Assembly: GCF_000429325.1 (NCBI RefSeq)
Contig: NZ_KE386885.1
Coordinates: 151,958-215,957 of the forward strand
Reading direction: 5' to 3'
From: Fundidesulfovibrio putealis DSM 16056
GTDB lineage: Bacteria > Desulfobacterota > Desulfovibrionia > Desulfovibrionales > Desulfovibrionaceae
DNA: 64,000 bases
Part shown: in pieces, positions 1-64,000 of the stretch
Layout: each line of letters starts with the position of its first letter
Numbering within the stretch: position 1 is the stretch's first letter
Notes under the pieces: generated by a model
Told to the model about the DNA's origin: nothing
The model's database searches: none
What the model saw: the letters and a program-made list of their open reading frames with translations, nothing else
Translations under genes and position numbers: made by a program

Positions 1-2
1 AA

Positions 3-213
3 GTCTCCCCCGCGTGTGCGGGGATCGACCCATCATGGGCGGCCAGGCGACTGGTCAGATCGCGTCTCCCCCGCGTGTGCGGGGATCGACCCGCCCGCGC
101 TTTAGGAATGCAAGGGGCTCGGCGTCTCCCCCGCGTGTGCGGGGATCGACCCTTCTAGACCTGCCGCTCCAAATTCAGCGAGTGGTTTCCCCCGTGTACT
201 TGGGGATGGTTCC
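3..213 (+). CRISPR. CRISPR array, type I-E-like, trailer end
   Basis: Three identical 29-base repeats lie at 3-31, 64-92 and 124-152. They begin GTCTCCCCCGCG, end ATCGACCC, and hold a CCCCGC/GCGGGG stem around GTGT. Spacers are 32, 31 and 32 bases. A fourth repeat at 185-213 matches about 20 of 29 bases. The sequence resembles the E. coli type I-E repeat read on this strand. Degenerate repeats normally mark the leader-distal end, so the leader and cas genes should lie left of the window; no cas gene is present here. The array is cut by the window start. Confidence 0.95.
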
Positions 214-222
214 CCAATAAAG

Positions 223-236
223 TGCAATCGATTGCA
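223..236. promoter_or_regulatory. palindrome TGCAATCGATTGCA, copy 1
   Basis: A perfect 14-base palindrome with central CG sits in the spacer position between two decayed CRISPR repeats. The same core recurs at 6237-6252 and 20951-20972. The shape matches operators of LacI-family regulators, but no LacI-type gene is in the window and no transport gene follows, so the role is unknown. Confidence 0.45.
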
Positions 237-242
237 GCCTTC

Positions 243-391
243 TTCTCCTCGGAGCATCCGGGAATCAACCCATGCTTCCCCCATGCCGTGCGACCATCGA
301 GTTTCCCACGCATAGGGCGTGAACGGAAATATCATGCACAGGTTGAGCGGAACTCGCCCGAAGATCCCACTCCGCGTGGGACGATACACCA
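243..391 (+). repeat. decayed CRISPR repeats beyond the array
   Basis: Three further repeat-like 29-mers continue the array rhythm: 243-271 (about 20/29 matches by eye, ending ATCAACCC), 301-329 (about 16/29, starting GTTTCCCACG) and 363-391 (about 16/29, centre CCGCGTGGGACGAT). Steps are 58, 58 and 62 bases against 60-61 in the intact array. These look like old, eroding repeats at the trailer. The last two are near the limit of what eye alignment can support. Confidence 0.5.
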
Positions 392-430
392 GTGCGCATT
401 CCTACCCTATCCTCAAAAAGAGTCATGAGG

Positions 431-3400
431 TCATTGTTCGATTCGCATCAACTCCACCCGAAACAACCCCACAAGCCACCTCTTCAATACTTCCGCACTC
501 CCCTCCCCCGATTCGCCTGCTTTCTCCTCCCGCTCCCAAACGACGCTCGCTGCATGCTCCACCCTGACAGGCACATAACCTCCGCCCATCTCCCTCTTCA
601 GCCGCTCCACGCCCTTCCTCGACAGGCAGGCCACGGCGTGACTATTCCATATGACCCGCCAGGAATCTTCTCCGCGCTGGACCAGCTCAAGGCCTTCCGA
701 GTCACCCGGCTCAAGGGCGGAAAGGACTTTCTGGGCCTGGGCGTGTGTTTGGGCAAAGGCAGGGAAAGATATGACCACGTCTGCGAGTCCCAGCTCCAGG
801 TGTTTGGCCGCGTAGGCCCGGGCCTCTTCCAGAGAGAGCGAGGGGTGAAGGGGTTCGCACCGGACGTCGCCGCCCAGTTCGTATGCAAACGGGTGTGCTG
901 CGTCCTGCCGCAGGAGCACCGCTAGGCGCTCTTTGGCCCTGGTCGCGGCCACGTAGAACAGCCTCCGTTCCTCTTCGACCTTGGCGGGGACATGACTTCT
1001 GCCATGACCCAGAGTAGGCTGTCCGGCCACGATGACCGTGTGGAATTCCAAACCTTTGGCCGAATGAATGGTCATGATCCCGACCCGCCCCGGTTCCGGT
1101 CGGGCTTCGCGGCCCAGTTCGCGGGCCGCGTCATACACGAAGCCGATGAAGTCCTGGATGGGCCGTGAATTGCCCATCGTTTCCGCCAGGTACATGTCCA
1201 GAAGCATGTCCAGCCTCCCCAACCAGGGATTGCCGAGCCGGAACCCGCTGTCGGCAACGATGTCATGGACAATTTCCCTGAGTTTCGCGCCCTTGACCGA
1301 CTTGTGCCCGCATTCCTCCAGACTGGCCTTGAGCAGCAGGAATTCCCGCGTGGAGGTGAGCGGCTCGCGTGTGGCTTTGGTGGGTCTGGCGGACAGCCCG
1401 GCAGCCGGGGCCATGCGGGCCAAGGCGTCCAGTTCCCGGTGCGTGCGGCACAGGATGCAGACGTCCGATGGGTCCAGCCCCGGCGCGGCAATGGCCTTGC
1501 GAGCCAATTCAAGAGCGGCCTTGAGGAGCGAGGGCTCGTCAGGCGTCTCGAACATGCGGACCTGGCCGCCGGGATGACTGCCGTCAACCGGGGCCATCTC
1601 CCTTCCGGTCTTCATCCGATCGCGGTTGTAGGCGATGAGCCGGTTGGCGGCATGTACGAGATTGGGGGCCGAACGGTAATTGGTCGTGAGCCAATCCATT
1701 TCCGCAGTATATTCCCGCTCGAATCTGCGGATGTAGGTCAGGTTGGCCCCACCGTAGGAGTATATGTTCTGGTCGTCGTCGCCCACGGCCATGAGCTGGG
1801 GTTTGCGTTCGCCCTTCTCGGTCCGTCCGGCCAACATCGAGAGGAAGCGGTATTCCAGTTCGTTCACGTCCTGGTATTCATCCACCAGGATGTGCCGCAG
1901 GCCGGACAGGAGACGGTCCCGCCAGTCCAGAACGCCGTGATTGTCGCCCGCCGCCGCCTCCAGGACCTGCACGGCATCTTCCAGCACAGAGTCGAAAAAG
2001 CTGTCCTCCACCGCCGCGCGCCTGCCTTCAAGGGACTTCCCGGCGAGGGACATGGCCAGCCCGTGATAGGTGTGCACGCGCACCCTGGCCGCTTCCGCGC
2101 CGATCAGGTCGCGCAGGCGGGTGCGGATCAACCCGGCTGCGCTACGGTTGAAGGCCAGGGCCAGGATGGAACGGGGAGGGACGCGCCGCACCCGAATGAG
2201 ATAGGCGATGCGGTGGACGATGACCCGGGTCTTGCCCGACCCCGGCCCGGCCACGATGAGCCGGTTTTTGTCAAGGGAGCCCTCCACGGCTGCCTGCTGC
2301 ACGGCATTGCCCAGGCCGGTGACGATCCGGCGGTAGCTCTCGACCGAGGTGGGGAGCTTAAGCAGCCATTTCTCGTTCCTGAAATACTTGGACACGAATT
2401 GGGCTGCTGGGTCCATAAAATAGTCCCGCACGAGCAGCAACGCCCTCTTAATCGCCTCCGCGCCCAGCTCCGCGAACCTACTCATGATATGGACCTGGAC
2501 CACCTTTTCGCTGAAGAACTCCTCCAGTGGCCGGAACTCCTCCTTGAGGAACCGCTCGCCGTGGGGCTTCACCTGGATGGTCATGGCCGGGCGGAACACC
2601 GCCATCCCGTTCTGCAAGGTGATGGCCTCCAGGTCGTTCAGGGCCAGCAGCCCCTGCTTGACGCGATCATTGCACCCTCCGAAGGAATGGGCACGCAAAT
2701 CGTTCGTCAGCGCCGTCTCCATGTCCCTGCTCATGAAGGAGACCAGCAGGTCCTTGCCGTGCTGCCCCGAAGGCACGCGGCCGAGCAGGTCGGCCAGAAG
2801 AATCCGGCAGACCGTGCGGCGCTCCTCCACATGGCGGCGGATGTCCTCCCACGGTTTGAGGAAGGCCAGGGCGAAGCTGTCCTCTCCGCGCTTTTTTATG
2901 CGCAGCAGGCCCTCGCGCGAGAGCATCCGCAGAATCTGGCGCACATGTTGCGGACGGCAACCCTGTTCCCCCCGGTCGAGCATCTCCTGATTCGCCCTGC
3001 GTTGATTGATGAAACGGCTGGCCTCCGGCCCAGCGTCCGGGCAGGTCTCCTCCATCCAGTCCAGGAGGGTCCGCTCCCGACTTTGCCAGGCCGCAAGGCG
3101 AGAGTCCGAGGAATCGGCGACGCCCTTGTGTACGTAGGCAGTCATGTTGAGGTCGTGGCTGATGAGTCCGGCCTTGTTCATGTCCCCCATGAGCCTCAGC
3201 AGTTCCTCGGCGGACAAGCCCACCTCGGCGGACAACCAGTCCGTATTGACCATTTCGCTGCGCCCACAAAGGGACAGGGCCTCCAGCACGTCCTGCCACT
3301 GCTTCCTCACCCGCCCAGGGAGATCGAGCTCGTCCATCCGCCGGGCCGCCTGTTCCAGGGGCAGGAGCATTCGGCCGTTCAGCACCTGAGTCCTGTTGTC

Positions 3401-5542
3401 GTCGCGTTGCAGGCGGCCGCATCTCTCCAACCAGGACAATGCGATTTTGACCTTGGTGTCGTAATCCTGCTGGGTGATGTCCAGGGCTTCGAGTTCCTCC
3501 CCTCGGACCTCCCCTGAACGCAGTAGCTCCCCGCTGGTAATCACCACGGTGTGGTCCGGCTCATTCGCGCAGAGCCTCTTGAGACCGGCGTGGATGGCCC
3601 GCATGTCGGACAGCTCCAGCCTCCCCTGGGCCGTGAGCCTGAACTGGGTTTCCATGTCCTCCGGGTCATAGAGCAGGACGCAACGGGCCGGTTCGCGGTC
3701 CCGCCCGGCCCGTCCGGCCTCCTGAAGATAATTCTCCAGCGATCCTGGCGGGTCGGAGTGGATGACCAGGCGGATGTCCGGCTTGTCCACGCCCATGCCG
3801 AATGCGTTTGTCGCCACGATGACCCGGATGTGCCCCTGGAGAAAACTTTCCTGGACCCTGCGTTTCTCCTCGGGAGTCCGGCCCGCGTGGAAATAATCCG
3901 CGTCCAGGCCATGCCCCCTCAGGCGGGCGGCCATCTCTTCGCAGCGGCGGCGGGCCGACATGAAGACCACCGCCCCGCCGGGCTCCCGGAGGCCACCCTC
4001 CAGCAACCCAATCAGGATGCCCGACTTGTCCGCAGGGCTCACCCGGATAACTTCGAAGGAGAGGTTCGTCCGCTCATGTCCGCCCAAAAAGAGATTGAGC
4101 TCCAGGCCCAGGGTCTCCAGGAAATGCGCGCGTATGTCCTCGACCACGTCGGGCTTGGCGGTGGCCGTGAAACAGGCGATCTGGGGCAGGGGCTCGCGCA
4201 GCCTCCTGGCCCGCTCGCTCAGGGCGCGGGCCACGTAGAGGTAGTCTGGCCGGAAGTCGTGGCCCCACTTGGACAGGCAGTGGGCCTCGTCATAAACCAC
4301 CAGCCCCAGTTCGCGCTGGTCCAGAGTCTGCTTCACGGTCCTGTTGCGCAGCTGCTCGGGAGCGATGAACACTAGGTCGGCAATCCCCATGCGAATGGCG
4401 TCCAAGGCATCGGAACGCTCCGGCACGGTGAGCAGTCCGTTTATGGTTGCGGCGTTGATCACGCCCCGGGCCAACAGTCCGTCCACCTGATCTTTCATTA
4501 GGGATTGAAGGGGGGATATGACCACGGTCAGCCGGGAACGCGTCCGGGCGCGCATGAGACCCGGAAGCTGGTAGCAGAGCGATTTCCCCGCGCCCGTGGG
4601 CATGACCGCCAGGCAATTGGCCCCCGAGAACATGGCACGCACGATCTGTTCCTGGATAGGTGGAGTCTCGTCGGCCACCGGGAGAAAACGGTCATATCCG
4701 AAAAACCGTTTCAGGCCGCCTAGTACGTCATGATGCTCGCGGCAGAAGGAGCAGGCAGGGTCGGCGCAGGGCCGGTCGCGCAGGACGTCCAACAGGCCGG
4801 GAATGTTCGGGAAAGTGTGGCGCACCCAAGCCGGAGCGACGGAATTGTCTCCCGCCACCCGGACCCAGGCCAGGGCATAGGCTAGGCAGAGAGGATCGAG
4901 CTGACCGGTGAGCGCTTTGTCGCAGGCGTCGGCCACCGCCGTGGGGCAGGCGCAGCCCGCAATTACAGTTCTGCTCAACTCCGCGATGTGGCGCGCATCC
5001 GGGACCTCGCCATCCAGCAGGCCTCCGAAGAACGCCGCATAACCATCCTGTGGCCGGGCCATGGAAAGAAGCCTGCTGTACAGACCTACGACCGTCTCCT
5101 CCATATCCTGAAACGCGGCCCACTCCTCGCGCAGCAGAATCAGGGCCTGCTGCGCGTCCCGCACCGGGTCCCCGGCTGAACGGGCGATGATTTTATAGGG
5201 CTTGGCCAGCCGGTGGTAAGGGTTGCGGGGGAAGGCCATCGGCGAGAGCCAAAGCGTGTCAACGACGGGGATGCGCAGCAGCTCCAGAGTCGGCCAGAGG
5301 TCCCGCAGGTGGGAGAGGTCGTGCAGGGCGACGTGATGGCCGACCAAGTGCCGCGCCCCCCGGCAGAAGCGATCCAGCCGCCGCACTGCCTCTTCTTCCG
5401 AGAAGCGCCCTTGGATGGCCAGCACCTCGTCCCGGCCCGGGGATACGGCCCCGACCTTCAGGATGCGCCGGGTGCCCGGATGGATTTCCAGGTCGATGGC
5501 TACGGCACCGTGCAGAAAGTTGTCGCAACGCGTTGAGTGCAT
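431..5542 (-). CDS. DEDDh exonuclease-RecQ-UvrD fusion helicase
   Basis: A giant three-part DNA-processing enzyme of about 1703 residues. Residues 12-130 look like a DEDDh exonuclease (D17-x-E19, HDLSHL near 74, GDPVRDAQQA near 125). A Cys cluster (C259, C264, C267, then HH) could bind zinc. RecQ-type helicase follows, with Walker A MPTGAGKSL near 314, DEAH at 418, and NAFGMGVDKPDIR and QEAGRAGRD motifs. The C-terminal third is a UvrD/Rep helicase with AGPGSGKT near 1100, VDEYQD near 1220 and TIHSAKGLEF near 1490. The ATG at 5542 starts just before the exonuclease; the frame opens 49 codons earlier, but no good ribosome site decides it. It stands alone beside the CRISPR trailer. Each domain is clear; a genome-defence or repair role is inferred. 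Confidence 0.9.
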   Translation of the reverse strand: MHSTRCDNFLHGAVAIDLEIHPGTRRILKVGAVSPGRDEVLAIQGRFSEEEAVRRLDRFCRGARHLVGHHVALHDLSHLRDLWPTLELLRIPVVDTLWLSPMAFPRNPYHRLAKPYKIIARSAGDPVRDAQQALILLREEWAAFQDMEETVVGLYSRLLSMARPQDGYAAFFGGLLDGEVPDARHIAELSRTVIAGCACPTAVADACDKALTGQLDPLCLAYALAWVRVAGDNSVAPAWVRHTFPNIPGLLDVLRDRPCADPACSFCREHHDVLGGLKRFFGYDRFLPVADETPPIQEQIVRAMFSGANCLAVMPTGAGKSLCYQLPGLMRARTRSRLTVVISPLQSLMKDQVDGLLARGVINAATINGLLTVPERSDALDAIRMGIADLVFIAPEQLRNRTVKQTLDQRELGLVVYDEAHCLSKWGHDFRPDYLYVARALSERARRLREPLPQIACFTATAKPDVVEDIRAHFLETLGLELNLFLGGHERTNLSFEVIRVSPADKSGILIGLLEGGLREPGGAVVFMSARRRCEEMAARLRGHGLDADYFHAGRTPEEKRRVQESFLQGHIRVIVATNAFGMGVDKPDIRLVIHSDPPGSLENYLQEAGRAGRDREPARCVLLYDPEDMETQFRLTAQGRLELSDMRAIHAGLKRLCANEPDHTVVITSGELLRSGEVRGEELEALDITQQDYDTKVKIALSWLERCGRLQRDDNRTQVLNGRMLLPLEQAARRMDELDLPGRVRKQWQDVLEALSLCGRSEMVNTDWLSAEVGLSAEELLRLMGDMNKAGLISHDLNMTAYVHKGVADSSDSRLAAWQSRERTLLDWMEETCPDAGPEASRFINQRRANQEMLDRGEQGCRPQHVRQILRMLSREGLLRIKKRGEDSFALAFLKPWEDIRRHVEERRTVCRILLADLLGRVPSGQHGKDLLVSFMSRDMETALTNDLRAHSFGGCNDRVKQGLLALNDLEAITLQNGMAVFRPAMTIQVKPHGERFLKEEFRPLEEFFSEKVVQVHIMSRFAELGAEAIKRALLLVRDYFMDPAAQFVSKYFRNEKWLLKLPTSVESYRRIVTGLGNAVQQAAVEGSLDKNRLIVAGPGSGKTRVIVHRIAYLIRVRRVPPRSILALAFNRSAAGLIRTRLRDLIGAEAARVRVHTYHGLAMSLAGKSLEGRRAAVEDSFFDSVLEDAVQVLEAAAGDNHGVLDWRDRLLSGLRHILVDEYQDVNELEYRFLSMLAGRTEKGERKPQLMAVGDDDQNIYSYGGANLTYIRRFEREYTAEMDWLTTNYRSAPNLVHAANRLIAYNRDRMKTGREMAPVDGSHPGGQVRMFETPDEPSLLKAALELARKAIAAPGLDPSDVCILCRTHRELDALARMAPAAGLSARPTKATREPLTSTREFLLLKASLEECGHKSVKGAKLREIVHDIVADSGFRLGNPWLGRLDMLLDMYLAETMGNSRPIQDFIGFVYDAARELGREARPEPGRVGIMTIHSAKGLEFHTVIVAGQPTLGHGRSHVPAKVEEERRLFYVAATRAKERLAVLLRQDAAHPFAYELGGDVRCEPLHPSLSLEEARAYAAKHLELGLADVVISFPAFAQTHAQAQKVLSALEPGDSEGLELVQRGEDSWRVIWNSHAVACLSRKGVERLKREMGGGYVPVRVEHAASVVWEREEKAGESGEGSAEVLKRWLVGLFRVELMRIEQ

Positions 5543-5709
5543 GGTAGGAATGCATATAAAGCCCTGGAGACAAACGCAATGATCGGGAAAATTGAAACGG
5601 TCAGACATAAGCAGCAAAGACAACCTGAGAAGTGTTGTCTTTGCTGTGGAACCGGCAGAACCCACAATCATCGAATTTCCGGTGAACAACCTGTTTTCAG
5701 GCCTTCAAC

Positions 5710-6368
5710 CTAGGAGTGGTTCATCCACAGCTTCCGTCTTTCGAAAACCAGCCTGAGCATTTCAACGTCCAATAGCTCCCCTGGCCTTGTAATTTTGACA
5801 TCACCCAATTGAGCCAAGCAACCTTGACAGAATGGACCAGCCGACGAGCCTTCTTGGCGAACTCCCGCCCGGCGTCGTCATTGTCGAAGCCGAGCATGAC
5901 CACCCGGGCGTGGATGGAGTCCAGTTGCTCGTGTGACGGCTGGCCCAGGCATGCCAGGACGTTGATCGTCGGGAACATCGTGCGCAGCCTCATGGCGTCG
6001 ATGGCGCCCTCCACCAGGATCAGCGGGCGGTCAGGCACGTACAAGTGATTCCCGAACCACAGGTTCGTGGCATGGTAATCGACCTGGGAGCCGTCAGCTT
6101 GACCGACAGCCGGAACGAGTTGTTTGAAATCCCGGCGATGGTAAGGGCCCACATGCCCAGGACATCTCCTGGTATGCCTATCGATGATCGGAAAAAATAC
6201 CCGGCATTGACCTGATAAAAAACTTTCAAATATGAACTGCAATCGATTGCAGGTCAACCTTACAGCCCTTGATGAGCCCACGGAGGGTGTCATCTACGGT
6301 GGTGTATTCGCAGTGTGCGTCCAAAGCCCGGTATCTGGCCAGAACATCATCGCTTTCTCAAACAGCAT
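5710..6368 (-). pseudogene. frameshifted Toprim/DnaG-like primase remnant
   Basis: A Toprim core is clear in one frame (LILVEGAIDAMRL, then VVMLGFDNDDAGREFAKKA), preceded by VFFPIIDRHTRRCPGHVG, as in phage and plasmid primases. The coding signal changes frame at least twice. The N-terminal part (RYRALDAHCEYTTVDDTLRG) reads in another frame before about 6240. The natural C-terminus (GDVKITRPGELLDVEMLRL) reads in a third frame ending with TAG at 5710. A GGGAGGGG ribosome site precedes ATG 6368. It follows the Rep-like gene on the same strand, so both probably came from one plasmid-like replicon. Sequencing error could mimic the shifts, but two in 650 bases favours decay. Confidence 0.7.
6237..6252. 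promoter_or_regulatory. palindrome CTGCAATCGATTGCAG, copy 2
   Basis: A perfect 16-base palindrome with the same core as copies 1 and 3. Here it lies inside the decayed primase gene, where the minus strand would read Leu-Gln-Ser-Ile-Ala. It may therefore be a chance coding palindrome, although an exact match to the intergenic copies is unexpected. Confidence 0.4.
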
Positions 6369-6384
6369 CACGTCATCCCCTCCC

Positions 6385-7437
6385 TTACAGGTCTTCGTTC
6401 ATCTCGTTCATCCTTGGTAAGCAGGTGTTGTAAACACTGCGCAGAACCGGAGTCATGTCCTTCCGGTGTGTGAAGAAAAACTCGAAATCGGGGTCCTTCG
6501 GGATCGACACCCTAAATGTCTTACAGTTCTTAGTGGTGACCTGAAGGCGATTCAATGCTGAGGGGATCCACCGCCACTTGGCCACGATGTTGGCCAGAGT
6601 CAGGTGGATGGCTTCGTCATCATATCCATCATTGCGAAGTTCGGTGACGTAGTAACCCATTAGACCGCGCATCTTGCCGGCCATATTCCGGACACACCCT
6701 TCATACTCTTTGTCGGCCACGGCCTTGTACCAAGTCTCCAGACCCACCTTTCCGTTGGCCTTGCCGTTCTGGGTGAACAGAGGCTCCTCAGCCTTCTTGG
6801 CGGACTTGGCTTTCGCGGTCTCCTGGGACTTAGCCTTGGCGCTGGTAAGCATGCTCATAAGGTCGTTCATAATCGTTCTGTAAGCCTCCTGGGCCTTTGT
6901 GATGAATGAACGTAACCCGTGGATCAATCTGTTGGCAAAGCTGGCCGTGTAGGCGCACATCCGGTCGAAAACGGGCCCGGCCGCCAGGCCATGGAGATCA
7001 GCCAGGTCGCGCCAGGCGTTCGTCTTGTGGTTGAGCTTGTCGATGATCGGGCGGACACCCTCATGAATCTTCTTGAGGTTCAGCCCGTAGTAGCACTCGC
7101 TCCCGTCATCCTGGCGGCACATCTTGAAGAGGTAGCCCTGGGCCACCAGCCAATCGAAAGCGTTCTGTGCCGTGCGGGATGAGAACCGGCAGCCGGCCGC
7201 TGCTTCTTTCAGAGTGAGCCGTTCAAATGGCTTGTTGAATGCCAGGGTCCGGGTGGAGATGAAGCGGAGCATTGCCGATGCATTCTGGGTGCTCATGCCT
7301 GTGCCTCGGATACCCAGCAGCATTTCGCCTACGGGTTCCGCGTCTGAGTAGAACATCCGATGGATGGCGCGGCAGATCCGCTTCTCCTCGGGTGTCTGGA
7401 AGGCCATTGCGTTCGTGATTTCGTAGCATCCGGTCAT
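6385..7437 (-). CDS. plasmid Rep-like winged-helix protein
   Basis: A 350-residue protein starting at ATG 7437 behind GGAGGGAAC. Residues about 55-115 look like a winged helix (ERLTLKEAAAGCRFSSRTAQNAFDWL, shown here only in part: LTLKEAAAGCRFSSR). A Lys/Ala-rich linker near 205-225 separates it from a C-terminal domain. I do not recognise a named family. The layout resembles replication initiators: DNA-binding N-terminus, iteron-like palindromes 300-400 bases upstream at 7747-7839, and a primase remnant just downstream on the same strand. No attachment site or partition gene is visible. The replication role is inferred from context; a phage regulator is the main alternative. Confidence 0.55.
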   Translation of the reverse strand: MTGCYEITNAMAFQTPEEKRICRAIHRMFYSDAEPVGEMLLGIRGTGMSTQNASAMLRFISTRTLAFNKPFERLTLKEAAAGCRFSSRTAQNAFDWLVAQGYLFKMCRQDDGSECYYGLNLKKIHEGVRPIIDKLNHKTNAWRDLADLHGLAAGPVFDRMCAYTASFANRLIHGLRSFITKAQEAYRTIMNDLMSMLTSAKAKSQETAKAKSAKKAEEPLFTQNGKANGKVGLETWYKAVADKEYEGCVRNMAGKMRGLMGYYVTELRNDGYDDEAIHLTLANIVAKWRWIPSALNRLQVTTKNCKTFRVSIPKDPDFEFFFTHRKDMTPVLRSVYNTCLPRMNEMNEDL

Positions 7438-7746
7438 TCTGTTCCCTCCGCAAATAGAGTCGATCTCCTCATCCTATAGGAAGGGCTTCATCGGTCAAAT
7501 CCATCCGGTGCTGATCGACACCGAATACAAAGAAAGTTTGCGGAAATCGAAAATAATCTGGTGGGAGGGGGCGGGCGCAATGGGGGAGGGTCTTCGGCTG
7601 TTGGTTGAGTGCCTCGATCCGAATGCCTTTCTCTTCTCCTTCCCCCCAGCGGGAGGTCCGGCGACTCGGCGCAGCCGATCGCTAGACTTTCTTTCTCTTG
7701 CTCTTCTCTTAATTCTCTAGAGCTTCTAAATTCTCCTGTACTTAAA

Positions 7747-7839
7747 AGAGCAATTTTTGCTGAGTGGGGGTCAGCAAAGTTTGCTTAGGGTATTGGCATA
7801 GGGTCAGCAAAGTTTGCTGAGGGGGGTAGCAGAATTTGA
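7747..7839. repeat. iteron-like or operator palindromes
   Basis: The 17-base palindrome TCAGCAAAGTTTGCTGA (8-base arms, one central base) is perfect at 7804-7820 and has one change at 7771-7787. Both are flanked by G-runs, at 33-base spacing. A weaker copy AGCAATTTTTGCTGAG lies at 7749-7764 and a partial one at 7826-7839. They sit in AT-rich DNA upstream of the Rep-like gene. Either plasmid iterons or autoregulatory operators would fit. Confidence 0.6.
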
Positions 7840-8041
7840 CATCCATCCTCGTTCTTCAATTTCCATTTGTAAACCGACTCTGATCTTTCCTATCGTCACG
7901 TTCAATCATGGCTGTAAGTACTCTCCTCTCGACTCCAAATTCTCCTTAGCCTATGAAGGGACGTAGGTGGAGTACCCTTTCCTACGCTCCAAGCCGGAAA
8001 GCGTCCGAGGCGATCAGCGAATGCAACGCGGGGTCTCCGAC

Positions 8042-8959
8042 ATGAACAAGCTCCTGGTAACTCTCGCCCTGGTGCTCTCCTTCGCATCCCCCGTCCTTGC
8101 CGGTTCGTTCGAATCCGGAGCCATCGCCGTCGTGAACGACGACGGCAACAACCTCCGCGCTCATGGCGGGGCAGGATACCAAAGCGCAAAAGTACTCGGG
8201 GTGCTGAATAGGGGCGCGTATGTCCGCGTTCTTCAGCAGCAGGGAAATTGGAGCGAGGTTTTGTGGGGGGATGAACAGCGGGGGTGGGTGAATTCGAAGT
8301 GCCTCGTCCCGGTGTCCCAATATCTGGCCGATCCGGTAAACAAAGAGGACGTGTACTGCCCAAAGGACTATCGGCGGCGCTTCGTTGCCGACCTGGACAA
8401 AACCCATCCCAAGGCGGTGATCGTCCTGGAAGACGTGCCGACCCTTTTCGGAGGGGGGGGTCGGATCGTGGTATCGGACCTTCAGGGCGTCGTTCTCTGG
8501 CGAGGGCCGGTCACGGACGTGTTTCAGGACCCTGCCACATGGAATCCACTCTTTTACTTCTGCTCGCACGGAGGAGTGTACTGGCCCTCCGTGGTAGGAG
8601 ACGTGGATGGAGATGGTTTCGCGGAAATATTGGCCGGAGATGCCCAGTCAGACGTCTCGGTCAGTTCCTTCACCCTTGCGCGCTGGGACGGCAAGGTTTT
8701 TTCCGTTGTCAGGCGCGGAGAGTCGCTGATCGAATCGCCTCTTGATTCCGGCCACTACTCCTGGGTGGCCTGGAACGGGGGCGACCGTTTCGCCCGCTGG
8801 ATCATGTCGGTAAAATCCCTTGAGCCTGACGGTGCGGTGCGGGCGGAAATCTTCGAATACGGGCCGGGGAAGCCCCTGCGGTTCGGCACAGCCATTCTGC
8901 GGATGGACGCCTCAGGCGCGGCGTTCGTCAAGTGGATCACCCCGCTGCGCGCATCATGA
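8042..8959 (+). CDS. secreted SH3-domain protein with FG-GAP-like loop
   Basis: A 305-residue exported protein. The start at 8042 gives a clean signal peptide (MNKLLVTLALVLSFASPVLA); the frame is open further upstream but codes no plausible leader. Residues about 28-85 are a bacterial SH3 domain (NLRAHGGAGYQSAKVLGVL, ending GWVNSKCL), a fold that often binds cell wall. A Ca-loop-like GDVDGDGFAEILAG near residue 200 resembles FG-GAP/VCBS repeats. Its stop overlaps the next start (ATGA), making it the first gene of a three-gene coupled operon with CHASE2 and FecR proteins. Substrate is unknown. It could be a periplasmic sensor or adaptor. Confidence 0.75.
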   Translation: MNKLLVTLALVLSFASPVLAGSFESGAIAVVNDDGNNLRAHGGAGYQSAKVLGVLNRGAYVRVLQQQGNWSEVLWGDEQRGWVNSKCLVPVSQYLADPVNKEDVYCPKDYRRRFVADLDKTHPKAVIVLEDVPTLFGGGGRIVVSDLQGVVLWRGPVTDVFQDPATWNPLFYFCSHGGVYWPSVVGDVDGDGFAEILAGDAQSDVSVSSFTLARWDGKVFSVVRRGESLIESPLDSGHYSWVAWNGGDRFARWIMSVKSLEPDGAVRAEIFEYGPGKPLRFGTAILRMDASGAAFVKWITPLRAS

Positions 8960-10320
8960 GCATCCTGACGCACTTGGACAAGCGCCGGCCCCTGGCCTTG
9001 GCCGCAGTCGTCCTCACATCCCTCGCGGCGGTCTTGGCCGGTACGGGCCTTGGGCTCCTCAGCAACATGGACCGATGGTGTTGGGATTTCAACCATGTGC
9101 TCGCAGGGAGACGCCACGACCCCTCCTCGACCCTCATCGTTTCCTTGGACGCACAGGCTCTGGCGGCCTACCCGAACACCCCCCTGGCATTCTGGGGGCC
9201 GCAATACGCCAAGGCGATCGAACGGCTGAAAATGGCCGGAGCCGCCTCCATCGCCCTGGACGTCCTGCTGGGTATAACGCCAGAACAATGGCTGCGCACC
9301 CTGGGGGCCGACAACATCCCCGAAGCCCTGCTGGATTATGACCAGGGTTTCGACCAGGCTCTCGCCCAGGGGCGAGTGGTCCTCGCCGCGCGGCCGGTTC
9401 GCGACAAAGGGGCGATCCCCGTTCCTTTCCCAGCCAGGGAATACCTGGACGCCCTGCCCGGCAAACTGGAGAACCTCGGGCTCACCAACCTGCACCGGGA
9501 CTCGGACAACGTGGTGCGGCTGATGGTCGCGGCTTACGCCGGGGTGCAGAGCGCCCCTAACACAGCTGATTTTCCAGTCCCGGAAGGCTACGCAGCACCG
9601 GATCCCTGGTGGACGCTGGGTGTGCTCGCCGTGAGGGAAGCTGGACTCCTGGGCAAAGCCGCATTTTCCGACGCCCTTGCGGGGCGGAGCCCTGAGCCTA
9701 TCGCCTTCTGCGGCCCTCCCGGCACCATCCCCCGCCTGTCCCTGGCAGCGCTCACGCGGGAAGAGGGTCTGAGCAACGACGAACAGGCGCTGATCGCGGG
9801 CCGCGTCGTCTTCATCGGGGCGGAGTTCGAAGGTGCGGGAGACCGGCTGCCGACGCCGTACTCCCGCCGGTTCCTCTGGCTCGGTCACAGGGATATGAGC
9901 GGCGTGGAGATTCATGCCAACATCGCCGAGACCGTCATCAATCCAGGCCGACTCGGCACTGTTCCCTTGTGGCTGGCCGGGCTCCTCTGGCTGCCGTTCC
10001 TGGCCGGGGCTGCCCTGGTATGCGACCGCTCAAGCCCCTGGAAGGGGAAAGGGGCCAAGGCCGCCCTGATCGGCGCGGGGTGGGCTCTGGGGCTCGTGTT
10101 TTTCCTGGCCGGGAAGCTCCTCCCGGTGGCGGGGCTCATCACGGGCCTGGGGATGGTCTTCACCAGCGTGAGTGGCCTGCGCATGACCCGCGCCGAGCGT
10201 GAGCGGGCCCGCATCGCCCGCCTGCTCGACAGGCAGGCCTCAGGAAAAGCTGCTGGGTGCAATGAGGGCTGCGGCTCCGAAGCGAGACCCGTCAGGAACG
10301 GCGGGAGGAGGAAGCCATGA
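8956..10320 (+). CDS. CHASE2-domain membrane protein lacking an output domain
   Basis: A 454-residue protein from ATG 8956, overlapping the previous stop as ATGA. One membrane segment (about 11-32) is followed by an extracytoplasmic CHASE2 sensor (about 45-320). This has the family's DLAILxVD-like start (STLIVSLDAQAL), IALDVLL, and FIGAEFEGAGDRLPTPYS near the end. Two or three membrane helices follow (about 335-405). In most CHASE2 proteins a cyclase, kinase or phosphatase follows. Here only about 50 basic residues remain (RERARIARLLDRQASGKAAG), which resembles the linker that normally leads into a cyclase. It is a sensor without enzyme output, possibly signalling through its operon partners. 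Confidence 0.85.
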   Translation: MSILTHLDKRRPLALAAVVLTSLAAVLAGTGLGLLSNMDRWCWDFNHVLAGRRHDPSSTLIVSLDAQALAAYPNTPLAFWGPQYAKAIERLKMAGAASIALDVLLGITPEQWLRTLGADNIPEALLDYDQGFDQALAQGRVVLAARPVRDKGAIPVPFPAREYLDALPGKLENLGLTNLHRDSDNVVRLMVAAYAGVQSAPNTADFPVPEGYAAPDPWWTLGVLAVREAGLLGKAAFSDALAGRSPEPIAFCGPPGTIPRLSLAALTREEGLSNDEQALIAGRVVFIGAEFEGAGDRLPTPYSRRFLWLGHRDMSGVEIHANIAETVINPGRLGTVPLWLAGLLWLPFLAGAALVCDRSSPWKGKGAKAALIGAGWALGLVFFLAGKLLPVAGLITGLGMVFTSVSGLRMTRAERERARIARLLDRQASGKAAGCNEGCGSEARPVRNGGRRKP

Positions 10321-10982
10321 ATCTTCTCAAATTGCTGCTGGCTGTAGCCGTTGTGACTGGCCTTCACGGGGCGGCATGGGCGCAGGTGGCCTGCATGGTC
10401 TCCGGCCTGGAGGGGCAGGCGTCGCTTGTCCGCCGGGGGGCCCAGCCAGTGCAGTTGACGTCATTCAAGAAGCTGCTGCCGGGTGATCTGGTGGAATTGA
10501 GCGCCGGAGGGCGTCTGCGGCTAAGCTTCCTGGCGCAAGGCAAGGCCGAAGCCTGGACCGGCCCGGCCAAGCTCTCCATCCAGGCGGATACGGCGCAGGA
10601 CTTGGCCAAGGGGCAAAAACCCTCCGTCACCAGCCTCGGGGTGGATACGACCTTCATCAAGGACTCTCCCATACTGAACGACCAGCGCGAGTTGGTGGCC
10701 GGCCAGATCGCCGTGCGCGGCTCAAGTTCCGCCAAGCTCGAAAACGCGGCTCTGGACCCGCAACGCGCCCAAGACCTGCAAAAAGTCGAGGCTGAATACA
10801 GACGCCTGCAAAAGGCCATGCCGCGCAGGGACGTCACCCCGCACATCTTCTATCTGGCCGCGCTTGAACGCCTGAGGCAGAGGAAGAGCATGGCCGAACT
10901 GATTCAGGTGTTGTTGGAGAATGACAGCGGCAACCTCGAACTATCCGAGATGCTGGACGATCTGTACGCGACAAAGCCGTAA
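10317..10982 (+). CDS. periplasmic FecR-like domain protein
   Basis: A 221-residue protein with a signal peptide (MNLLKLLLAVAVVTGLHG, cleaved near AWAQ) and a FecR-type domain at about 28-110 (GQASLVRRGAQPVQL, LLPGDLVELSAGGRLRLSF). The C-terminal half is helical and charged. It lacks the membrane anchor of true FecR anti-sigma regulators, so it is more like the free FecR-fold proteins often encoded beside CHASE2 and CHAT proteins. ATG 10317 overlaps the CHASE2 stop (ATGA). No terminator is clear in the 167 bases separating it from the convergent CHAT gene. Confidence 0.8.
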   Translation: MNLLKLLLAVAVVTGLHGAAWAQVACMVSGLEGQASLVRRGAQPVQLTSFKKLLPGDLVELSAGGRLRLSFLAQGKAEAWTGPAKLSIQADTAQDLAKGQKPSVTSLGVDTTFIKDSPILNDQRELVAGQIAVRGSSSAKLENAALDPQRAQDLQKVEAEYRRLQKAMPRRDVTPHIFYLAALERLRQRKSMAELIQVLLENDSGNLELSEMLDDLYATKP

Positions 10983-11149
10983 GGCGGCGTTCGCGACGAC
11001 TCTAAGGGAATGCGTCGCATGACCCCGCCCCCAGAGTCACTCCCGCAAGCTCCCAAGGCGACTGCCCTCGCGAATCAAACGCCTGGCGTTCGGCCGGGTC
11101 CGGCCCAAACAGCGGACCGGACCCTGTCGCACAAGACGAACTGCACTCC

Positions 11150-14122
11150 TCAGGGCTCTCCGAGATACACGAAAGCCCCCCAGTAATAGGGGTTGTCCGC
11201 TCCGTAGCGTTCCCGCACGATGGCGCGTTCGTCCTGAATGGCCTTTCGCAGCGCCTCAGGACGGTTCATGCCTCCGGAAATCAGGTTGCGGTAGAAAGCG
11301 GCCATGAGCTCGCCGGTTTCCTTGTCAGGGACGCTCCACAGGCTCATGACGATCCCCTGTGCGCCGGCCTGCAGGAGGGCTCTGCGAAGCCCGAACACGC
11401 CTTCGCCCGCCATGACGTCCCCAAGGCCCGTTTCGCAGGCCGAAAGCACGACCAGCTCCGTCCCGCGCAGGTTGAGGTTGAGGAGCTTTTCGGCAGTGAC
11501 GACCCCCTCGTCGCCCCCCTGGCGCAGGGAGGCGTTGGCCCCGGCCAGCACGATGCCCGAGCGCAACAGCGGGTTTTCCTGGCCCTGGCCGGAGGACCGC
11601 GCAGGCAGGATGGCCGCATTGGAGGCAGCCTGCGCATCCGCCTTGAGAAAGAACCCATGCGTCGCCAGGTGGAGTATCCGTGGGCTCTTCAAGGCGAACA
11701 GCGCCTCTTCCAGGGCCTGATTTCCCAGATACACCGAGCCCTGCGGCAGGGCCGCAGAGATGGCCTTGACCTCGGAAGCGGTGCCCGGCAGACGACGGAA
11801 GCTTTGCCCGCGAAGCTGCCTGGAGACCTCACCGCCCCGCGTCGCCGCAAGGCCCATGGCCCGTGCCTGCGAATCAATCTCCTTCTTGCCCAGGTTGAAA
11901 TCGGGGTCTCCGAAAAGCGCCGGTTTACCCGAGCCGCCCCCTGATTGGGAGAAACCGCCGGCTTCGAAAGCCAGCGCGTCGCGCCCGGCGGACAGGTAGG
12001 AGAAGGTATACTCCTCCACGAGCGGCTTTCCGGAAGCAGGGCCAAGCACCTCGAATGGGAACAGGTTCAGATTTCCGTCCGGAGAGAGATAGACATGACG
12101 GGCCTGGCCAAGGCTCTTGCGGAGCGGGGCGAACACAAGGTCGAAGAGCTTGGCGGACCAGGCGGCGGACTGCGCGGTGCCGGGCTTGGCGTCGTTTGGC
12201 GTGTCGCGCATGGACTTCACGAATCCGGCCACGGCCTCGTCAATGCGGGCAGCCGGGCCGAGGTCCACGAGCGCGGGCACGCCTCCCTGCCCTCCCGGCA
12301 GGACGAAGGCCATGTAGCGCTGGGGCTGATTCTCATGCCTGGCAAAGTCGAATGGCGAGTAGAGGCAAAACTCCACCAGGGCCGAGCCTGCCGGGAGAGC
12401 CGCTGCCAAACCCGCCGCTGTGGCCGCTCCGGTTCGCTTCTTCCTGGCGAATGACTGGCTGGCGCTGGCAAACTTGGCTTCAAGCGCGCTCTTTTTCGCC
12501 TCCAGCGCGGCGATTTGCCTGGCTGTTTCCGGCCCTGCCGAATCTGAGGCCATCGCCAGCTTGGCCAGGGACGCCCGCAGGCGTGAGAGCTCCTCGAAAT
12601 CCTTTCGAACCTCCGCAGGCGCGTCGATCACCATGGCTTCCTGGAACTGCTTCTGGGCCTCGAGCACCGCCCCCTTGCGGCGCAGCCACAGATTCATGGC
12701 CGCAATCCGGGCGGACTGGTCAGAGGCGAGGCGCTGGCTGACCAGGGAGAGCATGGTGTCCACGCGGGATCGGTTCCCGGTGAGGTAGGTCAGCTTGTTC
12801 TGATCCGAAGCGAAGCCCATCACATGGTCGATGAGCGCGTCGTCGGCCTCCTGGCCCTTCATAAACGCCTCCAGGGCGCGCTTGTCGCCGCCCTGGTCGG
12901 CGTCCACCAGCCCCTGGATGTAACAGACGTCCGAATAGCTTTCCGAGGACTTCCCCACGGTCTTTTCGGCAATGGCCCTGGCGCGCTCCAGAGGTTTCAC
13001 GGCGAGATCTGGGCGCCTGGCCATGTAGTACACGCCCGCCTGGTTGGAGAGAATCTTGACCAGCACGGGGTGGTCTGGTCCCATGGCCTCTTCAAGGATG
13101 GCCACGGCCTGGCGCATCTGCTCCTCGGCCTTGGGGAGATCCCCCGAGAAGGCGAGATCAATGGCTGAGTTGTTCAGGCGGTGGGCCATGTCGGGGTGCT
13201 TGTCCCCGAGTTTCTTCCTGGTCGATTCGACAACAGCAGACCCGAGGGCCAGGGCTTCCTTGGTCCGGCCCGTGGTCTGGTAGATCATGGAGAGGTTGTT
13301 GCGAACGCTGATGATGAGCGGGTGGTCGGCCGGAAGGTTCTTCTCCAGCACCGCCAGGGCCCGGTTGCTGTACTCCTCGGCCTGGGGGAAGTCCCGCAAC
13401 TGGCTGTAGAGCATCCCGAGGTTGGCGTATACCACGCCTGCGTTGATGCTCTCCTTGCCCCAGCGCTTCTCCTGGCTGGCCTTCGCGCTTTCCAGGAGGT
13501 CGCGCGCGCGGGCCAGATCGCCCATGTTCACGCAGGTCGTGGCCAGATTGCTCTGTGCGGAGGCCGTGTTCTCGCCGTTCGGCCCCTCCTTTTTCATGAA
13601 GATCGCCAAGGCACGCTCACCGTAAGGCTTGGATTCTTCATAGCGGCCCTGGTCGTTGTACAATACCGAGAGGTTGGCCATAATCTTGGCCGACATCTCC
13701 CCTTCCGGGCCTTCCAGGGACTCCGCCAGCGGCACGATCGCCTTGTACTCGTCCACGGCCTTGGCAACCTGCCCGCCCTGATACGTGAGCTCGGCCAGGG
13801 CATACCTGATCAGGAGGACGTTCTTGCTCTTCTCCCCGTCCTTCTTGAGGTATATCGCCAGGGCTTTTTCGAACATCTGCCGGGCCTTGGCGTAGTCCCC
13901 CAGACGCTTGTACGTCTCGCCAAGCACGATGGCGTCCAGGGCCACAAGGGAGTGCTCCGGCCCGAATGACTTCTCGTGGTCGGCCAGCGCCTTTTCAGCA
14001 ATGGGCAAGGCTTCCTGGGGTTTCTGATCCCGCAGCAGGTTGTAGCTCTTGTAGGTCGAGCAGGACAGCAGGCCCAACCCGGTGATGGCCAGAAACAGCG
14101 CCAATCGGATACGTCGTGTCAT
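11150..14122 (-). CDS. TPR-CHAT caspase-like lipoprotein
   Basis: A 990-residue protein starting at ATG 14122 behind GAGGAGA. The leader ends in a lipobox (GLGLLSC, Cys 21). Residues about 40-480 hold tetratricopeptide repeats of the CHAT-associated type (A..Y..RAL..E... units). The C-terminal third is a CHAT peptidase domain: the His site is LHLATHGFF and the Cys site is LSACETGLGD, followed by GEGVFGLRRALLQAGA and SLWSVPD. Catalytic His and Cys are both present, so it should be an active Cys protease anchored in the envelope. It ends the leftward operon with CsgG-like, YdbH and YdbL proteins, and converges on the CHASE2/FecR operon. The substrate is unknown; self or partner cleavage on signal is inferred. 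Confidence 0.9.
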   Translation of the reverse strand: MTRRIRLALFLAITGLGLLSCSTYKSYNLLRDQKPQEALPIAEKALADHEKSFGPEHSLVALDAIVLGETYKRLGDYAKARQMFEKALAIYLKKDGEKSKNVLLIRYALAELTYQGGQVAKAVDEYKAIVPLAESLEGPEGEMSAKIMANLSVLYNDQGRYEESKPYGERALAIFMKKEGPNGENTASAQSNLATTCVNMGDLARARDLLESAKASQEKRWGKESINAGVVYANLGMLYSQLRDFPQAEEYSNRALAVLEKNLPADHPLIISVRNNLSMIYQTTGRTKEALALGSAVVESTRKKLGDKHPDMAHRLNNSAIDLAFSGDLPKAEEQMRQAVAILEEAMGPDHPVLVKILSNQAGVYYMARRPDLAVKPLERARAIAEKTVGKSSESYSDVCYIQGLVDADQGGDKRALEAFMKGQEADDALIDHVMGFASDQNKLTYLTGNRSRVDTMLSLVSQRLASDQSARIAAMNLWLRRKGAVLEAQKQFQEAMVIDAPAEVRKDFEELSRLRASLAKLAMASDSAGPETARQIAALEAKKSALEAKFASASQSFARKKRTGAATAAGLAAALPAGSALVEFCLYSPFDFARHENQPQRYMAFVLPGGQGGVPALVDLGPAARIDEAVAGFVKSMRDTPNDAKPGTAQSAAWSAKLFDLVFAPLRKSLGQARHVYLSPDGNLNLFPFEVLGPASGKPLVEEYTFSYLSAGRDALAFEAGGFSQSGGGSGKPALFGDPDFNLGKKEIDSQARAMGLAATRGGEVSRQLRGQSFRRLPGTASEVKAISAALPQGSVYLGNQALEEALFALKSPRILHLATHGFFLKADAQAASNAAILPARSSGQGQENPLLRSGIVLAGANASLRQGGDEGVVTAEKLLNLNLRGTELVVLSACETGLGDVMAGEGVFGLRRALLQAGAQGIVMSLWSVPDKETGELMAAFYRNLISGGMNRPEALRKAIQDERAIVRERYGADNPYYWGAFVYLGEP

Positions 14123-14172
14123 GATGGCGTCTCCTCGTCGCGGGCGTGTTCACGGCTGCGGGAAAGACACGG

Positions 14173-14706
14173 CTATTTCCGCGACCAGCTTCCGTCCTTG
14201 GCTTGCACCCACCAGTTCTTCAGGGCGTTGTCGCGCCAGGTCTGGGCGTAGATTTCCCCCACCTTGGGGAGGTCCGCGCTCTTTATCTTCAGGTCCTTTG
14301 CCAGCGCGGCGTAGAGCCTGGCGCGGTCCGCGTTGTCCTCGGCCACGAGCTTGCGGGCATCCTCGGCCTGGGCTGCGCTTACGCTCTCGCCCGGACGCAC
14401 GGCCAGGTAGCCGTCGTTCCCGATTCCCACGCCGCCCGCGTCATAGAACGGCTTGAGGCTGCCCTGCCTGTCCAGGATGGATTCCATGGCGGCCCGCACG
14501 TCCGGGTTCGCCACGCTGTCCACGCGCCGGGGAGCGCCTGACGCCCGCGTGGCAACCATGCTGCGGGAGGAGAAGGCGTCCGCCACCAGGAGCTCCGCGC
14601 TCTGGGCGACCTCGCTGGCTGGGAAGTTGACCTGGACGGTGGCGCAGGCCGAAAACACCAGCAGACAAGCGGACAGCGCGACAAATTTAACAGGATGCGA
14701 GACCAT
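14173..14706 (-). CDS. ydbL: YdbL-family (DUF1318) lipoprotein
   Basis: A 177-residue protein with lipobox LLVFSAC, then VQVNFPASEVAQSAE. The family's core follows: QGSLKPFYDAGGVGIGNDGY, then SAAQAEDARKLVAEDNADRARLYAAL. E. coli YdbL assists the YdbH-YnbE envelope bridge, which moves phospholipid between membranes. E. coli YdbL is soluble, so the lipobox here may let it stand in for YnbE, the small lipoprotein partner, for which I find no gene. ATG 14706 lies 31 bases after the ydbH stop, behind AAGGGGG. Confidence 0.8.
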   Translation of the reverse strand: MVSHPVKFVALSACLLVFSACATVQVNFPASEVAQSAELLVADAFSSRSMVATRASGAPRRVDSVANPDVRAAMESILDRQGSLKPFYDAGGVGIGNDGYLAVRPGESVSAAQAEDARKLVAEDNADRARLYAALAKDLKIKSADLPKVGEIYAQTWRDNALKNWWVQAKDGSWSRK

Positions 14707-14737
14707 GGATACCCCCTTGTTCCTGTGCGGTTCAGCT

Positions 14738-17700
14738 TCATTCCCCTATTCCAGAAGGAGCCGGGACCTTGATCTTTGCGGGACGCGGTGCGTCGTGCCC
14801 ATGCCCCATGCCGAATTCCACGCCCGGCTTCGTTTCCCTATTCATTATTTTCTTGATTCGGACAAGCAGGTCCGCAAAAGGCATTGCATTCTCAGGGTTT
14901 CCGTTGACCACGTCCACTCCAGCCAATCCTGAACGCTTCAGGATGTATTCGACCCCATTCTCGTGATGCAGGCCGCGCACGGTGCACATGGCCCCTTTAA
15001 GCCCGATGAGCAGACCCAGCTTCTTGTAGCCGAAGTCGCCGAACAGCATGAGCGCGGCTCGCGCCGCCAATCCGGGATCGACACGCCCCCCCGCGCTCAC
15101 CTCGGTCAGCGAGTCCACCGCGCCGAGGCTGATGCGCTGCTCCACGCCAGGTTCGGGGAGCGACTCCACGCGCAGGGTGAAGGCCAGAGGCAGAAAGCCC
15201 GCCATGTGGAGCTCCGACAGAGTCACGTTGAGCCTGCCGGTAATCCTGCCCACCCCGGCCATGGCGCTCACGGACCGCATGTCCGCGCCGAGAAGCCCTG
15301 CATGGACCCGGAACTGGCGATCCGCCGCAAACGGGCGGGCCACCTTGAGCCCCATGACCACCAGATCGCCCCCGAAGGCCTTTGCGGTCAGCTCTCCGTC
15401 CACGTTCAGCATGTCCTTGGTGAGGGTGATGGTTTCCCAGTTGCCGGAGGCCGCGCTCGACAGCTTCCCCTTGGACAGCTCTGCAAGCGGCAGCTCCGTC
15501 AGCCGGGCCGAGAGCCGGGCCTCGAAAGTTGGCTCGAAGGGGTTGCGCACTTCGGGCCGCGAGAGAGTCAGCCTGCCGCCAAGCAGCATCAGCTCAAGCG
15601 CCGGGCTGGTCTCGTCCCAGAGCCGCAGTGAGTCCCTGGTGAGGATCACGGGAATGCGCAGTCCCGTACTCTCCACGCCATGCGCACGAAGACTCGTCAG
15701 CTCCACCTCGCCGCGCCCGGTCAGTTTCGGGGCGGCGAGGCCCTCGGCGAACCCCAGCCGCATGCGCGCCTTGCCCTGCACCTGAACGCCGTCCTGCCCG
15801 GAAAGGGCCGGAGCCAGGGCAGAAGCCAGCCCGCTTAGGTCAGGAAGGGCGATGGTAGCGTCGCCTTGTCCGGTCCAGCCCTTTTTCGAGGGTGTGAACC
15901 GTCCCTTGACGCCAACGCTGGCCAGCCGCGCCAGGGATGCCTCCGCTGAGACATCAGCGCCCTTGTCCGGGGCGATCAGCTGGATCTTCGCGTTCACCTT
16001 TGCGGGATGCTTCGAGAACTCAAGCAGGGCGTCCGGCAGATGCAGCGCCCCGCCCTGGAGGGCGATCGAAACGGCGAGCGTCTGCGGCGCACCGGGATCG
16101 AAATCCAGTCCCACGCTGCCGGAAAGTCCGGTGCCAAAGCTAGCACGCTCTGGCAGGTCAATGCGGACATCCTTCAGGCGGGCTTCCACATGGGCAAGAC
16201 GCCCCGCAGCAAGCTCGCCGGGCTTGAGCCAGGCCTCCACATTCCCCGCCACGCCAACGGCCCCCGTCGCCGCTCCCGGCTTTGCGGACCTTGTCCCGGA
16301 CTTTCCGGCCCTGTCTGCGGCGGCGCGCGCGGAAACGCGGTTCTTCTCACCAGACTTGCCCGCCGTCAGGGCAGGCAACCCAAGGACCTCGGCCAGCCGT
16401 TCGAGCTGCACGGTGGCGTGCGCTCGTTCCACAACCAGAGAACCCGGTGCGCCTGAATCCATCCCCACAGAACAGCTCAGGGTCCCCAGATCGCAGGCAT
16501 CTGCGATCATGGACACCACGCCGGAGACCCTGCCCTGGGACACCGTCATTCCCGCTCCGCCGTGCGCCTTGATCTCCGGGAACGCCATCCCTCCGGCGAA
16601 CTGGCCCAGGGAAGCCCGGAAGTTGACCGCCTCCACGGTGATCGTCGGCAGCCGCCCGCCAAGACCGGCCTCGAACTGGAAAGCTGGAAGGGACAGCTCG
16701 GGACGCTTCACCGCTCCGCGCATGGCCACCTGGCCGGACAAGGCCCCGTCGTCGAACGCCGCCACGATGGAGAGGACGCCCTCAACCCCGAGCGAGGCGC
16801 TCGCAATCCCCATGGAGGGAGATGACACTGCGGCGCTGGCCCGCACCGGGCCGCCAGAAGGGAGTTCCAGGTTCAGGGAGATAGCCGTCTGCCCGTCCAG
16901 TTTTAGGTCGCGCAGGTTTTCCGGCATAAGAGGCTGCACCAGAGGAGCAAGACGGCGGAGGTCTGCAAGGTCCGCCTGCGTGCTCACGACGAATCCCTGG
17001 TCGCGGGAGCCTTCAATGCGGCCCTGCGCCGCCAGGAGTCCCGGCACGGCGATGCGGTCCACTTCAATGTCCAAAACCCCTTTCTGAAAACGACCGTGGG
17101 CGAGCATGTCCGCCTGCGCCCCCTCCAGGAACCCTTTGAGAGATTCTGGGAGCGCCGCCCCTTCGTCGGTGAGGCGTACCCGCTCAAGCCGCAGGGCGAA
17201 GGAGTCCAGATTCAGGTCCTCCGCCTTTGCGACGAGTTCGCCATTGCTTTCCAGGGAGGCCCGGAAATAGCGGGTGACGAGTTCGGTTTGATCCAGGCGA
17301 AAATTCACGTTCGCCTTGGACGAAGCAGGGTCGAGATTGCCCCGGATGACCACGCGCGCATCAGCAGCGAGGGATTTGCCGGGAGCCTTGTCAGCGACGT
17401 CGGGCAGGGTAAGCCGTTCAGCGGGGAGACTCTCCGCGTGGGCATCGATTCCGTCCATAGACGCGTTCAGGCGCACTGCCGCCCGCGCTTGCAGCACGAC
17501 TTCGCCGCCCGGCTCCATGGACAGAGCCGCCTGCGCCGCAGAGGCCTCGCCGCCGGGCCAGAACGCCTTGAACGCGCCCCCCCGCAGCGACACGCGCACG
17601 TTGTCCGGCAGAGGGGGGAGATGCACGGAGGGAGATCCCGGTGTCCGGCTTTCAGCCTTGGGCAGTGATTCGAACAGCGCGGAAACATCCGGCGACTCGA

Positions 17701-18067
17701 CCTCGACGCGCCACATGTGGCGAAGGCCATCGGGGGCCAGTCCGTCACGGGCCAGGGTGAGAGAGGCGACGCGAATGTTGACGTGCCCGCCCATTTCAGC
17801 GGGGAGCGCCCTGCGAGCGACAAGGCCCGACAGCGCAAGCTGCGGCGGAAACAGGCCGAGATCAGCGGATTCGACCGAAGCGTCCTGTCCCGCAGCCCTG
17901 AGAACAGCGTTAACCAAGAACAACCGCCCCTCAGAGCTCGCCATGACCAGCGCCACCGCCCCAAGAGCTGCGCCCAGCAGACACAGGACGCCAAGAGCAA
18001 CGCGCACCGCCCACTTGCTCCTGGGCGCGCTCTGGCCGGTCTGCTCGGCGTCAGTGTGGTGCGGCAT
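14738..18067 (-). CDS. ydbH: YdbH-like AsmA-family envelope bridge protein
   Basis: A 1109-residue protein with one N-terminal membrane helix (about 20-43) and a very long periplasmic part. This is rich in the alternating beta pattern of AsmA-like and TamB-like proteins. The last 170 residues match the conserved YdbH end: VDGELTAKAFGGDLVVMGLK, and later FGDFGYKKLGLLIGLKGA and LVRIKKIMNRE. AsmA-like proteins form hydrophobic grooves that carry phospholipid from inner to outer membrane. E. coli ydbH sits in an operon with ynbE and ydbL; here ydbL follows directly. The start at 18067 has only a weak ribosome site. The transport role comes from the family. Confidence 0.8.
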   Translation of the reverse strand: MPHHTDAEQTGQSAPRSKWAVRVALGVLCLLGAALGAVALVMASSEGRLFLVNAVLRAAGQDASVESADLGLFPPQLALSGLVARRALPAEMGGHVNIRVASLTLARDGLAPDGLRHMWRVEVESPDVSALFESLPKAESRTPGSPSVHLPPLPDNVRVSLRGGAFKAFWPGGEASAAQAALSMEPGGEVVLQARAAVRLNASMDGIDAHAESLPAERLTLPDVADKAPGKSLAADARVVIRGNLDPASSKANVNFRLDQTELVTRYFRASLESNGELVAKAEDLNLDSFALRLERVRLTDEGAALPESLKGFLEGAQADMLAHGRFQKGVLDIEVDRIAVPGLLAAQGRIEGSRDQGFVVSTQADLADLRRLAPLVQPLMPENLRDLKLDGQTAISLNLELPSGGPVRASAAVSSPSMGIASASLGVEGVLSIVAAFDDGALSGQVAMRGAVKRPELSLPAFQFEAGLGGRLPTITVEAVNFRASLGQFAGGMAFPEIKAHGGAGMTVSQGRVSGVVSMIADACDLGTLSCSVGMDSGAPGSLVVERAHATVQLERLAEVLGLPALTAGKSGEKNRVSARAAADRAGKSGTRSAKPGAATGAVGVAGNVEAWLKPGELAAGRLAHVEARLKDVRIDLPERASFGTGLSGSVGLDFDPGAPQTLAVSIALQGGALHLPDALLEFSKHPAKVNAKIQLIAPDKGADVSAEASLARLASVGVKGRFTPSKKGWTGQGDATIALPDLSGLASALAPALSGQDGVQVQGKARMRLGFAEGLAAPKLTGRGEVELTSLRAHGVESTGLRIPVILTRDSLRLWDETSPALELMLLGGRLTLSRPEVRNPFEPTFEARLSARLTELPLAELSKGKLSSAASGNWETITLTKDMLNVDGELTAKAFGGDLVVMGLKVARPFAADRQFRVHAGLLGADMRSVSAMAGVGRITGRLNVTLSELHMAGFLPLAFTLRVESLPEPGVEQRISLGAVDSLTEVSAGGRVDPGLAARAALMLFGDFGYKKLGLLIGLKGAMCTVRGLHHENGVEYILKRSGLAGVDVVNGNPENAMPFADLLVRIKKIMNRETKPGVEFGMGHGHDAPRPAKIKVPAPSGIGE

Positions 18068-18236
18068 GGCGCTGATCCGTGAATTCCCGTTTAGCCCGTT
18101 TAGGTGGTGACGGCACTCGAATCTGTCAGTACGCCATCATGCCTTTCCTGATTGCGTAAACCTCGGCATCCTTGCAGGATCAGGAGGATGACCAGGGGGC
18201 GGCTGCCCGGAGCAGCAACGGCCCGCTCCTGCACGG

Positions 18237-19283
18237 TCAGTCCTTCTTCGCATCGTTCTTGGCGGCCTCGTCCCTCAGGCTCTGCTGCAGTTTGGCGTAG
18301 CTCTCCGAATCCATGCGAACGCCGCCGCCTTCGACGACGTTGATGTTCGGGGTGAGGGACGCGGACGATTGGGACGAGGCGGTCTGAGTTGCGCGAGCAG
18401 GATGGGCGGTCGCTGCCTGGGGAGTCCGCCCCGAGGGAGCCGGGCGGTCGCTTGGTTCTTTGGGCTGCTCTCCGGATGCCGCCGACGCGGAAGCGGAAAC
18501 CGGAGACGTTGGCGGCTGATCGCCTTTGTATTGCTTGTCGATCTCGTAGACCGCCTTCTGCACCAGAACCTGAACGACTGTATCCAGCCCCACGCGCATG
18601 CCTTTGGACTCGGTGAATCCCAGGAAGGACGTGACTTTCTCACCGATCTCCATCTTGTCCTCGAAATAACCGGTGGCCACCTGTTCCCCGGAAACCGCGT
18701 CCATTATCTTATAGCGTAGGCCCACCAGCCACACCTCCGAGGAATCCTTGCCCTTGGCCGATGCGACTGTCGCCCCGGTGGCCGCTCCGGCAGCGGCGCT
18801 GTCCGTGGCCTGCCCCACAAGGGCGCCAGCGATGATCCCGAGATACTTCCCGTCGAAACTCTTCTGCGCCGCAGCAACGGGCTCGGCCTTGAGCACGTCG
18901 AATCGCACGAACCAACGGGTGGCCTGGAACTTACCTCGCTGGAACTTGCGCAGGGCCTCCGCGTCGCCCATGCCCGCGGCAATCTGTATTTCGTTGAGAA
19001 GAGGCCCCAGGTCGCTGCGTTCCAAAACTTTAAAGTTCGCCTTGGACAATTCTATCTCGGCGTAGTCAGCAATATTGTTGTCTGAAACCTTCTGGGTGAA
19101 GGTGGCGTTCGCTGACTTGATCCCACCAGGAATTACAACCAACTGGGGGCCAGGGATGGAGGAGTTTACGTAGTCCTGCGGCTTATAGGAGACGGCGTCA
19201 GCCTGCTCCATCGAAGTCTGTGAGGCCTTTTTGCAACCAGCAACCATGGCGACAAGGACAACGGCAAACAGGATGCGTTTCAT
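18237..19283 (-). CDS. CsgG-like envelope lipoprotein
   Basis: A 348-residue lipoprotein. ATG 19283 is chosen because GGGAGGAAC lies 5-6 bases before it and the leader MKRILFAVVLVAMVAGC gives a perfect lipobox. Residues about 30-265 follow the CsgG/curli-secretion fold (IELSKANFKVLERSDLGPLL, a Gly/Ala-rich stretch near 155-185, then YKIMDAVSGEQVATGYFEDK). The C-terminal 85 residues are Ser/Pro/Ala-rich linker. Proteins of this type form outer-membrane pores or act as periplasmic assembly factors. It is the first gene of the leftward operon, 169 bases ahead of ydbH. Pore function is unproven. Confidence 0.7.
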   Translation of the reverse strand: MKRILFAVVLVAMVAGCKKASQTSMEQADAVSYKPQDYVNSSIPGPQLVVIPGGIKSANATFTQKVSDNNIADYAEIELSKANFKVLERSDLGPLLNEIQIAAGMGDAEALRKFQRGKFQATRWFVRFDVLKAEPVAAAQKSFDGKYLGIIAGALVGQATDSAAAGAATGATVASAKGKDSSEVWLVGLRYKIMDAVSGEQVATGYFEDKMEIGEKVTSFLGFTESKGMRVGLDTVVQVLVQKAVYEIDKQYKGDQPPTSPVSASASAASGEQPKEPSDRPAPSGRTPQAATAHPARATQTASSQSSASLTPNINVVEGGGVRMDSESYAKLQQSLRDEAAKNDAKKD

Positions 19284-20266
19284 CTTGTTCCTCCCGGCAT
19301 TCCCTTGCTTAACGTCGTGCATGGAATCAGACTGTTTTTTATCTACATTCGCCTAGAACTCATTTCAAGAGATAATACACTCAATCAAGCTTTTACCTGT
19401 TTATTACGTGCGAACTGTGCCGCATATCAAATCCAGACGGAGACCTTTGCAGCAATACTGGTATTATACTTTCATAACTCATCGGCGACAACGCACTCTA
19501 CTGCCGAGACAAGTCATCCTATAACATATCTCCACATAGCATCCCAAGCAATGGTCTGTGGCTTTGACCAATTGTGTCTGCACTATTCACCTGATCCGGC
19601 CACGGTGTGATTGCAGGGCTGGGTTTGGCCAGCGCCGACGCTGGACCTCGTTGACCAACTCGAGCGTGGCGAACTCGTCAGCACTATTTCTGGACATACC
19701 TCTAGCCCTACCTCTTCGGTTGGAGAGAGTGTCCGGTCAAATTGGGGCTACTCCAGGGGAGGCATGCCAGACACGTCGCCTGATGCTTGCTCTTACGCGA
19801 TCGGAGGTAATACTCACGTCATCAAACGAGGGATATGCCAAACGATACTTTCACATGTGAGGTGCTCAACATTTCCATGCCATCCGACCTGCTATTTGGT
19901 CTTCACGGATGCCGCTGTGCGCCAACATCAAAACCATCGACAAGGCGTCTTCCCATCTAGTCTGGGAGGGTGGTAAAGGTCAGCACCTTCCAACCTCTTC
20001 GGGGGAGTCACAAGACACAGCCTCCTGGTATTTTCTTAGAGAGAGGATCAAACGCTTTGGATTATGTTCAACCTGCTCGACTCAATCTCAGCCAAATTCA
20101 GGAAGGCTGACCTCCACCCAGAACTGCAATCTGGTTGCAGTCCATGAACTGCGGGAGGGTCAAGCCCCCCCGCCGTGATTCATCTGTTAAAAGTTCACAA
20201 CCGTGTCCTGGTCACACAACATCCTCATCAATTCCGACAATACGACGGGTTTCTCCTTAGAAGTAC
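19284..20266. other. gene-poor, AT-richer stretch
   Basis: I see no supportable gene here. Short open frames lack ribosome sites and family likeness. Base composition is clearly more AT-rich than the flanks around 19320-19560. The stretch contains an imperfect copy of the dispersed palindrome at 20123-20141. It probably holds the CsgG-operon promoter near its left end and otherwise looks like decayed or foreign DNA. Confidence 0.5.
20123..20141. promoter_or_regulatory. imperfect palindrome, ACTGCAA-N5-TTGCAGT
   Basis: Seven-base arms ACTGCAA and TTGCAGT flank TCTGG. The arms match those of the perfect TGCAATCGATTGCA sites, but the centre differs. It lies 830 bases from the copy at 20951. Confidence 0.35.
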
Positions 20267-20719
20267 TCATAGCCCGGGCACGAACCCCGGCGGCCAGGAG
20301 GGCGCTGACACGGGGAGAGGAGCTCGATCCAAGCTCGAGGGAACCAACTCCTTGCCCGATGCCTGCACGTTGAGGTCCCTTCGCTCTCGAGATTCCGCCG
20401 ATAGCTTTGAGGATGATAACTGGATGTGATTGGCTTCCTGCCCATGCTGATGGCCTTGGCAGTGAGTCAACTTACGCCCCTGGGATCCTTTGCGATGCGG
20501 CGGGCGCACCTTGCCGCGAAGCCAACGACCGAGTTCTTCCCTCGGGTAGCAGATGGTTCTACCGATCATGACTCGCCCCTGAGGGCCAGTCCCCACGCAA
20601 TCTTCGTTGGCCAATGTCCTGCCAGAAAATAACCCACCCGTGAGTCTCCCGACATCTCCCCGCCGGACATAGGCAGGCAGACCCTCAATGATCTTGTCCA
20701 CAATTTCACTCTGATCCAT
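20267..20719 (-). CDS. AlpA/excisionase-like small DNA-binding protein
   Basis: ATG 20719 follows GGAGGGG at good spacing. Residues 1-75 resemble small helix-turn-helix regulators of integrated elements: VRRGDVGRLTGGLFSGRTLA, then GPQGRVMIGRTICYPREELGRWL. The family is usually under 90 residues. The remaining 75 residues are His/Gln/Ser-rich with no recognisable pattern, so the original stop may be lost and the tail may be read-through. Such proteins control excision or early genes of phages and islands, which fits the mobile-DNA debris nearby. Confidence 0.5.
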   Translation of the reverse strand: MDQSEIVDKIIEGLPAYVRRGDVGRLTGGLFSGRTLANEDCVGTGPQGRVMIGRTICYPREELGRWLRGKVRPPHRKGSQGRKLTHCQGHQHGQEANHIQLSSSKLSAESRERRDLNVQASGKELVPSSLDRAPLPVSAPSWPPGFVPGL

Positions 20720-20950
20720 GGTCTATTCCCCTCCGGTCAATTTTCGCTTCGGTACGAAGCATGTGTTGGACGATTGCTAGCCATAAGCAGGAGGGCGAAT
20801 TAGAAGTCAAACCGCTCCGGACGAACTCCTACCCACGGATCACTCCGGGTCGGAACTCTGTCTGAAGCGTAAAAATGGACCAAAGTTATGTGGACATTAG
20901 CGAGGACAACTTCCGAATAATCGAAAATCGAGGCCCAAGATGCATGGATT

Positions 20951-20972
20951 GACCTGCAATCGATTGCAGGTC
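20951..20972. promoter_or_regulatory. perfect 22-base palindrome, copy 3
   Basis: Arms GACCTGCAATC and GATTGCAGGTC pair over 22 bases, extending the core shared by copies 1 and 2. It is intergenic, between the AlpA-like gene (running left, start 20719) and the end of the AOR gene (21041), so it could lie in the AlpA-like promoter region. LacI-type operator shape; regulator not in window. Confidence 0.5.
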
Positions 20973-21040
20973 ATCAGCGGCTACTCCCCACGCGTGACAA
21001 CTGGAGTCTCGGTCAGATCGCGAGTATTTTCAACATGCTG

Positions 21041-22804
21041 CTATGCAAGAGAACCGTCGAGCTTCCATCCCCGGAGTCGATAATAATCCGTCAGCAGGGT
21101 CTCCATTTCGGCCTCGGTCAGCCCCCTGCCGTCGGGAAGGGCCTCCCGGTGCAGGCGCCCCGGCAGACGGTCGTCCTTGATGGTCAGCCCCTCGCGGAGG
21201 TTGAACTCCCGGGTGAGGTTCAGGATGCGGGCCGCCTTGCGTCTGAGTTCTTCCTTGGAAGCGTCCAGGCCAGTCACCAGCCCGATGGCCTTCTCCAGTT
21301 CCTCCCAGGTGTACATGTCCCTGTAGAAGCGGCAGAGGATGAGCGTGTCGAAGATCGTGAGGCGGTCCTCGTAGTCGATGAGCATCTCGGCTTTGCCCTC
21401 AATGGCGTCGGCAGGGATGAAACCGGCCAACTCCGGCTTGTAGAAAGTCGTGCGCAGATGGCAGGCCCCTCTGGGAGAGGTTCCATAGGCAAGCCCCATG
21501 CCCTTGAGCACGCGCGGATCGTATCCCGGAGGCTCCATGCCTTTCACGTGGATGGCCAGGTCCGAGAGGCCCCAAGCCTCAGCCGTGGGGATGATGCCGT
21601 CCGCCATGATTTCTCCGTGTCCGCTTCTGGAGGCGATGTTCTGGATGAGCCTGCCCACGCCTTCGAAGTCGCCGTAGTCCAGGCCGAGATCCAGCTTGCC
21701 CCTGAGGCAGGCCTCGATGGCCAGTGCACACAGGTTACCGGCCGTGATGGTGTCCAGGCCCAGACGGTCGCACAAGTCGTTCAGCCAGACGATCTCCTCC
21801 ATCTCCTCGATCATGCATAGGCCACCGAAGGCGTAGATGGTCTCGTATTCTGGCCCCTCCAACTGGAGCCCCTCATGGCGGCCCTTGGTCAGCCGGGCCA
21901 TGCGCCCGCAAGCCATGAAGCATTTGAGGCAGGCGTGGGGTGTAACGTCGTGCTCCTTGTGGAAGGTCTCCCCGCTGATCTTCTGCCAGTGGTCGCAGGT
22001 CCCCTGGCTCCAGTACTTGGCAGGAAAGGCCCCCGCAGTGTTCATGAGTGCCACCATCATGGTGGTGCCGTAGGCCTTGTAGGCCTTCACGCCCTTGTTC
22101 TCCTTGCCCGCCTTGGCGAACTCCGAAGCGTAGGCCCGCACGCCCTTGGGGTCGGCCAATTCGCGCTTGCGATCGCCCTGAAAGACGATAGCCTTGAGCC
22201 TCTTGGAGCCCATCACCGCCCCGACTCCGGCCCGGCCCGCGCAGCGCCAGTAATCGTTGGCGATGAGCGCGTAGCGCACCAGCTTCTCACCTGCCGGGCC
22301 GATGACCACCGCGCCCGGCGCGCCAAAATCCGGCCTATCCACGACCAGTGTGGCCCGGGCCGCGCGTTCGGCGTCGTAGGTCTCCATGCCCCACATGGAA
22401 GAGGCGTCGTGAAATGTGCACCCCCCGGGATGAACGGTCAGGGCCACCGGCCGGTCCGACGCGCCTTCGATGACCACGGCATCGAATCCGGCCCGGTCGA
22501 TGGCCTCGGGCACTTTGCCCCCTGAATAGGATTCGGCGTAGAACCCAGTCAGCGGGGACTTGGTGAATACGCCGTAGCGGCTCCCCCCCCAGACAGGCCC
22601 ACCGCAGAAGGGGCCCGTGGCGAAGATCAGCCGGTTTTCAGGGCCCAGCGGATCCGCCCCAGCCGGGTTCAGCGAAACAAGCAGGCTCGTTCCCAGACCC
22701 TTGCCTCCAAGCACCGACTCCAGGAGTTGGGGTGCAAGGGGTTCGATCGAGTACTTCCGGTTGGTGAGATCCACCGTGAGTATCCTGCTGTAGAATCCGA
22801 ACAT
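21041..22804 (-). CDS. aor: aldehyde:ferredoxin oxidoreductase
   Basis: A 587-residue cytoplasmic tungsten/molybdenum pterin enzyme that oxidises aldehydes to acids, passing electrons to ferredoxin. The N-terminal AOR domain is clear (RILTVDLTNRKY, LGGKGLGTSLLV, GPFCGG, YSGGKVPEAIDRAGFD). The [4Fe-4S] ligands are ACLKCFMAC near 288-296 and a fourth Cys in LILCRF near 493, the spacing expected for this family. ATG 22804 follows AAGGAAC. It is the last gene of the liv-ADH-AOR run, 50 bases after the alcohol dehydrogenase. Together they could interconvert alcohol, aldehyde and acid. The physiological aldehyde is not shown by the sequence. Confidence 0.95.
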   Translation of the reverse strand: MFGFYSRILTVDLTNRKYSIEPLAPQLLESVLGGKGLGTSLLVSLNPAGADPLGPENRLIFATGPFCGGPVWGGSRYGVFTKSPLTGFYAESYSGGKVPEAIDRAGFDAVVIEGASDRPVALTVHPGGCTFHDASSMWGMETYDAERAARATLVVDRPDFGAPGAVVIGPAGEKLVRYALIANDYWRCAGRAGVGAVMGSKRLKAIVFQGDRKRELADPKGVRAYASEFAKAGKENKGVKAYKAYGTTMMVALMNTAGAFPAKYWSQGTCDHWQKISGETFHKEHDVTPHACLKCFMACGRMARLTKGRHEGLQLEGPEYETIYAFGGLCMIEEMEEIVWLNDLCDRLGLDTITAGNLCALAIEACLRGKLDLGLDYGDFEGVGRLIQNIASRSGHGEIMADGIIPTAEAWGLSDLAIHVKGMEPPGYDPRVLKGMGLAYGTSPRGACHLRTTFYKPELAGFIPADAIEGKAEMLIDYEDRLTIFDTLILCRFYRDMYTWEELEKAIGLVTGLDASKEELRRKAARILNLTREFNLREGLTIKDDRLPGRLHREALPDGRGLTEAEMETLLTDYYRLRGWKLDGSLA

Positions 22805-22853
22805 GGGCGTTCCTTGTGGTTTGCAGGGTTGCGCAGAGTGTGGGGCGAACCGT

Positions 22854-24011
22854 TTACAGCGCGCACCTGTAGATGGCTTCGGCGTCTTCCAGCTTGAGGA
22901 GGCGTGGATTGTTGGCCAGGAGCCGTGTAACCTTCATGACCCCCTTGGCAAGATCCGGGATGTTCTCTTTCTTGATCCCGAACGCGCTGAGCTTCGCCGG
23001 AACCTGGAGATCGGCGCAAAGCAGGCGCATGGCTTCGACCGCCTTGAGGGCCGACTCCCTCTGGGAGAGTCCGTTCACGTTCTCTCCCAATACCTCGGCC
23101 AGGTGGGCGAATTTGGGAATGTTGCCGAGCATGTTGAACTCCATGACCGGCACCAGCATAATGCTGTTGGCAACGCCGTGGGGTATATGGAATTCAGCCC
23201 CTATGGGGTAGGCGAAGGCGTGCACGGCCGTGACCCCCGCATTGGCGAAAGCCATGCCCGCCAGCATGCTGCCTTCCAGCATCTTGGACCGGGCGTTTAC
23301 ATCAGATCCGTTGGAGAAGGCTGTGCGGATGCTGCCGAACACCAACTTGATGGCTTGCAGGGCCAGCATGTCGGTCATGTCGCTGGCGTTTTTCGAGGTG
23401 TATGCCTCCAAAGCGTGGATCAGGGCGTCCATTCCCGTGGCGGCAGTGACGTGCGGGGGCAGGCCAAGGGTCAACTCGGGGTCGAGAATAGCCACGCTGG
23501 GGAAGAGGTACGGGCTCACGATGCCAAGTTTCAGTTTCTCGTGGTGATCCGAGAGAATGGCGATGGGGGTGACCTCGCTGCCGGTGCCTGCAGTGGTGGG
23601 AACCAGGATGAGTTTGAGTCCGGGCTTGGGCACGAGGTCAACCCCGAATATGGCCGATACGTTGCCGGGATTGGTGGCCAGAACCGAGGCCACCTTGGCC
23701 ACATCCTGGGCCGAGCCCCCGCCGATTCCCAGGATGGCGTCGGCCTTGAAAGCCTTGACGCTCTCGCTGGCACGCACAGCCGTCTCGTATGAGGGGTCAG
23801 CCTCCACGTCGGAATAGCGCGAATACGTAATCTTGGCCTGCTTGAGATAATCCTCGAGCCTGTCCACCATGCCGGTATTGGCCAGCCCCGGATCGGTCAC
23901 CACCATCACCCGTTTGGCGCCCAGCCTGCGGACCTCCTCGCCGACTTTTCCGAGCGAGCCAGCCCCCATGATGATGCGCCGCGTGGTCTGAAACGTTATA
24001 TTGGTTCCCAT
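22854..24011 (-). CDS. iron-containing alcohol dehydrogenase
   Basis: A 385-residue group III dehydrogenase. The start at 24011 is fixed by AGGGGAA eight bases upstream. The NAD(P) motif GIGGGSAQDVAK lies near 95-106. Metal-binding His residues lie in MDALIHALEAY and VTAVHAFAYPIGAEFHIPHG, as in the Fe-ADH family. It lies 162 bases after livF and 50 before aor, all leftward. It probably supplies or removes the aldehyde handled by AOR. Confidence 0.92.
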   Translation of the reverse strand: MGTNITFQTTRRIIMGAGSLGKVGEEVRRLGAKRVMVVTDPGLANTGMVDRLEDYLKQAKITYSRYSDVEADPSYETAVRASESVKAFKADAILGIGGGSAQDVAKVASVLATNPGNVSAIFGVDLVPKPGLKLILVPTTAGTGSEVTPIAILSDHHEKLKLGIVSPYLFPSVAILDPELTLGLPPHVTAATGMDALIHALEAYTSKNASDMTDMLALQAIKLVFGSIRTAFSNGSDVNARSKMLEGSMLAGMAFANAGVTAVHAFAYPIGAEFHIPHGVANSIMLVPVMEFNMLGNIPKFAHLAEVLGENVNGLSQRESALKAVEAMRLLCADLQVPAKLSAFGIKKENIPDLAKGVMKVTRLLANNPRLLKLEDAEAIYRCAL

Positions 24012-24063
24012 TGAATTCCCCTGCATGGTTTAACAGGCTATTTTCTTACCCTATAGTTGCCGC

Positions 24064-24109
24064 GCAGCGTGACGCGTTCGCGAAACGCGTCAAAGCGTCT
24101 CTACGCTGC
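24064..24109. promoter_or_regulatory. nested hairpin between livF and ADH genes
   Basis: Inner arms TGACGCGTT (24070-24078) and AACGCGTCA (24084-24092) close a 5-base loop. Outer arms GCAGCG (24064-24069) and CGCTGC (24104-24109) could add a second stem. No T-run follows on either strand, so it is not a simple terminator. RNA processing between transporter and enzyme genes, or a DNA-binding site, would fit. Confidence 0.4.
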
Positions 24110-24172
24110 AACTCCAGGAACCCATTGGCCACCGTCTTGAAGGACAGTCTCATGCCCTTCAGAATTGAGCTG

Positions 24173-24877
24173 CTAGACCGCAAGGTACTTGCTCTGTACC
24201 TGCTCATCCCTCCTGAATGCATCCACGGTTCCGGTGAAGACACCCCTCCCCTTGTCCATGACCACAACACAGTCGGACACGGCCAGGGCAAAGCGGATGT
24301 TCTGCTCCGAAAGCAGGATGGTGGTTCCTTCACGCTTGAGGCGAAGGACCAGTTCCTTGAGCTCGCCCACTATAACGGGCGAGAGCCCTTCCGTCGGCTC
24401 GTCCAGGATGAGCACTTCCGGGTTGCCCATCAGGGCCCGGCCAATGGTCAGCATCTGTTGCTCGCCTCCAGACAGAGCCCCGCCCATGCGATCCAGCATG
24501 CGCCTCAGGGTGGGGAAGCAGTCGAGCACGGTGTCCATGTTCCAACGCCCCGAACGCTCGGCGATGACGCCCATCTCCAGGTTCTCGCGCACGGTGAACG
24601 GCGCGAGAATGCGTCTGTCTTCGGGCACGAAGCTCAGCCCGAGCCTGGCCATCTTGTAGGGAGGCAGCCCCGTGCATTCGCGCCCCAGGAACCCGATCCG
24701 CCCGGATCGGGGGGGAGTGAGGTTCATGAGCGAGCGGAAGGTGGTGGTTTTGCCCGCTCCGTTGCGACCCACGAGGCAGACGGTTTCCCCTTTGCGGACC
24801 TCGAGGCCCATGTCGAAGAGAATATGGCTGCGCCCGTAAAAGGTGTTGAGCCCGCTGCCCGAGAGGATGGGGGTCAT
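24173..24877 (-). CDS. livF: branched-chain-type ABC importer ATPase LivF
   Basis: A 234-residue ATPase of high-affinity branched-chain amino acid or related importers. Walker A is GRNGAGKTT, the signature is LSGGEQQ, Walker B is [11 protein letters not shown]. It is the smaller of the paired ATPases and follows livG with an ATGA overlap at 24874. It pairs with LivG on the cytoplasmic face of LivH-LivM. Confidence 0.92.
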   Translation of the reverse strand: MTPILSGSGLNTFYGRSHILFDMGLEVRKGETVCLVGRNGAGKTTTFRSLMNLTPPRSGRIGFLGRECTGLPPYKMARLGLSFVPEDRRILAPFTVRENLEMGVIAERSGRWNMDTVLDCFPTLRRMLDRMGGALSGGEQQMLTIGRALMGNPEVLILDEPTEGLSPVIVGELKELVLRLKREGTTILLSEQNIRFALAVSDCVVVMDKGRGVFTGTVDAFRRDEQVQSKYLAV

Positions 24878-25638
24878 GCTACCTCCTCGCCCAGATAGGC
24901 GGTGATCACTTCCGGGTTGTTGCGAATTTCGTCGGGGGTGCCGTCGGCAAGGAGCCTGCCGCTCTGGAGAACCCGCACGCTCTGAGCCAAGCCGAAAACC
25001 GTGTCCATGTCATGCTCGATGAAGACGAGGGTCAGGTTGAAGTCCTTCCACAGCTTCAGCACCAGTTCGCGCGTCAGGTGTCGCTCCTCGGGAGACATCC
25101 CGGAGGTCGGCTCGTCGAGCATGAGCAGCATGGGCTCAAGCGCCAGGGCGATGCCGATGTCCAACAGCTTCTGGTCGCCATGCGCCAGCTCGTGGGCCTG
25201 TCGGTCGGCGTACCTTGCCAGGCCCAGGCTTTCCAGGATGTCCATGGCCCGGGTGGTGGCCCGCTTGAATTCCGACACCGGCCGGAGCGGCCTGCGGGTC
25301 TGGTCCAACTTGGAGAGGCAGGCCACGCGTACGTTGTCCAGCACAGTCTCTCCAAGGAACAGGGAGGCTACCTGAAAGGCCCGCCCCATCCCCATGCCTA
25401 CGATCTGTTGGGTGGACATTCCGGCCACGTCCACCCCATTGAAAACGATGCGCCCTCCATCAGGCTTGAGATGTCCCGTGATCTGGTTGAACAGGGTGGT
25501 CTTGCCGGCTCCGTTGGGGCCGATGATGGCCGACATTTCTCCGGGCCTGACCTTGAAGCTCACATTATCGGTCACCTTGAGACCACCGAAGGCCTTGCTC
25601 AGCCCGTCCAGTTCGAGAAGAGGCTCGGTTTGGCTCAT
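24874..25638 (-). CDS. livG: branched-chain-type ABC importer ATPase LivG
   Basis: A 254-residue ATPase with Walker A GPNGAGKTT, LivG-type insert (FQVASLFLGETVLDNVRVAC) and Walker B MLLMLDEPTSGM. The usual LSGGQ signature appears degenerate (ELAHGDQKLLDIG), which is common for LivG. ATG 25638 overlaps the livM stop as ATGA. Confidence 0.92.
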   Translation of the reverse strand: MSQTEPLLELDGLSKAFGGLKVTDNVSFKVRPGEMSAIIGPNGAGKTTLFNQITGHLKPDGGRIVFNGVDVAGMSTQQIVGMGMGRAFQVASLFLGETVLDNVRVACLSKLDQTRRPLRPVSEFKRATTRAMDILESLGLARYADRQAHELAHGDQKLLDIGIALALEPMLLMLDEPTSGMSPEERHLTRELVLKLWKDFNLTLVFIEHDMDTVFGLAQSVRVLQSGRLLADGTPDEIRNNPEVITAYLGEEVA

Positions 25639-26618
25639 TTCAGCTCCTCCCCCAACCTGGTCTGGAGTTTGGCCGGACGGTTGGCAAACCGCACGCGGAG
25701 ATGGGCTATCTCACCCATCAATCCGCGCGGCAGGCCCAGCACCATGACCAGCATGACCGAGCCGATGATCAGCGACCAGTATTCGGTGAAAGCGCCCACA
25801 ACGTCCTCGATGGTCACGATGACCGCCGCGCCGACCAACGGTCCGAAGAACTGCCCGATGCCGCCCAGGATGGACATCAGGATCACATGGCCCGAGGTGG
25901 TCCAATAGAACATGTCGGTGTGGATTGAGTAATCCACACCACTCATCAGGGCCCCGGCCAGTGCGGAGAAGAGTGCGGATATACAGTAAATGCGCTGCTG
26001 GTTGCGCCGCACCCGGCGGCCCAGGAAGCGCACGCGCTCTGGATTTTGGCGCACGCACCGCAGAATGAGCCCCATGGGCGAGGAGTTCAGACGTCCTAGA
26101 AACCAGATCGACACCCCAACCAAAGCCAGCACGAGATAATAATAGGCCACCTTGTTGGCGAACAGGCCCGGGGGGATGATGTTCTGGATCCCGTCGTCGC
26201 CCCCGGTGAAGGAGTACCATTTGAACATCACCTGCCAGCCCAGTTGCCCGAACGCCAGGGTCAACATGGTGAAAAACACGCCGCTCACCCGGATGATCAA
26301 ATGGCCAAGCAGCCAGGAGAACAGGATCGACAGCACGAGCCCCAGGAGCATGCCTGGGAAGAACCAGGCCGAGCCCAGATACTTCACGCACAGCCCGACG
26401 CTGTAGGCCCCCATCCCATAATAGAGGGCCTGGCCGAAGGAGAGCATGCCGGTCACGCCGAAAAGCATGTTGAAGGACACCGCGAAAAGGCCCCATACCA
26501 GCACGTGCGCGGCCAACAGCATCTGGTAGTTGGTGGTTTTCAGGATGGGAACCAAGCCAAACAACACCACAAAGCCCAGGAGATAGAGCGAATTGGCGGC
26601 AAAAGGCTTGTTCGACAT
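25635..26618 (-). CDS. livM: branched-chain-type ABC permease LivM
   Basis: A 327-residue membrane permease with about eight to ten hydrophobic helices and the family's ISALFSALAGALMSG and ILGGIGQFFGPLVGAA motifs. The frame is open upstream to 26810, but ATG 26618 (MSNKPFAANSLY) is chosen: the extra 64 codons overlap livH antithetically, are Ser/Arg-rich and have no hydrophobic character. It forms the channel with LivH. Confidence 0.9.
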   Translation of the reverse strand: MSNKPFAANSLYLLGFVVLFGLVPILKTTNYQMLLAAHVLVWGLFAVSFNMLFGVTGMLSFGQALYYGMGAYSVGLCVKYLGSAWFFPGMLLGLVLSILFSWLLGHLIIRVSGVFFTMLTLAFGQLGWQVMFKWYSFTGGDDGIQNIIPPGLFANKVAYYYLVLALVGVSIWFLGRLNSSPMGLILRCVRQNPERVRFLGRRVRRNQQRIYCISALFSALAGALMSGVDYSIHTDMFYWTTSGHVILMSILGGIGQFFGPLVGAAVIVTIEDVVGAFTEYWSLIIGSVMLVMVLGLPRGLMGEIAHLRVRFANRPAKLQTRLGEELK

Positions 26619-26619
26619 C

Positions 26620-27507
26620 CTAGACCCTCCTGACCTTGCGGGGAGCGAACAGCCCTTCCGGCTTGAACACGAGCGTAAGCGCCATGACCAGATAACTGAA
26701 AAGCGTGGCCCATTTGGGCACGAACACGATGGCGAAGGAATTGACCTCCCCGATGAGCAAGGCCGCAAGCCACGCTCCCCAGAAGTTGCCGAGCCCGCCA
26801 AGCACCACAACGATGAGCGAATCGATGATCACCTCGATGCCAGCGCCGGGCGTCACGGAACGCAGCGGCGCGGCCAGCACCCCGGTCATGCCGCTCAAGG
26901 CAGTGGCGATGCCGAAGACCAGGGTCATGGTCATGGGCACGTTCACCCCGAGGACAGCGAGCATTTCACGATCCAGGGCCGAGGCGCGAGCGATCCGGCC
27001 CGCCTTGGTCTTGTTGAGCAGCCACCAAGCCGCGATCACTACGAACAGGCCGATCCCGATCACCGCGACGTTGTACGTGGGGACAACGATTCCGAAAAAC
27101 GACAGCGCCCCCCGCAGTGATTCGGGCTTGGCCAGAGATTTGTACTCCGTTCCCCAGACCAGCTTCACCAGGTCGTCGAGGATGAGGATGAAGGAGTAGG
27201 TCAAAAGGATCTGGAAGCCGCCTTCGTCGGCCCGGCCGTAGATCCGGCGCAGAAAGAAGAATTCCGCCACCATCCCGAGCACGCCTGCGAACAGCCCTCC
27301 GGCCACGAGGCTCAGCCAGAAATTCTGCCCCCAGACCGAGGACATCTGATAGCCCACATACGCGCCCAGCATGAAGAACGATCCGTGCGCGAAGTTGAAA
27401 ACCTTGCCTACGCCGAAGATGAGCGTCAGGCCGCTGGCGATGAGAAACAAGAAGGTGGCCATGGTCAGGCCGCTGATGAGCTGAACGAAGAAAAATGACA
27501 GATCCAT
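26620..27507 (-). CDS. livH: branched-chain-type ABC permease LivH
   Basis: A 295-residue permease with multiple membrane helices and the LivH signature region (VFNFAHGSFFMLGAYVGY; later LGGLGNFWGAWLAALLIGE). ATG 27507 follows AGGGAG. The stop lies one base from the livM start, so the four transporter genes are tightly coupled. Confidence 0.92.
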   Translation of the reverse strand: MDLSFFFVQLISGLTMATFLFLIASGLTLIFGVGKVFNFAHGSFFMLGAYVGYQMSSVWGQNFWLSLVAGGLFAGVLGMVAEFFFLRRIYGRADEGGFQILLTYSFILILDDLVKLVWGTEYKSLAKPESLRGALSFFGIVVPTYNVAVIGIGLFVVIAAWWLLNKTKAGRIARASALDREMLAVLGVNVPMTMTLVFGIATALSGMTGVLAAPLRSVTPGAGIEVIIDSLIVVVLGGLGNFWGAWLAALLIGEVNSFAIVFVPKWATLFSYLVMALTLVFKPEGLFAPRKVRRV

Positions 27508-27580
27508 GCGCCACTCCCTGGTTGGCTATTGCGAAACAGGCGCGGGAGGCTTCCCGCGCCTGGCTCAAGGACTGGTTCCG

Positions 27581-28828
27581 CTATTTCTTCTTCTCCACCC
27601 ATTCCTTCGGGGGAAGCAGCTCATCCGCCTTGTACACCTTCCACTGTCCGAGCATGCGGGTGGCGGGGGGGAAGTCGGTATTGGGAACGGTTACGCCGAT
27701 GGCCTGCATCTGCACGATCTGGTGCGAGGCAGGGTCGATGAAGGAGACAAAGCCTTCGGGGTCTTCGGGCTGCTGGAACTTCATGCCTTCCAGGGCCTTG
27801 ACCAGGGCGTCCGAGTCGTCGGGACTGCCTACTTTCTTGACTGCCTCGGCGATGGCGTACACGCCGACATAAGCGCCTTCTGCGGAGTACGTGGGATAGC
27901 GGCCGGTCTTTTTGTGGAACTTCGTCACGTAGTCCTTGTTCATGGCGGTGTCGGGCCAGTTGTTGTGATGTCTGGCCGAGAGCACGAGGCCAAGCGGAAG
28001 GCTGTCGCCCATGGCGCTCAGAAGTTCGTAGTTGCCGCCGGCGTCGGGATGGAAATAGAGGCTCTTCTCGAAGAGGCCGTAGGGGACAGCCTGCTTGATG
28101 AAGGCCACGGTGTCGCCGCCCCAGAAACCGCTGACCAGGATGTCGGGTTTGGCCTGCACGATGGAAGTGATGTAGGAGGTGTAGTCGGATTCGAACAGCT
28201 TGGGCCAGAAATCACCGACCACCTGATACTTTACGCCGAACCGGTCCAGGTTGAATTTGAGTTCTTCAAACTGGGCGTGCCCGTAGGCGTAATCCGGCCC
28301 GATGTAGGCGATGGTCTTCCAGGGTTTGGTCTGGGCCAGCTCCTTCAGGTAGAGCGCGCCAGCGGCCATGGACTGGAAGGTGTTGTTGGAGACGCGAAAA
28401 TAATAAGGCTGCAGATTCTGAGCGGTCAGTTCGGTGGCAGCGTGGTCGGTGCCGATGAAGATCTTCTTCTCCTGCTTGGAGACCTCCGTGAGAGCCAGGC
28501 CCACGGCCGAGCTCACCACGCCGAACAGGAAGTGGACCTTGTCGTCTGAGATATAGCGCTTGGCCACGGTGACGGAGTAATCCGGCTTGGCCTTGCTGTC
28601 GGTGTTTATGAATTGAATCTTGTATCCGGCCACCCCCCCCTTGGCGTTGATCTCTTCCACGGCCATTTCAGCGGCTGCCACGGAATCCATGCCATAGATG
28701 CCGGACCTGCCGGTCATGGGGTACAGTGCACCGATCTTGACGACTTTTTCCTGTGCAAACGCGGACGAGACAATTGCTGTCAATAGCAACAACAAACAAA
28801 GAGACGCGATACGCTTAGGCGAGGCCAT
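27581..28828 (-). CDS. livK: periplasmic substrate-binding protein, LivK type
   Basis: A 415-residue Peripla_BP_6 receptor with a signal peptide (LCLLLLLTAIVSSAFAQ). The fold start is typical (VKIGALYPMTGRSGIYGMD, EEINAKGGVAGYKI). ATG 28828 follows AGGAGG. It heads the operon. The family binds Leu/Ile/Val, amides, urea or aromatic acids; the pocket cannot be read by eye, so the ligand is open. Placement with ADH and AOR suggests a compound that is degraded through an aldehyde. Confidence 0.92.
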   Translation of the reverse strand: MASPKRIASLCLLLLLTAIVSSAFAQEKVVKIGALYPMTGRSGIYGMDSVAAAEMAVEEINAKGGVAGYKIQFINTDSKAKPDYSVTVAKRYISDDKVHFLFGVVSSAVGLALTEVSKQEKKIFIGTDHAATELTAQNLQPYYFRVSNNTFQSMAAGALYLKELAQTKPWKTIAYIGPDYAYGHAQFEELKFNLDRFGVKYQVVGDFWPKLFESDYTSYITSIVQAKPDILVSGFWGGDTVAFIKQAVPYGLFEKSLYFHPDAGGNYELLSAMGDSLPLGLVLSARHHNNWPDTAMNKDYVTKFHKKTGRYPTYSAEGAYVGVYAIAEAVKKVGSPDDSDALVKALEGMKFQQPEDPEGFVSFIDPASHQIVQMQAIGVTVPNTDFPPATRMLGQWKVYKADELLPPKEWVEKKK

Positions 28829-29056
28829 CCGTCATTCCTCCTGTTGATTGTTTGACATACTCATGTCCGATCCATCACTGCACCGGATGCATTTTTTCTT
28901 CAATATACTCCAAAATTATTGTGTTATTCTTACGGCAGCTTGTTGATGTCGTTGGTGAATATTGGCCATATGGGCTGAGTTTGTACTCGGATTATGCGGT
29001 GAAGAATGCCAAGAACATGAAATTCGCGAATCTTTTTGCTCTGAGCCCAGAGATGT

Positions 29057-29072
29057 TGCGGATAATATGCCA
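29057..29072 (-). promoter_or_regulatory. candidate sigma-54 promoter for the liv operon
   Basis: On the minus strand TGGCATATTATCCGCA keeps the required GG-N10-GC spacing; the -24 element is near-consensus and the -12 element (CCGCA for TTGCA) is weaker. It lies about 230 bases upstream of livK and downstream of the repeated activator-like motifs. A sigma-54 activator gene is adjacent, which supports the call. Confidence 0.4.
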
Positions 29073-29272
29073 TCGACACTTCTGATACAGCGCGCCTCTT
29101 CCAGTTGATATGTCACGGCAGGAAAAATAGAATCACAACATCATGCGTCCTTGGTCTGCACATCTGCGGCAAAGCAAGAGCACGCTTAAGTCACATAGCC
29201 AAAACCATGCCTGACCAAACAACGTCTATGAAATCGGGGGGAAAGCTCTAACCAGGGGGACGGCGGAAAAGT

Positions 29273-29361
29273 GCAATTCTGCGAACAATAACGCAAACAT
29301 AACTATAACATGCTTGAATATATGCAATTCGCAATTATGCGACAAAATCAATTCTGCGACA
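29273..29361. promoter_or_regulatory. repeated motif, possible activator sites
   Basis: Three copies of a motif near CAATTCTGCGA occur at 29273-29286 (GCAATTCTGCGAAC), 29331-29344 (GCAATTATGCGACA) and 29348-29361 (TCAATTCTGCGACA). The last overlaps the end of the regulator gene. They lie 200-300 bases upstream of the candidate sigma-54 promoter, the usual place for enhancer-binding protein sites. The rest of 28829-29347 shows no gene. Confidence 0.5.
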
Positions 29362-31111
29362 TGACAGCACACATGGTCCGGGGTCGCTCCTTGAGCAAGC
29401 CGTACTTCGCAGCCTTCCGGTAGGCGGTGGCCTTATCGATGCCAAGCTCGATCGCCACTCTCTGCCAGGTCCCATATTTACTGAAGGCGTCTTCCAGAAG
29501 ATAGGCCTCGACCTCGGCTACGGCCTCGCCCATCCGGGAGCCGCGCCTGGGGATGTATGCTGATCGGCGGATGTGGGCCGGCAGATGCTCCACGGTTATC
29601 TCAGTGTCCGCCGTTGTCACCAGCAGGCGTTCGATCATATTTTCAAGTTCGCGCACGTTGCCCGGCCACGGGTAGAGCGCCAGAGCGTCCACGACCCCGG
29701 GGCTGAGCTTTTTGCGAAACCCGAATCGCCGATTGAACTTGTCCATGAAATGCATAAGCAGGAGCGGGATGTCCTCTGTGCGTTCGCGCAGCAGCGGCAG
29801 GTGGATGGGCACCACCATGAGTCGGTAGTAGAGGTCGCGCCGGAACTCCCGGCGCTCCACCATTTTCTGGATGTCGCGGTGCGTCGCGCCGATTATCCTT
29901 ACGTTGACGTTTATGCACTTGGTGCCGCCCAGGCGCATTATCTGCTTTTCCTGAATGGCTCGCAGGAGTTTCGCCTGAAGGACCATTGGCATGTCGCCGA
30001 CTTCGTCCAGGAACAGGGTCCCGTTGTTGGCCAGTTCGAAGAGCCCCAGCTTGCCTTCCTTCCGGGCACCGGTGAAAGCCCCGCCCTCGTAGCCAAACAG
30101 CTCTGTTTCCAGTAGTTGTTCCGGCAGCGCTGCGCAGTTGATGGCGATGAAGGGTTGCAGGGCTCCCTTGCCCTTCTTGTGGATGAGCTTGGCAATGAGT
30201 TCCTTGCCGGTGCCGGAATCCCCGGTGATGAGCACCGTGGAGTCCACGTAGGCCACCTTGGTAGCCGTCACGAGTGCCTGGGCCATGGCCCGGCTGCGGA
30301 AAATTATATCGCCAGCCTCGATCTGCAGAGAGCGCAGGTAGGATATCTCCACCTCGTACTTCAGGGTCTTTTGCTGCGTCTCGATCAGCTGGTCGCGCAG
30401 GTTGATCAGGTCGGTGATGTCGCGGACGTTCGTGACCACCCGGTAGAGATTGCCCGCGTCGTCGAACACCGGACTGCCCGTCACCAGCATCCGGCGCTCG
30501 CCCTTGATGGTCTGGTTGATGGTGGCTGCCCTCTTGGTTTCCATCACCAGCAGCGTGACCGACTGGTCGTAGTACTTTTCCTCCACAAGCTGCTTCATGT
30601 TCTTACCGAGCACCTCGAAAGCATTGATGCCCGTCATCCTTTGGTAGGCCTCGTTGAGCAGAAGCACGTTGCCGGAGCCGTCCGTGATGAAAATCCCGTC
30701 ATAGGACGAGTTGATGATGGCGCTGAGTTCCTTGATGTGATCCTTGACGTAGTGGAGCTCGCAAGAAGTGTTTTCCAGGATGGAGATGTCCTGGAAAACG
30801 CTAATGACACCGACAAGCCTGTCATCATCGAAAAGAGGGGAATGGTTCGCCATGAGCACGGCGTTGTTGAGGGCGAGCATTTGCCCGAACACAGGTTTCC
30901 CCGCTACGAGCACCTGCATCACCTGGGAATTGGGAAGCACCTCGGCCACATCTCTGCCAATGAGTGCCTCTCCGGCAGATTCAAGAAATGATTCCACTCG
31001 CCCGTTGGCAAAGGTGATCTTGCCGCACGTGTCTACGGCCATAAGCCCGATGGGGGCTGCATCAAGGACGGCTTGGGACAACTCAGAATCGTAACCGTGC
31101 GAGTCGGACAC
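29348..31111 (-). CDS. PAS-PAS sigma-54-dependent activator
   Basis: A 587-residue enhancer-binding protein. Two PAS sensor domains occupy about 10-115 and 125-245. The AAA+ domain (about 265-500) has Walker A GDSGTGKE, the sigma-54 contact loop GAFTGA, Walker B TLFLDEVGDM and the R-finger region. A C-terminal helix-turn-helix lies near 545-575 (WQRVAIELGIDKATAYRKA). It begins with GTG 31111 and only a G-rich leader. It lies upstream of livK on the same strand, 519 bases away, and probably activates that operon on sensing a small ligand by PAS. Confidence 0.92.
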   Translation of the reverse strand: MSDSHGYDSELSQAVLDAAPIGLMAVDTCGKITFANGRVESFLESAGEALIGRDVAEVLPNSQVMQVLVAGKPVFGQMLALNNAVLMANHSPLFDDDRLVGVISVFQDISILENTSCELHYVKDHIKELSAIINSSYDGIFITDGSGNVLLLNEAYQRMTGINAFEVLGKNMKQLVEEKYYDQSVTLLVMETKRAATINQTIKGERRMLVTGSPVFDDAGNLYRVVTNVRDITDLINLRDQLIETQQKTLKYEVEISYLRSLQIEAGDIIFRSRAMAQALVTATKVAYVDSTVLITGDSGTGKELIAKLIHKKGKGALQPFIAINCAALPEQLLETELFGYEGGAFTGARKEGKLGLFELANNGTLFLDEVGDMPMVLQAKLLRAIQEKQIMRLGGTKCINVNVRIIGATHRDIQKMVERREFRRDLYYRLMVVPIHLPLLRERTEDIPLLLMHFMDKFNRRFGFRKKLSPGVVDALALYPWPGNVRELENMIERLLVTTADTEITVEHLPAHIRRSAYIPRRGSRMGEAVAEVEAYLLEDAFSKYGTWQRVAIELGIDKATAYRKAAKYGLLKERPRTMCAVMSQN

Positions 31112-31587
31112 TCTTGCGCCCCCATTGTTATCATCGCCCTGAAAAGGTCAACGCCACATCTGGGAAGGAAGAACCGGTCTTGTATTCCGGGATATTCTAC
31201 GCAGGGGAGGTGTGTGAGTAAAGTGGGCTTCCCGCCGGATCGGCCTTGAGATGGAGCAGGCCATTACACGGCACGCTGCGGGCCGCTGAACGCCTGCGTG
31301 GCGAAAAGGATGCTACTGCCATCCCGGAATTCCCCCTATCCACCGCGTTGGTACAAACCGCCCCTCCATGGTCATTGCAGTACGAGACCTGTTACCCTCT
31401 CGTTGAATAGGACCAGCCCAAAGTTGAGATTTCTGACAAAGCCGCCCCGGAGGGAGCCAAGCGGATATTTGGATTTTCAGAAAACCAGATCACGTTCACC
31501 GTTCAGATCAGACGGGTATAATTCTGCAAATGCTGTTCAACGACCGTTCAATCCAGCCTCGGCAATTGAACGATTGTCGTCATCTGT
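31112..31587. other. intergenic stretch without a gene
   Basis: No supportable gene. The part near 31525-31600 has several GTTCAA/TTGAAC half-sites (for example GTTCAACGACCGTTCAATCC), which may be operator-like, close to the fic 3' end. It may also mark the inner junction of the integrated element, but no att repeat was found. Confidence 0.4.
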
Positions 31588-32781
31588 TCAATTGTCTGAC
31601 CTGGGCTCACCTTGGCCAACGATGTCCAGAATGTCCTTTGCCACGAAAACCTTGCTTCGTGCTTTCGATTCCATCGGATGGAGCGCGCCGACATCTACCA
31701 ATTTTTTCACGATTTTAACCGCCCCCTGGTAGCTTACACCTAGGGCATCTCCCGCCATCGGGAGGGTAAGGATTGGCGACTCGAAGAGAATATCCGCCAA
31801 TTTAAGCACAAGTGCAGATGCCCTGCCCTGGACAAGCAAGTCCCGCCACTTGGCCTGCAAATCCTGGAGTTGCTTCGCCAGCGCAACTGCGTCCCGGGCC
31901 TGAACCGCAACGCCGTCCAGGAAGAATCTGGCCCACTCCCTCCAAGCCCCTTGCGTGCTCACGGCCATGAGCAAACGGTAATACTCTTCTCGTCTCTGCT
32001 CAAAGTACACGCTCAAGTATAGAAGCGGATGGGGCAGAAGTCCCCACGAGACCATGAGCAAAGGCATGAGAAGTCGCCCGATCCGTCCGTTGCCATCAAT
32101 GAATGGGTGGATAGCCTCGAACTGATAGTGGATGAAGGCCAACCGCATGAGCGGTGGCAACCTGTCACCAGCATGAAGGTAGCGCTCTAAAGCGTCCAGG
32201 GCTTCCAGCATTTCCGGCACGGGCGGTGGAACGTAACTCGCATCTTTGAGCAAGCAACCAGCCGGGCCGATCCAGTTTTGCGAACGGCGAAACTCGCCTG
32301 GTGTGGCTTGGCCCCCCCGGACTCCCTCCATAAGTTTGGCGTGGGCCTCCCGGATGAGCCGCAGACTCACAGGTAAAGTATCCAGCCGGGCCAGCCCTTG
32401 CTTTAGGGCCTGCACGTAGTTGAAGACCTCCCTGGCATCCGCAACAGCCTTGGGAGCCCTGACTCCTGGCAGCAGGAACTGCCCTGCCTCGTATCCATAC
32501 AGGTCGGTGAGGTCCGTCTCTGTACCCTCGATTCTGGACGAAAGCACAGCCTCCTGGCGGATGAAGGGGTTGATGAGCAGATGGGGGTTGGCAATGGTAC
32601 GCCCAAGTCCAGCCAGTTCCCCAAGAGCCCGATCTGCTTCAGAGAGCGTCTGAACCATCTCAGCATCAAAGACAAACTCCGGTGGCAATGGGCTCGGAAG
32701 GTAGGCGTGGTATGCCAATTCGCCCTGTCCGATGCGGACGGCCTTGCCTGACGAGGCGGGGGTGAATATTTCGGGCTTCAT
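31588..32781 (-). CDS. fic: Fic-domain AMP-transferase
   Basis: A 397-residue Fic protein that transfers AMP (or another nucleotide part) from a nucleotide to target-protein hydroxyls. The catalytic loop HPFIDGNGRIGR lies near 221-232 with all key residues. The N-terminal inhibitory helix motif SSRIEGTETDL near 82-92 matches class II autoinhibited Fic proteins. A C-terminal winged-helix-like part (about 320-390) follows. Its ATG overlaps the integrase stop (ATGA at 32778-32781), so it is translated from the integrase message. Such genes are common cargo of islands, as toxin or regulator. No separate antitoxin gene is visible, which fits internal inhibition. Confidence 0.92.
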   Translation of the reverse strand: MKPEIFTPASSGKAVRIGQGELAYHAYLPSPLPPEFVFDAEMVQTLSEADRALGELAGLGRTIANPHLLINPFIRQEAVLSSRIEGTETDLTDLYGYEAGQFLLPGVRAPKAVADAREVFNYVQALKQGLARLDTLPVSLRLIREAHAKLMEGVRGGQATPGEFRRSQNWIGPAGCLLKDASYVPPPVPEMLEALDALERYLHAGDRLPPLMRLAFIHYQFEAIHPFIDGNGRIGRLLMPLLMVSWGLLPHPLLYLSVYFEQRREEYYRLLMAVSTQGAWREWARFFLDGVAVQARDAVALAKQLQDLQAKWRDLLVQGRASALVLKLADILFESPILTLPMAGDALGVSYQGAVKIVKKLVDVGALHPMESKARSKVFVAKDILDIVGQGEPRSDN

Positions 32782-34040
32782 TTGTTCCCCGTGGTCTTTG
32801 TTCCCTTGATGGGCATAACCTTTCCCGCCTTAACATTGGCCGCAATTCCCTTTTCGAGGTTCTTGATGGCCCTGCGCAACGTATCGGGGGCAAGGTGACT
32901 ATACCTCTCGGTCATACTCAACGTGCTGTGCCCCATGAGTTCCTTGACGCTGTAAAGATCAGTACCCTGCTCCACAAGCCAGGACGCGAAGGTGTGCCGT
33001 AAGGTGTGAAAGACTACCTTTTGACGGGAGTCGTTTACCCCATCGTTGAAGCCAAGTTCCTTGACGGCCCGTTCGAAGGCATTGGAAACCCAGGATCGTT
33101 TAACTCCGCCGCGGCCTGGGAAAACCATATCCCCGTGGTTTCCCTTTTCTTTGCCCTGTAACATGGACCGCACGTCTGCGGTCATGTATGCTATCCTGTT
33201 ACGCCCGCTCTTAGTGTCCCGCAACGCCAAGAGTCCCCGCCCAAAGTCCACGTCACCCCAGGCGAGGTTAAAGACTTCCCCGGCCCTCACGCCGCAATGA
33301 AGCGAAAGTAGCGCCATGTCATGGAGATTTGGAGATCGCTCCTTTAGGTGCTCCAAGAGCCTCCCCGCCTCTTCGTGACTGAGAAAGCGAAGCCGCCGAT
33401 TGTCCGCTCTTGGTGGCTTGACCTTGCTTGTTGGAGAAAGACAGGAGGTCAGGTCGCGCTCCCGGGCGAAGTTAAACACCTGGCGCACCACGCACAGGGC
33501 GTAGTGGATGGTCCTGGGTGCCCGGCCCGCGTCCGCCATGTCTTTCTTAATGCGTTCTAAATGAAAGGGAGAAACTTCTTTCAGAGGTACGCTTCCGATT
33601 ATCGGACCGATCCACTGCCGAAATAAGCCCTTCTCCGTTACCACGGAATTGTGCTTTTTGTTCTGGCAGGAATGTCCCAGGTAGGTTCCCTCAAAGATGG
33701 CCCCGAAAGTGACTGCCTCCTGTTCGAGGAGAGCGCGTTCAGTTGCTTCTCGATTGGCCGTTTCCTTGGCAATTTGGCGCTTGGCCGCCAGAGTTTGAGG
33801 CCCTTGTCCTAGTCGCTGGTTCTCCTTGAGTTCCGCAAGCCGACCTGCGGCCTTGGTCTCTGTCCAGCCTTCGGAAGCCCAGCCAAGACCCTCTTCCTTG
33901 TCTTTTCCATCTAGTTTGTAACGAATACGAAAGTAGCGGTCAGGCTTAATTCCGTGTTTGCGTGTCGGGTGTTCGCGGTATCGCACGCCGGGAGACTTGC
34001 ACTTGATGAACTTCCGTGTGTCCTTTGGTATCTCCGGCAT
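32778..34040 (-). CDS. int: tyrosine recombinase (integrase) of a tRNA-Pro element
   Basis: A 420-residue phage/island integrase. The N-terminal DUF4102-like/arm-binding part (about 1-110) is followed by a SAM-like core-binding domain and a catalytic domain. Catalytic residues are visible: R in HCGVRAGEV, HxxR in HTLRHTF, H in LMGHSTLSMTERYSHL and the final Y. ATG 34040 follows GGAGG. About 170 bases upstream lies a displaced tRNA-Pro 3' half (34209-34255), the likely att site. The element therefore extends leftward from there; its far end is not identified. Confidence 0.92.
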   Translation of the reverse strand: MPEIPKDTRKFIKCKSPGVRYREHPTRKHGIKPDRYFRIRYKLDGKDKEEGLGWASEGWTETKAAGRLAELKENQRLGQGPQTLAAKRQIAKETANREATERALLEQEAVTFGAIFEGTYLGHSCQNKKHNSVVTEKGLFRQWIGPIIGSVPLKEVSPFHLERIKKDMADAGRAPRTIHYALCVVRQVFNFARERDLTSCLSPTSKVKPPRADNRRLRFLSHEEAGRLLEHLKERSPNLHDMALLSLHCGVRAGEVFNLAWGDVDFGRGLLALRDTKSGRNRIAYMTADVRSMLQGKEKGNHGDMVFPGRGGVKRSWVSNAFERAVKELGFNDGVNDSRQKVVFHTLRHTFASWLVEQGTDLYSVKELMGHSTLSMTERYSHLAPDTLRRAIKNLEKGIAANVKAGKVMPIKGTKTTGNK

Positions 34041-34208
34041 GAAAGCCTCCGATAAGCTCCGCGACTGCTGGGTCCGCCCTGGGTCCGCGATTTTCGATGA
34101 AACAAGGTGATTCTGTGTGATAACTCGTGAACGTCATCTTGCCGGAAAGTCATGCTGTGTCAATGACTTCCGTGTGCTTAGTGACATATTGTGATGGCAT
34201 ATCGAAAA

Positions 34209-34255
34209 GAATGGGGTTCAGGGGGTCGGAGGTTCAACTCCTCTCATCCCGACCA
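34209..34255 (+). tRNA. displaced tRNA-Pro(GGG) 3' half, att site
   Basis: From the anticodon loop onward this is a tRNA: loop ATGGGGT (anticodon GGG), 3' anticodon strand TCAGG, T-arm GGAGGTTCAACTCC, acceptor strand ATCCCGA and encoded CCA. The 5' half is absent; bases before 34209 do not pair. A truncated tRNA next to an integrase is the classic right attachment site, where integration rebuilt the intact tRNA at the other end. Not a functional tRNA. Confidence 0.8.
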
Positions 34256-34265
34256 CGCTAGATCA

Positions 34266-34300
34266 AGGGCTTACGGTGATTCGCCGTAAGCCCTTTTTCG
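34266..34300 (+). terminator. tRNA-Pro terminator
   Basis: Perfect 11-base arms AGGGCTTACGG and CCGTAAGCCCT close a 7-base loop and are followed by TTTTT. It keeps its place after the displaced tRNA end. Confidence 0.85.
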
Positions 34301-34703
34301 TGGCCTTCAAATTCTGTCCCCATCCTGTCCCGCTTTTTTTTCACGGCTTGCCTTTCTTCGCCTCCTCCTACTCTCCCCCATATCATTCTCACAGGGGGAT
34401 ACTCCCCCCAGGCTGCTCGGACGTGAACGGTTGCCCGCCTGTCAACTCGTCTTCTGAAGAGGCTTCAAAGAAATGGTGGGCACGGCAACCCGGACTCGCC
34501 GCATGAGGCTGGCCGGGACAGATTTTCGCCCAAGACAATTTACGACAACAAAATTATCGTTTTATGACAAAAACAATTATCCTGCCGCATCCACACCTGT
34601 TGCAACAAATGAATGCAAAACACATATTGACGAGCTGTGTCGTTCGTGTGATTTGCTGAGAATATGGAGATAAATGCGTTCATCCTGAACAAAGGAGAAG
34701 ACC
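34301..34703. other. intergenic region upstream of aqpZ
   Basis: No gene seen. The left part is pyrimidine-rich. The right part (34540-34680) is AT-rich and should hold the aqpZ promoter; TTGACG at about 34627 is a possible -35 element, but no clear -10 partner is visible. Confidence 0.4.
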
Positions 34704-35396
34704 ATGAAGCCATATTTTGCTGAATTCATTGGAACATTCTGGCTTGTTCTTGGCGGTTGCGGCAGCGCTGTTGTGTCAGCAGCTTTCCCGAATGTTGGTA
34801 TCGGGCTGCTTGGTGTTGCCTTGGCGTTCGGCCTGACAGTCTTGACGATGGCTTATGCGATTGGACACATTTCCGGCTGCCATCTCAATCCTGCCGTGTC
34901 CATCGGCCTGTGGGCCGGCGGTCGCTTCCCCGCTGGAAAGTTGCCTGCTTATATCGTCGCGCAAGTTCTGGGCGGTATCGTCGCGGGAGGAATTCTTTAT
35001 CTCATAGCGACCGGCAAGGCGGGGTTTGACGTGTCAGCAGGCTTTGCTTCCAACGGATATGGCTCTCATTCTCCCGGAGGATATTCGGTGACTGCAGCCT
35101 TGCTTTCCGAAGTTGTCATGACCATGATGTTTTTGATCATCATCCTCGGGGCCACGGACACGCGAGCTCCCCAGGGCTTCGCTCCTCTGGCCATTGGCCT
35201 GGGCCTCACCCTGATCCACCTGATCAGCATCCCCGTCACGAACACATCCGTCAATCCCGCACGCAGTACCGGGGTCGCCGTATACGTCGGCGGGTGGGCA
35301 TTGGAGCAGCTGTGGCTGTTCTGGGTTGCGCCTATTATCGGAGCAGTATTGGGTGCGGTCGTTTATCGATTGGTGGGACATGATTCCAAAACATGA
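34704..35396 (+). CDS. aqpZ: aquaporin Z
   Basis: A 230-residue MIP-family channel with six membrane helices and both NPA boxes (GCHLNPAVS near 65, [10 protein letters not shown] near 188). The Arg after the second NPA and the closely packed selectivity residues match water-selective AqpZ rather than glycerol channels. ATG follows AAAGGAGAAGACC. It lies just outside the integrated element and appears to be a single-gene unit. Confidence 0.95.
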
Positions 35397-35567
35397 CACG
35401 TCCGGATTATCCGCAGGAAGCGCTCCGGAGGGTGCTTGAGGACGGATCTTTATTGAAGCCACATCTCCGCTCTTGCGTTCTTGCCGGTGTGGTGATCCAT
35501 TGGGTGGGGCCAGCCAGGAACTGCCTGTCGGTTATAGTCGGCTTCACAGACACGCAGCGGGGACGTC

Positions 35568-35990
35568 ATGGATTTCAAGGTACTTGCAGACCTGATCGAG
35601 AATGGTGTGCCGTTCAACAGAATGCTTGGGATTCGGGTCTGCGAGATCGCCGAAGGACGCCTCAAGCTCTTCATCCCGTTCCGGGAAGACCTGATCGGGG
35701 ATGTCCGCCGCCCCGCGATCCATGGGGGCGTGATTTCGGCCCTGGCCGATGTCTGCGGCGGATTCGCCGTCTGGACCCTCTGCAAGCTGGAAGACCGTCT
35801 CGCCACCATCGACATGCGCGTCGACTACCTTCGTCCGGCGACGGCCCATGACCTCTATGCCGAGGCCACAGTGAGGCTGCTCGGCAACCGGATGGGCAAC
35901 GCCCAGGTGATGCTTTGGTCTGAAGGAACGCCCGACCTGCACGTTGCCGAGGGACGGGGCGTGTACAACATCCGCCGCAATCCCCGTTGA
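35568..35990 (+). CDS. PaaI-type hotdog thioesterase
   Basis: A 140-residue hotdog-fold protein. The motif HGGVISALADVCGGFAVWT contains the HGG and acidic residue used by PaaI-like acyl-CoA thioesterases. RMLGIRVCEIAEGRLKLFIP and RPATAHDLYAEATVRLLGNR complete the fold. The acyl-CoA substrate cannot be told. The ribosome site is weak (GGGGACGTC before ATG). Converges with the DUF423 gene. Confidence 0.88.
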   Translation: MDFKVLADLIENGVPFNRMLGIRVCEIAEGRLKLFIPFREDLIGDVRRPAIHGGVISALADVCGGFAVWTLCKLEDRLATIDMRVDYLRPATAHDLYAEATVRLLGNRMGNAQVMLWSEGTPDLHVAEGRGVYNIRRNPR

Positions 35991-36030
35991 CCTGCGCGGT
36001 TCACCCGCCGCAAAGCACCGGCATCCCGGC

Positions 36031-36411
36031 TTAACCCGCCTTGCGATACTTCAACGCGCCGATTGCCACGCACACCCACCCTGCCAACCAGATCCCGCCG
36101 CCGATGGGCGTTATGATCCCCAGCGATTTCATGCCCGTGAGGCTCAGTTGATACAGGCTGCCTGAGAAGAACACCGTCCCGGTGATGAAAAGCCAGCCGC
36201 CTGCGGCCATGAGTTTCCCCGGCCATTTGGCACAGGCAAGGCTCACGCAGAGAAGCGCGATGGCGTGGTACATCTGGTAGCGCACGCCGATCTCGAAGAC
36301 CGCGAGCATGTCCGGGGCCAGTTGATGTTTCAAGGCGTGAGCGCCGAAGGCCCCTGCCGCAACCGCGATGAACGCCGACAAAGCTCCGGCGGCGAAAAAC
36401 AGTCTCTCCAT
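36031..36411 (-). CDS. DUF423 small membrane protein
   Basis: A 126-residue protein with four hydrophobic helices; FGAHALKHQL and YQMYHAIALL are hallmarks of the DUF423 (YgdD-like) family, of unknown function. The frame is open to 36633, but the added residues are Arg/Pro-rich and non-hydrophobic, so ATG 36411 is preferred. The 436 bases to 36847 hold no other gene that I can support. Confidence 0.88.
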   Translation of the reverse strand: MERLFFAAGALSAFIAVAAGAFGAHALKHQLAPDMLAVFEIGVRYQMYHAIALLCVSLACAKWPGKLMAAGGWLFITGTVFFSGSLYQLSLTGMKSLGIITPIGGGIWLAGWVCVAIGALKYRKAG

Positions 36412-36847
36412 GAACAGCCTCGGGAATGTTGTGTTTGGTTTGGCCAGCACGCTCGGGCTGGCGGCAATCAGATGGACTCCCCGGCGGACAGCCGGGATCC
36501 TCGGCCTCCTACCACCCCCTGGGCTGTTCTGCCAGCGGTATCGCCTGGCGTGGCGGCCCCGCCCCCATCGTCCTGGCAAACAAGCAGCCGGATGCCCGCC
36601 GGACACCGGCCGATCTGCCGCCCGCCCGCGCAAGAGTCCCGGTCGTTCGGAACACGCCAGGCGTGATAGACATAACCAGGGGACGTGCTATGATCCGGAC
36701 AGGATTGAAATTGCAAGCAAGCCAAACATTTACGGCGTGCATCCTCTTGGCTGAAATCATGGCCGCGCATGCAGCACTGCCTGCGCGGCGCGCAGTGAAA
36801 TACGAACCATCACAGACATCAGACGGCTGACGTCGCAAGGTTACATC

Positions 36848-37927
36848 ATGAGCATCCTGTCCAACCCCTGGCTTAAACGCGTCGCCCTTCTCGTTGCGGC
36901 TCTCGCTGTCGCCTGGGGCGTCTGGCGATTCACGAACAAGCCCGTGGACGACACGCTCGCCCAGGGCAACGGTCGCATCCAGGCCACGGAGATCGACGTC
37001 GCCGCCAAGACCGCCGGTCGGGTCGACCGCATCCTGGTCAACGAGGGCGACCTCGTGAAAGCTGGGGACGTGGTCGCCTACATGGACATGAAGTCCATCG
37101 AGGCCCAGCTCAACCAGGCCATTGCCCAGGCCGCCAGCGAGAGAAACTCCAAGGAGGCGGCCCTGGCCCTGGTGGCGCAGCGCGAGGCGGACATCGCGGC
37201 GGCGCATGCCGTGTTCGTGCAGCGGCAAAGCGAGCTGGATCTGGCCAACAAGACCAACTCCCGGACGCAGACCCTGTATACCAAGCGCGCCCTCTCGGCC
37301 CAGGAGGCCGACGAGAGCGCCGCCCGCGTAAGCAACGCCAGCGCCAGCCTGAGCGCGGCCCGCGCCCAGATCATGGCTGCCGAGGCGGCGGTGCATGCCG
37401 CCAAGGCGCAGGTTGAACATGCCCAGGCGGGTATCGAGGCGGCTGACGCGTTCGTGGAGCGCCTGCGCACCGAGCTGGAAGACTGCGTGCTGCGCGCGCC
37501 GCGAGCGGGCCGCGTCCAGTACCGCATCGTGGAACCCGGCGAGGTGGTGGCGGGCGGCGGCAAGGTGGTGAGCCTTGTGGACCTGGGCGACGTCTACATG
37601 ACCTTCTTCCTGCCCGAGGTCGCGGCGGGGCACCTGGCCATCGGCAGCGAGGCGCGCGTGGTGCTGGACGCTGTTCCCCAGTATGTCCTCCCGGCCCAGG
37701 TGTCCTACGTGGCCAGCGTGGCGCAGTTCACGCCCAAGAGTGTGGAGACCCAGAGCGAACGCCAGAAGATGATGTTTCGCGTGAAGGCCCGCTTCGACCC
37801 CGAGCTGCTCAGCCAGTATTCCGAGTACGTCAAGACCGGGCTGCCCGGAATGGCCTATGTGCGCACGGACGCAAACAAGCCCTGGCCCGAGAAGCTTCAG
37901 ATCAGGATGCCGGAAGTGCGCAAATGA
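36848..37927 (+). CDS. yhiI: HlyD-family adaptor, YhiI-like
   Basis: A 359-residue periplasmic adaptor with an N-terminal membrane anchor (about 10-26), a biotinyl-lipoyl half ([20 protein letters not shown]), a long Ala-rich coiled-coil hairpin (about 85-215), and the returning lipoyl strand ([20 protein letters not shown]). It joins an inner-membrane ABC exporter to an outer-membrane channel. Its stop overlaps the next gene (ATGA at 37924). The three-gene order equals E. coli yhiI-rbbA-yhhJ, including lengths. Confidence 0.9.
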
Positions 37928-40674
37928 ACGAGGACGGCCCCTCGAAGGACCTGGCGGCGCAGCCGCCGGTGGTCCGCCTTAAGGGCCTGCGTCACCGTTA
38001 CGGCAAGACCCTGGCCGCAGACGGCGTCACGATGGACATCCCCTCCGGCTGCATGGCCGGCTTCATCGGCCCCGACGGGGTGGGCAAGTCCACATGGCTT
38101 GGGCTCATCGCCGGAGCCCGCAAGATCCAGGACGGCGTCGTGGAGGTGCTGGGCGGGGACATGGCCGAGCGCAGGCACCGTGAAGCCGTGCTGCCGCGCA
38201 TCGCCTACATGCCCCAGGGGCTGGGCAAGAACCTCTACCCCACCCTGTCCGTCCACGAGAACATCGACTTCTTCGGCCGCCTGTTCGGCCAGCCGCGCGC
38301 CGAGCGCAAGCGGCGCATCGACGGCCTCCTGGCCGCCACGGGCATGGACGCCTTTGCCGACCGTCCGGCCATGAAGCTGTCCGGGGGCATGAAGCAGAAG
38401 CTCGGCCTGTGCTGCGCCCTGGTCCACGACCCGGACCTTTTGATCCTCGACGAGCCGACCACCGGCGTGGACCCGCTTTCGCGGCGTCAGTTCTGGGAGC
38501 TGATCGAACGCATCCGCTCCAACCGCCCCCAGATGAGCGTGCTTATCGCCACGGCCTACATGGAGGAGGCGCAACAGTTCGACTGGCTGGCGGCCATAGA
38601 CCAGGGGAAACCCCTTGCCGTCGGCTCTCCCGGCGAGCTGTGCAGGCGGGCGGGCGTTGATTCGCTGGAAGCGGCCTTTCTGTCCCTGCTGCCCGAAGAG
38701 AGGCGGCGCGGCCATCACGAGCTGGTGGTTCCGCCGCTCACCGCCGGAGAGGTAGTGATCGCGGCGACAGGGTTGCAGATGCGCTTCGGGGATTTCATCG
38801 CCGTGCAGGACGTCAACCTGAGCGTTCGCAAGGGAGAAATATTCGGCTTCCTCGGCTCAAACGGCTGCGGCAAGTCCACCACCATGAAGATGCTCACGGG
38901 GCTCCTGCCGCCCACGCGCGGCCAGGCCGTGCTGCTCGGCAGTCCCGTGGATGTTGGCAACATCGAAACGCGTCGGCGCGTGGGCTACATGTCCCAGTCC
39001 TTTTCGCTCTACAGCGAGCTGACCGTACGCCAGAACATGGAGCTCCACGCACGGCTGTTCCACCTGCCGGACGACGAGGCCGCCGGGAAGATAGAAGCGC
39101 TGGCCAGGCGTTTCGACCTAGCCGACATGATGGATGGCCTGCCCGACCAGCTGCCGCTGGGCATCCGCCAGCGCCTGCAGCTGGCGGTGGCGGTGCTGCA
39201 CAATCCCGCTGTGCTGATCCTGGACGAGCCCACCTCCGGCGTGGACCCCGTGGCGCGCGACCGCTTCTGGGAGATGATCATCGATCTCTCCCGCAAGGAC
39301 GGCGTGACCATCTTCATCAGCACCCACTTCATGAACGAGGCCCAGCGCTGCGACCGCATCTCGCTTATGCACGCGGGCAAGGTGCTGGACTGCGACTCCC
39401 CGGCGGCGCTGATCGCCAAGCGCGGCGCGGACAGCCTGGAAGGGGCGTTCATCTCCTGCCTGGAAGAAGCGGCTGGAGCCTCCACGGACGGCGGCGCTGT
39501 CCGGCCCCTGCCGCAAACCCCGGCCCCGGACGTCGCTCCGGACGCGGCCCGCCCGCGCCCGGCGCTTTTCAGCCTCTCGCGCCTGCTGAGCTTCAGCGCC
39601 CGTGAGGTGCTGGAGCTGCGGCGCGATCCCATCCGCCTCTCCCTGGCCCTGCTCGGCAGCCTGCTCTTGATGCTGGTCATGGGGTACGGCATCAGCATGG
39701 ACGTGGAAAACCTCACCTATGCCGTGCTGGACCGCGACCAGAGCATCACAAGCGACATCTACACGCTCAATATCGCGGGCTCGCGGTATTTCTCCGAGCA
39801 GCCGCCGCTCCACAGCCATGCGGACATGGACCGGCGCATGCGCTCCGGCGAGTTGACCATGGCCCTGGAAATTCCGCCCGATTTCGGACGCGACCTCGCA
39901 CGCGGGACCGCCCCCGAGATAGGCGTCTGGCTCGACGGCGCGATGCCCATGCGCGCAGAGGTCGCGCGGGGGTACGTGCAGGGCATGCACGCCTCCATGC
40001 TCGCCGGGGCGGGGGGGCCGTCCACGGGCCTTTCCACCGTCGAGGTGCGCTACCGCTACAACCCGGAGATGAAGAGCATCGTGTCCATGGTTCCGGCGGT
40101 CATCCCGCTCATGCTGGTGTTCATCCCGGCCATGCTCACGGCCCTGGGCGTTGTCCGGGAGAAGGAGCTGGGGTCCATCCTGAACGTGTACACCACCCCG
40201 GTCACCAAGTTCGAGTTCCTCATCGGCAAGCAGCTGCCCTACATCGCGCTGTCCATGTTCAACTTCGCGCTGATGTTCCTGGTGGCGCTCACGCTGTTCC
40301 AGGTCCCGTTCAAGGGGAGCCTGCTGACCCTGTGCGCCGGAGCGCTGCTGTACGTGACGGCCACCACGGGCTTTGGCCTCCTGACGTCCACGCTCATCAA
40401 CAGCCAGATCGCGGCCATTGCCGCCGCGTCCATCGGCACGCTGCTCCCGGCCATCCAGTTCTCCGGCCTGATGGACCCGACCTCGTCCCTGGAAGGCGTC
40501 GGGGCCTTCATCGGCGCGGCCTACCCGACCACGCACTTCCTCACCATCAGCCGGGGGACCTTTGCCAAGGCGCTTGGCTTCGCCGACCTGACCGGATCAT
40601 TCATACCGCTCTTGATAGCCGTGCCGGTGTTGACCATCGCATCGGTCATTCTTCTGAAGAAACAGGCCCGATGA
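37924..40674 (+). CDS. rbbA: RbbA-like fused ABC ATPase-permease
   Basis: A 916-residue protein with two ATPase domains and a C-terminal ABC-2 permease, in the order and size of E. coli RbbA (about 911 residues). The first Walker A is GPDGVGKST (near 49) with LSGGMKQK and [15 protein letters not shown]; the second is GSNGCGKST (near 312), whose signature is degenerate ([12 protein letters not shown]) in the RbbA manner. The permease (about 545-910) has the paired [11 protein letters not shown] and [19 protein letters not shown] segments. RbbA has been reported as a ribosome-associated ATPase, but the fusion with a permease and the HlyD partner fit an exporter. Substrate unknown. Confidence 0.93.
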
Positions 40675-40688
40675 GGGGGGCATGGCAT

Positions 40689-41825
40689 ATGAACACGAAG
40701 CTTGGACCACTTTTCAACGTCTACAACCTCGGGCTCAAGGAATTTCGGACCCTGCTCGGCGACAAGGTCATGCTGTTCCTGATCGTCTTCATGTTCACGG
40801 CCTCGGTCTACGCCGACGCCAGGGCCAGGCCGGAGAGCCTGAACCGGGCCTCGGTGGCCGTGGTGGACGAGGATCGCTCGCAGCTCTCCACCCAGATCAT
40901 CCAGGCCATGCAACCGCCGCAGTTCATCCTCCCCAAGCATATCGACCTGGCGGACATGGACAAGGGCATGGACACCGGGCGCTACACCTTCGTCCTGGAC
41001 ATCCCGCCAGACTTCCAGCGCGACGTGCTCGCCGGGAAGCAGCCCTCGATCCAGCTGAACGTCGACTCCACCCGCCTGAGCCAGGCGCAGACCGGCACGG
41101 GCTACATCCAGAACATCATCTCCGACGAGGTCCGGGCCTTTGCGCAACGCTTCCGGGCTCCGGCGGGAACCCCCGTGGAGGTAAACATCCGCGTGCTGTT
41201 CAACCCCAACCTCCACACGTCCTGGTTTTCGGCCATCACCGCGATCATTAACAACGTCACCATGCTGGGCATACTGCTGACGGGCGCCGCCCTGATCCGC
41301 GAGAACGAGCACGGGACCATCGAGCACCTGCTGGTCATGCCGGTCACGCCGCTTGAGATCATGCTGTCCAAGATATGGTCCATGGGGCTTATCGTCCTGG
41401 TGGTCTCCACGTTCTCGTTGCAGCTTATCGTACGCCAATTCCTGGGCGTGACGGTGAACGGGTCGCTCGCGCTCTTCGGGCTTGGCACCCTGCTGTACCT
41501 GTTCTCGGCCGCCTCCATCGGCATATACATGGCCACGGTGGCCCGCAGCATGCCGCAGTTCGGGCTCATGTCCATCCTGGTGCTCCTGCCGCTCCAGATC
41601 CTCTCCGGCGCGACAACCCCGCGCGAGAGCATGCCCCAGGGCGTTCAGTGGCTGATGGATTTCGCGCCGACCACCCACTACGTGAGCCTCGCCCAGGCCG
41701 TGCTGTTCCGGGGCGCGGGGTTCGGGGTGGTGCTGCCCCAGTTCGCGCTGGTGGCGGCCATCGGCTTGGCGTTCTTCCTCCTGGCGCACCACCGGCTGCG
41801 ACGCATGATCGGCTCGATGCAGTAA
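40689..41825 (+). CDS. yhhJ: ABC-2 permease, YhhJ-like
   Basis: A 378-residue permease with an N-terminal helix, a large periplasmic loop (about 45-185) and five to six C-terminal helices (from about 190), ending in the ABC-2 motif AALIRENEHGTIEHLLVMP. ATG 40689 is preferred because GAGGGGGG lies eight bases upstream. ATG 40671, in the same frame, overlaps the rbbA stop and would add six residues. It pairs with the permease half of RbbA. Confidence 0.9.
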   Translation: MNTKLGPLFNVYNLGLKEFRTLLGDKVMLFLIVFMFTASVYADARARPESLNRASVAVVDEDRSQLSTQIIQAMQPPQFILPKHIDLADMDKGMDTGRYTFVLDIPPDFQRDVLAGKQPSIQLNVDSTRLSQAQTGTGYIQNIISDEVRAFAQRFRAPAGTPVEVNIRVLFNPNLHTSWFSAITAIINNVTMLGILLTGAALIRENEHGTIEHLLVMPVTPLEIMLSKIWSMGLIVLVVSTFSLQLIVRQFLGVTVNGSLALFGLGTLLYLFSAASIGIYMATVARSMPQFGLMSILVLLPLQILSGATTPRESMPQGVQWLMDFAPTTHYVSLAQAVLFRGAGFGVVLPQFALVAAIGLAFFLLAHHRLRRMIGSMQ

Positions 41826-41853
41826 GGCGCGCTGCGCACGAACTGAAAACAAG

Positions 41854-41889
41854 GGCCTGCGGCGACGAACCGCAGGCCTTTCTATTTGT
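41854..41889 (+). terminator. terminator of the yhiI-rbbA-yhhJ operon
   Basis: Arms GGCCTGCGG (41854-41862) and CCGCAGGCC (41870-41878) with a 7-base loop, followed by TTTCTATTT. Confidence 0.8.
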
Positions 41890-41927
41890 CTCTTGGACGG
41901 TACCCCACGCGCCAGGCCATCTCGAAC

Positions 41928-41960
41928 GGCCCGACTTTGGCCCGACTTTGGCCCGACTTC
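41928..41960 (+). repeat. three tandem 11-base repeats
   Basis: GGCCCGACTTT occurs at 41928-41938 and 41939-41949, then with a last-base change at 41950-41960. It lies upstream of the autotransporter gene. Role unknown; tandem copies in a promoter region could alter spacing. Confidence 0.8.
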
Positions 41961-42098
41961 AGGTTGACTCTGGGACTTCCGTTACGGCAGCGAAATATTT
42001 CACCTTGAGCGGCGCGACATTTAAGTATATGCTAAAACCTTGATACGACTAAATAATAACGCTTCGCCCTCAAGATACCATCAAGAAAAGGCCCCTCC

Positions 42099-44003
42099 AT
42101 GAAACGATTCGCCTGTGTAGCCGCCCTGCTTGCCGCCATCGCCTTCGCCAACGCCGCTCCGGCCAGCGCGGCGGGGAAGTTCAACCAGCTCATCGGCCTT
42201 GGCGACAGCACCCTGGATACCGGCTATTTCCGCTACACGTCGTCGGGAAACGCGGCGGTGAACGCGGCGCTCGTCTCCGCCATCGCGGCCGGGGCTCAGG
42301 GCGAGTTCGCCGGGCCAGGGGTGATGACCACCACAATGCTGGGGGGACGGTTCGGTCTTAGCGCAGAGCCGTCCAGCGCCGGAGGGACCATCTACGCCAA
42401 CGGCTCCGCCTATTCAGCGCTTCTTGGCGCCGTGCCCGGCGGCCCCACCATTCCGGGAAGCCTGCCCGGCAACGTGGCCACTACCCAGCAGATCGCCCGT
42501 TACCTGGCCTCCGGGGGAGGCGCGGCCAACCCCAACGCCCTGTATGTGATCAACACCGGCAACAACGACCTGATCTTCGTGCAGAACCAGGGTCCGGCCT
42601 GGATCGCCGCCAACCCCGACTTCCTGGGCAACGTGGCGTCCCAGCTCGCTCTCAGCGTGGCGGCCCTCCAGGCAGCCGGAGCCCGCACCATCATGGTCCC
42701 CAACACCTTCTACACCTCGGCCCTGACCGGCCTTGGCGGCGTGCTCCCGGCCAGCAACGCCGATTCCTACGCCAGGGCCATCGCATACGGGAATACGAAG
42801 TGGGCGAATCTGGCGGCGGCGGGCGTGCGTTTCATACCCGCCGACCTCACCAGCATGTTCCGGTTCGTGTCCGCAAATCCCGCGCTGTTCGGGTTCACTC
42901 CATCCTCGGTGCTTGCGTCCAACGCCCCGTCCCCGGTGGCCGCCCTGGTGACCAGCTGGGACGACGTCACTCCCGCCCAGATGCAGACCTATCTGTTCAT
43001 CGACGGCAAGCATCTGACCACTGCCGGCCAGCAGATCGAGGCGGATTACGAGCACAGCCTGCTCACCGCGCCCACCCAGATGTCTCTCCTGGCCGAAGGG
43101 CCGGTGCAGGGCGGACTGGCCCGCGCGGCCACCATCCAGGGCCAGATCGACCTGTCCGGGCAGCATCGCGGCGACAACGGGATAAACGTCTGGGCCAGCG
43201 GCGGGGTTAATTCGCTTCAGATGAAGAGCTACACGGGCTTTGCGGAGTCATCAGGCACGCCGTTTACCGGCGCGGTGGGCGCGGACTACCAGACGTCCTT
43301 CGGGCTCATCCTGGGCGCGGCCTTCGCCGCCGGAACGCAGACACAGGACTTCTCCGAGGGCGCAGGCCACTACGACCAGAACGACCAGGCCTTCAGCCTG
43401 TACACCGCCTACAAATACGGGCCAGTGTGGGGCAACGCCGTGGCCTCCTACGGCCTGTACCAGGACACGATCAAACGCAGCGCCCCCCTGGGCCTGTTCA
43501 CCGACCAGAACAGCGCGGACACCACGGGCGACTCCCTGGGGCTGGCCCTGCGCCTGGGCGCGGACCTGAAGCTCGGGCCGGTCACTACCGGGCCGGTGGC
43601 TGGCTTGGTGCTCCAGCAGGTGCGCATCAAGGCCTTCACCGAGTCCGGCACCAGCGGCGTCACCGCCCTGCACTACGGCGAGCAGCAGCGCGATTCCGCC
43701 GTCACCCAGCTGGGCTGGCGCGTGCTGGCGGACATCGGCAGATGGCAGCCCTTCGTGGAGGCCAAATGGAGCCACGAGCTCGCCGACCCCAAACGCACCG
43801 TGAAAGCCTCGCTCACCACCACCTCCGCCCCGGCCTACTCCATGGACGCCGTCCCGGTGACCACCGACTGGGGCACGGTCATGCTGGGCACGTCCTTCAA
43901 GGTGAATGACCGGGTGATGCTCAGGGCGTCGTTCTCAAGCATGTTCTCAAATCCCCAGGTGGCCACCTACGGCGGCGAGCTGGGCGTGAACGTGAGTTTC
44001 TAG
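42099..44003 (+). CDS. SGNH/GDSL-esterase autotransporter
   Basis: A 634-residue outer-membrane autotransporter. A signal peptide (to about residue 25, ASAA) precedes an SGNH hydrolase passenger (28-335): block I LGDSTLDTGYF, block III INTGNND, and the catalytic DGKHLTTAG with Asp and His. Residues about 370-634 are a beta-barrel translocator with aromatic strand ends and a C-terminal Phe. It resembles EstA-type esterases that stay attached to the cell surface and cleave short esters or lipids. It stands alone, preceded by tandem repeats and followed directly by a transposase scar. Confidence 0.9.
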   Translation: MKRFACVAALLAAIAFANAAPASAAGKFNQLIGLGDSTLDTGYFRYTSSGNAAVNAALVSAIAAGAQGEFAGPGVMTTTMLGGRFGLSAEPSSAGGTIYANGSAYSALLGAVPGGPTIPGSLPGNVATTQQIARYLASGGGAANPNALYVINTGNNDLIFVQNQGPAWIAANPDFLGNVASQLALSVAALQAAGARTIMVPNTFYTSALTGLGGVLPASNADSYARAIAYGNTKWANLAAAGVRFIPADLTSMFRFVSANPALFGFTPSSVLASNAPSPVAALVTSWDDVTPAQMQTYLFIDGKHLTTAGQQIEADYEHSLLTAPTQMSLLAEGPVQGGLARAATIQGQIDLSGQHRGDNGINVWASGGVNSLQMKSYTGFAESSGTPFTGAVGADYQTSFGLILGAAFAAGTQTQDFSEGAGHYDQNDQAFSLYTAYKYGPVWGNAVASYGLYQDTIKRSAPLGLFTDQNSADTTGDSLGLALRLGADLKLGPVTTGPVAGLVLQQVRIKAFTESGTSGVTALHYGEQQRDSAVTQLGWRVLADIGRWQPFVEAKWSHELADPKRTVKASLTTTSAPAYSMDAVPVTTDWGTVMLGTSFKVNDRVMLRASFSSMFSNPQVATYGGELGVNVSF

Positions 44004-44177
44004 GACGCGCGAGCTTTGGGGAGCGACGAGCGCAGGAGAGAAAACCTGAAGGCTCTGGATCGCTGGATCGACGGCTACAACGCCAATTATCTGCACTCGA
44101 CCCTCGGCCACAGGTCCCCGGAGGACTTCGAGGCAGAACACCTCAGCCGCGAGACTCACTTGGCAGACGCTTGCTAA
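44004..44177 (+). pseudogene. IS3-family transposase C-terminal remnant
   Basis: The last 45 or so codons of an OrfB integrase-core transposase survive: LDRWIDGYNANYLHSTLGH, then RSPEDFEAEH, ending TAA at 44177. The reading frame continues back to the autotransporter stop, where the upstream part is lost. No terminal inverted repeat was found. Confidence 0.75.
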
Positions 44178-44191
44178 ACGAGGGGCAGGAC

Positions 44192-44224
44192 AAAAGCCCC
44201 CTGACGTGCCATCAGGGGGCTTTT
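44192..44224. terminator. bidirectional terminator
   Basis: Perfect 13-base arms AAAAGCCCCCTGA and TCAGGGGGCTTTT around a 7-base loop give a stem with T-runs on both strands. It closes the rightward autotransporter region and the leftward ORP operon. Confidence 0.9.
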
Positions 44225-44252
44225 GCCGTTCAATCTCCGGGGCCGGGTCCGC

Positions 44253-45944
44253 TTATTTTTCCCGCGCGAAGGGCCAGGCCATGATGCCGCCCTCCATGAC
44301 CACCACGTTGTCGTAGCCCTTGGCTTGCAGCACGCGCTGGGCCTCGTAGCCGCGCATGGACACCTTGCAGTAGGCCACGATGCGGGCGCTCTTGTCGGCG
44401 GGCAGCTCGTCCAGCCGGTTGCGCAGCTGGCCCAGCGGGATGAGCGTCTCGCCGATGCCCAGGCGCATCTCCTCGAACTCTCCGGGGCCGCGCACGTCCA
44501 GGAAGTACGACTCGACCCCATCATCGATGCCCTGTTTGACCTCCTGGCTGGACGCGCCTTCGTACAGGCCGCGCATCTTGTTATCCAGGATGTGGGCCGT
44601 GGCGATGAAGTGGTCGATGGCCAGCGAGAATGGGGGCGCGTAGGGCAGGTCGGCCATGCAGGCCTCTTCGACGGTCATGCCAGCCATGACGGCCATGGCG
44701 GCCTCGGCCACCTGCCGGTTCACCTCCCCGGCACCCACGCACTGAAAGCCCAGGATGCGCCCGGTCCCGGCGTCGGCCACCATCTTGGAGATCAGGAGCT
44801 TCGCGCCCATGAAGCCCGGCTTGTCCGGGCTCGCGTTCACCGCACAGACCACGTCGTATCCGGCCTCTCTGGCCTTGCGCTCCGAGAGCCCGGTGGAGCC
44901 CGCCGCAAAGTCGAACACCTTGCAGATGCCGCTGTGGATGGTCCCCGGAAATATCGCCAGGTCGCCCAGGGCGGCGTTCTCGCCCGCCACGCGGCCCTCC
45001 AGGTTGGCCAGGTCGCCGTAGGGGGCCAGGGTCTTCGTGCCCGTGAGGCGGCAGCTCACCTCCACGCAGTCGCCCGCCGCGTAGATGTCCGGGTCGCAGG
45101 TGCGCATGTGCTTGTCCACGGCGATGCCTCCAGTGGCCCCGATAGCCAGACCCGCCTCGCGCGCCAGCTGCACGTTGGGCGACACGCCAAGGGCCACCAC
45201 GGCCAGATGGCAGGGCAAGGTGCGCCCGTCTTCCAGGCGCACGCCGCTCACGCGACCGTCCGTTCCCTCGAAGCCCGCCACGCCCATGCCCGTGATCACC
45301 TGCGCGCCCTTGGCCCGGGCGTGGTTCTCCACCAGCATGGACAGCTCGGGATCGAGGAAAGCCAGAATGTGCGGCAGCTTCTCCACCACCGTCACCGTCA
45401 TGCCGCAGGCGGCCAGGGCCTCGCAGGTCTCCATGCCGATAAGCCCGCCGCCCGCGATCACCGCGTGTTTCCCGGCTGCCGCCGCGCCCACCGAGCGCAG
45501 GATGTCCGCGTCGGACATGGAGTGCAGCGTGAACACGCCCTCCAGGCCCACGCCGGGGAAGGGCGGGATGCGGGGCGTGGAGCCCGTGCACAGGATGAGC
45601 TTGTCGTAGTCCAGGGTTTCGGGTTTCCCCCCGGCCCTGTGAAACGTCACGGTTTTGGCCTTGGCGTCCACGGCGGTGGCTTCGGTGTTCACCAGGGCCT
45701 TCACGCCCTTGGCCCCGGCGAAGAAGAGCGGGTCGCGCACCACGCCCGCCGGAGTGGCGAGCAGCTGGTCGCGGCTGGATACGCCCCCGGACACGTAATA
45801 GGGGTATCCGCAGGAGGCCATGGAGAGCTCCGGAGCTTTCTGGATCAGGATGACCTCAGCGCCCTGGTTGAGCCTCTTGGCGCGCGAGGCGGCCTTGGGG
45901 CCTGCGGCGGTTCCTCCGATGACGATGATCCTCATGGTGGGCAA
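44253..45944 (-). CDS. CoA-disulfide-reductase-like flavoprotein with rhodanese domain
   Basis: A 563-residue FAD/NAD(P)H enzyme fused to a sulfur-transferase domain. The FAD motif is VIGGTAAGPKAASRAKR; the redox Cys sits in ASCGYPYYV near 43-50, as in CoA-disulfide or polysulfide reductases. NAD site AGGGLIGMETCEAL and GDCVEV follow. The C-terminal rhodanese (about 460-563) has its Cys in AYCKVSMRGYEA. A TTG start at 45944 is favoured: AAGGAGA lies six bases before it but 14 from the ATG at 45935. Such enzymes (Npsr-like) reduce polysulfide or persulfides. It ends the ORP operon. Confidence 0.88.
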   Translation of the reverse strand: MPTMRIIVIGGTAAGPKAASRAKRLNQGAEVILIQKAPELSMASCGYPYYVSGGVSSRDQLLATPAGVVRDPLFFAGAKGVKALVNTEATAVDAKAKTVTFHRAGGKPETLDYDKLILCTGSTPRIPPFPGVGLEGVFTLHSMSDADILRSVGAAAAGKHAVIAGGGLIGMETCEALAACGMTVTVVEKLPHILAFLDPELSMLVENHARAKGAQVITGMGVAGFEGTDGRVSGVRLEDGRTLPCHLAVVALGVSPNVQLAREAGLAIGATGGIAVDKHMRTCDPDIYAAGDCVEVSCRLTGTKTLAPYGDLANLEGRVAGENAALGDLAIFPGTIHSGICKVFDFAAGSTGLSERKAREAGYDVVCAVNASPDKPGFMGAKLLISKMVADAGTGRILGFQCVGAGEVNRQVAEAAMAVMAGMTVEEACMADLPYAPPFSLAIDHFIATAHILDNKMRGLYEGASSQEVKQGIDDGVESYFLDVRGPGEFEEMRLGIGETLIPLGQLRNRLDELPADKSARIVAYCKVSMRGYEAQRVLQAKGYDNVVVMEGGIMAWPFAREK

Positions 45945-46082
45945 AGGCGTCTCCTTGTGGCTTGTGTGTCGGTTCTCGCAGCTGGCGGCGATGTGCGCGG
46001 GTGGCCTCAGGCGCCCGGCCAGCCCGAAGGTGTCCCCCGTTTGGACGCCCCCGGACGGGCCGGGCTGTTGGAGGGACCCAAT

Positions 46083-46943
46083 TTACGCTCCGGCCCGCAA
46101 CGTGGCGCTGGCGGCTTCCGTATGAGCCACTGCGGCCAGGACCACCTGCCGGAAGGCCAGGGCAGCCGGAGAAGTGCCCTTCACGGCCAGATAGGCTTCG
46201 CCCTGGTCGGCGGCCTTGCCGACTTCCGTGTCGATGGGGATGCGGCCAAGGAAAGGCACGCCGGATGCTTCGGCAAGCTTCTCGCCGCCGCCGGACTTGA
46301 AGATGTCATGCACCGTGCCGCACTGGTGGCAGTGGAACCCGCTCAGGTTCTCAACGATGCCCAGCACCGGGTTGCCAAGTTCGCGGCAGAAGGCCACGGA
46401 GCGACGTACGTCGTCGATGGCCACGTCCTGGGGCGAGGTGACCACCAGGGCCACGGCGTCCGGGCCGAGAAGCTGCATCACCGAGAGAGGCTCGTCGCCG
46501 GTGCCGGGGGGGCAGTCCACAACCAGGCAGTCCAGATCGCCCCAGGCCACCTGATGCAGGAACTGCTTGATGACCCCGCCCTTCACCGGACCGCGCCAGA
46601 TGACCGGCTCGTCGGGGTTGGGCAGGAAGAATCCCATGGATACGACCTTGAGGTTCCAGTTCCACTCCACGGGCAGGATGGTGTCCCCGGCCATGTCCGG
46701 CTTGATTCCCGCAAGCCCCATGATCCGCGGGATGCTGGGGCCGTGGACGTCCACGTCCAGAAGCCCGGTCTTGAGGCCTTCCAGGGCCAGCCCGGCGGCC
46801 AGGTTGGCGGCCACGGTGCTCTTGCCCACGCCGCCCTTGCCGGACAGGACCACGATCTTGCTCTTGATGCGTGCTATGGCGCTGGGAACTTCCAGGGGTT
46901 GCAGGGGCTTTTGCGCCCCGCTGTCGCATGACGTGTGATTCAT
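46083..46943 (-). CDS. mrp: Mrp/NBP35-type Fe-S carrier ATPase
   Basis: A 286-residue P-loop ATPase. The deviant Walker A is SGKGGVGKST, with GLLDVDVHGPSIPRIMG and DCPPGTGDE. A CxxC-type site (GFHCHQCG) near 215 may bridge an Fe-S cluster between two subunits. The start at 46943 is chosen from the AGGA site and because upstream residues are atypical. In Desulfovibrio the Mrp protein belongs to the ORP gene set. Membrane segments are absent; it acts in the cytoplasm. Confidence 0.92.
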   Translation of the reverse strand: MNHTSCDSGAQKPLQPLEVPSAIARIKSKIVVLSGKGGVGKSTVAANLAAGLALEGLKTGLLDVDVHGPSIPRIMGLAGIKPDMAGDTILPVEWNWNLKVVSMGFFLPNPDEPVIWRGPVKGGVIKQFLHQVAWGDLDCLVVDCPPGTGDEPLSVMQLLGPDAVALVVTSPQDVAIDDVRRSVAFCRELGNPVLGIVENLSGFHCHQCGTVHDIFKSGGGEKLAEASGVPFLGRIPIDTEVGKAADQGEAYLAVKGTSPAALAFRQVVLAAVAHTEAASATLRAGA

Positions 46944-47108
46944 AGTCCTGTGCTTGTGCGCGCACGCCGGTGCGCGGTTTAAGGTGCTTGCGTCGTTCCC
47001 GGGCGGCCCGGCACCCTCAAATTGGGGGGAGGTGAAATCCAAGAATGCCGGTTTCGGGCCGCCTCCCGGGTTAATGGACCGGGTTCGTTCAATGCCATTA
47101 TTCCTGGA

Positions 47109-47486
47109 TCAGGAACAGCCGCCGCAGGTGAAATCGGTCGAGAACCGCTGGAGTTTGCCCGCGATGAACGCCTGGACGGCGTGGGCCACGCTTTCCGATT
47201 CGCCGCCGTGGTAGACGTCGATGCCCAGCTGTTTGAAGCCCATGAGCGGGCGCATGCCCATGCCGCCCGCGATAAGCGCCTTGACGCCGTTTCCGGCCAG
47301 GAACTGCACCGGGGCCATGCAGCCGCCGTGCTCGTGGGGGACGTTGGGCAGCGTGGTGACCGACACCACGGCGGAGCCGCCGATCTCCACCAGCGTGTAG
47401 AGTTCGCAATGTCCGAAATGTTCGCCGACCTCGGCTTCCAGACCGCCGGGCATGACCGAGGGTACAGCGATGAGAGTCGTTTCCAT
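47109..47486 (-). CDS. NifX/NifB-C-like protein, Orange Protein-type
   Basis: A 125-residue protein of the dinitrogenase iron-molybdenum cofactor family (PF02579): VGEHFGHCELYTLVEI and GGMGMRPLMGFKQLGIDVY. These small proteins bind metal-sulfur clusters; the Desulfovibrio Orange Protein carries a Mo-Cu-S cluster. The C-terminus ends CGGCS. ATG 47486 follows AAGGAGA. Placement between MinD-like ATPases and Mrp marks it as the ORP-type partner, though which of the two NifX-like genes here equals ORP cannot be decided by eye. Confidence 0.85.
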   Translation of the reverse strand: METTLIAVPSVMPGGLEAEVGEHFGHCELYTLVEIGGSAVVSVTTLPNVPHEHGGCMAPVQFLAGNGVKALIAGGMGMRPLMGFKQLGIDVYHGGESESVAHAVQAFIAGKLQRFSTDFTCGGCS

Positions 47487-47498
47487 GGAACAGTCTCC

Positions 47499-48404
47499 TT
47501 ATTGGTTCATTGCCGGAACGTGGGCCTCGCGGCCCATCTCCGACAACATGATGATGCGCTTCCAGGCGCTGCGCAGCGTATCGGTGAAAGGCGAACCCGC
47601 CAGCTCCGTCACCGCGCGGCCCCTGAGCATGGCCTCGAAAACGATTTCGTCGTGGGGCAGGCTGGCCACCACTTCGTGCCCCGCAGTCTCACAGCGCGAG
47701 ACGATCTCCTGCGCGGTGCGGGGGTTCAGGTCGCACTTGTTGACGATGACGCAGGCCCGCGTGCGGAAATGTCTGCACAGTTCCAGCACGCGCTCCAGAT
47801 CGTGCTGGCCCGACGGGGTGGGCTCGGTGACGATGACCGCCAGATCCGCCCCGGAGAGCGAGCTGATGACCGGACAACCGATGCCCGGCGCGCCGTCGCA
47901 CAGGATGAAGCTCAGCCCGTGGCGCGCGGCGATGGCCCTGGCCTCCTTCTTGAGGAGAGACACCAGCCGACCGGAGTTCTCCCCGCCGGGGGTCAGGCGG
48001 GCGTGAACCAGCGTGCCGAAGCGGGTGTCGCCCACGTACCATTCGCCGCAGTGCTTGTCGGGAAAATCGACGGCCGAGGCCGGGCAGAAGGCCACGCACA
48101 CCTTGCAGCCCTCGCAGCGCCTGGAATCAATGGCGAGTCCTACGCCGTTCTGGCGGATGGCGTCGAAGCGGCACATCTCGATGCATTTGCCGCAGCCCGT
48201 GCAGGCGTCGGGATCGATCACCGCCTCGTGGCCTGAAATGAACTGTTCGGTGCGGTCGTTGCGGGGAGAGAGCAGCAGGTGCAGGTCTGCCGCGTCCACG
48301 TCCAGGTCGCAGACCACTGCGCTGTCGCCCAGGGCCGCGAAGGCCGCCGTGAGGGATGTCTTCCCGGTGCCGCCCTTGCCGCTGATGACCACGATCTCAC
48401 GCAT
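47499..48404 (-). CDS. MinD-family ATPase with ferredoxin insert, ORP complex
   Basis: A 301-residue ATPase: Walker A SGKGGTGKTS, Walker B SFILCDGAPGIGCPV. An inserted ferredoxin domain (about 60-115) carries two 4Fe-4S motifs, CTGCGKCIEMC and CEGCKVCVAFCP. In D. vulgaris two such proteins interact with the Orange Protein. It overlaps the upstream ATPase gene by eight bases, so the pair is translated together. Confidence 0.9.
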   Translation of the reverse strand: MREIVVISGKGGTGKTSLTAAFAALGDSAVVCDLDVDAADLHLLLSPRNDRTEQFISGHEAVIDPDACTGCGKCIEMCRFDAIRQNGVGLAIDSRRCEGCKVCVAFCPASAVDFPDKHCGEWYVGDTRFGTLVHARLTPGGENSGRLVSLLKKEARAIAARHGLSFILCDGAPGIGCPVISSLSGADLAVIVTEPTPSGQHDLERVLELCRHFRTRACVIVNKCDLNPRTAQEIVSRCETAGHEVVASLPHDEIVFEAMLRGRAVTELAGSPFTDTLRSAWKRIIMLSEMGREAHVPAMNQ

Positions 48405-49275
48405 GGGCTGCCTCCGCGCCTGCGGCCCGGGCCATGCGGATGACGTTGTCGCGCAGTTCGGCGAACAGGCCCTCCAGCCAGGGGTTCATGGCGGCCAGGA
48501 CGTTGCCTGCCGCGTACTCCTCCGCGATGGAGCGGTTGTAGGGGATCTCGCAGAGCACCGGGATGGACTTGTCGGCGCAGTAGCGGTGCAGGGTGGAGTC
48601 GCCAAGCCCGGCGCGGTTGATGACAACGCCCATGGGTTTTCCCAGGGGGGCGAAGGCCTCCACCGCCAGGACGAAGTCGTTGAAGCCGAAGGGCGTGGGC
48701 TCCGTGACAAGGACGATGACGTCGCTGTCCATGACCGCGTTCACCGCCGGGCAGCTGACTCCGGGGGGGCAGTCCAGGATGGCGTCGGTGCCGGACGACT
48801 CCAGCATGGCGTCCAGGAGGAACTTCACCTCGCGCATGAGCGGCGGGCTCATGGCCTCGCCTACGCGCAGCCTGCCGGACAGGAACTGGCCGTTTTTGGT
48901 GCGCCCGCCTTCCACCACGCCAAGCTTGCGCCTGCCAGAGGACAGCGCGCCCTCCGGGCAGATGGCCAGGCATCCGCCGCAGCCATGGCACATCTCGGGA
49001 AAGACCAGAAGCTTCTTGCCCATGACGGACACGGCCTTGAACTGGCACAGTTCGGAGCATTTGCGGCACAGGGTGCACTTGGCGGGGTCCGCAACCGGGA
49101 TTTCCATGGACGCGCCCTTGCGCCAGGAAATATCGGGGCGCAGGAACAGATGCAGGTTCGGCTCTTCCACGTCCAGGTCCACGGCCACAGCGGGGCGCTC
49201 CCAGACCCAGGCCAGGGACGCCGACACAGTGGTCTTGCCGGTGCCGCCCTTGCCGCTCGCCACGGATACGATCAT
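48397..49275 (-). CDS. MinD-family ATPase with ferredoxin insert, ORP complex
   Basis: A 292-residue paralogue of the next gene: Walker A SGKGGTGKTT, ferredoxin motifs CTLCRKCSELC and CHGCGGCLAICP, Walker B AILDCPPGVSCP. It has the two-cluster insert of the ORP-locus ATPases. ATG 49275 follows AGGAAC. Confidence 0.9.
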   Translation of the reverse strand: MIVSVASGKGGTGKTTVSASLAWVWERPAVAVDLDVEEPNLHLFLRPDISWRKGASMEIPVADPAKCTLCRKCSELCQFKAVSVMGKKLLVFPEMCHGCGGCLAICPEGALSSGRRKLGVVEGGRTKNGQFLSGRLRVGEAMSPPLMREVKFLLDAMLESSGTDAILDCPPGVSCPAVNAVMDSDVIVLVTEPTPFGFNDFVLAVEAFAPLGKPMGVVINRAGLGDSTLHRYCADKSIPVLCEIPYNRSIAEEYAAGNVLAAMNPWLEGLFAELRDNVIRMARAAGAEAAHA

Positions 49276-49283
49276 GTCCGTTC

Positions 49284-49973
49284 CTACTTGTTGGGGCCGT
49301 CCGCGAAGGGGACCTGCCCGGACTTGTAGCGTTCAACGGCCTCGCCCACGGTGATGCCTTCAAGGTTCTGGCCCACCTTGATGCCCGCCGCTTCCAACGC
49401 CTGGAATGCTTTCGGGCCGACGATGCCGGTGAGCAGCACGCCCGCGCCCGCGTCGGCGATGCGCTCGGCGGTCTGGATGCCTGCGCCGTGGGCCATGGCC
49501 TGGGACTGTCCGTTGTCCACGTAGCTGGTCGCCATGGTGTCCAGATCCACAACGACGAAGCCTGCGGCGCGCCCGAAGCGCGAATCGACCATGTCCGTCA
49601 GGGCCGGGCCTTCGGAGCTTATCGCGATGATGTTCATGTGTACTGTCCTTTTCTTTGGCGGGGCGGGACGCTTGGCCTCGTCCGTTACCGAGTATTCCCC
49701 GCCCTCGATGCGAAGCGCCAGGGCATTCACCAGGGCGTCGGCCACTGCGCGCCTGGCGTCTGCCAGAATGCGCCCGAACGTGTGACGCGACACCTCCATG
49801 CGGGCCGCCGCCTCGGTGGTGGTCAGGCTTTCCAGGTCGGCCAGCTTCAGGGCCTCCAGGCCCTCCACGGTGAGGTAGGCCTCGCCGAGGTCGCCCAAAG
49901 GGACGCCTCTGGGCTTGAAATAGGTGGCCTTGGGTGTTCCCGAGACCTTGCGGCTGATACGCGGGCGCGGCAT
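49284..49973 (-). CDS. DUF134 regulator fused to NifX-like domain
   Basis: A 229-residue fusion. Residues 1-100 are a DUF134 helix-turn-helix protein (TYFKPRGVPLGDLGE, LTTTEAAARMEVSRHTFGRI). Residues about 113-229 are a NifX-like metal-cluster domain (DSRFGRAAGFVVVD). At the joint, AAGGAC lies seven bases before an in-frame ATG at 49636 (MNIIAISSEG), so the second domain may also be made alone as 117 residues. It heads the ORP operon and carries both a DNA-binding part and a likely cluster-binding part, which suggests direct metal- or redox-dependent control. Confidence 0.85.
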   Translation of the reverse strand: MPRPRISRKVSGTPKATYFKPRGVPLGDLGEAYLTVEGLEALKLADLESLTTTEAAARMEVSRHTFGRILADARRAVADALVNALALRIEGGEYSVTDEAKRPAPPKKRTVHMNIIAISSEGPALTDMVDSRFGRAAGFVVVDLDTMATSYVDNGQSQAMAHGAGIQTAERIADAGAGVLLTGIVGPKAFQALEAAGIKVGQNLEGITVGEAVERYKSGQVPFADGPNK

Positions 49974-49995
49974 CGATGATCCTTGCTTGTTGTTT

Positions 49996-50009
49996 TGCTC
50001 AAATGAGCA
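49996..50009. promoter_or_regulatory. inverted repeat TGCTCA-AA-TGAGCA
   Basis: A short dyad with 6-base arms lies 23 bases upstream of the DUF134-NifX start. Its position suits an operator for the ORP operon. Confidence 0.45.
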
Positions 50010-50111
50010 TTATTGCCGGGAAGGGCGTTTGTCAACGGCGTTCCTGAAAAACCAAGGGGAAGCCGAAACTTCCCCTTGCAACTTCAATCCGAAGTGTCGC
50101 CTGTGACCACA

Positions 50112-50498
50112 CTAGCCCTGCTCGCTGCAAGACCCGTCGCGCCCGCCTCCACGGCATCCGGGGCGGCCCTCTTTGCGGCCATGTCCCTGTCCGTGCCGGG
50201 CTTCGTCAGGTTCGTTTTCGGCCACGTCCTCGATGCGGATGGCCCATCCGTTGGCCAGGGCGCGGGCGACCACGGCCCGCGCTTCGCCCAGCATCCGGCA
50301 GAGCGTGGGCCGTGAGACCTCCATCCGCTGGGCGGCCTCCTCCTGGCTCAATCCCTCGGCGTCCACCAGTCGCATGGCTTCGAAACCCTCAACGGACAGG
50401 ACCAGCCCCCGGAGCTGACTCAAAGGGACTCCCTGGGGCTTGTAGAAGGTGGCGGGCGGGGCCGAGCCGATGCAGCGGCGCTTTCTGGGGCGGGGCAT
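50112..50498 (-). CDS. DUF134 DNA-binding regulator
   Basis: A 128-residue paralogue of the fusion's first half: TFYKPQGVPLSQLRGLVL and LSQEEAAQRMEVSRPTLCRM form the helix-turn-helix core. The last 25 residues are Gly/Arg-rich. ATG 50498 is favoured over GTG 50504 because AGGAG lies six bases before it. The large perfect inverted repeat at 50502-50539 covers this ribosome site, so the protein probably represses itself. Its stop lies about 140 bases before the ORP operon. Confidence 0.85.
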   Translation of the reverse strand: MPRPRKRRCIGSAPPATFYKPQGVPLSQLRGLVLSVEGFEAMRLVDAEGLSQEEAAQRMEVSRPTLCRMLGEARAVVARALANGWAIRIEDVAENEPDEARHGQGHGRKEGRPGCRGGGRDGSCSEQG

Positions 50499-50501
50499 GA
50501 A

Positions 50502-50539
50502 CACTCCTAGTTATGAAACTATGTTCATAACTAGGAGTG
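50502..50539. promoter_or_regulatory. perfect 16-base inverted repeat operator
   Basis: Left arm CACTCCTAGTTATGAA (50502-50517), six-base spacer, right arm TTCATAACTAGGAGTG (50524-50539). On the minus strand the second arm contains the AGGAG of the DUF134 gene, so binding or RNA folding would block its expression. No T-run follows, so it is not a terminator. Confidence 0.8.
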
Positions 50540-50587
50540 ATATGAAGGGCTGTCAAGAGGGGCGGCGAACGCCGCAGGCAGAAGCGC

Positions 50588-51922
50588 TTACAGGCCGTGC
50601 TTCTTCATCTTGCGCCACAGGGTGGTTCGGTTCACCCCCAGCGCGTTGGCCGTCTCGGAGATGGAGAAGCCGTGCTCCTGGAGCGCTTCCAGCAGCATGG
50701 CCCGCTCCCTGGCCTGGATGGTCCCGCCGCCTTCGCCCCCTGCGCCTGTGACGCCCTCCAGGCGGGGAGGCGTGTTGCCGCCGCCCAGGATGTACTCCGG
50801 CAGGTGGTCCGGCTCGATGGTGTCGGCCTGGGACAGGATGACCGCGTGCTCCATGGCGTGCTTGAGCTCGCGCACGTTGCCCTGGAAGGTGCAGGAGGCC
50901 AGGGTGCGCCGGGTGTTGGCCGAGATGATGGGCGTGCGGCGTCCGTAGCGCGCGGCGGCCATGTGCACGAAGTGGTCGGCCAGCAGGTCCACGTCGCCGG
51001 GGCGCTCGCGCAGCGGGGGCAGCTCCATCTCCAGCACCCGCAGCCGGTAATACAGGTCCGAGCGGAACTGGCCGGAGGCCACCCGCGTGCGCAGGTCCCG
51101 GTTGGTGGCCGAGATCACCCGCACGTCCACGCTCACGGGCTTGACCGAGCCCAGCGGATGGAAGCGCCCGCCCTCCAGGGCTTGCAGCAGCTTGGCCTGC
51201 AAGCCGGGGGGGAGGTCGCCTATTTCGTCCAGGAAGATGGTGCCGCCCGAAGCCGCCTCGAACAGGCCTGGCTTGTCGCGGTTGGCCCCTGTGAAGGCCC
51301 CCTTGCGGTAGCCGAACAGCTCGGATTCCAGAAGATTCTCGGGCAGGGCGGCGCAGTTCACATCCACGAAGGGCCCGGAGCGCCGGGCGCTGCTGGCGTG
51401 GATGGCCCGGGCGAACACGCCCTTGCCGGTGCCGGTCTCGCCGGTGAGCAGCACGGCGGCGTCCGTGCGGGAGATGGCCCCCAGCGTGGCGTAGAGGCGC
51501 TGCATGGGCTTGGAGCGCCCGATGATGTCCGAGGAGCTGCCCTGGGGCGGTGGCGGCGCGGCCACCAGCTTGTCCGAGAAGCACTCCACCCCGCCGATCA
51601 CCTTGCCCTTGGCGTCGCGCAGCACGGAAGCCGTGATCTCCAGGGGGATGCGCCTGCCTTCGCGACTCAGGAAATGCACCCGGCGCTTCACCTCGCTCTT
51701 TCCCTGGCTGATGGCCTTCTGCAGGTAGCAGCGCGAGTTGCAGAACTCGGTGCAGAACACCTCCCAGCATTTGCTGCCGATGGCCTCGCGCGCGGAAAAA
51801 ACCGTGACCCGCTCAGCCTCGCGGCTGAAATAAACCACGTTCCAGTCCTGATCCACGGCGAACACGCCAAGGCCGATGGAGTCCAGGATCAGGCCCTTGT
51901 CCAGCCATTCCTTGAGGCTCAT
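50588..51922 (-). CDS. Cys-rich PAS sigma-54-dependent activator
   Basis: A 444-residue enhancer-binding protein. The PAS domain (about 15-120) holds a Cys cluster, [15 protein letters not shown], that could bind an Fe-S cluster or sense redox. The AAA+ core has [14 protein letters not shown] and [12 protein letters not shown]; the C-terminal helix is a Fis-type HTH ([18 protein letters not shown]). ATG 51922 is chosen from a GGAG site; the frame runs open to 52249. It lies between the ORP and tmc operons. D. vulgaris has a sigma-54 regulator controlling ORP genes in an equivalent place, so ORP and perhaps tmc are the likely targets. Confidence 0.9.
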
Positions 51923-52137
51923 GCGGGGTTCTCCGTCCGCGCCTGGCGGACTTGTCCCGTGGTTGCCGCCGGTTCCAGGCCGTTTGAACATGTCCGGTCC
52001 GGTTGCAGCGCCCATGCCATGCGTGCGCGTTCCCGCCGGGATACGGGGCAAGTCGCGCCGGGCTTCGCACCCTGGACCGCGCCCTGTTTCCGGCGCGAGG
52101 TCCTCCCCCCCCTCTCTCGCACGTCGTGATGCCATAT

Positions 52138-52156
52138 TGCAACGCCGGATGTTGCA
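52138..52156. promoter_or_regulatory. dyad TGCAAC-N7-GTTGCA, possible activator site
   Basis: It lies in the 450-base gap between the divergent sigma-54 regulator and the tmc-leading gene. A further TGCAAC half-site lies at 52242-52247. Position suits an enhancer-binding protein site. I did not find a convincing -24/-12 promoter near it. Confidence 0.4.
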
Positions 52157-52373
52157 GAAGTGCATCGCGTGCTGCCCGCGAACCCCTTTCGTCCACTGCC
52201 AGCACCATCCAACACGCCACAATAACAGGGAATATCTCTGGTGCAACATTCAGGAACGGGCCTTGCTCAACAGGAGCCGCCCGGACGGCCCCAGGCCGTC
52301 CCCCAAAAGCATCAGCCGTATCCCGGCACTGACGGGAACGCCGTGCCGGAACACCTCACAAGCGAGGGAAAAC

Positions 52374-52850
52374 ATGGACGAATGCACCACGTGCGAAGGC
52401 ATCAGCGTCGGCGGCGTCCCCAGTGACGAGGGCTTGAGGAAACTGGCCGAAAGCGGGGTCAGAACCCTGTTGGACGCCCGCGAGGAGGGGGAGGGCGGCG
52501 AGGACATCAGCGGCAAGGCCCGCGAACTGGGGCTTGCCTACATCCGGGTGCCCATCTCGAGGCGCAAGGTGGACGTGGCCCAGATCGACCGCTTCCGGAT
52601 GGCCATAGCCGACTCGGCAGGAGGCAGGATCCACGCGTTTTCATCCGGCGGCAAACGGCCCGCCGGGGTGCTGTGCTTCCTGGCCTGCGCCCGCATGGGC
52701 GACTCGGTGATCGAGGTGTTCCACAAGGCCAAGAAGTGCGGCTGCGCCATCGACAAGGAATTCGCCCTGAAACAGTTCATCCTGGATTTCTACTCCAGCC
52801 ATCGCGGCGACATGTTGAACAACCACTTCCAACACCCGCACCACGCCTAG
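52374..52850 (+). CDS. phosphatase/rhodanese-like protein with Ser for catalytic Cys
   Basis: A 158-residue protein resembling the dual-specificity-phosphatase-like family fused elsewhere to beta-lactamase-like sulfur enzymes: VPSDEGLRKLAESGVRTLLD, AYIRVPISRRKVD. At the loop where AYCRSGTR is usual, the sequence reads AFSSGGKR, so Ser replaces Cys and the loop Arg is kept. Activity is therefore doubtful. An N-terminal CTTC may bind metal, and a CGC motif lies near 123. ATG 52374 follows GAGGGAA. It leads into tmcD with a 31-base gap, so it is probably the first gene of the tmc operon. Confidence 0.7.
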   Translation: MDECTTCEGISVGGVPSDEGLRKLAESGVRTLLDAREEGEGGEDISGKARELGLAYIRVPISRRKVDVAQIDRFRMAIADSAGGRIHAFSSGGKRPAGVLCFLACARMGDSVIEVFHKAKKCGCAIDKEFALKQFILDFYSSHRGDMLNNHFQHPHHA

Positions 52851-52881
52851 GCGCGCGGGCAGAACACAACGCGGAGACAGA

Positions 52882-54150
52882 ATGCTCTACTCAAAGGACT
52901 TCGACTGGCAAACGGGAAGCCGTCCGGTGGCCGACCTCGCCGACTGGGATGAGCGCTTCGACTGGGTCGAGGAACCCGTCGTCAGCCCGGATGGCAACCA
53001 GGTGGCCGCCGTGGGCAAGCTCGCGGGCGAGGACGCCTTCACGGTGTGCGTCAACGGCGTGGACTGGGCCGAACCGTTCGAGAAGATCTGGAACCTGCGC
53101 CACGCTCCGGACGGGCGGCTCACAGCGCTGGTGCAGACCGACGGCGTCTGGACCATGGCCGTTGACGGCGAGGCCTGGGAGGAAACCTTCGACTTCGCCT
53201 GGAACCCCATGTTCAGCCGCGACGGTTCCGACATCGCCGTGTGCATCCAGAGCGGCGGCGAATACGGCCTGGCCGTGAACGGCGTACCCTGGGAGAACCT
53301 CTACGCCAACGCCAACAACTCCTGCATGAGCCCAGTGGGCGCAAAGACCGCCGCTGCCGTGCAGACCCAGCCGCTGGGCCAGGCCGAGACCGACAAGTTC
53401 CTCACCGGCATCTTCTCAACCTCGGTGGACGGCGAGACCTGGGACAAGAGCTTCGTCAACGTCTGGGGCGTCACCTTCAGCCCGGACGGATCCAAGGTGG
53501 CCGCCGAGATCCGCCTGAACCTCTACGAATATTCCATCGCCGTGGACGGAGCGCCCTGGCGCAGGAACTTCGGCGGCGTGTGGGAGCCGGTGTTCAGCCC
53601 CGACGGCAAGCGCGTGGCCGCGCCGGTGCGCCTGGCCGGGAAGTGGACTCTGGCGATTGACGGCGAGCGCGCCTGGAACCGCGACTACTACCAGCTCTGG
53701 CATCAGCTCTTTACGCCGGATAGCAAGAGCGTTGCGGCCATCGTCAGCCACGAGTTCGGCAAGTGGACCGTGGCCGTGGACGACGCCCCCTGGGCCACCA
53801 CGCACGACGTGGTGAAGGACCTGGTGGTCAGCCCCGACGGGAAGCACTTCGCCGCAGCAGCGGGCAAACCCGGCGACTGGACCGTCATCGTGGACGGGCG
53901 AGCCTGGGACGCCTCCTTCGAGCGGGTCTGGACGCCGACGTTCAGCCCGGACGGGCGCCGCGTGGCCGTCATGGCCGAGGTGAACGGAGAGAAGGTGACA
54001 GCCCTGGACGGCAGCGTCCTGGCCGTGAGTCCGGGCAGCTGCCAGGATCCGGTCTTCTCGCCGGACGGCTCCAGGCTGCTGGTCAAATGCATCAATGCAA
54101 ACAGCTACATCCGCCGGGTCGTGTCCGTGGACGCCCCCGGAGCCGCCTAA
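52882..54150 (+). CDS. tmcD: TmcD, WD40-like subunit of the Tmc complex
   Basis: A 422-residue soluble protein made of about nine repeats of 40-50 residues, each with a W..F..VW..FSPDG..VA pattern (for example VWEPVFSPDGKRVAAPV and VWTPTFSPDGRRVAV). This predicts a beta-propeller. No signal peptide or cofactor motif is visible. Its place before TmcC, TmcB and TmcA matches the D. vulgaris tmcABCD set read in reverse, where TmcD is the subunit of unknown role. ATG follows GGAGACAGA. Confidence 0.82.
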   Translation: MLYSKDFDWQTGSRPVADLADWDERFDWVEEPVVSPDGNQVAAVGKLAGEDAFTVCVNGVDWAEPFEKIWNLRHAPDGRLTALVQTDGVWTMAVDGEAWEETFDFAWNPMFSRDGSDIAVCIQSGGEYGLAVNGVPWENLYANANNSCMSPVGAKTAAAVQTQPLGQAETDKFLTGIFSTSVDGETWDKSFVNVWGVTFSPDGSKVAAEIRLNLYEYSIAVDGAPWRRNFGGVWEPVFSPDGKRVAAPVRLAGKWTLAIDGERAWNRDYYQLWHQLFTPDSKSVAAIVSHEFGKWTVAVDDAPWATTHDVVKDLVVSPDGKHFAAAAGKPGDWTVIVDGRAWDASFERVWTPTFSPDGRRVAVMAEVNGEKVTALDGSVLAVSPGSCQDPVFSPDGSRLLVKCINANSYIRRVVSVDAPGAA

Positions 54151-54166
54151 CGGGCAGGAGGGATAT

Positions 54167-54826
54167 GTGAACGCCTTATACCAGTTCGTCAGCGGCCCGC
54201 TGGTCTGGGTCAGCTTTGCGCTCTTCATCGGCGGCTCCGCATGGCGGCTCTACTCCATGGCGGTGCTCGCGCGCAAAAAAGACGTCTACGTCTACGAATA
54301 CTTCAGCCTGCCGCACGCCCTGCGCTCCATGCTGCACTGGATCGTGCCCTTCATGAACGAGAGTTCCAAGAAGAACCCGGCGCTCACCATCGTGGCCTTC
54401 GTGTTCCATCTGTTCCTGCTGATCGCGCCGCTGTTCGTCATCGGGCACGTGGCCATGCTGGACAAGGCTTTCGGCATCTCCTGGGCCACCCTGCCAGACG
54501 GCGCGGCCGACGCCATGAGCTTCATCGTGGTGGGCGCGTGCGTCTTCTTCGTGGTGCGTCGGCTCACCGTGCCGGAAGTGGCCTACGTCACTTCGGCCTC
54601 GGACTACGCCATCGTGGGCCTGGCCGCCGCCCCCTTCATCACGGGCATCCTGGCCTATCATCAGATAGGCGGCGCGCAGCTCATGACCATCCTGCACATC
54701 CTGTCGGGCGAAGCCATGCTGGTGGCCATACCGTTCTCACGGCTCAGCCACATGATCTACGCCCCCCTGACCAGGGCCTACATCGGCTCGGAATTCGGCG
54801 CGGTCCGCCACGCCCGCGACTGGTAA
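54167..54826 (+). CDS. tmcC: TmcC, NarI-like membrane cytochrome b subunit
   Basis: A 219-residue membrane protein with five predicted helices and His residues in several of them (HALRSMLHWIVPF, HLFLLIAPLFVIGHVAML, LHILSGEAM, RLSHMIY) that could bind haem b. The GTG start at 54167 is set by CAGGAGG just upstream; the frame before it overlaps tmcD. It anchors the complex and passes electrons between TmcA outside and TmcB inside. Confidence 0.88.
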   Translation: MNALYQFVSGPLVWVSFALFIGGSAWRLYSMAVLARKKDVYVYEYFSLPHALRSMLHWIVPFMNESSKKNPALTIVAFVFHLFLLIAPLFVIGHVAMLDKAFGISWATLPDGAADAMSFIVVGACVFFVVRRLTVPEVAYVTSASDYAIVGLAAAPFITGILAYHQIGGAQLMTILHILSGEAMLVAIPFSRLSHMIYAPLTRAYIGSEFGAVRHARDW

Positions 54827-54852
54827 CCCGCTAGAATCAACAAGGAGACGAC

Positions 54853-56190
54853 ATGAGTTCCCAAGTCGCCAGAGAGCCATACGTACTGGTCGCGGACAAG
54901 GGTCTGGACGCCGGTGTGGCCAGGCTCACGGATGAAAAGATCGCCAAGGTCATAGGCGCGGTCCTGGAGGCCGAGGGCGGAGCGCGCCTGAAAGCCTACG
55001 TGGACACCTGCGCCCACTGCGGCCTGTGCTCCGAAGCCTGCCACTTCTTCCACTCCCACGACCGCGACCCCCGCTACTCGCCGGTGGGCAAGGTCAAGCA
55101 GACCATGTGGGAGATCCTGGACAAGGGCGGCAACGTGAGCCCCGAGTTCATAGGCCGGGCAGCGCGCGTGGCCTACACCGAGTGCAACCTGTGCAAGCGC
55201 TGCGCCATGTACTGCCCCTTCGGCATCGACATCGCCTACGTCATCGGGCTCATGCGGCGCATCTGCCACAAGCTCGGCGTCACGCCCCAGTACATCCAGG
55301 ACACCGCCCACAGCCACTCCGCCACCATGAACCAGATGTGGGTCAAGGAAGACGAGTGGATCGACAGCCTCATGTGGCAGGAGGCCGAGGCCCGCGACGA
55401 GGTGCCCGACCTGCGCATCCCCCTGGAGAAGCACGGGGCCGAGATCATGTATTCGGTCATCGGACCCGAACCCAAGTTCCGCACCCAGCTGATCTACCAG
55501 GCAGCCGTGATCATGCACGCCGCCGGAGTGGACTGGACCATGCCCGCCACCCCCGGCTGGGACAACTCGGACATGGCCATGTACTCGGGCGACTACGAGA
55601 TCATGGGACGCCTGAAACGCGCCCACTTCGAAACCGCCCAGCGCCTGGGCGTGAAGCGCATCGTCATGGGCGAGTGCGGCCACGCCTTCCGCTCCGTGCA
55701 CGACGTGGGCAACAGGTGGCTCGGCTGGAAGGGCGAGCCCGTGCCCGTGGTGCATGCGGTCCAGTTCTACCACGAGCTTCTCTCCAGCGGAAAGATCAAG
55801 ATCAAGGACAAGTTCGGCGAGGCCGTCACCTTCCACGATCCCTGCAACATCGTGCGCGGCATGGGCCTGCACGAGATGGGCCGCGAGGTCACCCGCGCCC
55901 TGTGCACGGAGCTGGTGGAGATGACCCCCAACCGCGAGCACAACTACTGCTGCTCGGCGGGCGGCGGCGTCATCAACTGCGGGCCACCGTTCAGGAACAC
56001 CCGCGTTCTCGGCAACAAGATCAAGGCCGAGCAGCTGGCGGCCACCGGGGTCAAGACCGTCATCGCCCCCTGCCACAACTGCCACGGCGGCCTGGAAGAC
56101 ATCATCCACCACTACAAGCTGGACATGAAGATCAAGTTCCTGGGCGACGTCATCTACGAATGCATGGAAAAACCGTGGGCCGAGGCCTAG
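54853..56190 (+). CDS. tmcB: TmcB, HdrD-like iron-sulfur CCG-domain subunit
   Basis: A 445-residue cytoplasmic protein. Ferredoxin-type motifs CAHCGLCSEAC (near 55) and CNLCKRCAMYC (near 115) bind two 4Fe-4S clusters. CCG-domain Cys motifs follow, most clearly NYCCSAGGG near 375 with CHNCHG near 410. It is related to HdrD, DsrK and HmcF, which reduce disulfides. ATG 54853 follows AAGGAGACGAC. It is the likely cytoplasmic redox end of Tmc. Confidence 0.92.
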   Translation: MSSQVAREPYVLVADKGLDAGVARLTDEKIAKVIGAVLEAEGGARLKAYVDTCAHCGLCSEACHFFHSHDRDPRYSPVGKVKQTMWEILDKGGNVSPEFIGRAARVAYTECNLCKRCAMYCPFGIDIAYVIGLMRRICHKLGVTPQYIQDTAHSHSATMNQMWVKEDEWIDSLMWQEAEARDEVPDLRIPLEKHGAEIMYSVIGPEPKFRTQLIYQAAVIMHAAGVDWTMPATPGWDNSDMAMYSGDYEIMGRLKRAHFETAQRLGVKRIVMGECGHAFRSVHDVGNRWLGWKGEPVPVVHAVQFYHELLSSGKIKIKDKFGEAVTFHDPCNIVRGMGLHEMGREVTRALCTELVEMTPNREHNYCCSAGGGVINCGPPFRNTRVLGNKIKAEQLAATGVKTVIAPCHNCHGGLEDIIHHYKLDMKIKFLGDVIYECMEKPWAEA

Positions 56191-56199
56191 GAGGCGACC

Positions 56200-56595
56200 A
56201 TGAAAAGGAAAATCCTGACTCTGGCCCTGGCCTCCCTGACGCTCATGGCGCTGTGCGGGAGCCTCTACTCCCAGGACGACATCAAGGCCCTGGCGGACCC
56301 GGCCTTCGCGTCCATGCGCAGGGGGCCGGTGCCCTTCAAGCACGACCAGCACAATGAAAAGGCCAAGATCGCGGACTGCAAGGCCTGCCATCACCTGTAC
56401 AAGAACGGCAAACTGGACCCGTCCGGTGATTCCGTGGGCACCAAGTGCTCCGAATGCCACACCCTCGCGGGGGGCAAGTTGGCCATGCCGCTGATGCGGG
56501 CCTACCATCGCCAATGCGAGAACTGCCACGCGCAAAAGGGCGCTGGGCCAGTGGCCTGCGCCGAGTGCCACCCCAAGGACGCATTGAAGAAATAG
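56200..56595 (+). CDS. tmcA: TmcA, acidic-type tetrahaem cytochrome c3
   Basis: A 131-residue periplasmic cytochrome. A signal peptide (to about residue 24) is followed by four CxxCH haem sites: CKACH, CSECH, CENCH and CAECH, with extra His ligands (PFKHDQHN, CHH, AYHRQC). This is the type II cytochrome c3 of the Tmc complex, which takes electrons from periplasmic hydrogenase via type I cytochrome c3. It starts nine bases after the tmcB stop. Confidence 0.93.
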   Translation: MKRKILTLALASLTLMALCGSLYSQDDIKALADPAFASMRRGPVPFKHDQHNEKAKIADCKACHHLYKNGKLDPSGDSVGTKCSECHTLAGGKLAMPLMRAYHRQCENCHAQKGAGPVACAECHPKDALKK

Positions 56596-56790
56596 ACCCC
56601 TCGAGGTCTTGGAAGCTGCCTGGGCCGTGTACCCCCGGAGCCAAGGGATTGGCGTCTCCGGCTCCGGAACACACGGCCAAGGCGCCATGCGCGAGGGCGG
56701 CGGCCCGGCACCCCCCCACCGTCGGGTCGCCGCCCAATCTGTTCCAGAGTGGCCGTCCCGGAACAATCCCGGACGGCCAAGGAGGACGAA

Positions 56791-58509
56791 ATGCCCCAAC
56801 ATGTTGTGGTCATCGGCGCTGTGGCGCTCGGCCCCAAGGCTGCGGCGCGCTTCAAGCGCATGGAACCCGGTTCGCGCGTGACCATGATCGACCGCGAGGA
56901 CGTCATCTCCTACGGCGGCTGCGGCATCCCGTACTTTGTTTCCGGCGACGTGTCCGACGCCTCCCAACTGCGCGAGACGAGTTTCCACATGCTCCGTGAT
57001 GAGTCGTTCTTCTGCCAGACCAAGGGCGTGGACGCCCTGACCGGCGTCGAGGCCGTGAAGATCGACCGCAAGGCCAAGACCGTGCACACGCGGGTGGTGA
57101 AGACCGGCGAAACAGCCGTGATCCCCTACGACAAGCTGGTGATCGCCACCGGGGCCACGCCGCGCTGGCTCAACGTGCCGGGCGAGAGCCTGGAGGGCGT
57201 GTTCCACGTCTCCAACCTGCACGACGCCGAGCGTATCCGCGAGGCCGTGGCCAAGGGCCGGGTCAAGAAGGCGGCGGTGGTTGGCGCCGGGTTCATCGGT
57301 CTGGAAATGGCCGAAGCACTGCGCGACATGTGGGACGTGGACACCTCCGTGGTGGAGATCGCCCCGCAGATCCTGCCGCGCGCCATAAGCCCGGTGCTGG
57401 CCCGCATGGCGCTCAAGCACCTGCGCTCCAAGGGGCTGCGGTTCCACCTGGGCGAGTCGCTTGTGGATATAAGCGGTGAGAACGGGCGCGTGAACTGCCT
57501 GCGCACCGACAAATCAAGGCTGGAAGCCGACCTGGTGATCGTTGGGGCCGGGGTGCTGCCCAACTCGGCCCTGGCCAGGGACGCCGGGCTGGACGTGTCA
57601 CACCGCCAGGGCATCCTGGTGAACGCGCGCCTCCAGACCTCCGACCCGGACATCTTCGCCGGCGGCGACTGCATCGAGATGCGCCACCTCATCACCGGCG
57701 ACACATTCTACCTGCCCATGGGCTCCATGGCCAACCGCCAGGGCCGGGTCATCGGCACCAACCTGGCCGGGGGAACGGCCCAGTTCGAGGGGGCGCTGGG
57801 CTCCTTCGTGGTCAAGCTGTTCGACAGGTCCGTGGCGGGCGCGGGGCTCACCCTGCCCTCCGCCCTGGAGCGGGGCTACGACGCCATGAGCGCGCTGATC
57901 GTCCAGCCGGACCGGGCGCACTTCTACCCCACCAAGGAGTCCATGACCCTGGAGCTGGTGTTCGAGAAGGGCACCCGGCGTATTCTTGGCATTCAGGGCT
58001 TCGGCGGCGCGGGGGACGCCATGGTGGGACGCGTGAACGCCGTGGCCGCCATGCTCAAGTTCAAGCCGACGCTTGAGGACCTGAGCAACCTGGAGATGGC
58101 CTATTCGCCGCCGTTCTCCTCGGCCATGGACATCCTGAACAGCCTGGGGAACATGGCCGACAACCTGCTGGCCGGGCGCAACGCGGTGGTCGGGCCGGAC
58201 GAGTTCGAGGCCCTCTGGGCCAAGGGCAACGGCAACGGCTCGAGCCCCTACTTCCTGGACTGCCGGGAAGAGCCCGACGCCAGGCAGTTGCTGCAATGCC
58301 TGGGGAAGGAGCGCTGGCACAACATCCCCCAGGGCAGCATCAAGGAACGCTGCGCCGAGATACCGCGCGACAAGCAGGTGGTGGTGGTCTGCAACACCGG
58401 GGCGCGCAGCTACGAGGCCCTGGTGACGCTCCATGACGCGGGGTTCCGGGACGTGGTCAGCATCCAGGGCGGCATGACCGCGCTGACGAACTACGGGTCG
58501 GCTCCGTGA
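56791..58509 (+). CDS. second CoA-disulfide-reductase-like flavoprotein with rhodanese domain
   Basis: A 572-residue paralogue of the enzyme at 44253-45944. FAD motif VVIGAVALGPKAAARFKR (Ala replaces Gly in the second usual position), redox Cys in YGGCGIPYFV near 44, NAD site VGAGFIGLEMAEALR, and GGDCIEMRHL. The C-terminal rhodanese has its Cys in VVCNTGARSYEAL. ATG 56791 is fixed by AAGGAGGACGAA. It follows tmcA by about 195 bases and may be part of that operon. Persulfide or polysulfide reduction is inferred from the family. Confidence 0.88.
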   Translation: MPQHVVVIGAVALGPKAAARFKRMEPGSRVTMIDREDVISYGGCGIPYFVSGDVSDASQLRETSFHMLRDESFFCQTKGVDALTGVEAVKIDRKAKTVHTRVVKTGETAVIPYDKLVIATGATPRWLNVPGESLEGVFHVSNLHDAERIREAVAKGRVKKAAVVGAGFIGLEMAEALRDMWDVDTSVVEIAPQILPRAISPVLARMALKHLRSKGLRFHLGESLVDISGENGRVNCLRTDKSRLEADLVIVGAGVLPNSALARDAGLDVSHRQGILVNARLQTSDPDIFAGGDCIEMRHLITGDTFYLPMGSMANRQGRVIGTNLAGGTAQFEGALGSFVVKLFDRSVAGAGLTLPSALERGYDAMSALIVQPDRAHFYPTKESMTLELVFEKGTRRILGIQGFGGAGDAMVGRVNAVAAMLKFKPTLEDLSNLEMAYSPPFSSAMDILNSLGNMADNLLAGRNAVVGPDEFEALWAKGNGNGSSPYFLDCREEPDARQLLQCLGKERWHNIPQGSIKERCAEIPRDKQVVVVCNTGARSYEALVTLHDAGFRDVVSIQGGMTALTNYGSAP

Positions 58510-58551
58510 CGGGGCTCAGGATGGTCTCGCGCCGCACTTCGGGCACGAAAA

Positions 58552-58582
58552 AGGGGCTTACGAAGAATCTTCGTAAGCCCCT
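58552..58582 (-). terminator. tRNA-Glu terminator
   Basis: Perfect 14-base arms AGGGGCTTACGAAG and CTTCGTAAGCCCCT with a 3-base loop. On the minus strand it is followed by TTTTTCG, so it terminates the tRNA-Glu remnant. It also lies just after the rightward oxidoreductase gene, but lacks a T-run in that direction. Confidence 0.85.
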
Positions 58583-58590
58583 GAATTCGC

Positions 58591-58640
58591 TGGCGTCCCC
58601 AAGGGGATTTGAACCCCTGTTAACGGCGTGAAAGGCCGTG
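58591..58640 (-). tRNA. displaced tRNA-Glu(TTC) 3' part, att site
   Basis: On the minus strand: anticodon stem ACGGC, loop CTTTCAC (anticodon TTC), GCCGT, T-arm AGGGGTTCAAATCCCCT, acceptor strand TGGGGAC (partly) and GCCA. The D-arm and 5' acceptor strand are missing beyond 58640. The integrase at 58821 lies on the truncated side, so this is an attachment site of an element extending rightward. Not a functional tRNA. Confidence 0.82.
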
Positions 58641-58742
58641 AATACATTTTCCTCCCGGCTACTATCCTTCCGCAACAACTCCCATAATAACAGAACTTCA
58701 CTCGCTTGACTTACTCCCGTTTCACCCCTATTTTTAGCTCGC

Positions 58743-58766
58743 GTGTGGGGAAGAGTGTGGGGAAGA
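58743..58766 (+). repeat. tandem 12-base repeat
   Basis: GTGTGGGGAAGA occurs twice in tandem between the att site and the integrase start. Its place suits integrase arm-binding sites or attP structure. Confidence 0.7.
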
Positions 58767-58820
58767 ATTTCAAGGCTGCTTGTCGGCATTTTCTCCCCAC
58801 GCCCCGAAGGAGGAACCCCG

Positions 58821-59993
58821 ATGCCTGCCGCGAAACGACACAAGACCAAGTACCCCGGCGTGACCTATATCGAGGCCAAGTCACACGCCACGGGCGCGGT
58901 GGAGCGGGTCTACTACATCCGGTATCGGCGCGATGGGAAGCTGGTCGAGGAGAAAGCCGGGAGGCAGGCTCAGGACGACATGACCCCGGCCAAGGCAAAC
59001 GCGATCCGCGCCCGCAGGATTGAAGGCGAAGATTCAAACGCGGAGAAACGAGAGAAGGAACAGGCCGCCAAGGACGCCGAGGGCAATCGCTGGACCATTG
59101 AGCGCCTATGGGAAGAGTACCGCGCCCATCACCCGGAACGGCCAGGGGCGCACACGCTGAGGACTGATAATAGCCGCGCCCGCAAGTACCTGTTCCCCGC
59201 CTTCGGGAAAAAAGAACCCGTTGAGATCATCACGCTGGACGTAGACCGTCTGCGCATAAAGTTGCTCAAGACCAAGACTCCCCAGACGGTCAAGCATATC
59301 CTGGCCCTGCTCAAGCGCATCATCCGCTTCGGCGTGAGCAAGGGCCTGACCGCCGCGCCTGATCCGCGCCAACTTCACATTACCATCCCCCGCGTGGACA
59401 ACGAGACTACCGAGGACTTGAACCCCGAGGAACTGGCTCGCCTTCTTCAAGCCCTGGAGGACGAACCCAACATCCAGGCTAAAAATTTCATGCTGACTGC
59501 CCTCTATACGGGCATGAGGCGCGGGGAGTTGTTCAAGCTGGAATGGCGCGACGTGGACTTTGATCGTGGATTCATCCACATCCGCGAACCCAAGGGCGGT
59601 AAAAGCCAAAAAATCCCCATGAACACAATGGCCCGCCAAGTTCTCGAAGGCCATCCGCGTGAACCCGGCACGACCTACGTATTCCCAGGCCAGGGCGGCA
59701 AGCAGCGCGTGACCATCCAGGTGGCATCTAACCGCATCAAAGCCCGTGCTGGCCTTCCTGCCGAGTTTCGCCCCATGCACGGCCTGCGCCACCTCTTTGC
59801 CTCCACCTTGGCCTCCAGCGGCGCGGTGGACTTGCACACGCTACAGCGGATGCTCACACACAAGAACCCCAGGATGACTCAGCGATATGCCCACCTACGG
59901 GATGAAGCCTTGCTACGCGCGTCGGATGTGGCGGGTGATATTTTTGGACAACTCACAGGCAATGGCAAGAACACCGTTAAAGGGGCTGGTTGA
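58821..59993 (+). CDS. int: tyrosine recombinase (integrase) of a tRNA-Glu element
   Basis: A 390-residue integrase. ATG 58821 follows AAGGAGG; the frame is open 26 codons further. The arm-binding domain (about 1-100), core-binding domain (about 105-200) and catalytic domain follow. Catalytic residues: R in YTGMRRGELF, HxxR in HGLRHLFAS, H/K in LTHKNPRMTQRYAHL with the final Y. Unlike the other integrase in the window it has no coupled downstream gene. The tRNA-Glu remnant 180 bases upstream is its likely target. Confidence 0.92.
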   Translation: MPAAKRHKTKYPGVTYIEAKSHATGAVERVYYIRYRRDGKLVEEKAGRQAQDDMTPAKANAIRARRIEGEDSNAEKREKEQAAKDAEGNRWTIERLWEEYRAHHPERPGAHTLRTDNSRARKYLFPAFGKKEPVEIITLDVDRLRIKLLKTKTPQTVKHILALLKRIIRFGVSKGLTAAPDPRQLHITIPRVDNETTEDLNPEELARLLQALEDEPNIQAKNFMLTALYTGMRRGELFKLEWRDVDFDRGFIHIREPKGGKSQKIPMNTMARQVLEGHPREPGTTYVFPGQGGKQRVTIQVASNRIKARAGLPAEFRPMHGLRHLFASTLASSGAVDLHTLQRMLTHKNPRMTQRYAHLRDEALLRASDVAGDIFGQLTGNGKNTVKGAG

Positions 59994-61019
59994 TGAAGCC
60001 CGTGGAACCTCGCACGATGTTGACGCCCCCCTGAACATACTCCCGAACCATTTAAAGTAGGCCGCGAAATATCCGGATGAAGTGTCCGTGGATTCCTAAT
60101 TTGGCATTAGAGGCGAATAGGAGCAAGCATAATGAAAAGACGCAGGGTTCCGGTCTTAAATCTGTTGCAACTAAAGCGTTACACTTTCCCAAGTCCATGG
60201 AAACGATCATCGGTCGAGAAGTTCAGAAGGGAGCAAGAGCCCTTGCCCAAACGTGGTCCAATGCGTTGCGGGACCTATCTGGTGAAGGACTGGCCAGGAG
60301 AAACGGAACCTCCGCAGCCCGATGAGAATACGGGAGGCTACCAAGAGCCCGACCACATACGGCATCTCAGGCTCGCATTGTCGTGGGGCCTAGGTCGAAC
60401 TATTGAGCGCGGGGACATCGTGGAAGTCCCCCTCGCCGAGGTTGGCCGCTCGATTCCTCGTGACAACCGGAAATGCTATCCAGAGCCAAAAGCCAAACCA
60501 CCCCGCAGACCGCACCAGGCTCCTGCGGGACGTCACCGGGCAAAGAGCGGAAGTCGACCTCCGCGCTAGAACCTATCGTGAAGCGAGGCATAAGCTAAGC
60601 CGCCCGAAAGCTGGGGGGGGCTCCTGCTAAAGCCTAGGTGCCCCCTGTGAACCGTCTTCACCGCCAGGATAGATCCAACCCAGCCTGGGGTCTGTGAGCC
60701 CGGCTGGGCCCCCTTCCCTTGCCGTACTCCCGGGGCTTCGCGCGCATAAGCCCAAGGTTCGGGATTTTCCCCACAAGTACTTTCATCGTCTTGGATAACG
60801 TAGAACGAGGATTGAACGTCGTGCCACACATTTCAGAGTGCATTTACCCAAAGGTCTTGCCTACCGGGAGTATACGGGTTGCTGCAATTGACGATGAGAA
60901 TGCCAGCCCGGCGAGTAGAGACATGAGGTTTGGCATCTGCGCACACGATCTGGGCAAACCTGCTTACCGGCGCGTACGCGACGAGATCAGGCAGTTCATC
61001 CTGGATTTTCCTCCCGCCT
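59994..61019. other. gene-poor DNA behind the second integrase
   Basis: No gene is well supported. An open frame at 60132-60569 (145 codons, GGAG nine bases before ATG) is Arg/Pro-rich without family likeness. Another about 60839-61020 has a plausible stretch (FGICAHDLGKPAYRRVRDEI) but runs into the terminator of the convergent gene. The intact right tRNA-Glu end expected for an integrated element is not present. Probably a decayed island remnant. Confidence 0.45.
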
Positions 61020-61066
61020 CAAAGAAACAAACGCCCTGGGACCGGGATAAACCGGTTCCAGGGCGT
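61020..61066 (-). terminator. terminator of the P5CR-like gene
   Basis: Arms at 61031-61045 and 61052-61066 pair over 15 bases with one mismatch. On the minus strand the stem is followed by TTTGTTTCTTT. Confidence 0.8.
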
Positions 61067-61074
61067 CCATGCGC

Positions 61075-61854
61075 TCAACGGCCTTTGAGCTTGCCAAACA
61101 AAGCCGTCAGCCTGGCCGAGTAGATTTCTTCGATCTGGCCTGAGACATCCGCAAGCGGCTTAACCGGCACAGTGTCCACCACGTCCTCAAACGACATTCC
61201 GGACTGGAACAGGAGCTTCGCACTTCCGATGATCATTGCCTCCAGGCCGCCATCGACCTCGTGCGGGGCGAGCCCGAAGCTTTCGCCAAGTTCCCGCAGC
61301 TTCTGCCACTGGAACCAGAGGTACGTCGGCCCCATGGCGGTCAGTATCGCGTAGGCTTCAAGCTTTGCCTCGTCCACTTCCGGGTGCTCCCCAAAGACGT
61401 CGAACAGCTCATCGAGCGCTGCCCGCTGATCCCCGGGAACCCCCGGCGCGAAAGCGACCGGGTTGTAGCCCTGGTTCATCAGGGAGGGCGCGTTGGGGAT
61501 CATGCGCACGATCCGCTGGTGACCGCCCGCGAGTTGGCTCAGCTTGGCGAAGCTGAGCACCGGAGCGAGGGACACGAGGACGGACTGCTCCTTCAAGGCC
61601 GCACCCAGGCTGGGGAGAACCTCCTTGAACAGGGGCGGATGCAGCGCGGCGAAGACGATGGCCCGGCCCGCTGGTCTCCGGTTGTCATCGCAAACGACTA
61701 TGGACGGAAACCGTTTCGAGAGCCCCTCGCGCACGGCTTCGCTCGGATCGCTGACACAGAGCCCGTCCAGCACCATTCCCCGGCGGTCCATCGCTTCCAG
61801 CAGTATCGCGGTTATCCGGCCGCCCCCGATGAATCCGATATCCTGTGCGTCCAT
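61075..61854 (-). CDS. NADP-binding pyrroline-5-carboxylate-reductase-like protein
   Basis: A 259-residue protein with the ProC-type nucleotide fold: IGFIGGGRITAILLEAM at the start, then VRMIPNAPSLMNQGYNPVAF, the equivalent of the RxMPNxP motif. The C-terminal helical dimer domain lacks the exact proline-site Ser/Thr pattern I would expect, so the substrate may differ from proline precursors. ATG 61854 follows AAAGGAAG. It is in line with a CMD-like gene and an ECF sigma gene, both upstream on the same strand. Confidence 0.75.
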   Translation of the reverse strand: MDAQDIGFIGGGRITAILLEAMDRRGMVLDGLCVSDPSEAVREGLSKRFPSIVVCDDNRRPAGRAIVFAALHPPLFKEVLPSLGAALKEQSVLVSLAPVLSFAKLSQLAGGHQRIVRMIPNAPSLMNQGYNPVAFAPGVPGDQRAALDELFDVFGEHPEVDEAKLEAYAILTAMGPTYLWFQWQKLRELGESFGLAPHEVDGGLEAMIIGSAKLLFQSGMSFEDVVDTVPVKPLADVSGQIEEIYSARLTALFGKLKGR

Positions 61855-61887
61855 GGCGTTCTTCCTTTCCGTTCGGTCCATATGCGC

Positions 61888-62175
61888 CTACGCCCCCGTG
61901 CAGGAAGGACCGGAGCCGCAGGAACACGTCGTTGTGATGGTGCTTTCATTGGCACCTGGAACAAATTCCCCGAATGAGGCCCGGGAGTGTTCGTCCATGT
62001 CGGCCCTGGCGCGGTTCGCCGCCATGCAGCCGATTTCGCGGGCGCGGGCGACCTCGCGCGGGTCTATGCCCAGTTCGAGGCAGCGGCCCAGGGCGACGTC
62101 AAGGCATGGCCTGCATCCGGCGGCCATGGCCGCGCCGATGAGAACGAGCGTTTCCTGAGAGTTGAGAGCGGACAT
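61888..62175 (-). CDS. small CMD/AhpD-like Cys protein
   Basis: A 95-residue protein starting at ATG 62175 behind GGAGG. LIGAAMAAGCRPCLDVALGR carries the CxxC of carboxymuconolactone decarboxylase/AhpD-like proteins, which often act as thiol peroxidase partners. IDPREVARAREIGCMAANRA follows. The tail is Cys-rich (CSCGSGPSC) and may bind metal. The neighbours are also Cys-rich. Role inferred as thiol or metal handling. Confidence 0.72.
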   Translation of the reverse strand: MSALNSQETLVLIGAAMAAGCRPCLDVALGRCLELGIDPREVARAREIGCMAANRARADMDEHSRASFGEFVPGANESTITTTCSCGSGPSCTGA

Positions 62176-62436
62176 CGTGTACCTCCAAATGGTGTTTGGA
62201 ATCATGGACGAGAGCGACGGCTGAAAAGGTACACTTGGCGGCGAAGAGGCGGAACCGACTCGGTGGCAGGAATCAAACAGGGCCTGCCGGCACCTGCACC
62301 GGGGCTATCCGGACGGGGCGGACATGCGGCTCATTCTTGGCAAAGGGCATGCGGCCTTGCTCAACACAAGAACCGGGCCTCCAGGGCAGCGTCTCCGGTG
62401 GCGCGCGGCGGAAACACAATTTGTGTGAACGCGACG

Positions 62437-63015
62437 CTAGATGCCGTCCCCCTGCTTGCGGTCGCAGGACAGTTGCCCAAGATCGTCGCGGTAGAACTGG
62501 CACGCCTGCTCAAGGGCCAGGCGCAGGCGGCCCCTGGCCCGGTGCAGGCGGATCTTGGCCGCCTCGAGGCTGAGCCCAAGCCGGGCGGCGACTTCGGCGG
62601 GCGTGAACCCTTCAAGGTCTGACAGGATCAGCACGGCGCGGTAGTTGGCGGGAAGCCCCTCGACCACTTCCCGGATGCAGGCGTTCATCTCGTTTCTGAT
62701 CGCCTGGTGCTCGCTGTTGGAGGGCCGTTCAGCGAGCGTCGATGCGTCGGGTTCGCCGACTTCTTCAAGCGATGCGTCCCGGCGGCGGAAAGCGGGGCTG
62801 CGCAGCAGATCGACCGCCACGTTGGTCGCGATGCGGTACAGCCATGTCGCCACCGAGGAGTCGCCCCTGAATTCCTTGAGGGAGCGGTTGGCCCGTTCGA
62901 ACACCACCTGTGTCATGTCCTCGGCATCCGCCTCTCCCACCATGCGGCGCAGAAAGCGCAGGATGCCCGGCCTGTAGCGGCCGTGCAGGGTCTGAAAATC
63001 GATTGTTGCAGGCAT
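62437..63015 (-). CDS. ECF-type sigma factor
   Basis: A 192-residue sigma-70-family protein with region 2 (EDMTQVVFERANRSLKEF, then VATWLYRIATNVAVDLLR) and region 4 (LEGFTPAEVAARLGLSLEAA, then KIRLHRARGRLR). ATG 63015 is preferred over 63021 because AGGAGG is then seven bases away. No anti-sigma gene is adjacent; the downstream CMD-like gene is 262 bases away. ECF factors linked to CMD-like proteins are known in other bacteria, which supports joint function. Confidence 0.88.
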   Translation of the reverse strand: MPATIDFQTLHGRYRPGILRFLRRMVGEADAEDMTQVVFERANRSLKEFRGDSSVATWLYRIATNVAVDLLRSPAFRRRDASLEEVGEPDASTLAERPSNSEHQAIRNEMNACIREVVEGLPANYRAVLILSDLEGFTPAEVAARLGLSLEAAKIRLHRARGRLRLALEQACQFYRDDLGQLSCDRKQGDGI

Positions 63016-63162
63016 TCTCATTCCTCCTGGCGGTTACGGTCCCTACCAGCGGTCCACTCAACGGGCAAGTAGCTCAGGTTGTGCGAATACTTCGCGCCAG
63101 GGTGTACCTTTCGACGGCGGCGCACGTCTTAAGGGGCAAAACCAATTTTGGAGGGTTTAGCC

Positions 63163-63723
63163 ATGAGCTGTTCTGGAAACAAGTCCGTCCCTGAAAACCC
63201 GGCTGTGCGCGAAAAGGAAATCGAAACCGTCTACATCCGCAAACCGGTCGGAGTCTGCCAACTCTGTGAGGATTATTCCGCCCGCGAGTCGGTCAAACCC
63301 GTGGCCATCATGTGCTGCGAGGGTTCCTGCCTGCGGGGCGAGATCGCGCGGCAGGCGTCCAACATCCTTTGCCATTCGCTGCTCAGGGATAAAACGGTGC
63401 GGGTCTGCCTCGGAGGGGCGTTCACCAAAGACACCGGCCAGCGCAACCTGGTCCGCAACGCATCCCAGGTTATCGCCATGGAAGGGTGCTTCCTGAAGTG
63501 CGCCACACGCATGATGCAGGGAGTGCTGGAAGGGCTTGAGCCCGACGTGGTCATCACGGATTCCCTCATTGAGTTCGACAGGGAGCTCTTCAGCGTGGAC
63601 GAAATGCCTGAGGTGGAGATCATGAGCCTTGCCCTGGACGTGGCCGAGCAGATGGCCGCTAGGCTCGGGGAACCGACACTGGTCCGGGCTGCTGGTGAGG
63701 CGTGCTGCGCCTGTTCCTCTTAG
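63163..63723 (+). CDS. DGC-domain putative zinc-binding protein
   Basis: A 186-residue Cys-rich protein of the DGC (DUF1847-like) family. Motifs: VGVCQLCEDY, MCCEGSCLRGEIARQASN, AMEGCFLKCATRMM, and a terminal CCACSS. Family members are thought to bind zinc or other metal. ATG 63163 follows GGAGGG. It is divergent from the ECF sigma gene; the 147-base gap between them could hold shared promoters. Confidence 0.8.
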   Translation: MSCSGNKSVPENPAVREKEIETVYIRKPVGVCQLCEDYSARESVKPVAIMCCEGSCLRGEIARQASNILCHSLLRDKTVRVCLGGAFTKDTGQRNLVRNASQVIAMEGCFLKCATRMMQGVLEGLEPDVVITDSLIEFDRELFSVDEMPEVEIMSLALDVAEQMAARLGEPTLVRAAGEACCACSS

Positions 63724-63762
63724 GTCGGTAATACACAGCTCGTTTATTAAAACCTTAGGCTC

Positions 63763-63790
63763 GGGGGGGCGCTTCTCCCCCCCTTGTTGA
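63763..63790 (+). terminator. G7/C7 hairpin terminator
   Basis: Seven G (63763-63769) and seven C (63777-63783) with a 7-base loop, followed by TTGTTG. Weak T-run. Confidence 0.6.
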
Positions 63791-63802
63791 AAGGAGTTAT
63801 TT

Positions 63803-64000
63803 ATGTGCTTCTGGAACTACTACGGGGTAGGTGGCTGGTTTATACCAATAATCATGCTTGGTATGATCGTCTTTATGGTTTTGTTTATGCAGCTATTTAT
63901 GCGGTTCAGAATGGGGTCTTGTTGTAGATGGCCGTTCTCTAGAGGACAACAACAGGCAGATGACGAAGCATTTGGCATCGTTAGGCGACGTTATGCCAAT
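63803..64000 (+). CDS. SHOCT-domain small membrane protein (cut by window end)
   Basis: ATG 63803 follows AAGGAG. The visible 66 residues give one membrane helix (about 11-33, FIPIIMLGMIVFMVLFMQLF), a Cys pair, then DDEAFGIVRRRYAN, the start of a SHOCT domain (short C-terminal oligomerisation domain). The A/T-richer codon use differs from the neighbours. It continues past the window. Confidence 0.7.
   Translation, partial: MCFWNYYGVGGWFIPIIMLGMIVFMVLFMQLFMRFRMGSCCRWPFSRGQQQADDEAFGIVRRRYAN

Follow-up and report, generated by a model that had tools for sequence, protein, structure and literature searches.

The gene at positions 431..5542 on the minus strand of the window, the 64,000-nucleotide stretch of Fundidesulfovibrio putealis DSM 16056 that was analysed, encodes an exonuclease-RecQ-UvrD protein. 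The order of its parts from the N- to the C-terminus was confirmed as a DEDD exonuclease-like domain, a four-cysteine site, a RecQ core, a linker, a UvrD/PcrA/Rep-type helicase and a tail without family assignment. The chain is a widespread accessory family with a patchy distribution over many bacterial groups. The best explanation, to which we give close to an even chance, is an accessory nuclease-helicase encoded by a single, horizontally moving gene, which would attack branched or 3'-ended DNA of replicating phages or plasmids and so limit them. This defence reading draws on the domain order, the intact helicase and DEDD residues, the sharing of little beyond the gene between sites, the patchiness, the purifying selection and the moderate enrichment of defence genes in the neighbourhood.

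The open reading frame call yielded a frame at 431..5689 on the minus strand that begins with TTG and specifies 1,752 aa. The relatives begin near the ATG at position 5542, from which the gene runs to the stop codon at 431-433 and specifies 1,703 aa (coding part without stop, 434-5542, minus strand); these limits were assigned from the ORF and the full-length relatives. The first-pass annotation had proposed a nuclease, a cysteine-rich knuckle and two helicases in about 1700 residues, a description that agrees with the length and with the identification of RecQ and UvrD by profile, structure comparison and residues. Pfam assigned DEAD to residues 295-469, Helicase_C to 512-615, UvrD-helicase from 1079 onwards and UvrD_C to 1485-1543. 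No model spanning the chain was present in Pfam (14 families, E up to 1), among the best 25 NCBIfam matches or among the best 25 of 80 PADLOC 2.0.0 matches, each of which was best over one motor. Conservation was read from an alignment of 78 full-length rows, for which 77 of the 96 locus proteins were kept as full length and 19 with less than 1,480 aa were dropped, among them that of L010 owing to a wrong strand read. AlphaFold models were calculated for residues 1-690 (64-row alignment, mean pLDDT 88.9) and 630-1703 (63-row alignment, mean pLDDT 87.6). In the viral structure library the best 50 listed matches were led by RecQ-like and other helicases, and positions 1-9000 of the window gave no match in Rfam.

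The RecQ-type SF2 helicase core comprises residues 268-642 (3617..4741, minus strand) with the Walker lysine K320 and the DEAH motif at 418-421, and was assigned by means of Pfam, TIGR00614, conservation and structure comparison. It passed the cut-off of the RecQ family TIGR00614 (291.7 bits vs 219.8) and failed that of the bacterial RecQ equivalog TIGR01389 (335.6 bits vs 640.2). A VIA-align superposition of residues 268-642 on RecQ 1oyy resulted in a Z score of 27.6 (rmsd 2.2, 346 residues). The residues K320, D418, E419, H421, T459, T461, T578, Q607, R611 and R614 are present in all 78 rows, and A318 of the Walker motif is mostly replaced by Gly in the other rows. RQC and HRDC domains were absent from the 14 Pfam families found at E up to 1, and matches to winged-helix families were weak only. 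The UvrD/PcrA/Rep-type SF1A helicase comprises residues 1068-1572 (827..2341, minus strand) with the Walker lysine K1104, the DEYQ motif at 1221-1224 and R1535, and was likewise assigned by Pfam (UvrD-helicase, E 3.9e-38 for the window protein), conservation and structure comparison. Residues 1069-1567 aligned with UvrD of D. radiodurans (4c2t_B; Z 41.4, rmsd 4.8, 456 residues) and the part as a whole with PcrA (1qhg; Z 35.8, rmsd 2.8, 386 residues), whereas the equivalog cut-offs of PRK11773 (UvrD; 195.3 vs 965), pcrA (191.2 vs 911.2) and rep (153.6 vs 951.45) were not reached. K1104, D1221, E1222, Q1258, R1290 and R1535 occur in 78 of 78 rows. Accordingly, the Walker lysines, the DEAH and DEYQ acids, Q1258, R1290 and R1535 are invariant, and among the surrounding motif positions a few differ in one row or in two. 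The TIGR00614 score and the two superpositions bear out the earlier claim of two helicases from different groups, RecQ of SF2 and UvrD of SF1. The motors are joined by a linker of residues 643-1067 (2342..3616, minus strand) that probably contains winged-helix-like segments, judging from sub-threshold winged-helix matches at residues 756-804 and the order of helices and strands in the model. The C-terminal tail of residues 1573-1703 (434..826, minus strand) was delimited by Pfam, model and structure comparison and has no family match.

The N-terminal DEDD exonuclease-like domain covers residues 13-145 (5108..5506, minus strand) and was assigned by conservation in the 78 rows, by the strand and helix order of the model and by profile comparison with the PDB. 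Its four acids are near-invariant, with D17 and E19 in all 75 rows that have letters there, D75 in 77 of 77 and D129 in 77 of 78. Five residues before the last Asp, where DEDDh enzymes have their histidine, Asn stands in 71 of the 78 rows, Ser in five, Lys in one and Gly in one, namely G124 of the window protein; the profile alignment sets this Asn position opposite the His of DinG. Of the 3'-5' DEDDh nuclease named in the first-pass annotation, the four acids are thus retained and the catalytic His is missing, and because of this absence the domain is classed as DEDD and not as DEDDh. Since the histidine belongs to the catalytic set of the DEDDh class, the nuclease activity may be altered or lost. 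As a guess, H110 might stand in for the lost residue: this His of a PYHxLxK motif is kept in 76 of 77 rows, and the model has low confidence just past it (pLDDT 59 in the block 111-120).

Pfam gave no useful match for the exonuclease domain of the window protein. Among 35 relatives, the best-supported family over this part was DNA_pol_B_exo1, found in four (E 5e-4), and RNase_T was found in one (E 0.15). A 55-row profile built from the first 150 residues was searched against the PDB, and its top match was the 3'-5' exonuclease of DinG (8zef, E 4.2e-4), followed by four chains named exodeoxyribonuclease III (E 6e-4 to 8e-4), which we take to be TREX-like, and by T7 DNA polymerase (0.031). The lower matches include a Cas2-linked DEDDh domain (0.13), Pol II below it and one unrelated glutathione S-transferase chain (0.44). 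An hhalign comparison of the domain with two annotated 3'-5' exonucleases yielded 0.8%, whereas the larger 55-row profile did give support. The Foldseek and VIA listings for the model of residues 1-690 were filled with RecQ chains. The secondary structure of this model (strands 13-20, 27-34 and 39-43, helix 49-59, strand 65-68, helix 72-82, strand 93-95, then helices) presumably fits the DnaQ fold.

Between the exonuclease-like domain and the RecQ core, a four-cysteine site extends over residues 199-267 (4742..4948, minus strand). It consists of C199 and the knuckle C259-x4-C264-x2-C267, and the set is kept all or none: 75 of 78 rows have it, and one cyanobacterial and two Campylobacterota rows are without it. 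The four cysteines, which include the knuckle seen at first pass, probably form a zinc site.

With respect to its distribution, a scan of one genome per species listed at least 80 loci, of which 69 represent this chain by matched stretch and 11 RecQ only. The listed loci come from Pseudomonadota, Thermodesulfobacteriota, Bacteroidota, Bacillota, Verrucomicrobiota, Actinomycetota, Campylobacterota and others, the phyla being taken from record titles and a tree. Within the phylum, the N-terminal profile matched 11 of 395 genomes, including that of the window, and some of these copies are broken: two are stand-alone exonuclease parts, and a frameshift, a pseudogene and an internal deletion account for one each. 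The gene is missing from all six same-genus genomes. Of 59 relatives, three, all members of one genus of the window organism's order, have full-length copies, and a fourth has a copy cut by a contig end; of eight genomes from one genus of this order, five carry the gene. A quick tree with flagged long branches mixes phyla, with 12 changes for the Pseudomonadota rows against a shuffled mean of 14.0, and on the same tree the Bacteroidota rows cluster (6 changes against 20.9). Four short exonuclease-domain frames of 362 to 432 aa were considered as a split version of the gene, and this was rejected after they had been read individually: two, from two genomes of a single genus, stand alone and have the look of remnants, the third is a frameshift and the fourth is cut by a contig end. 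This reading covers the four short frames, the partial phylum matches G181 and G355 being left out.

The chain is regarded as an extra gene because 19 of 20 genomes carrying it also hold a separate short RecQ, as does the window genome with a further RecQ on contig C12; the latter also has a UvrD-like frame on contig C3. The five copies in the same-order genus are under purifying selection, as judged from a mean omega of 0.163 over the ten pairs (0.25 in the exonuclease part, 0.11 in the RecQ part). In nine of these pairs, the common block is restricted to the gene with 7 to 280 bases upstream and less than 100 downstream; the tenth pair (G114 and G115) shares 461 bases upstream, reaching the contig end. 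The flanks are partly alike and contain a recurring acetyltransferase-like gene, a 2.4-kb block (G047 and G055) and smaller pieces at differing distances. G047 and G115 are 90 to 94% identical from about 10 and about 7 kb downstream, and their genes 86%. From these comparisons, the gene seems to move horizontally between sites. The main rival of the defence reading is an accessory enzyme of DNA repair or recombination, acting in end resection or in fork or D-loop processing, with a layout like that of WRN plus a second motor, which would spread as a fitness gene and target no foreign DNA. The helicase parts are classical repair activities and the purifying selection suits such a role, but the patchy spread, the broken copies, the short common blocks, the coexistence with the host's own RecQ and the defence genes enriched nearby count against it, and we consider this alternative rather unlikely.

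The neighbourhood of the gene was analysed in 97 loci. Among 1,241 neighbour frames within 10 kb, no cluster was present in more than 10 loci (cluster representative: a histidine kinase), and a housekeeping operon was rejected, as no conserved partner recurs across the loci. The invariably housekeeping setting that the first-pass annotation had named as speaking against a defence role was thus not seen. Restriction and other defence genes are moderately enriched near the family gene, no test being conclusive alone. A wider query panel gave 10 matches among 178 family proteins, 5 among 181 further ones and none among 332 controls, three of the matches being self matches; its RhuM, AlbA and Mod queries came from family loci, and the search was repeated with E. 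coli queries only. Six restriction proteins of E. coli K-12 matched in 6 of 49 family regions and in 0 of 40 random regions at E 1e-5 (Fisher P 0.024), and in 5 of 49 against 0 of 40 at E 1e-8 (P 0.046). The six-query result splits into 2 of 23 genomes with matched controls (vs 0 of 40, P 0.13) and 4 of 26 further loci that lack controls from their own genomes. The 43 of 49 neighbourhoods without a match to these six proteins speak for the repair enzyme.

A PADLOC search (1e-15, up to 5 kb, 23 genomes) matched 58 + 145 models among 72 + 91 neighbour proteins and, in random 10-kb regions of the same genomes, 11 + 12 models among 76 + 95 proteins, counts that overstate the contrast because the models overlap and that refer to matched models and not to an exact number of proteins. 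The input comprised 163 of 165 neighbour proteins (at least 120 aa) and 171 of 310 control proteins (23 of 40 regions, with 4 of their 175 frames omitted). The models listed for the neighbours include type I restriction (2), a type I methyltransferase, a type IV restriction enzyme, Cas1e, AbiEi and PDC-S37/Hhe; those listed for the controls include a type II restriction enzyme, Vsr, SspH, mad, PDC-S01, S03 and S07. RtcR models, which also match ordinary sigma-54 activators, were found on the family and the control sides. In 55 genomes, four PF02384 (HsdM) matches lay no more than 20 kb from the gene, with two of the four coming from a single genus, against 1.0 expected (P 0.019), and PF13310 (RhuM) was found in three genomes, one by partial matches only, against 0.52 expected (P 0.016); both P values flatter the case because the families were chosen after they had been seen in neighbour clusters. 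The frames were picked by length and are antisense in places on both sides, whereby the HsdR of G047 was missed in the PADLOC and query-protein tests.

A restriction system or remnant lies within 10 kb of four of the five copies in the same-order genus, as named from our own reading, the protein panel and PF02384: a type I restriction set beside the G038 copy, McrBC beside G055, HsdR and a broken HsdM beside G047, and an HsdR remnant beside G115. The fifth copy, G114, had no restriction match on its 8.8-kb contig. Taken together, the neighbour tests favour a link to defence without proving it. Points against the defence reading are the moderate size of the enrichment, the lack of a conserved partner, the PADLOC matches in random regions, the restriction of each of the best 25 of 80 PADLOC matches to a single motor and the missing DEDDh His.

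The first-pass annotation had also argued for defence from the CRISPR trailer beside the gene. The trailer itself is real and consists of three perfect repeats at positions 3..152 that represent the distal end of an array, assigned by repeat reading and by the cas genes upstream in L038. The array ends about 280 bases from the stop codon and is interrupted by 1,778 Ns just ahead of the window; by our reading, the cas locus upstream is of type I-E, with Cas1e identified by PADLOC (E 2.3e-139). The argument drawn from this adjacency fails: in 55 genomes, none of 38 Cas1 matches is on the contig of the family gene, and none was found within 20 kb against 0.25 expected, by means of a Pfam model that misses the Cas1e of the window genome itself and on contigs that are in many cases short. 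Recurrent linkage to cas genes was rejected on these counts; the gene is linked in the window and on the Thiothrix plasmid pTfr153, where it is near a type I-D cas locus. A simple array finder gave no support for linkage in 96 loci, a result that counts little, since the finder lacks validation on a genuine array and likewise missed that of L038, most of which is Ns. Searches with thirty bases of each of three spacers gave no exact hit among viral contigs. The adjacency looks incidental. A helper of CRISPR adaptation that provides the Cas1-Cas2 of the neighbouring type I-E locus with unwound, 3'-trimmed DNA would suit the position of the gene just past the array, and excerpts of a study in E. 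coli describe RecBCD, and RecQ in its absence, as aiding primed adaptation (PMC9699676). This role is nevertheless very improbable in view of the Cas1 counts and of the location of the gene, which is read from the opposite strand and lies past the distal array end; the same excerpts describe DnaQ and ExoT as not essential for primed adaptation (PMC9699676).

Plasmid debris beside the gene, also noted at first pass, is represented by a primase (Toprim) fragment upstream at 5721..6293 on the minus strand, which is probably decayed according to Pfam and same-genus comparison and is collinear with a homologous stretch in a same-genus genome. Among plasmids, 187 records match (RecQ-only matches included) and 23 hold at least 80% of the chain, cyanobacterial ones among these. 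The Allochromatium copy lies beside a type I restriction set, the Cereibacter and Sulfitobacter copies beside toxin-antitoxin genes, and the Aliarcobacter copy beside parAB and a replication gene; the Bacteroides copy is some kb from parA and SSB genes. The Microvirga and Calothrix copies adjoin neither cas nor type I restriction nor toxin-antitoxin genes. Some IMG/VR contigs, which are putative phages only, carry near-full copies. The plasmid records with at least 80% of the chain, the partition and replication genes near the Aliarcobacter and Bacteroides copies, the IMG/VR copies and the primase fragment would be in keeping with a maintenance or replication helper of plasmids and integrative elements that serves their own copying or the suppression of rivals. 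Such a helper appears improbable, given that no neighbour cluster exceeds 10 of 97 loci, that none of 23 matching phage records holds 80% of the chain and that 159 of the 187 matching plasmid records (RecQ-only included) were typed non-mobilizable.

For the defence reading, a mechanism can be proposed from the families of the parts. RecQ and UvrD helicases both translocate in the 3'-to-5' direction, and the DEDD exonucleases act on 3' ends, which they degrade. A chain with two motors of the same polarity would be better adapted to branched DNA than to a linear end. At a fork or a D-loop, one of them might open the parental duplex by following the leading template, the second might strip the opposite, lagging nascent strand, and the N-terminal domain might degrade the exposed leading 3' end, with linker and cysteine site keeping the two motors and the nuclease together on the same branched DNA. 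What lets the enzyme single out foreign DNA may be the structure of the fork or the accessibility of ends, as has been reported for Nhi. The latter, a multifunctional enzyme that degrades phage replication intermediates according to a passage of a review (PMC11084316), offers the closest mode of action we met, by analogy. A bolder version would make the family a new class of single-gene anti-phage or anti-plasmid enzyme that would dismantle invader replication forks by means of two 3'-to-5' motors, each from another superfamily, and of a DEDD site of a third type, which has neither the DEDDh His nor the DEDDy Tyr and possibly uses H110 instead; in this full form we consider the proposal rather unlikely.

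Several known systems share parts of the layout. In WRN, a DEDDy enzyme, a DEDD 3'-5' exonuclease likewise precedes the RecQ core in one chain, and WRN chains were among the PDB matches of the RecQ part; the present chain differs in giving no RQC or HRDC match in Pfam (E up to 1), by the four-cysteine site before the core, by the second, SF1 motor after it and by another exonuclease motif III. DinG, the best PDB profile match, also joins a DEDD exonuclease to a helicase, but it has His where this family has Asn and possesses one helicase, characterized as XPD-like in an excerpt of PMC12525004. RecBCD and AddAB combine nuclease and helicase motors in one machine, and the UvrD part superimposes on AddA (4cej_A; Z 30.3, rmsd 3.0, 385 residues) and RecB (3k70_B; Z 26.5, rmsd 3.7, 387 residues); unlike these, the present protein is one chain, with both motors 3'-to-5' by family and another nuclease fold. 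Nhi and Gabija GajB follow a similar nuclease-helicase logic, and GajB models match the UvrD part among the best 25 of 80 PADLOC matches. To our knowledge, a RecQ core and a DEDD domain have not been described for either. GajB is given as a predicted UvrD-like helicase in part of the review (PMC11084316), and the annotations of nine plasmid neighbourhoods name no GajA. DpdF of the Dpd system has a RecQ-like core and was the best PADLOC match (E 8.4e-112), but the match spans residues 271-659 only, and identity with DpdF was rejected as the NCBIfam equivalog cut-off of 550 was not reached (173.5 bits).

A search of the open-licence literature found no study of this chain or layout. The parts are of known kinds, and their combination with an altered DEDD site is a variant that we did not find described. 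If the defence reading is true, the family would provide a compact one-gene system in which two motors and a nuclease can be inactivated individually, and it could be tested directly by what means a nuclease-helicase distinguishes the forks of invaders from those of the host; if the repair reading is true, the chain would correspond to WRN in bacteria, with a second motor added to the same polypeptide. In both cases, the unusual active site of the exonuclease poses a clear biochemical question. In many bacteria the chain bears no more than a RecQ label: all nine annotated copies on plasmids are named 'RecQ family ATP-dependent DNA helicase' or 'ATP-dependent DNA helicase RecQ'.

The perfect palindrome TGCAATCGATTGCA occurs in three copies in the window (223-236, 6238-6251 and 20955-20968), two of which flank the gene encoding the exonuclease-RecQ-UvrD helicase. 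A search with the palindrome extended by one more base, TGCAATCGATTGCAG, yielded only the three window sites in the 4.7-Mb genome, and one 16-base copy was detected in one genome of the same genus, where a primase homologue lies at a distance of approximately 1 kb. The palindrome copies possibly served an element that has since been lost, as operators or as partition-type sites. The primase fragment upstream of the helicase gene is adjoined by a frame of 350 amino acids (6385-7437, minus strand) that gave no family match in Pfam, NCBIfam or PHROGs and no match among phage records; our impression is that of a candidate plasmid replication protein.

The window furthermore contains a TPR-CHAT protein of 990 amino acids (11150-14122, minus strand; Pfam CHAT, E 1.9e-68), adjoined by a frame of 1,109 amino acids with zero Pfam matches (14738-18067, minus strand) and a lipoprotein-like frame (18237-19322, minus strand). 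Directly adjoining the Tritonibacter copy of the helicase gene, locus L053 encodes a protein of 1,963 amino acids (3984-9872, plus strand) that matched PDC-S37 (E 0) and Hhe (1.2e-165) in PADLOC.

In the F. putealis locus (L038), the genome's own type I-E Cas1 (16458-17345, plus strand) was recognized by PADLOC as Cas1e (2.3e-139) and escaped the Pfam Cas_Cas1 model at 1e-10 in the genome search, so that Cas1 counts obtained with this model may be too low.

Stand-alone proteins of 362 amino acids, comprising the exonuclease and the cysteine part, are encoded in two genomes of one genus (L237, 10190-11275; L238, 9731-10816) and represent either a remnant or a working short form; each genome also carries a full-length copy elsewhere.
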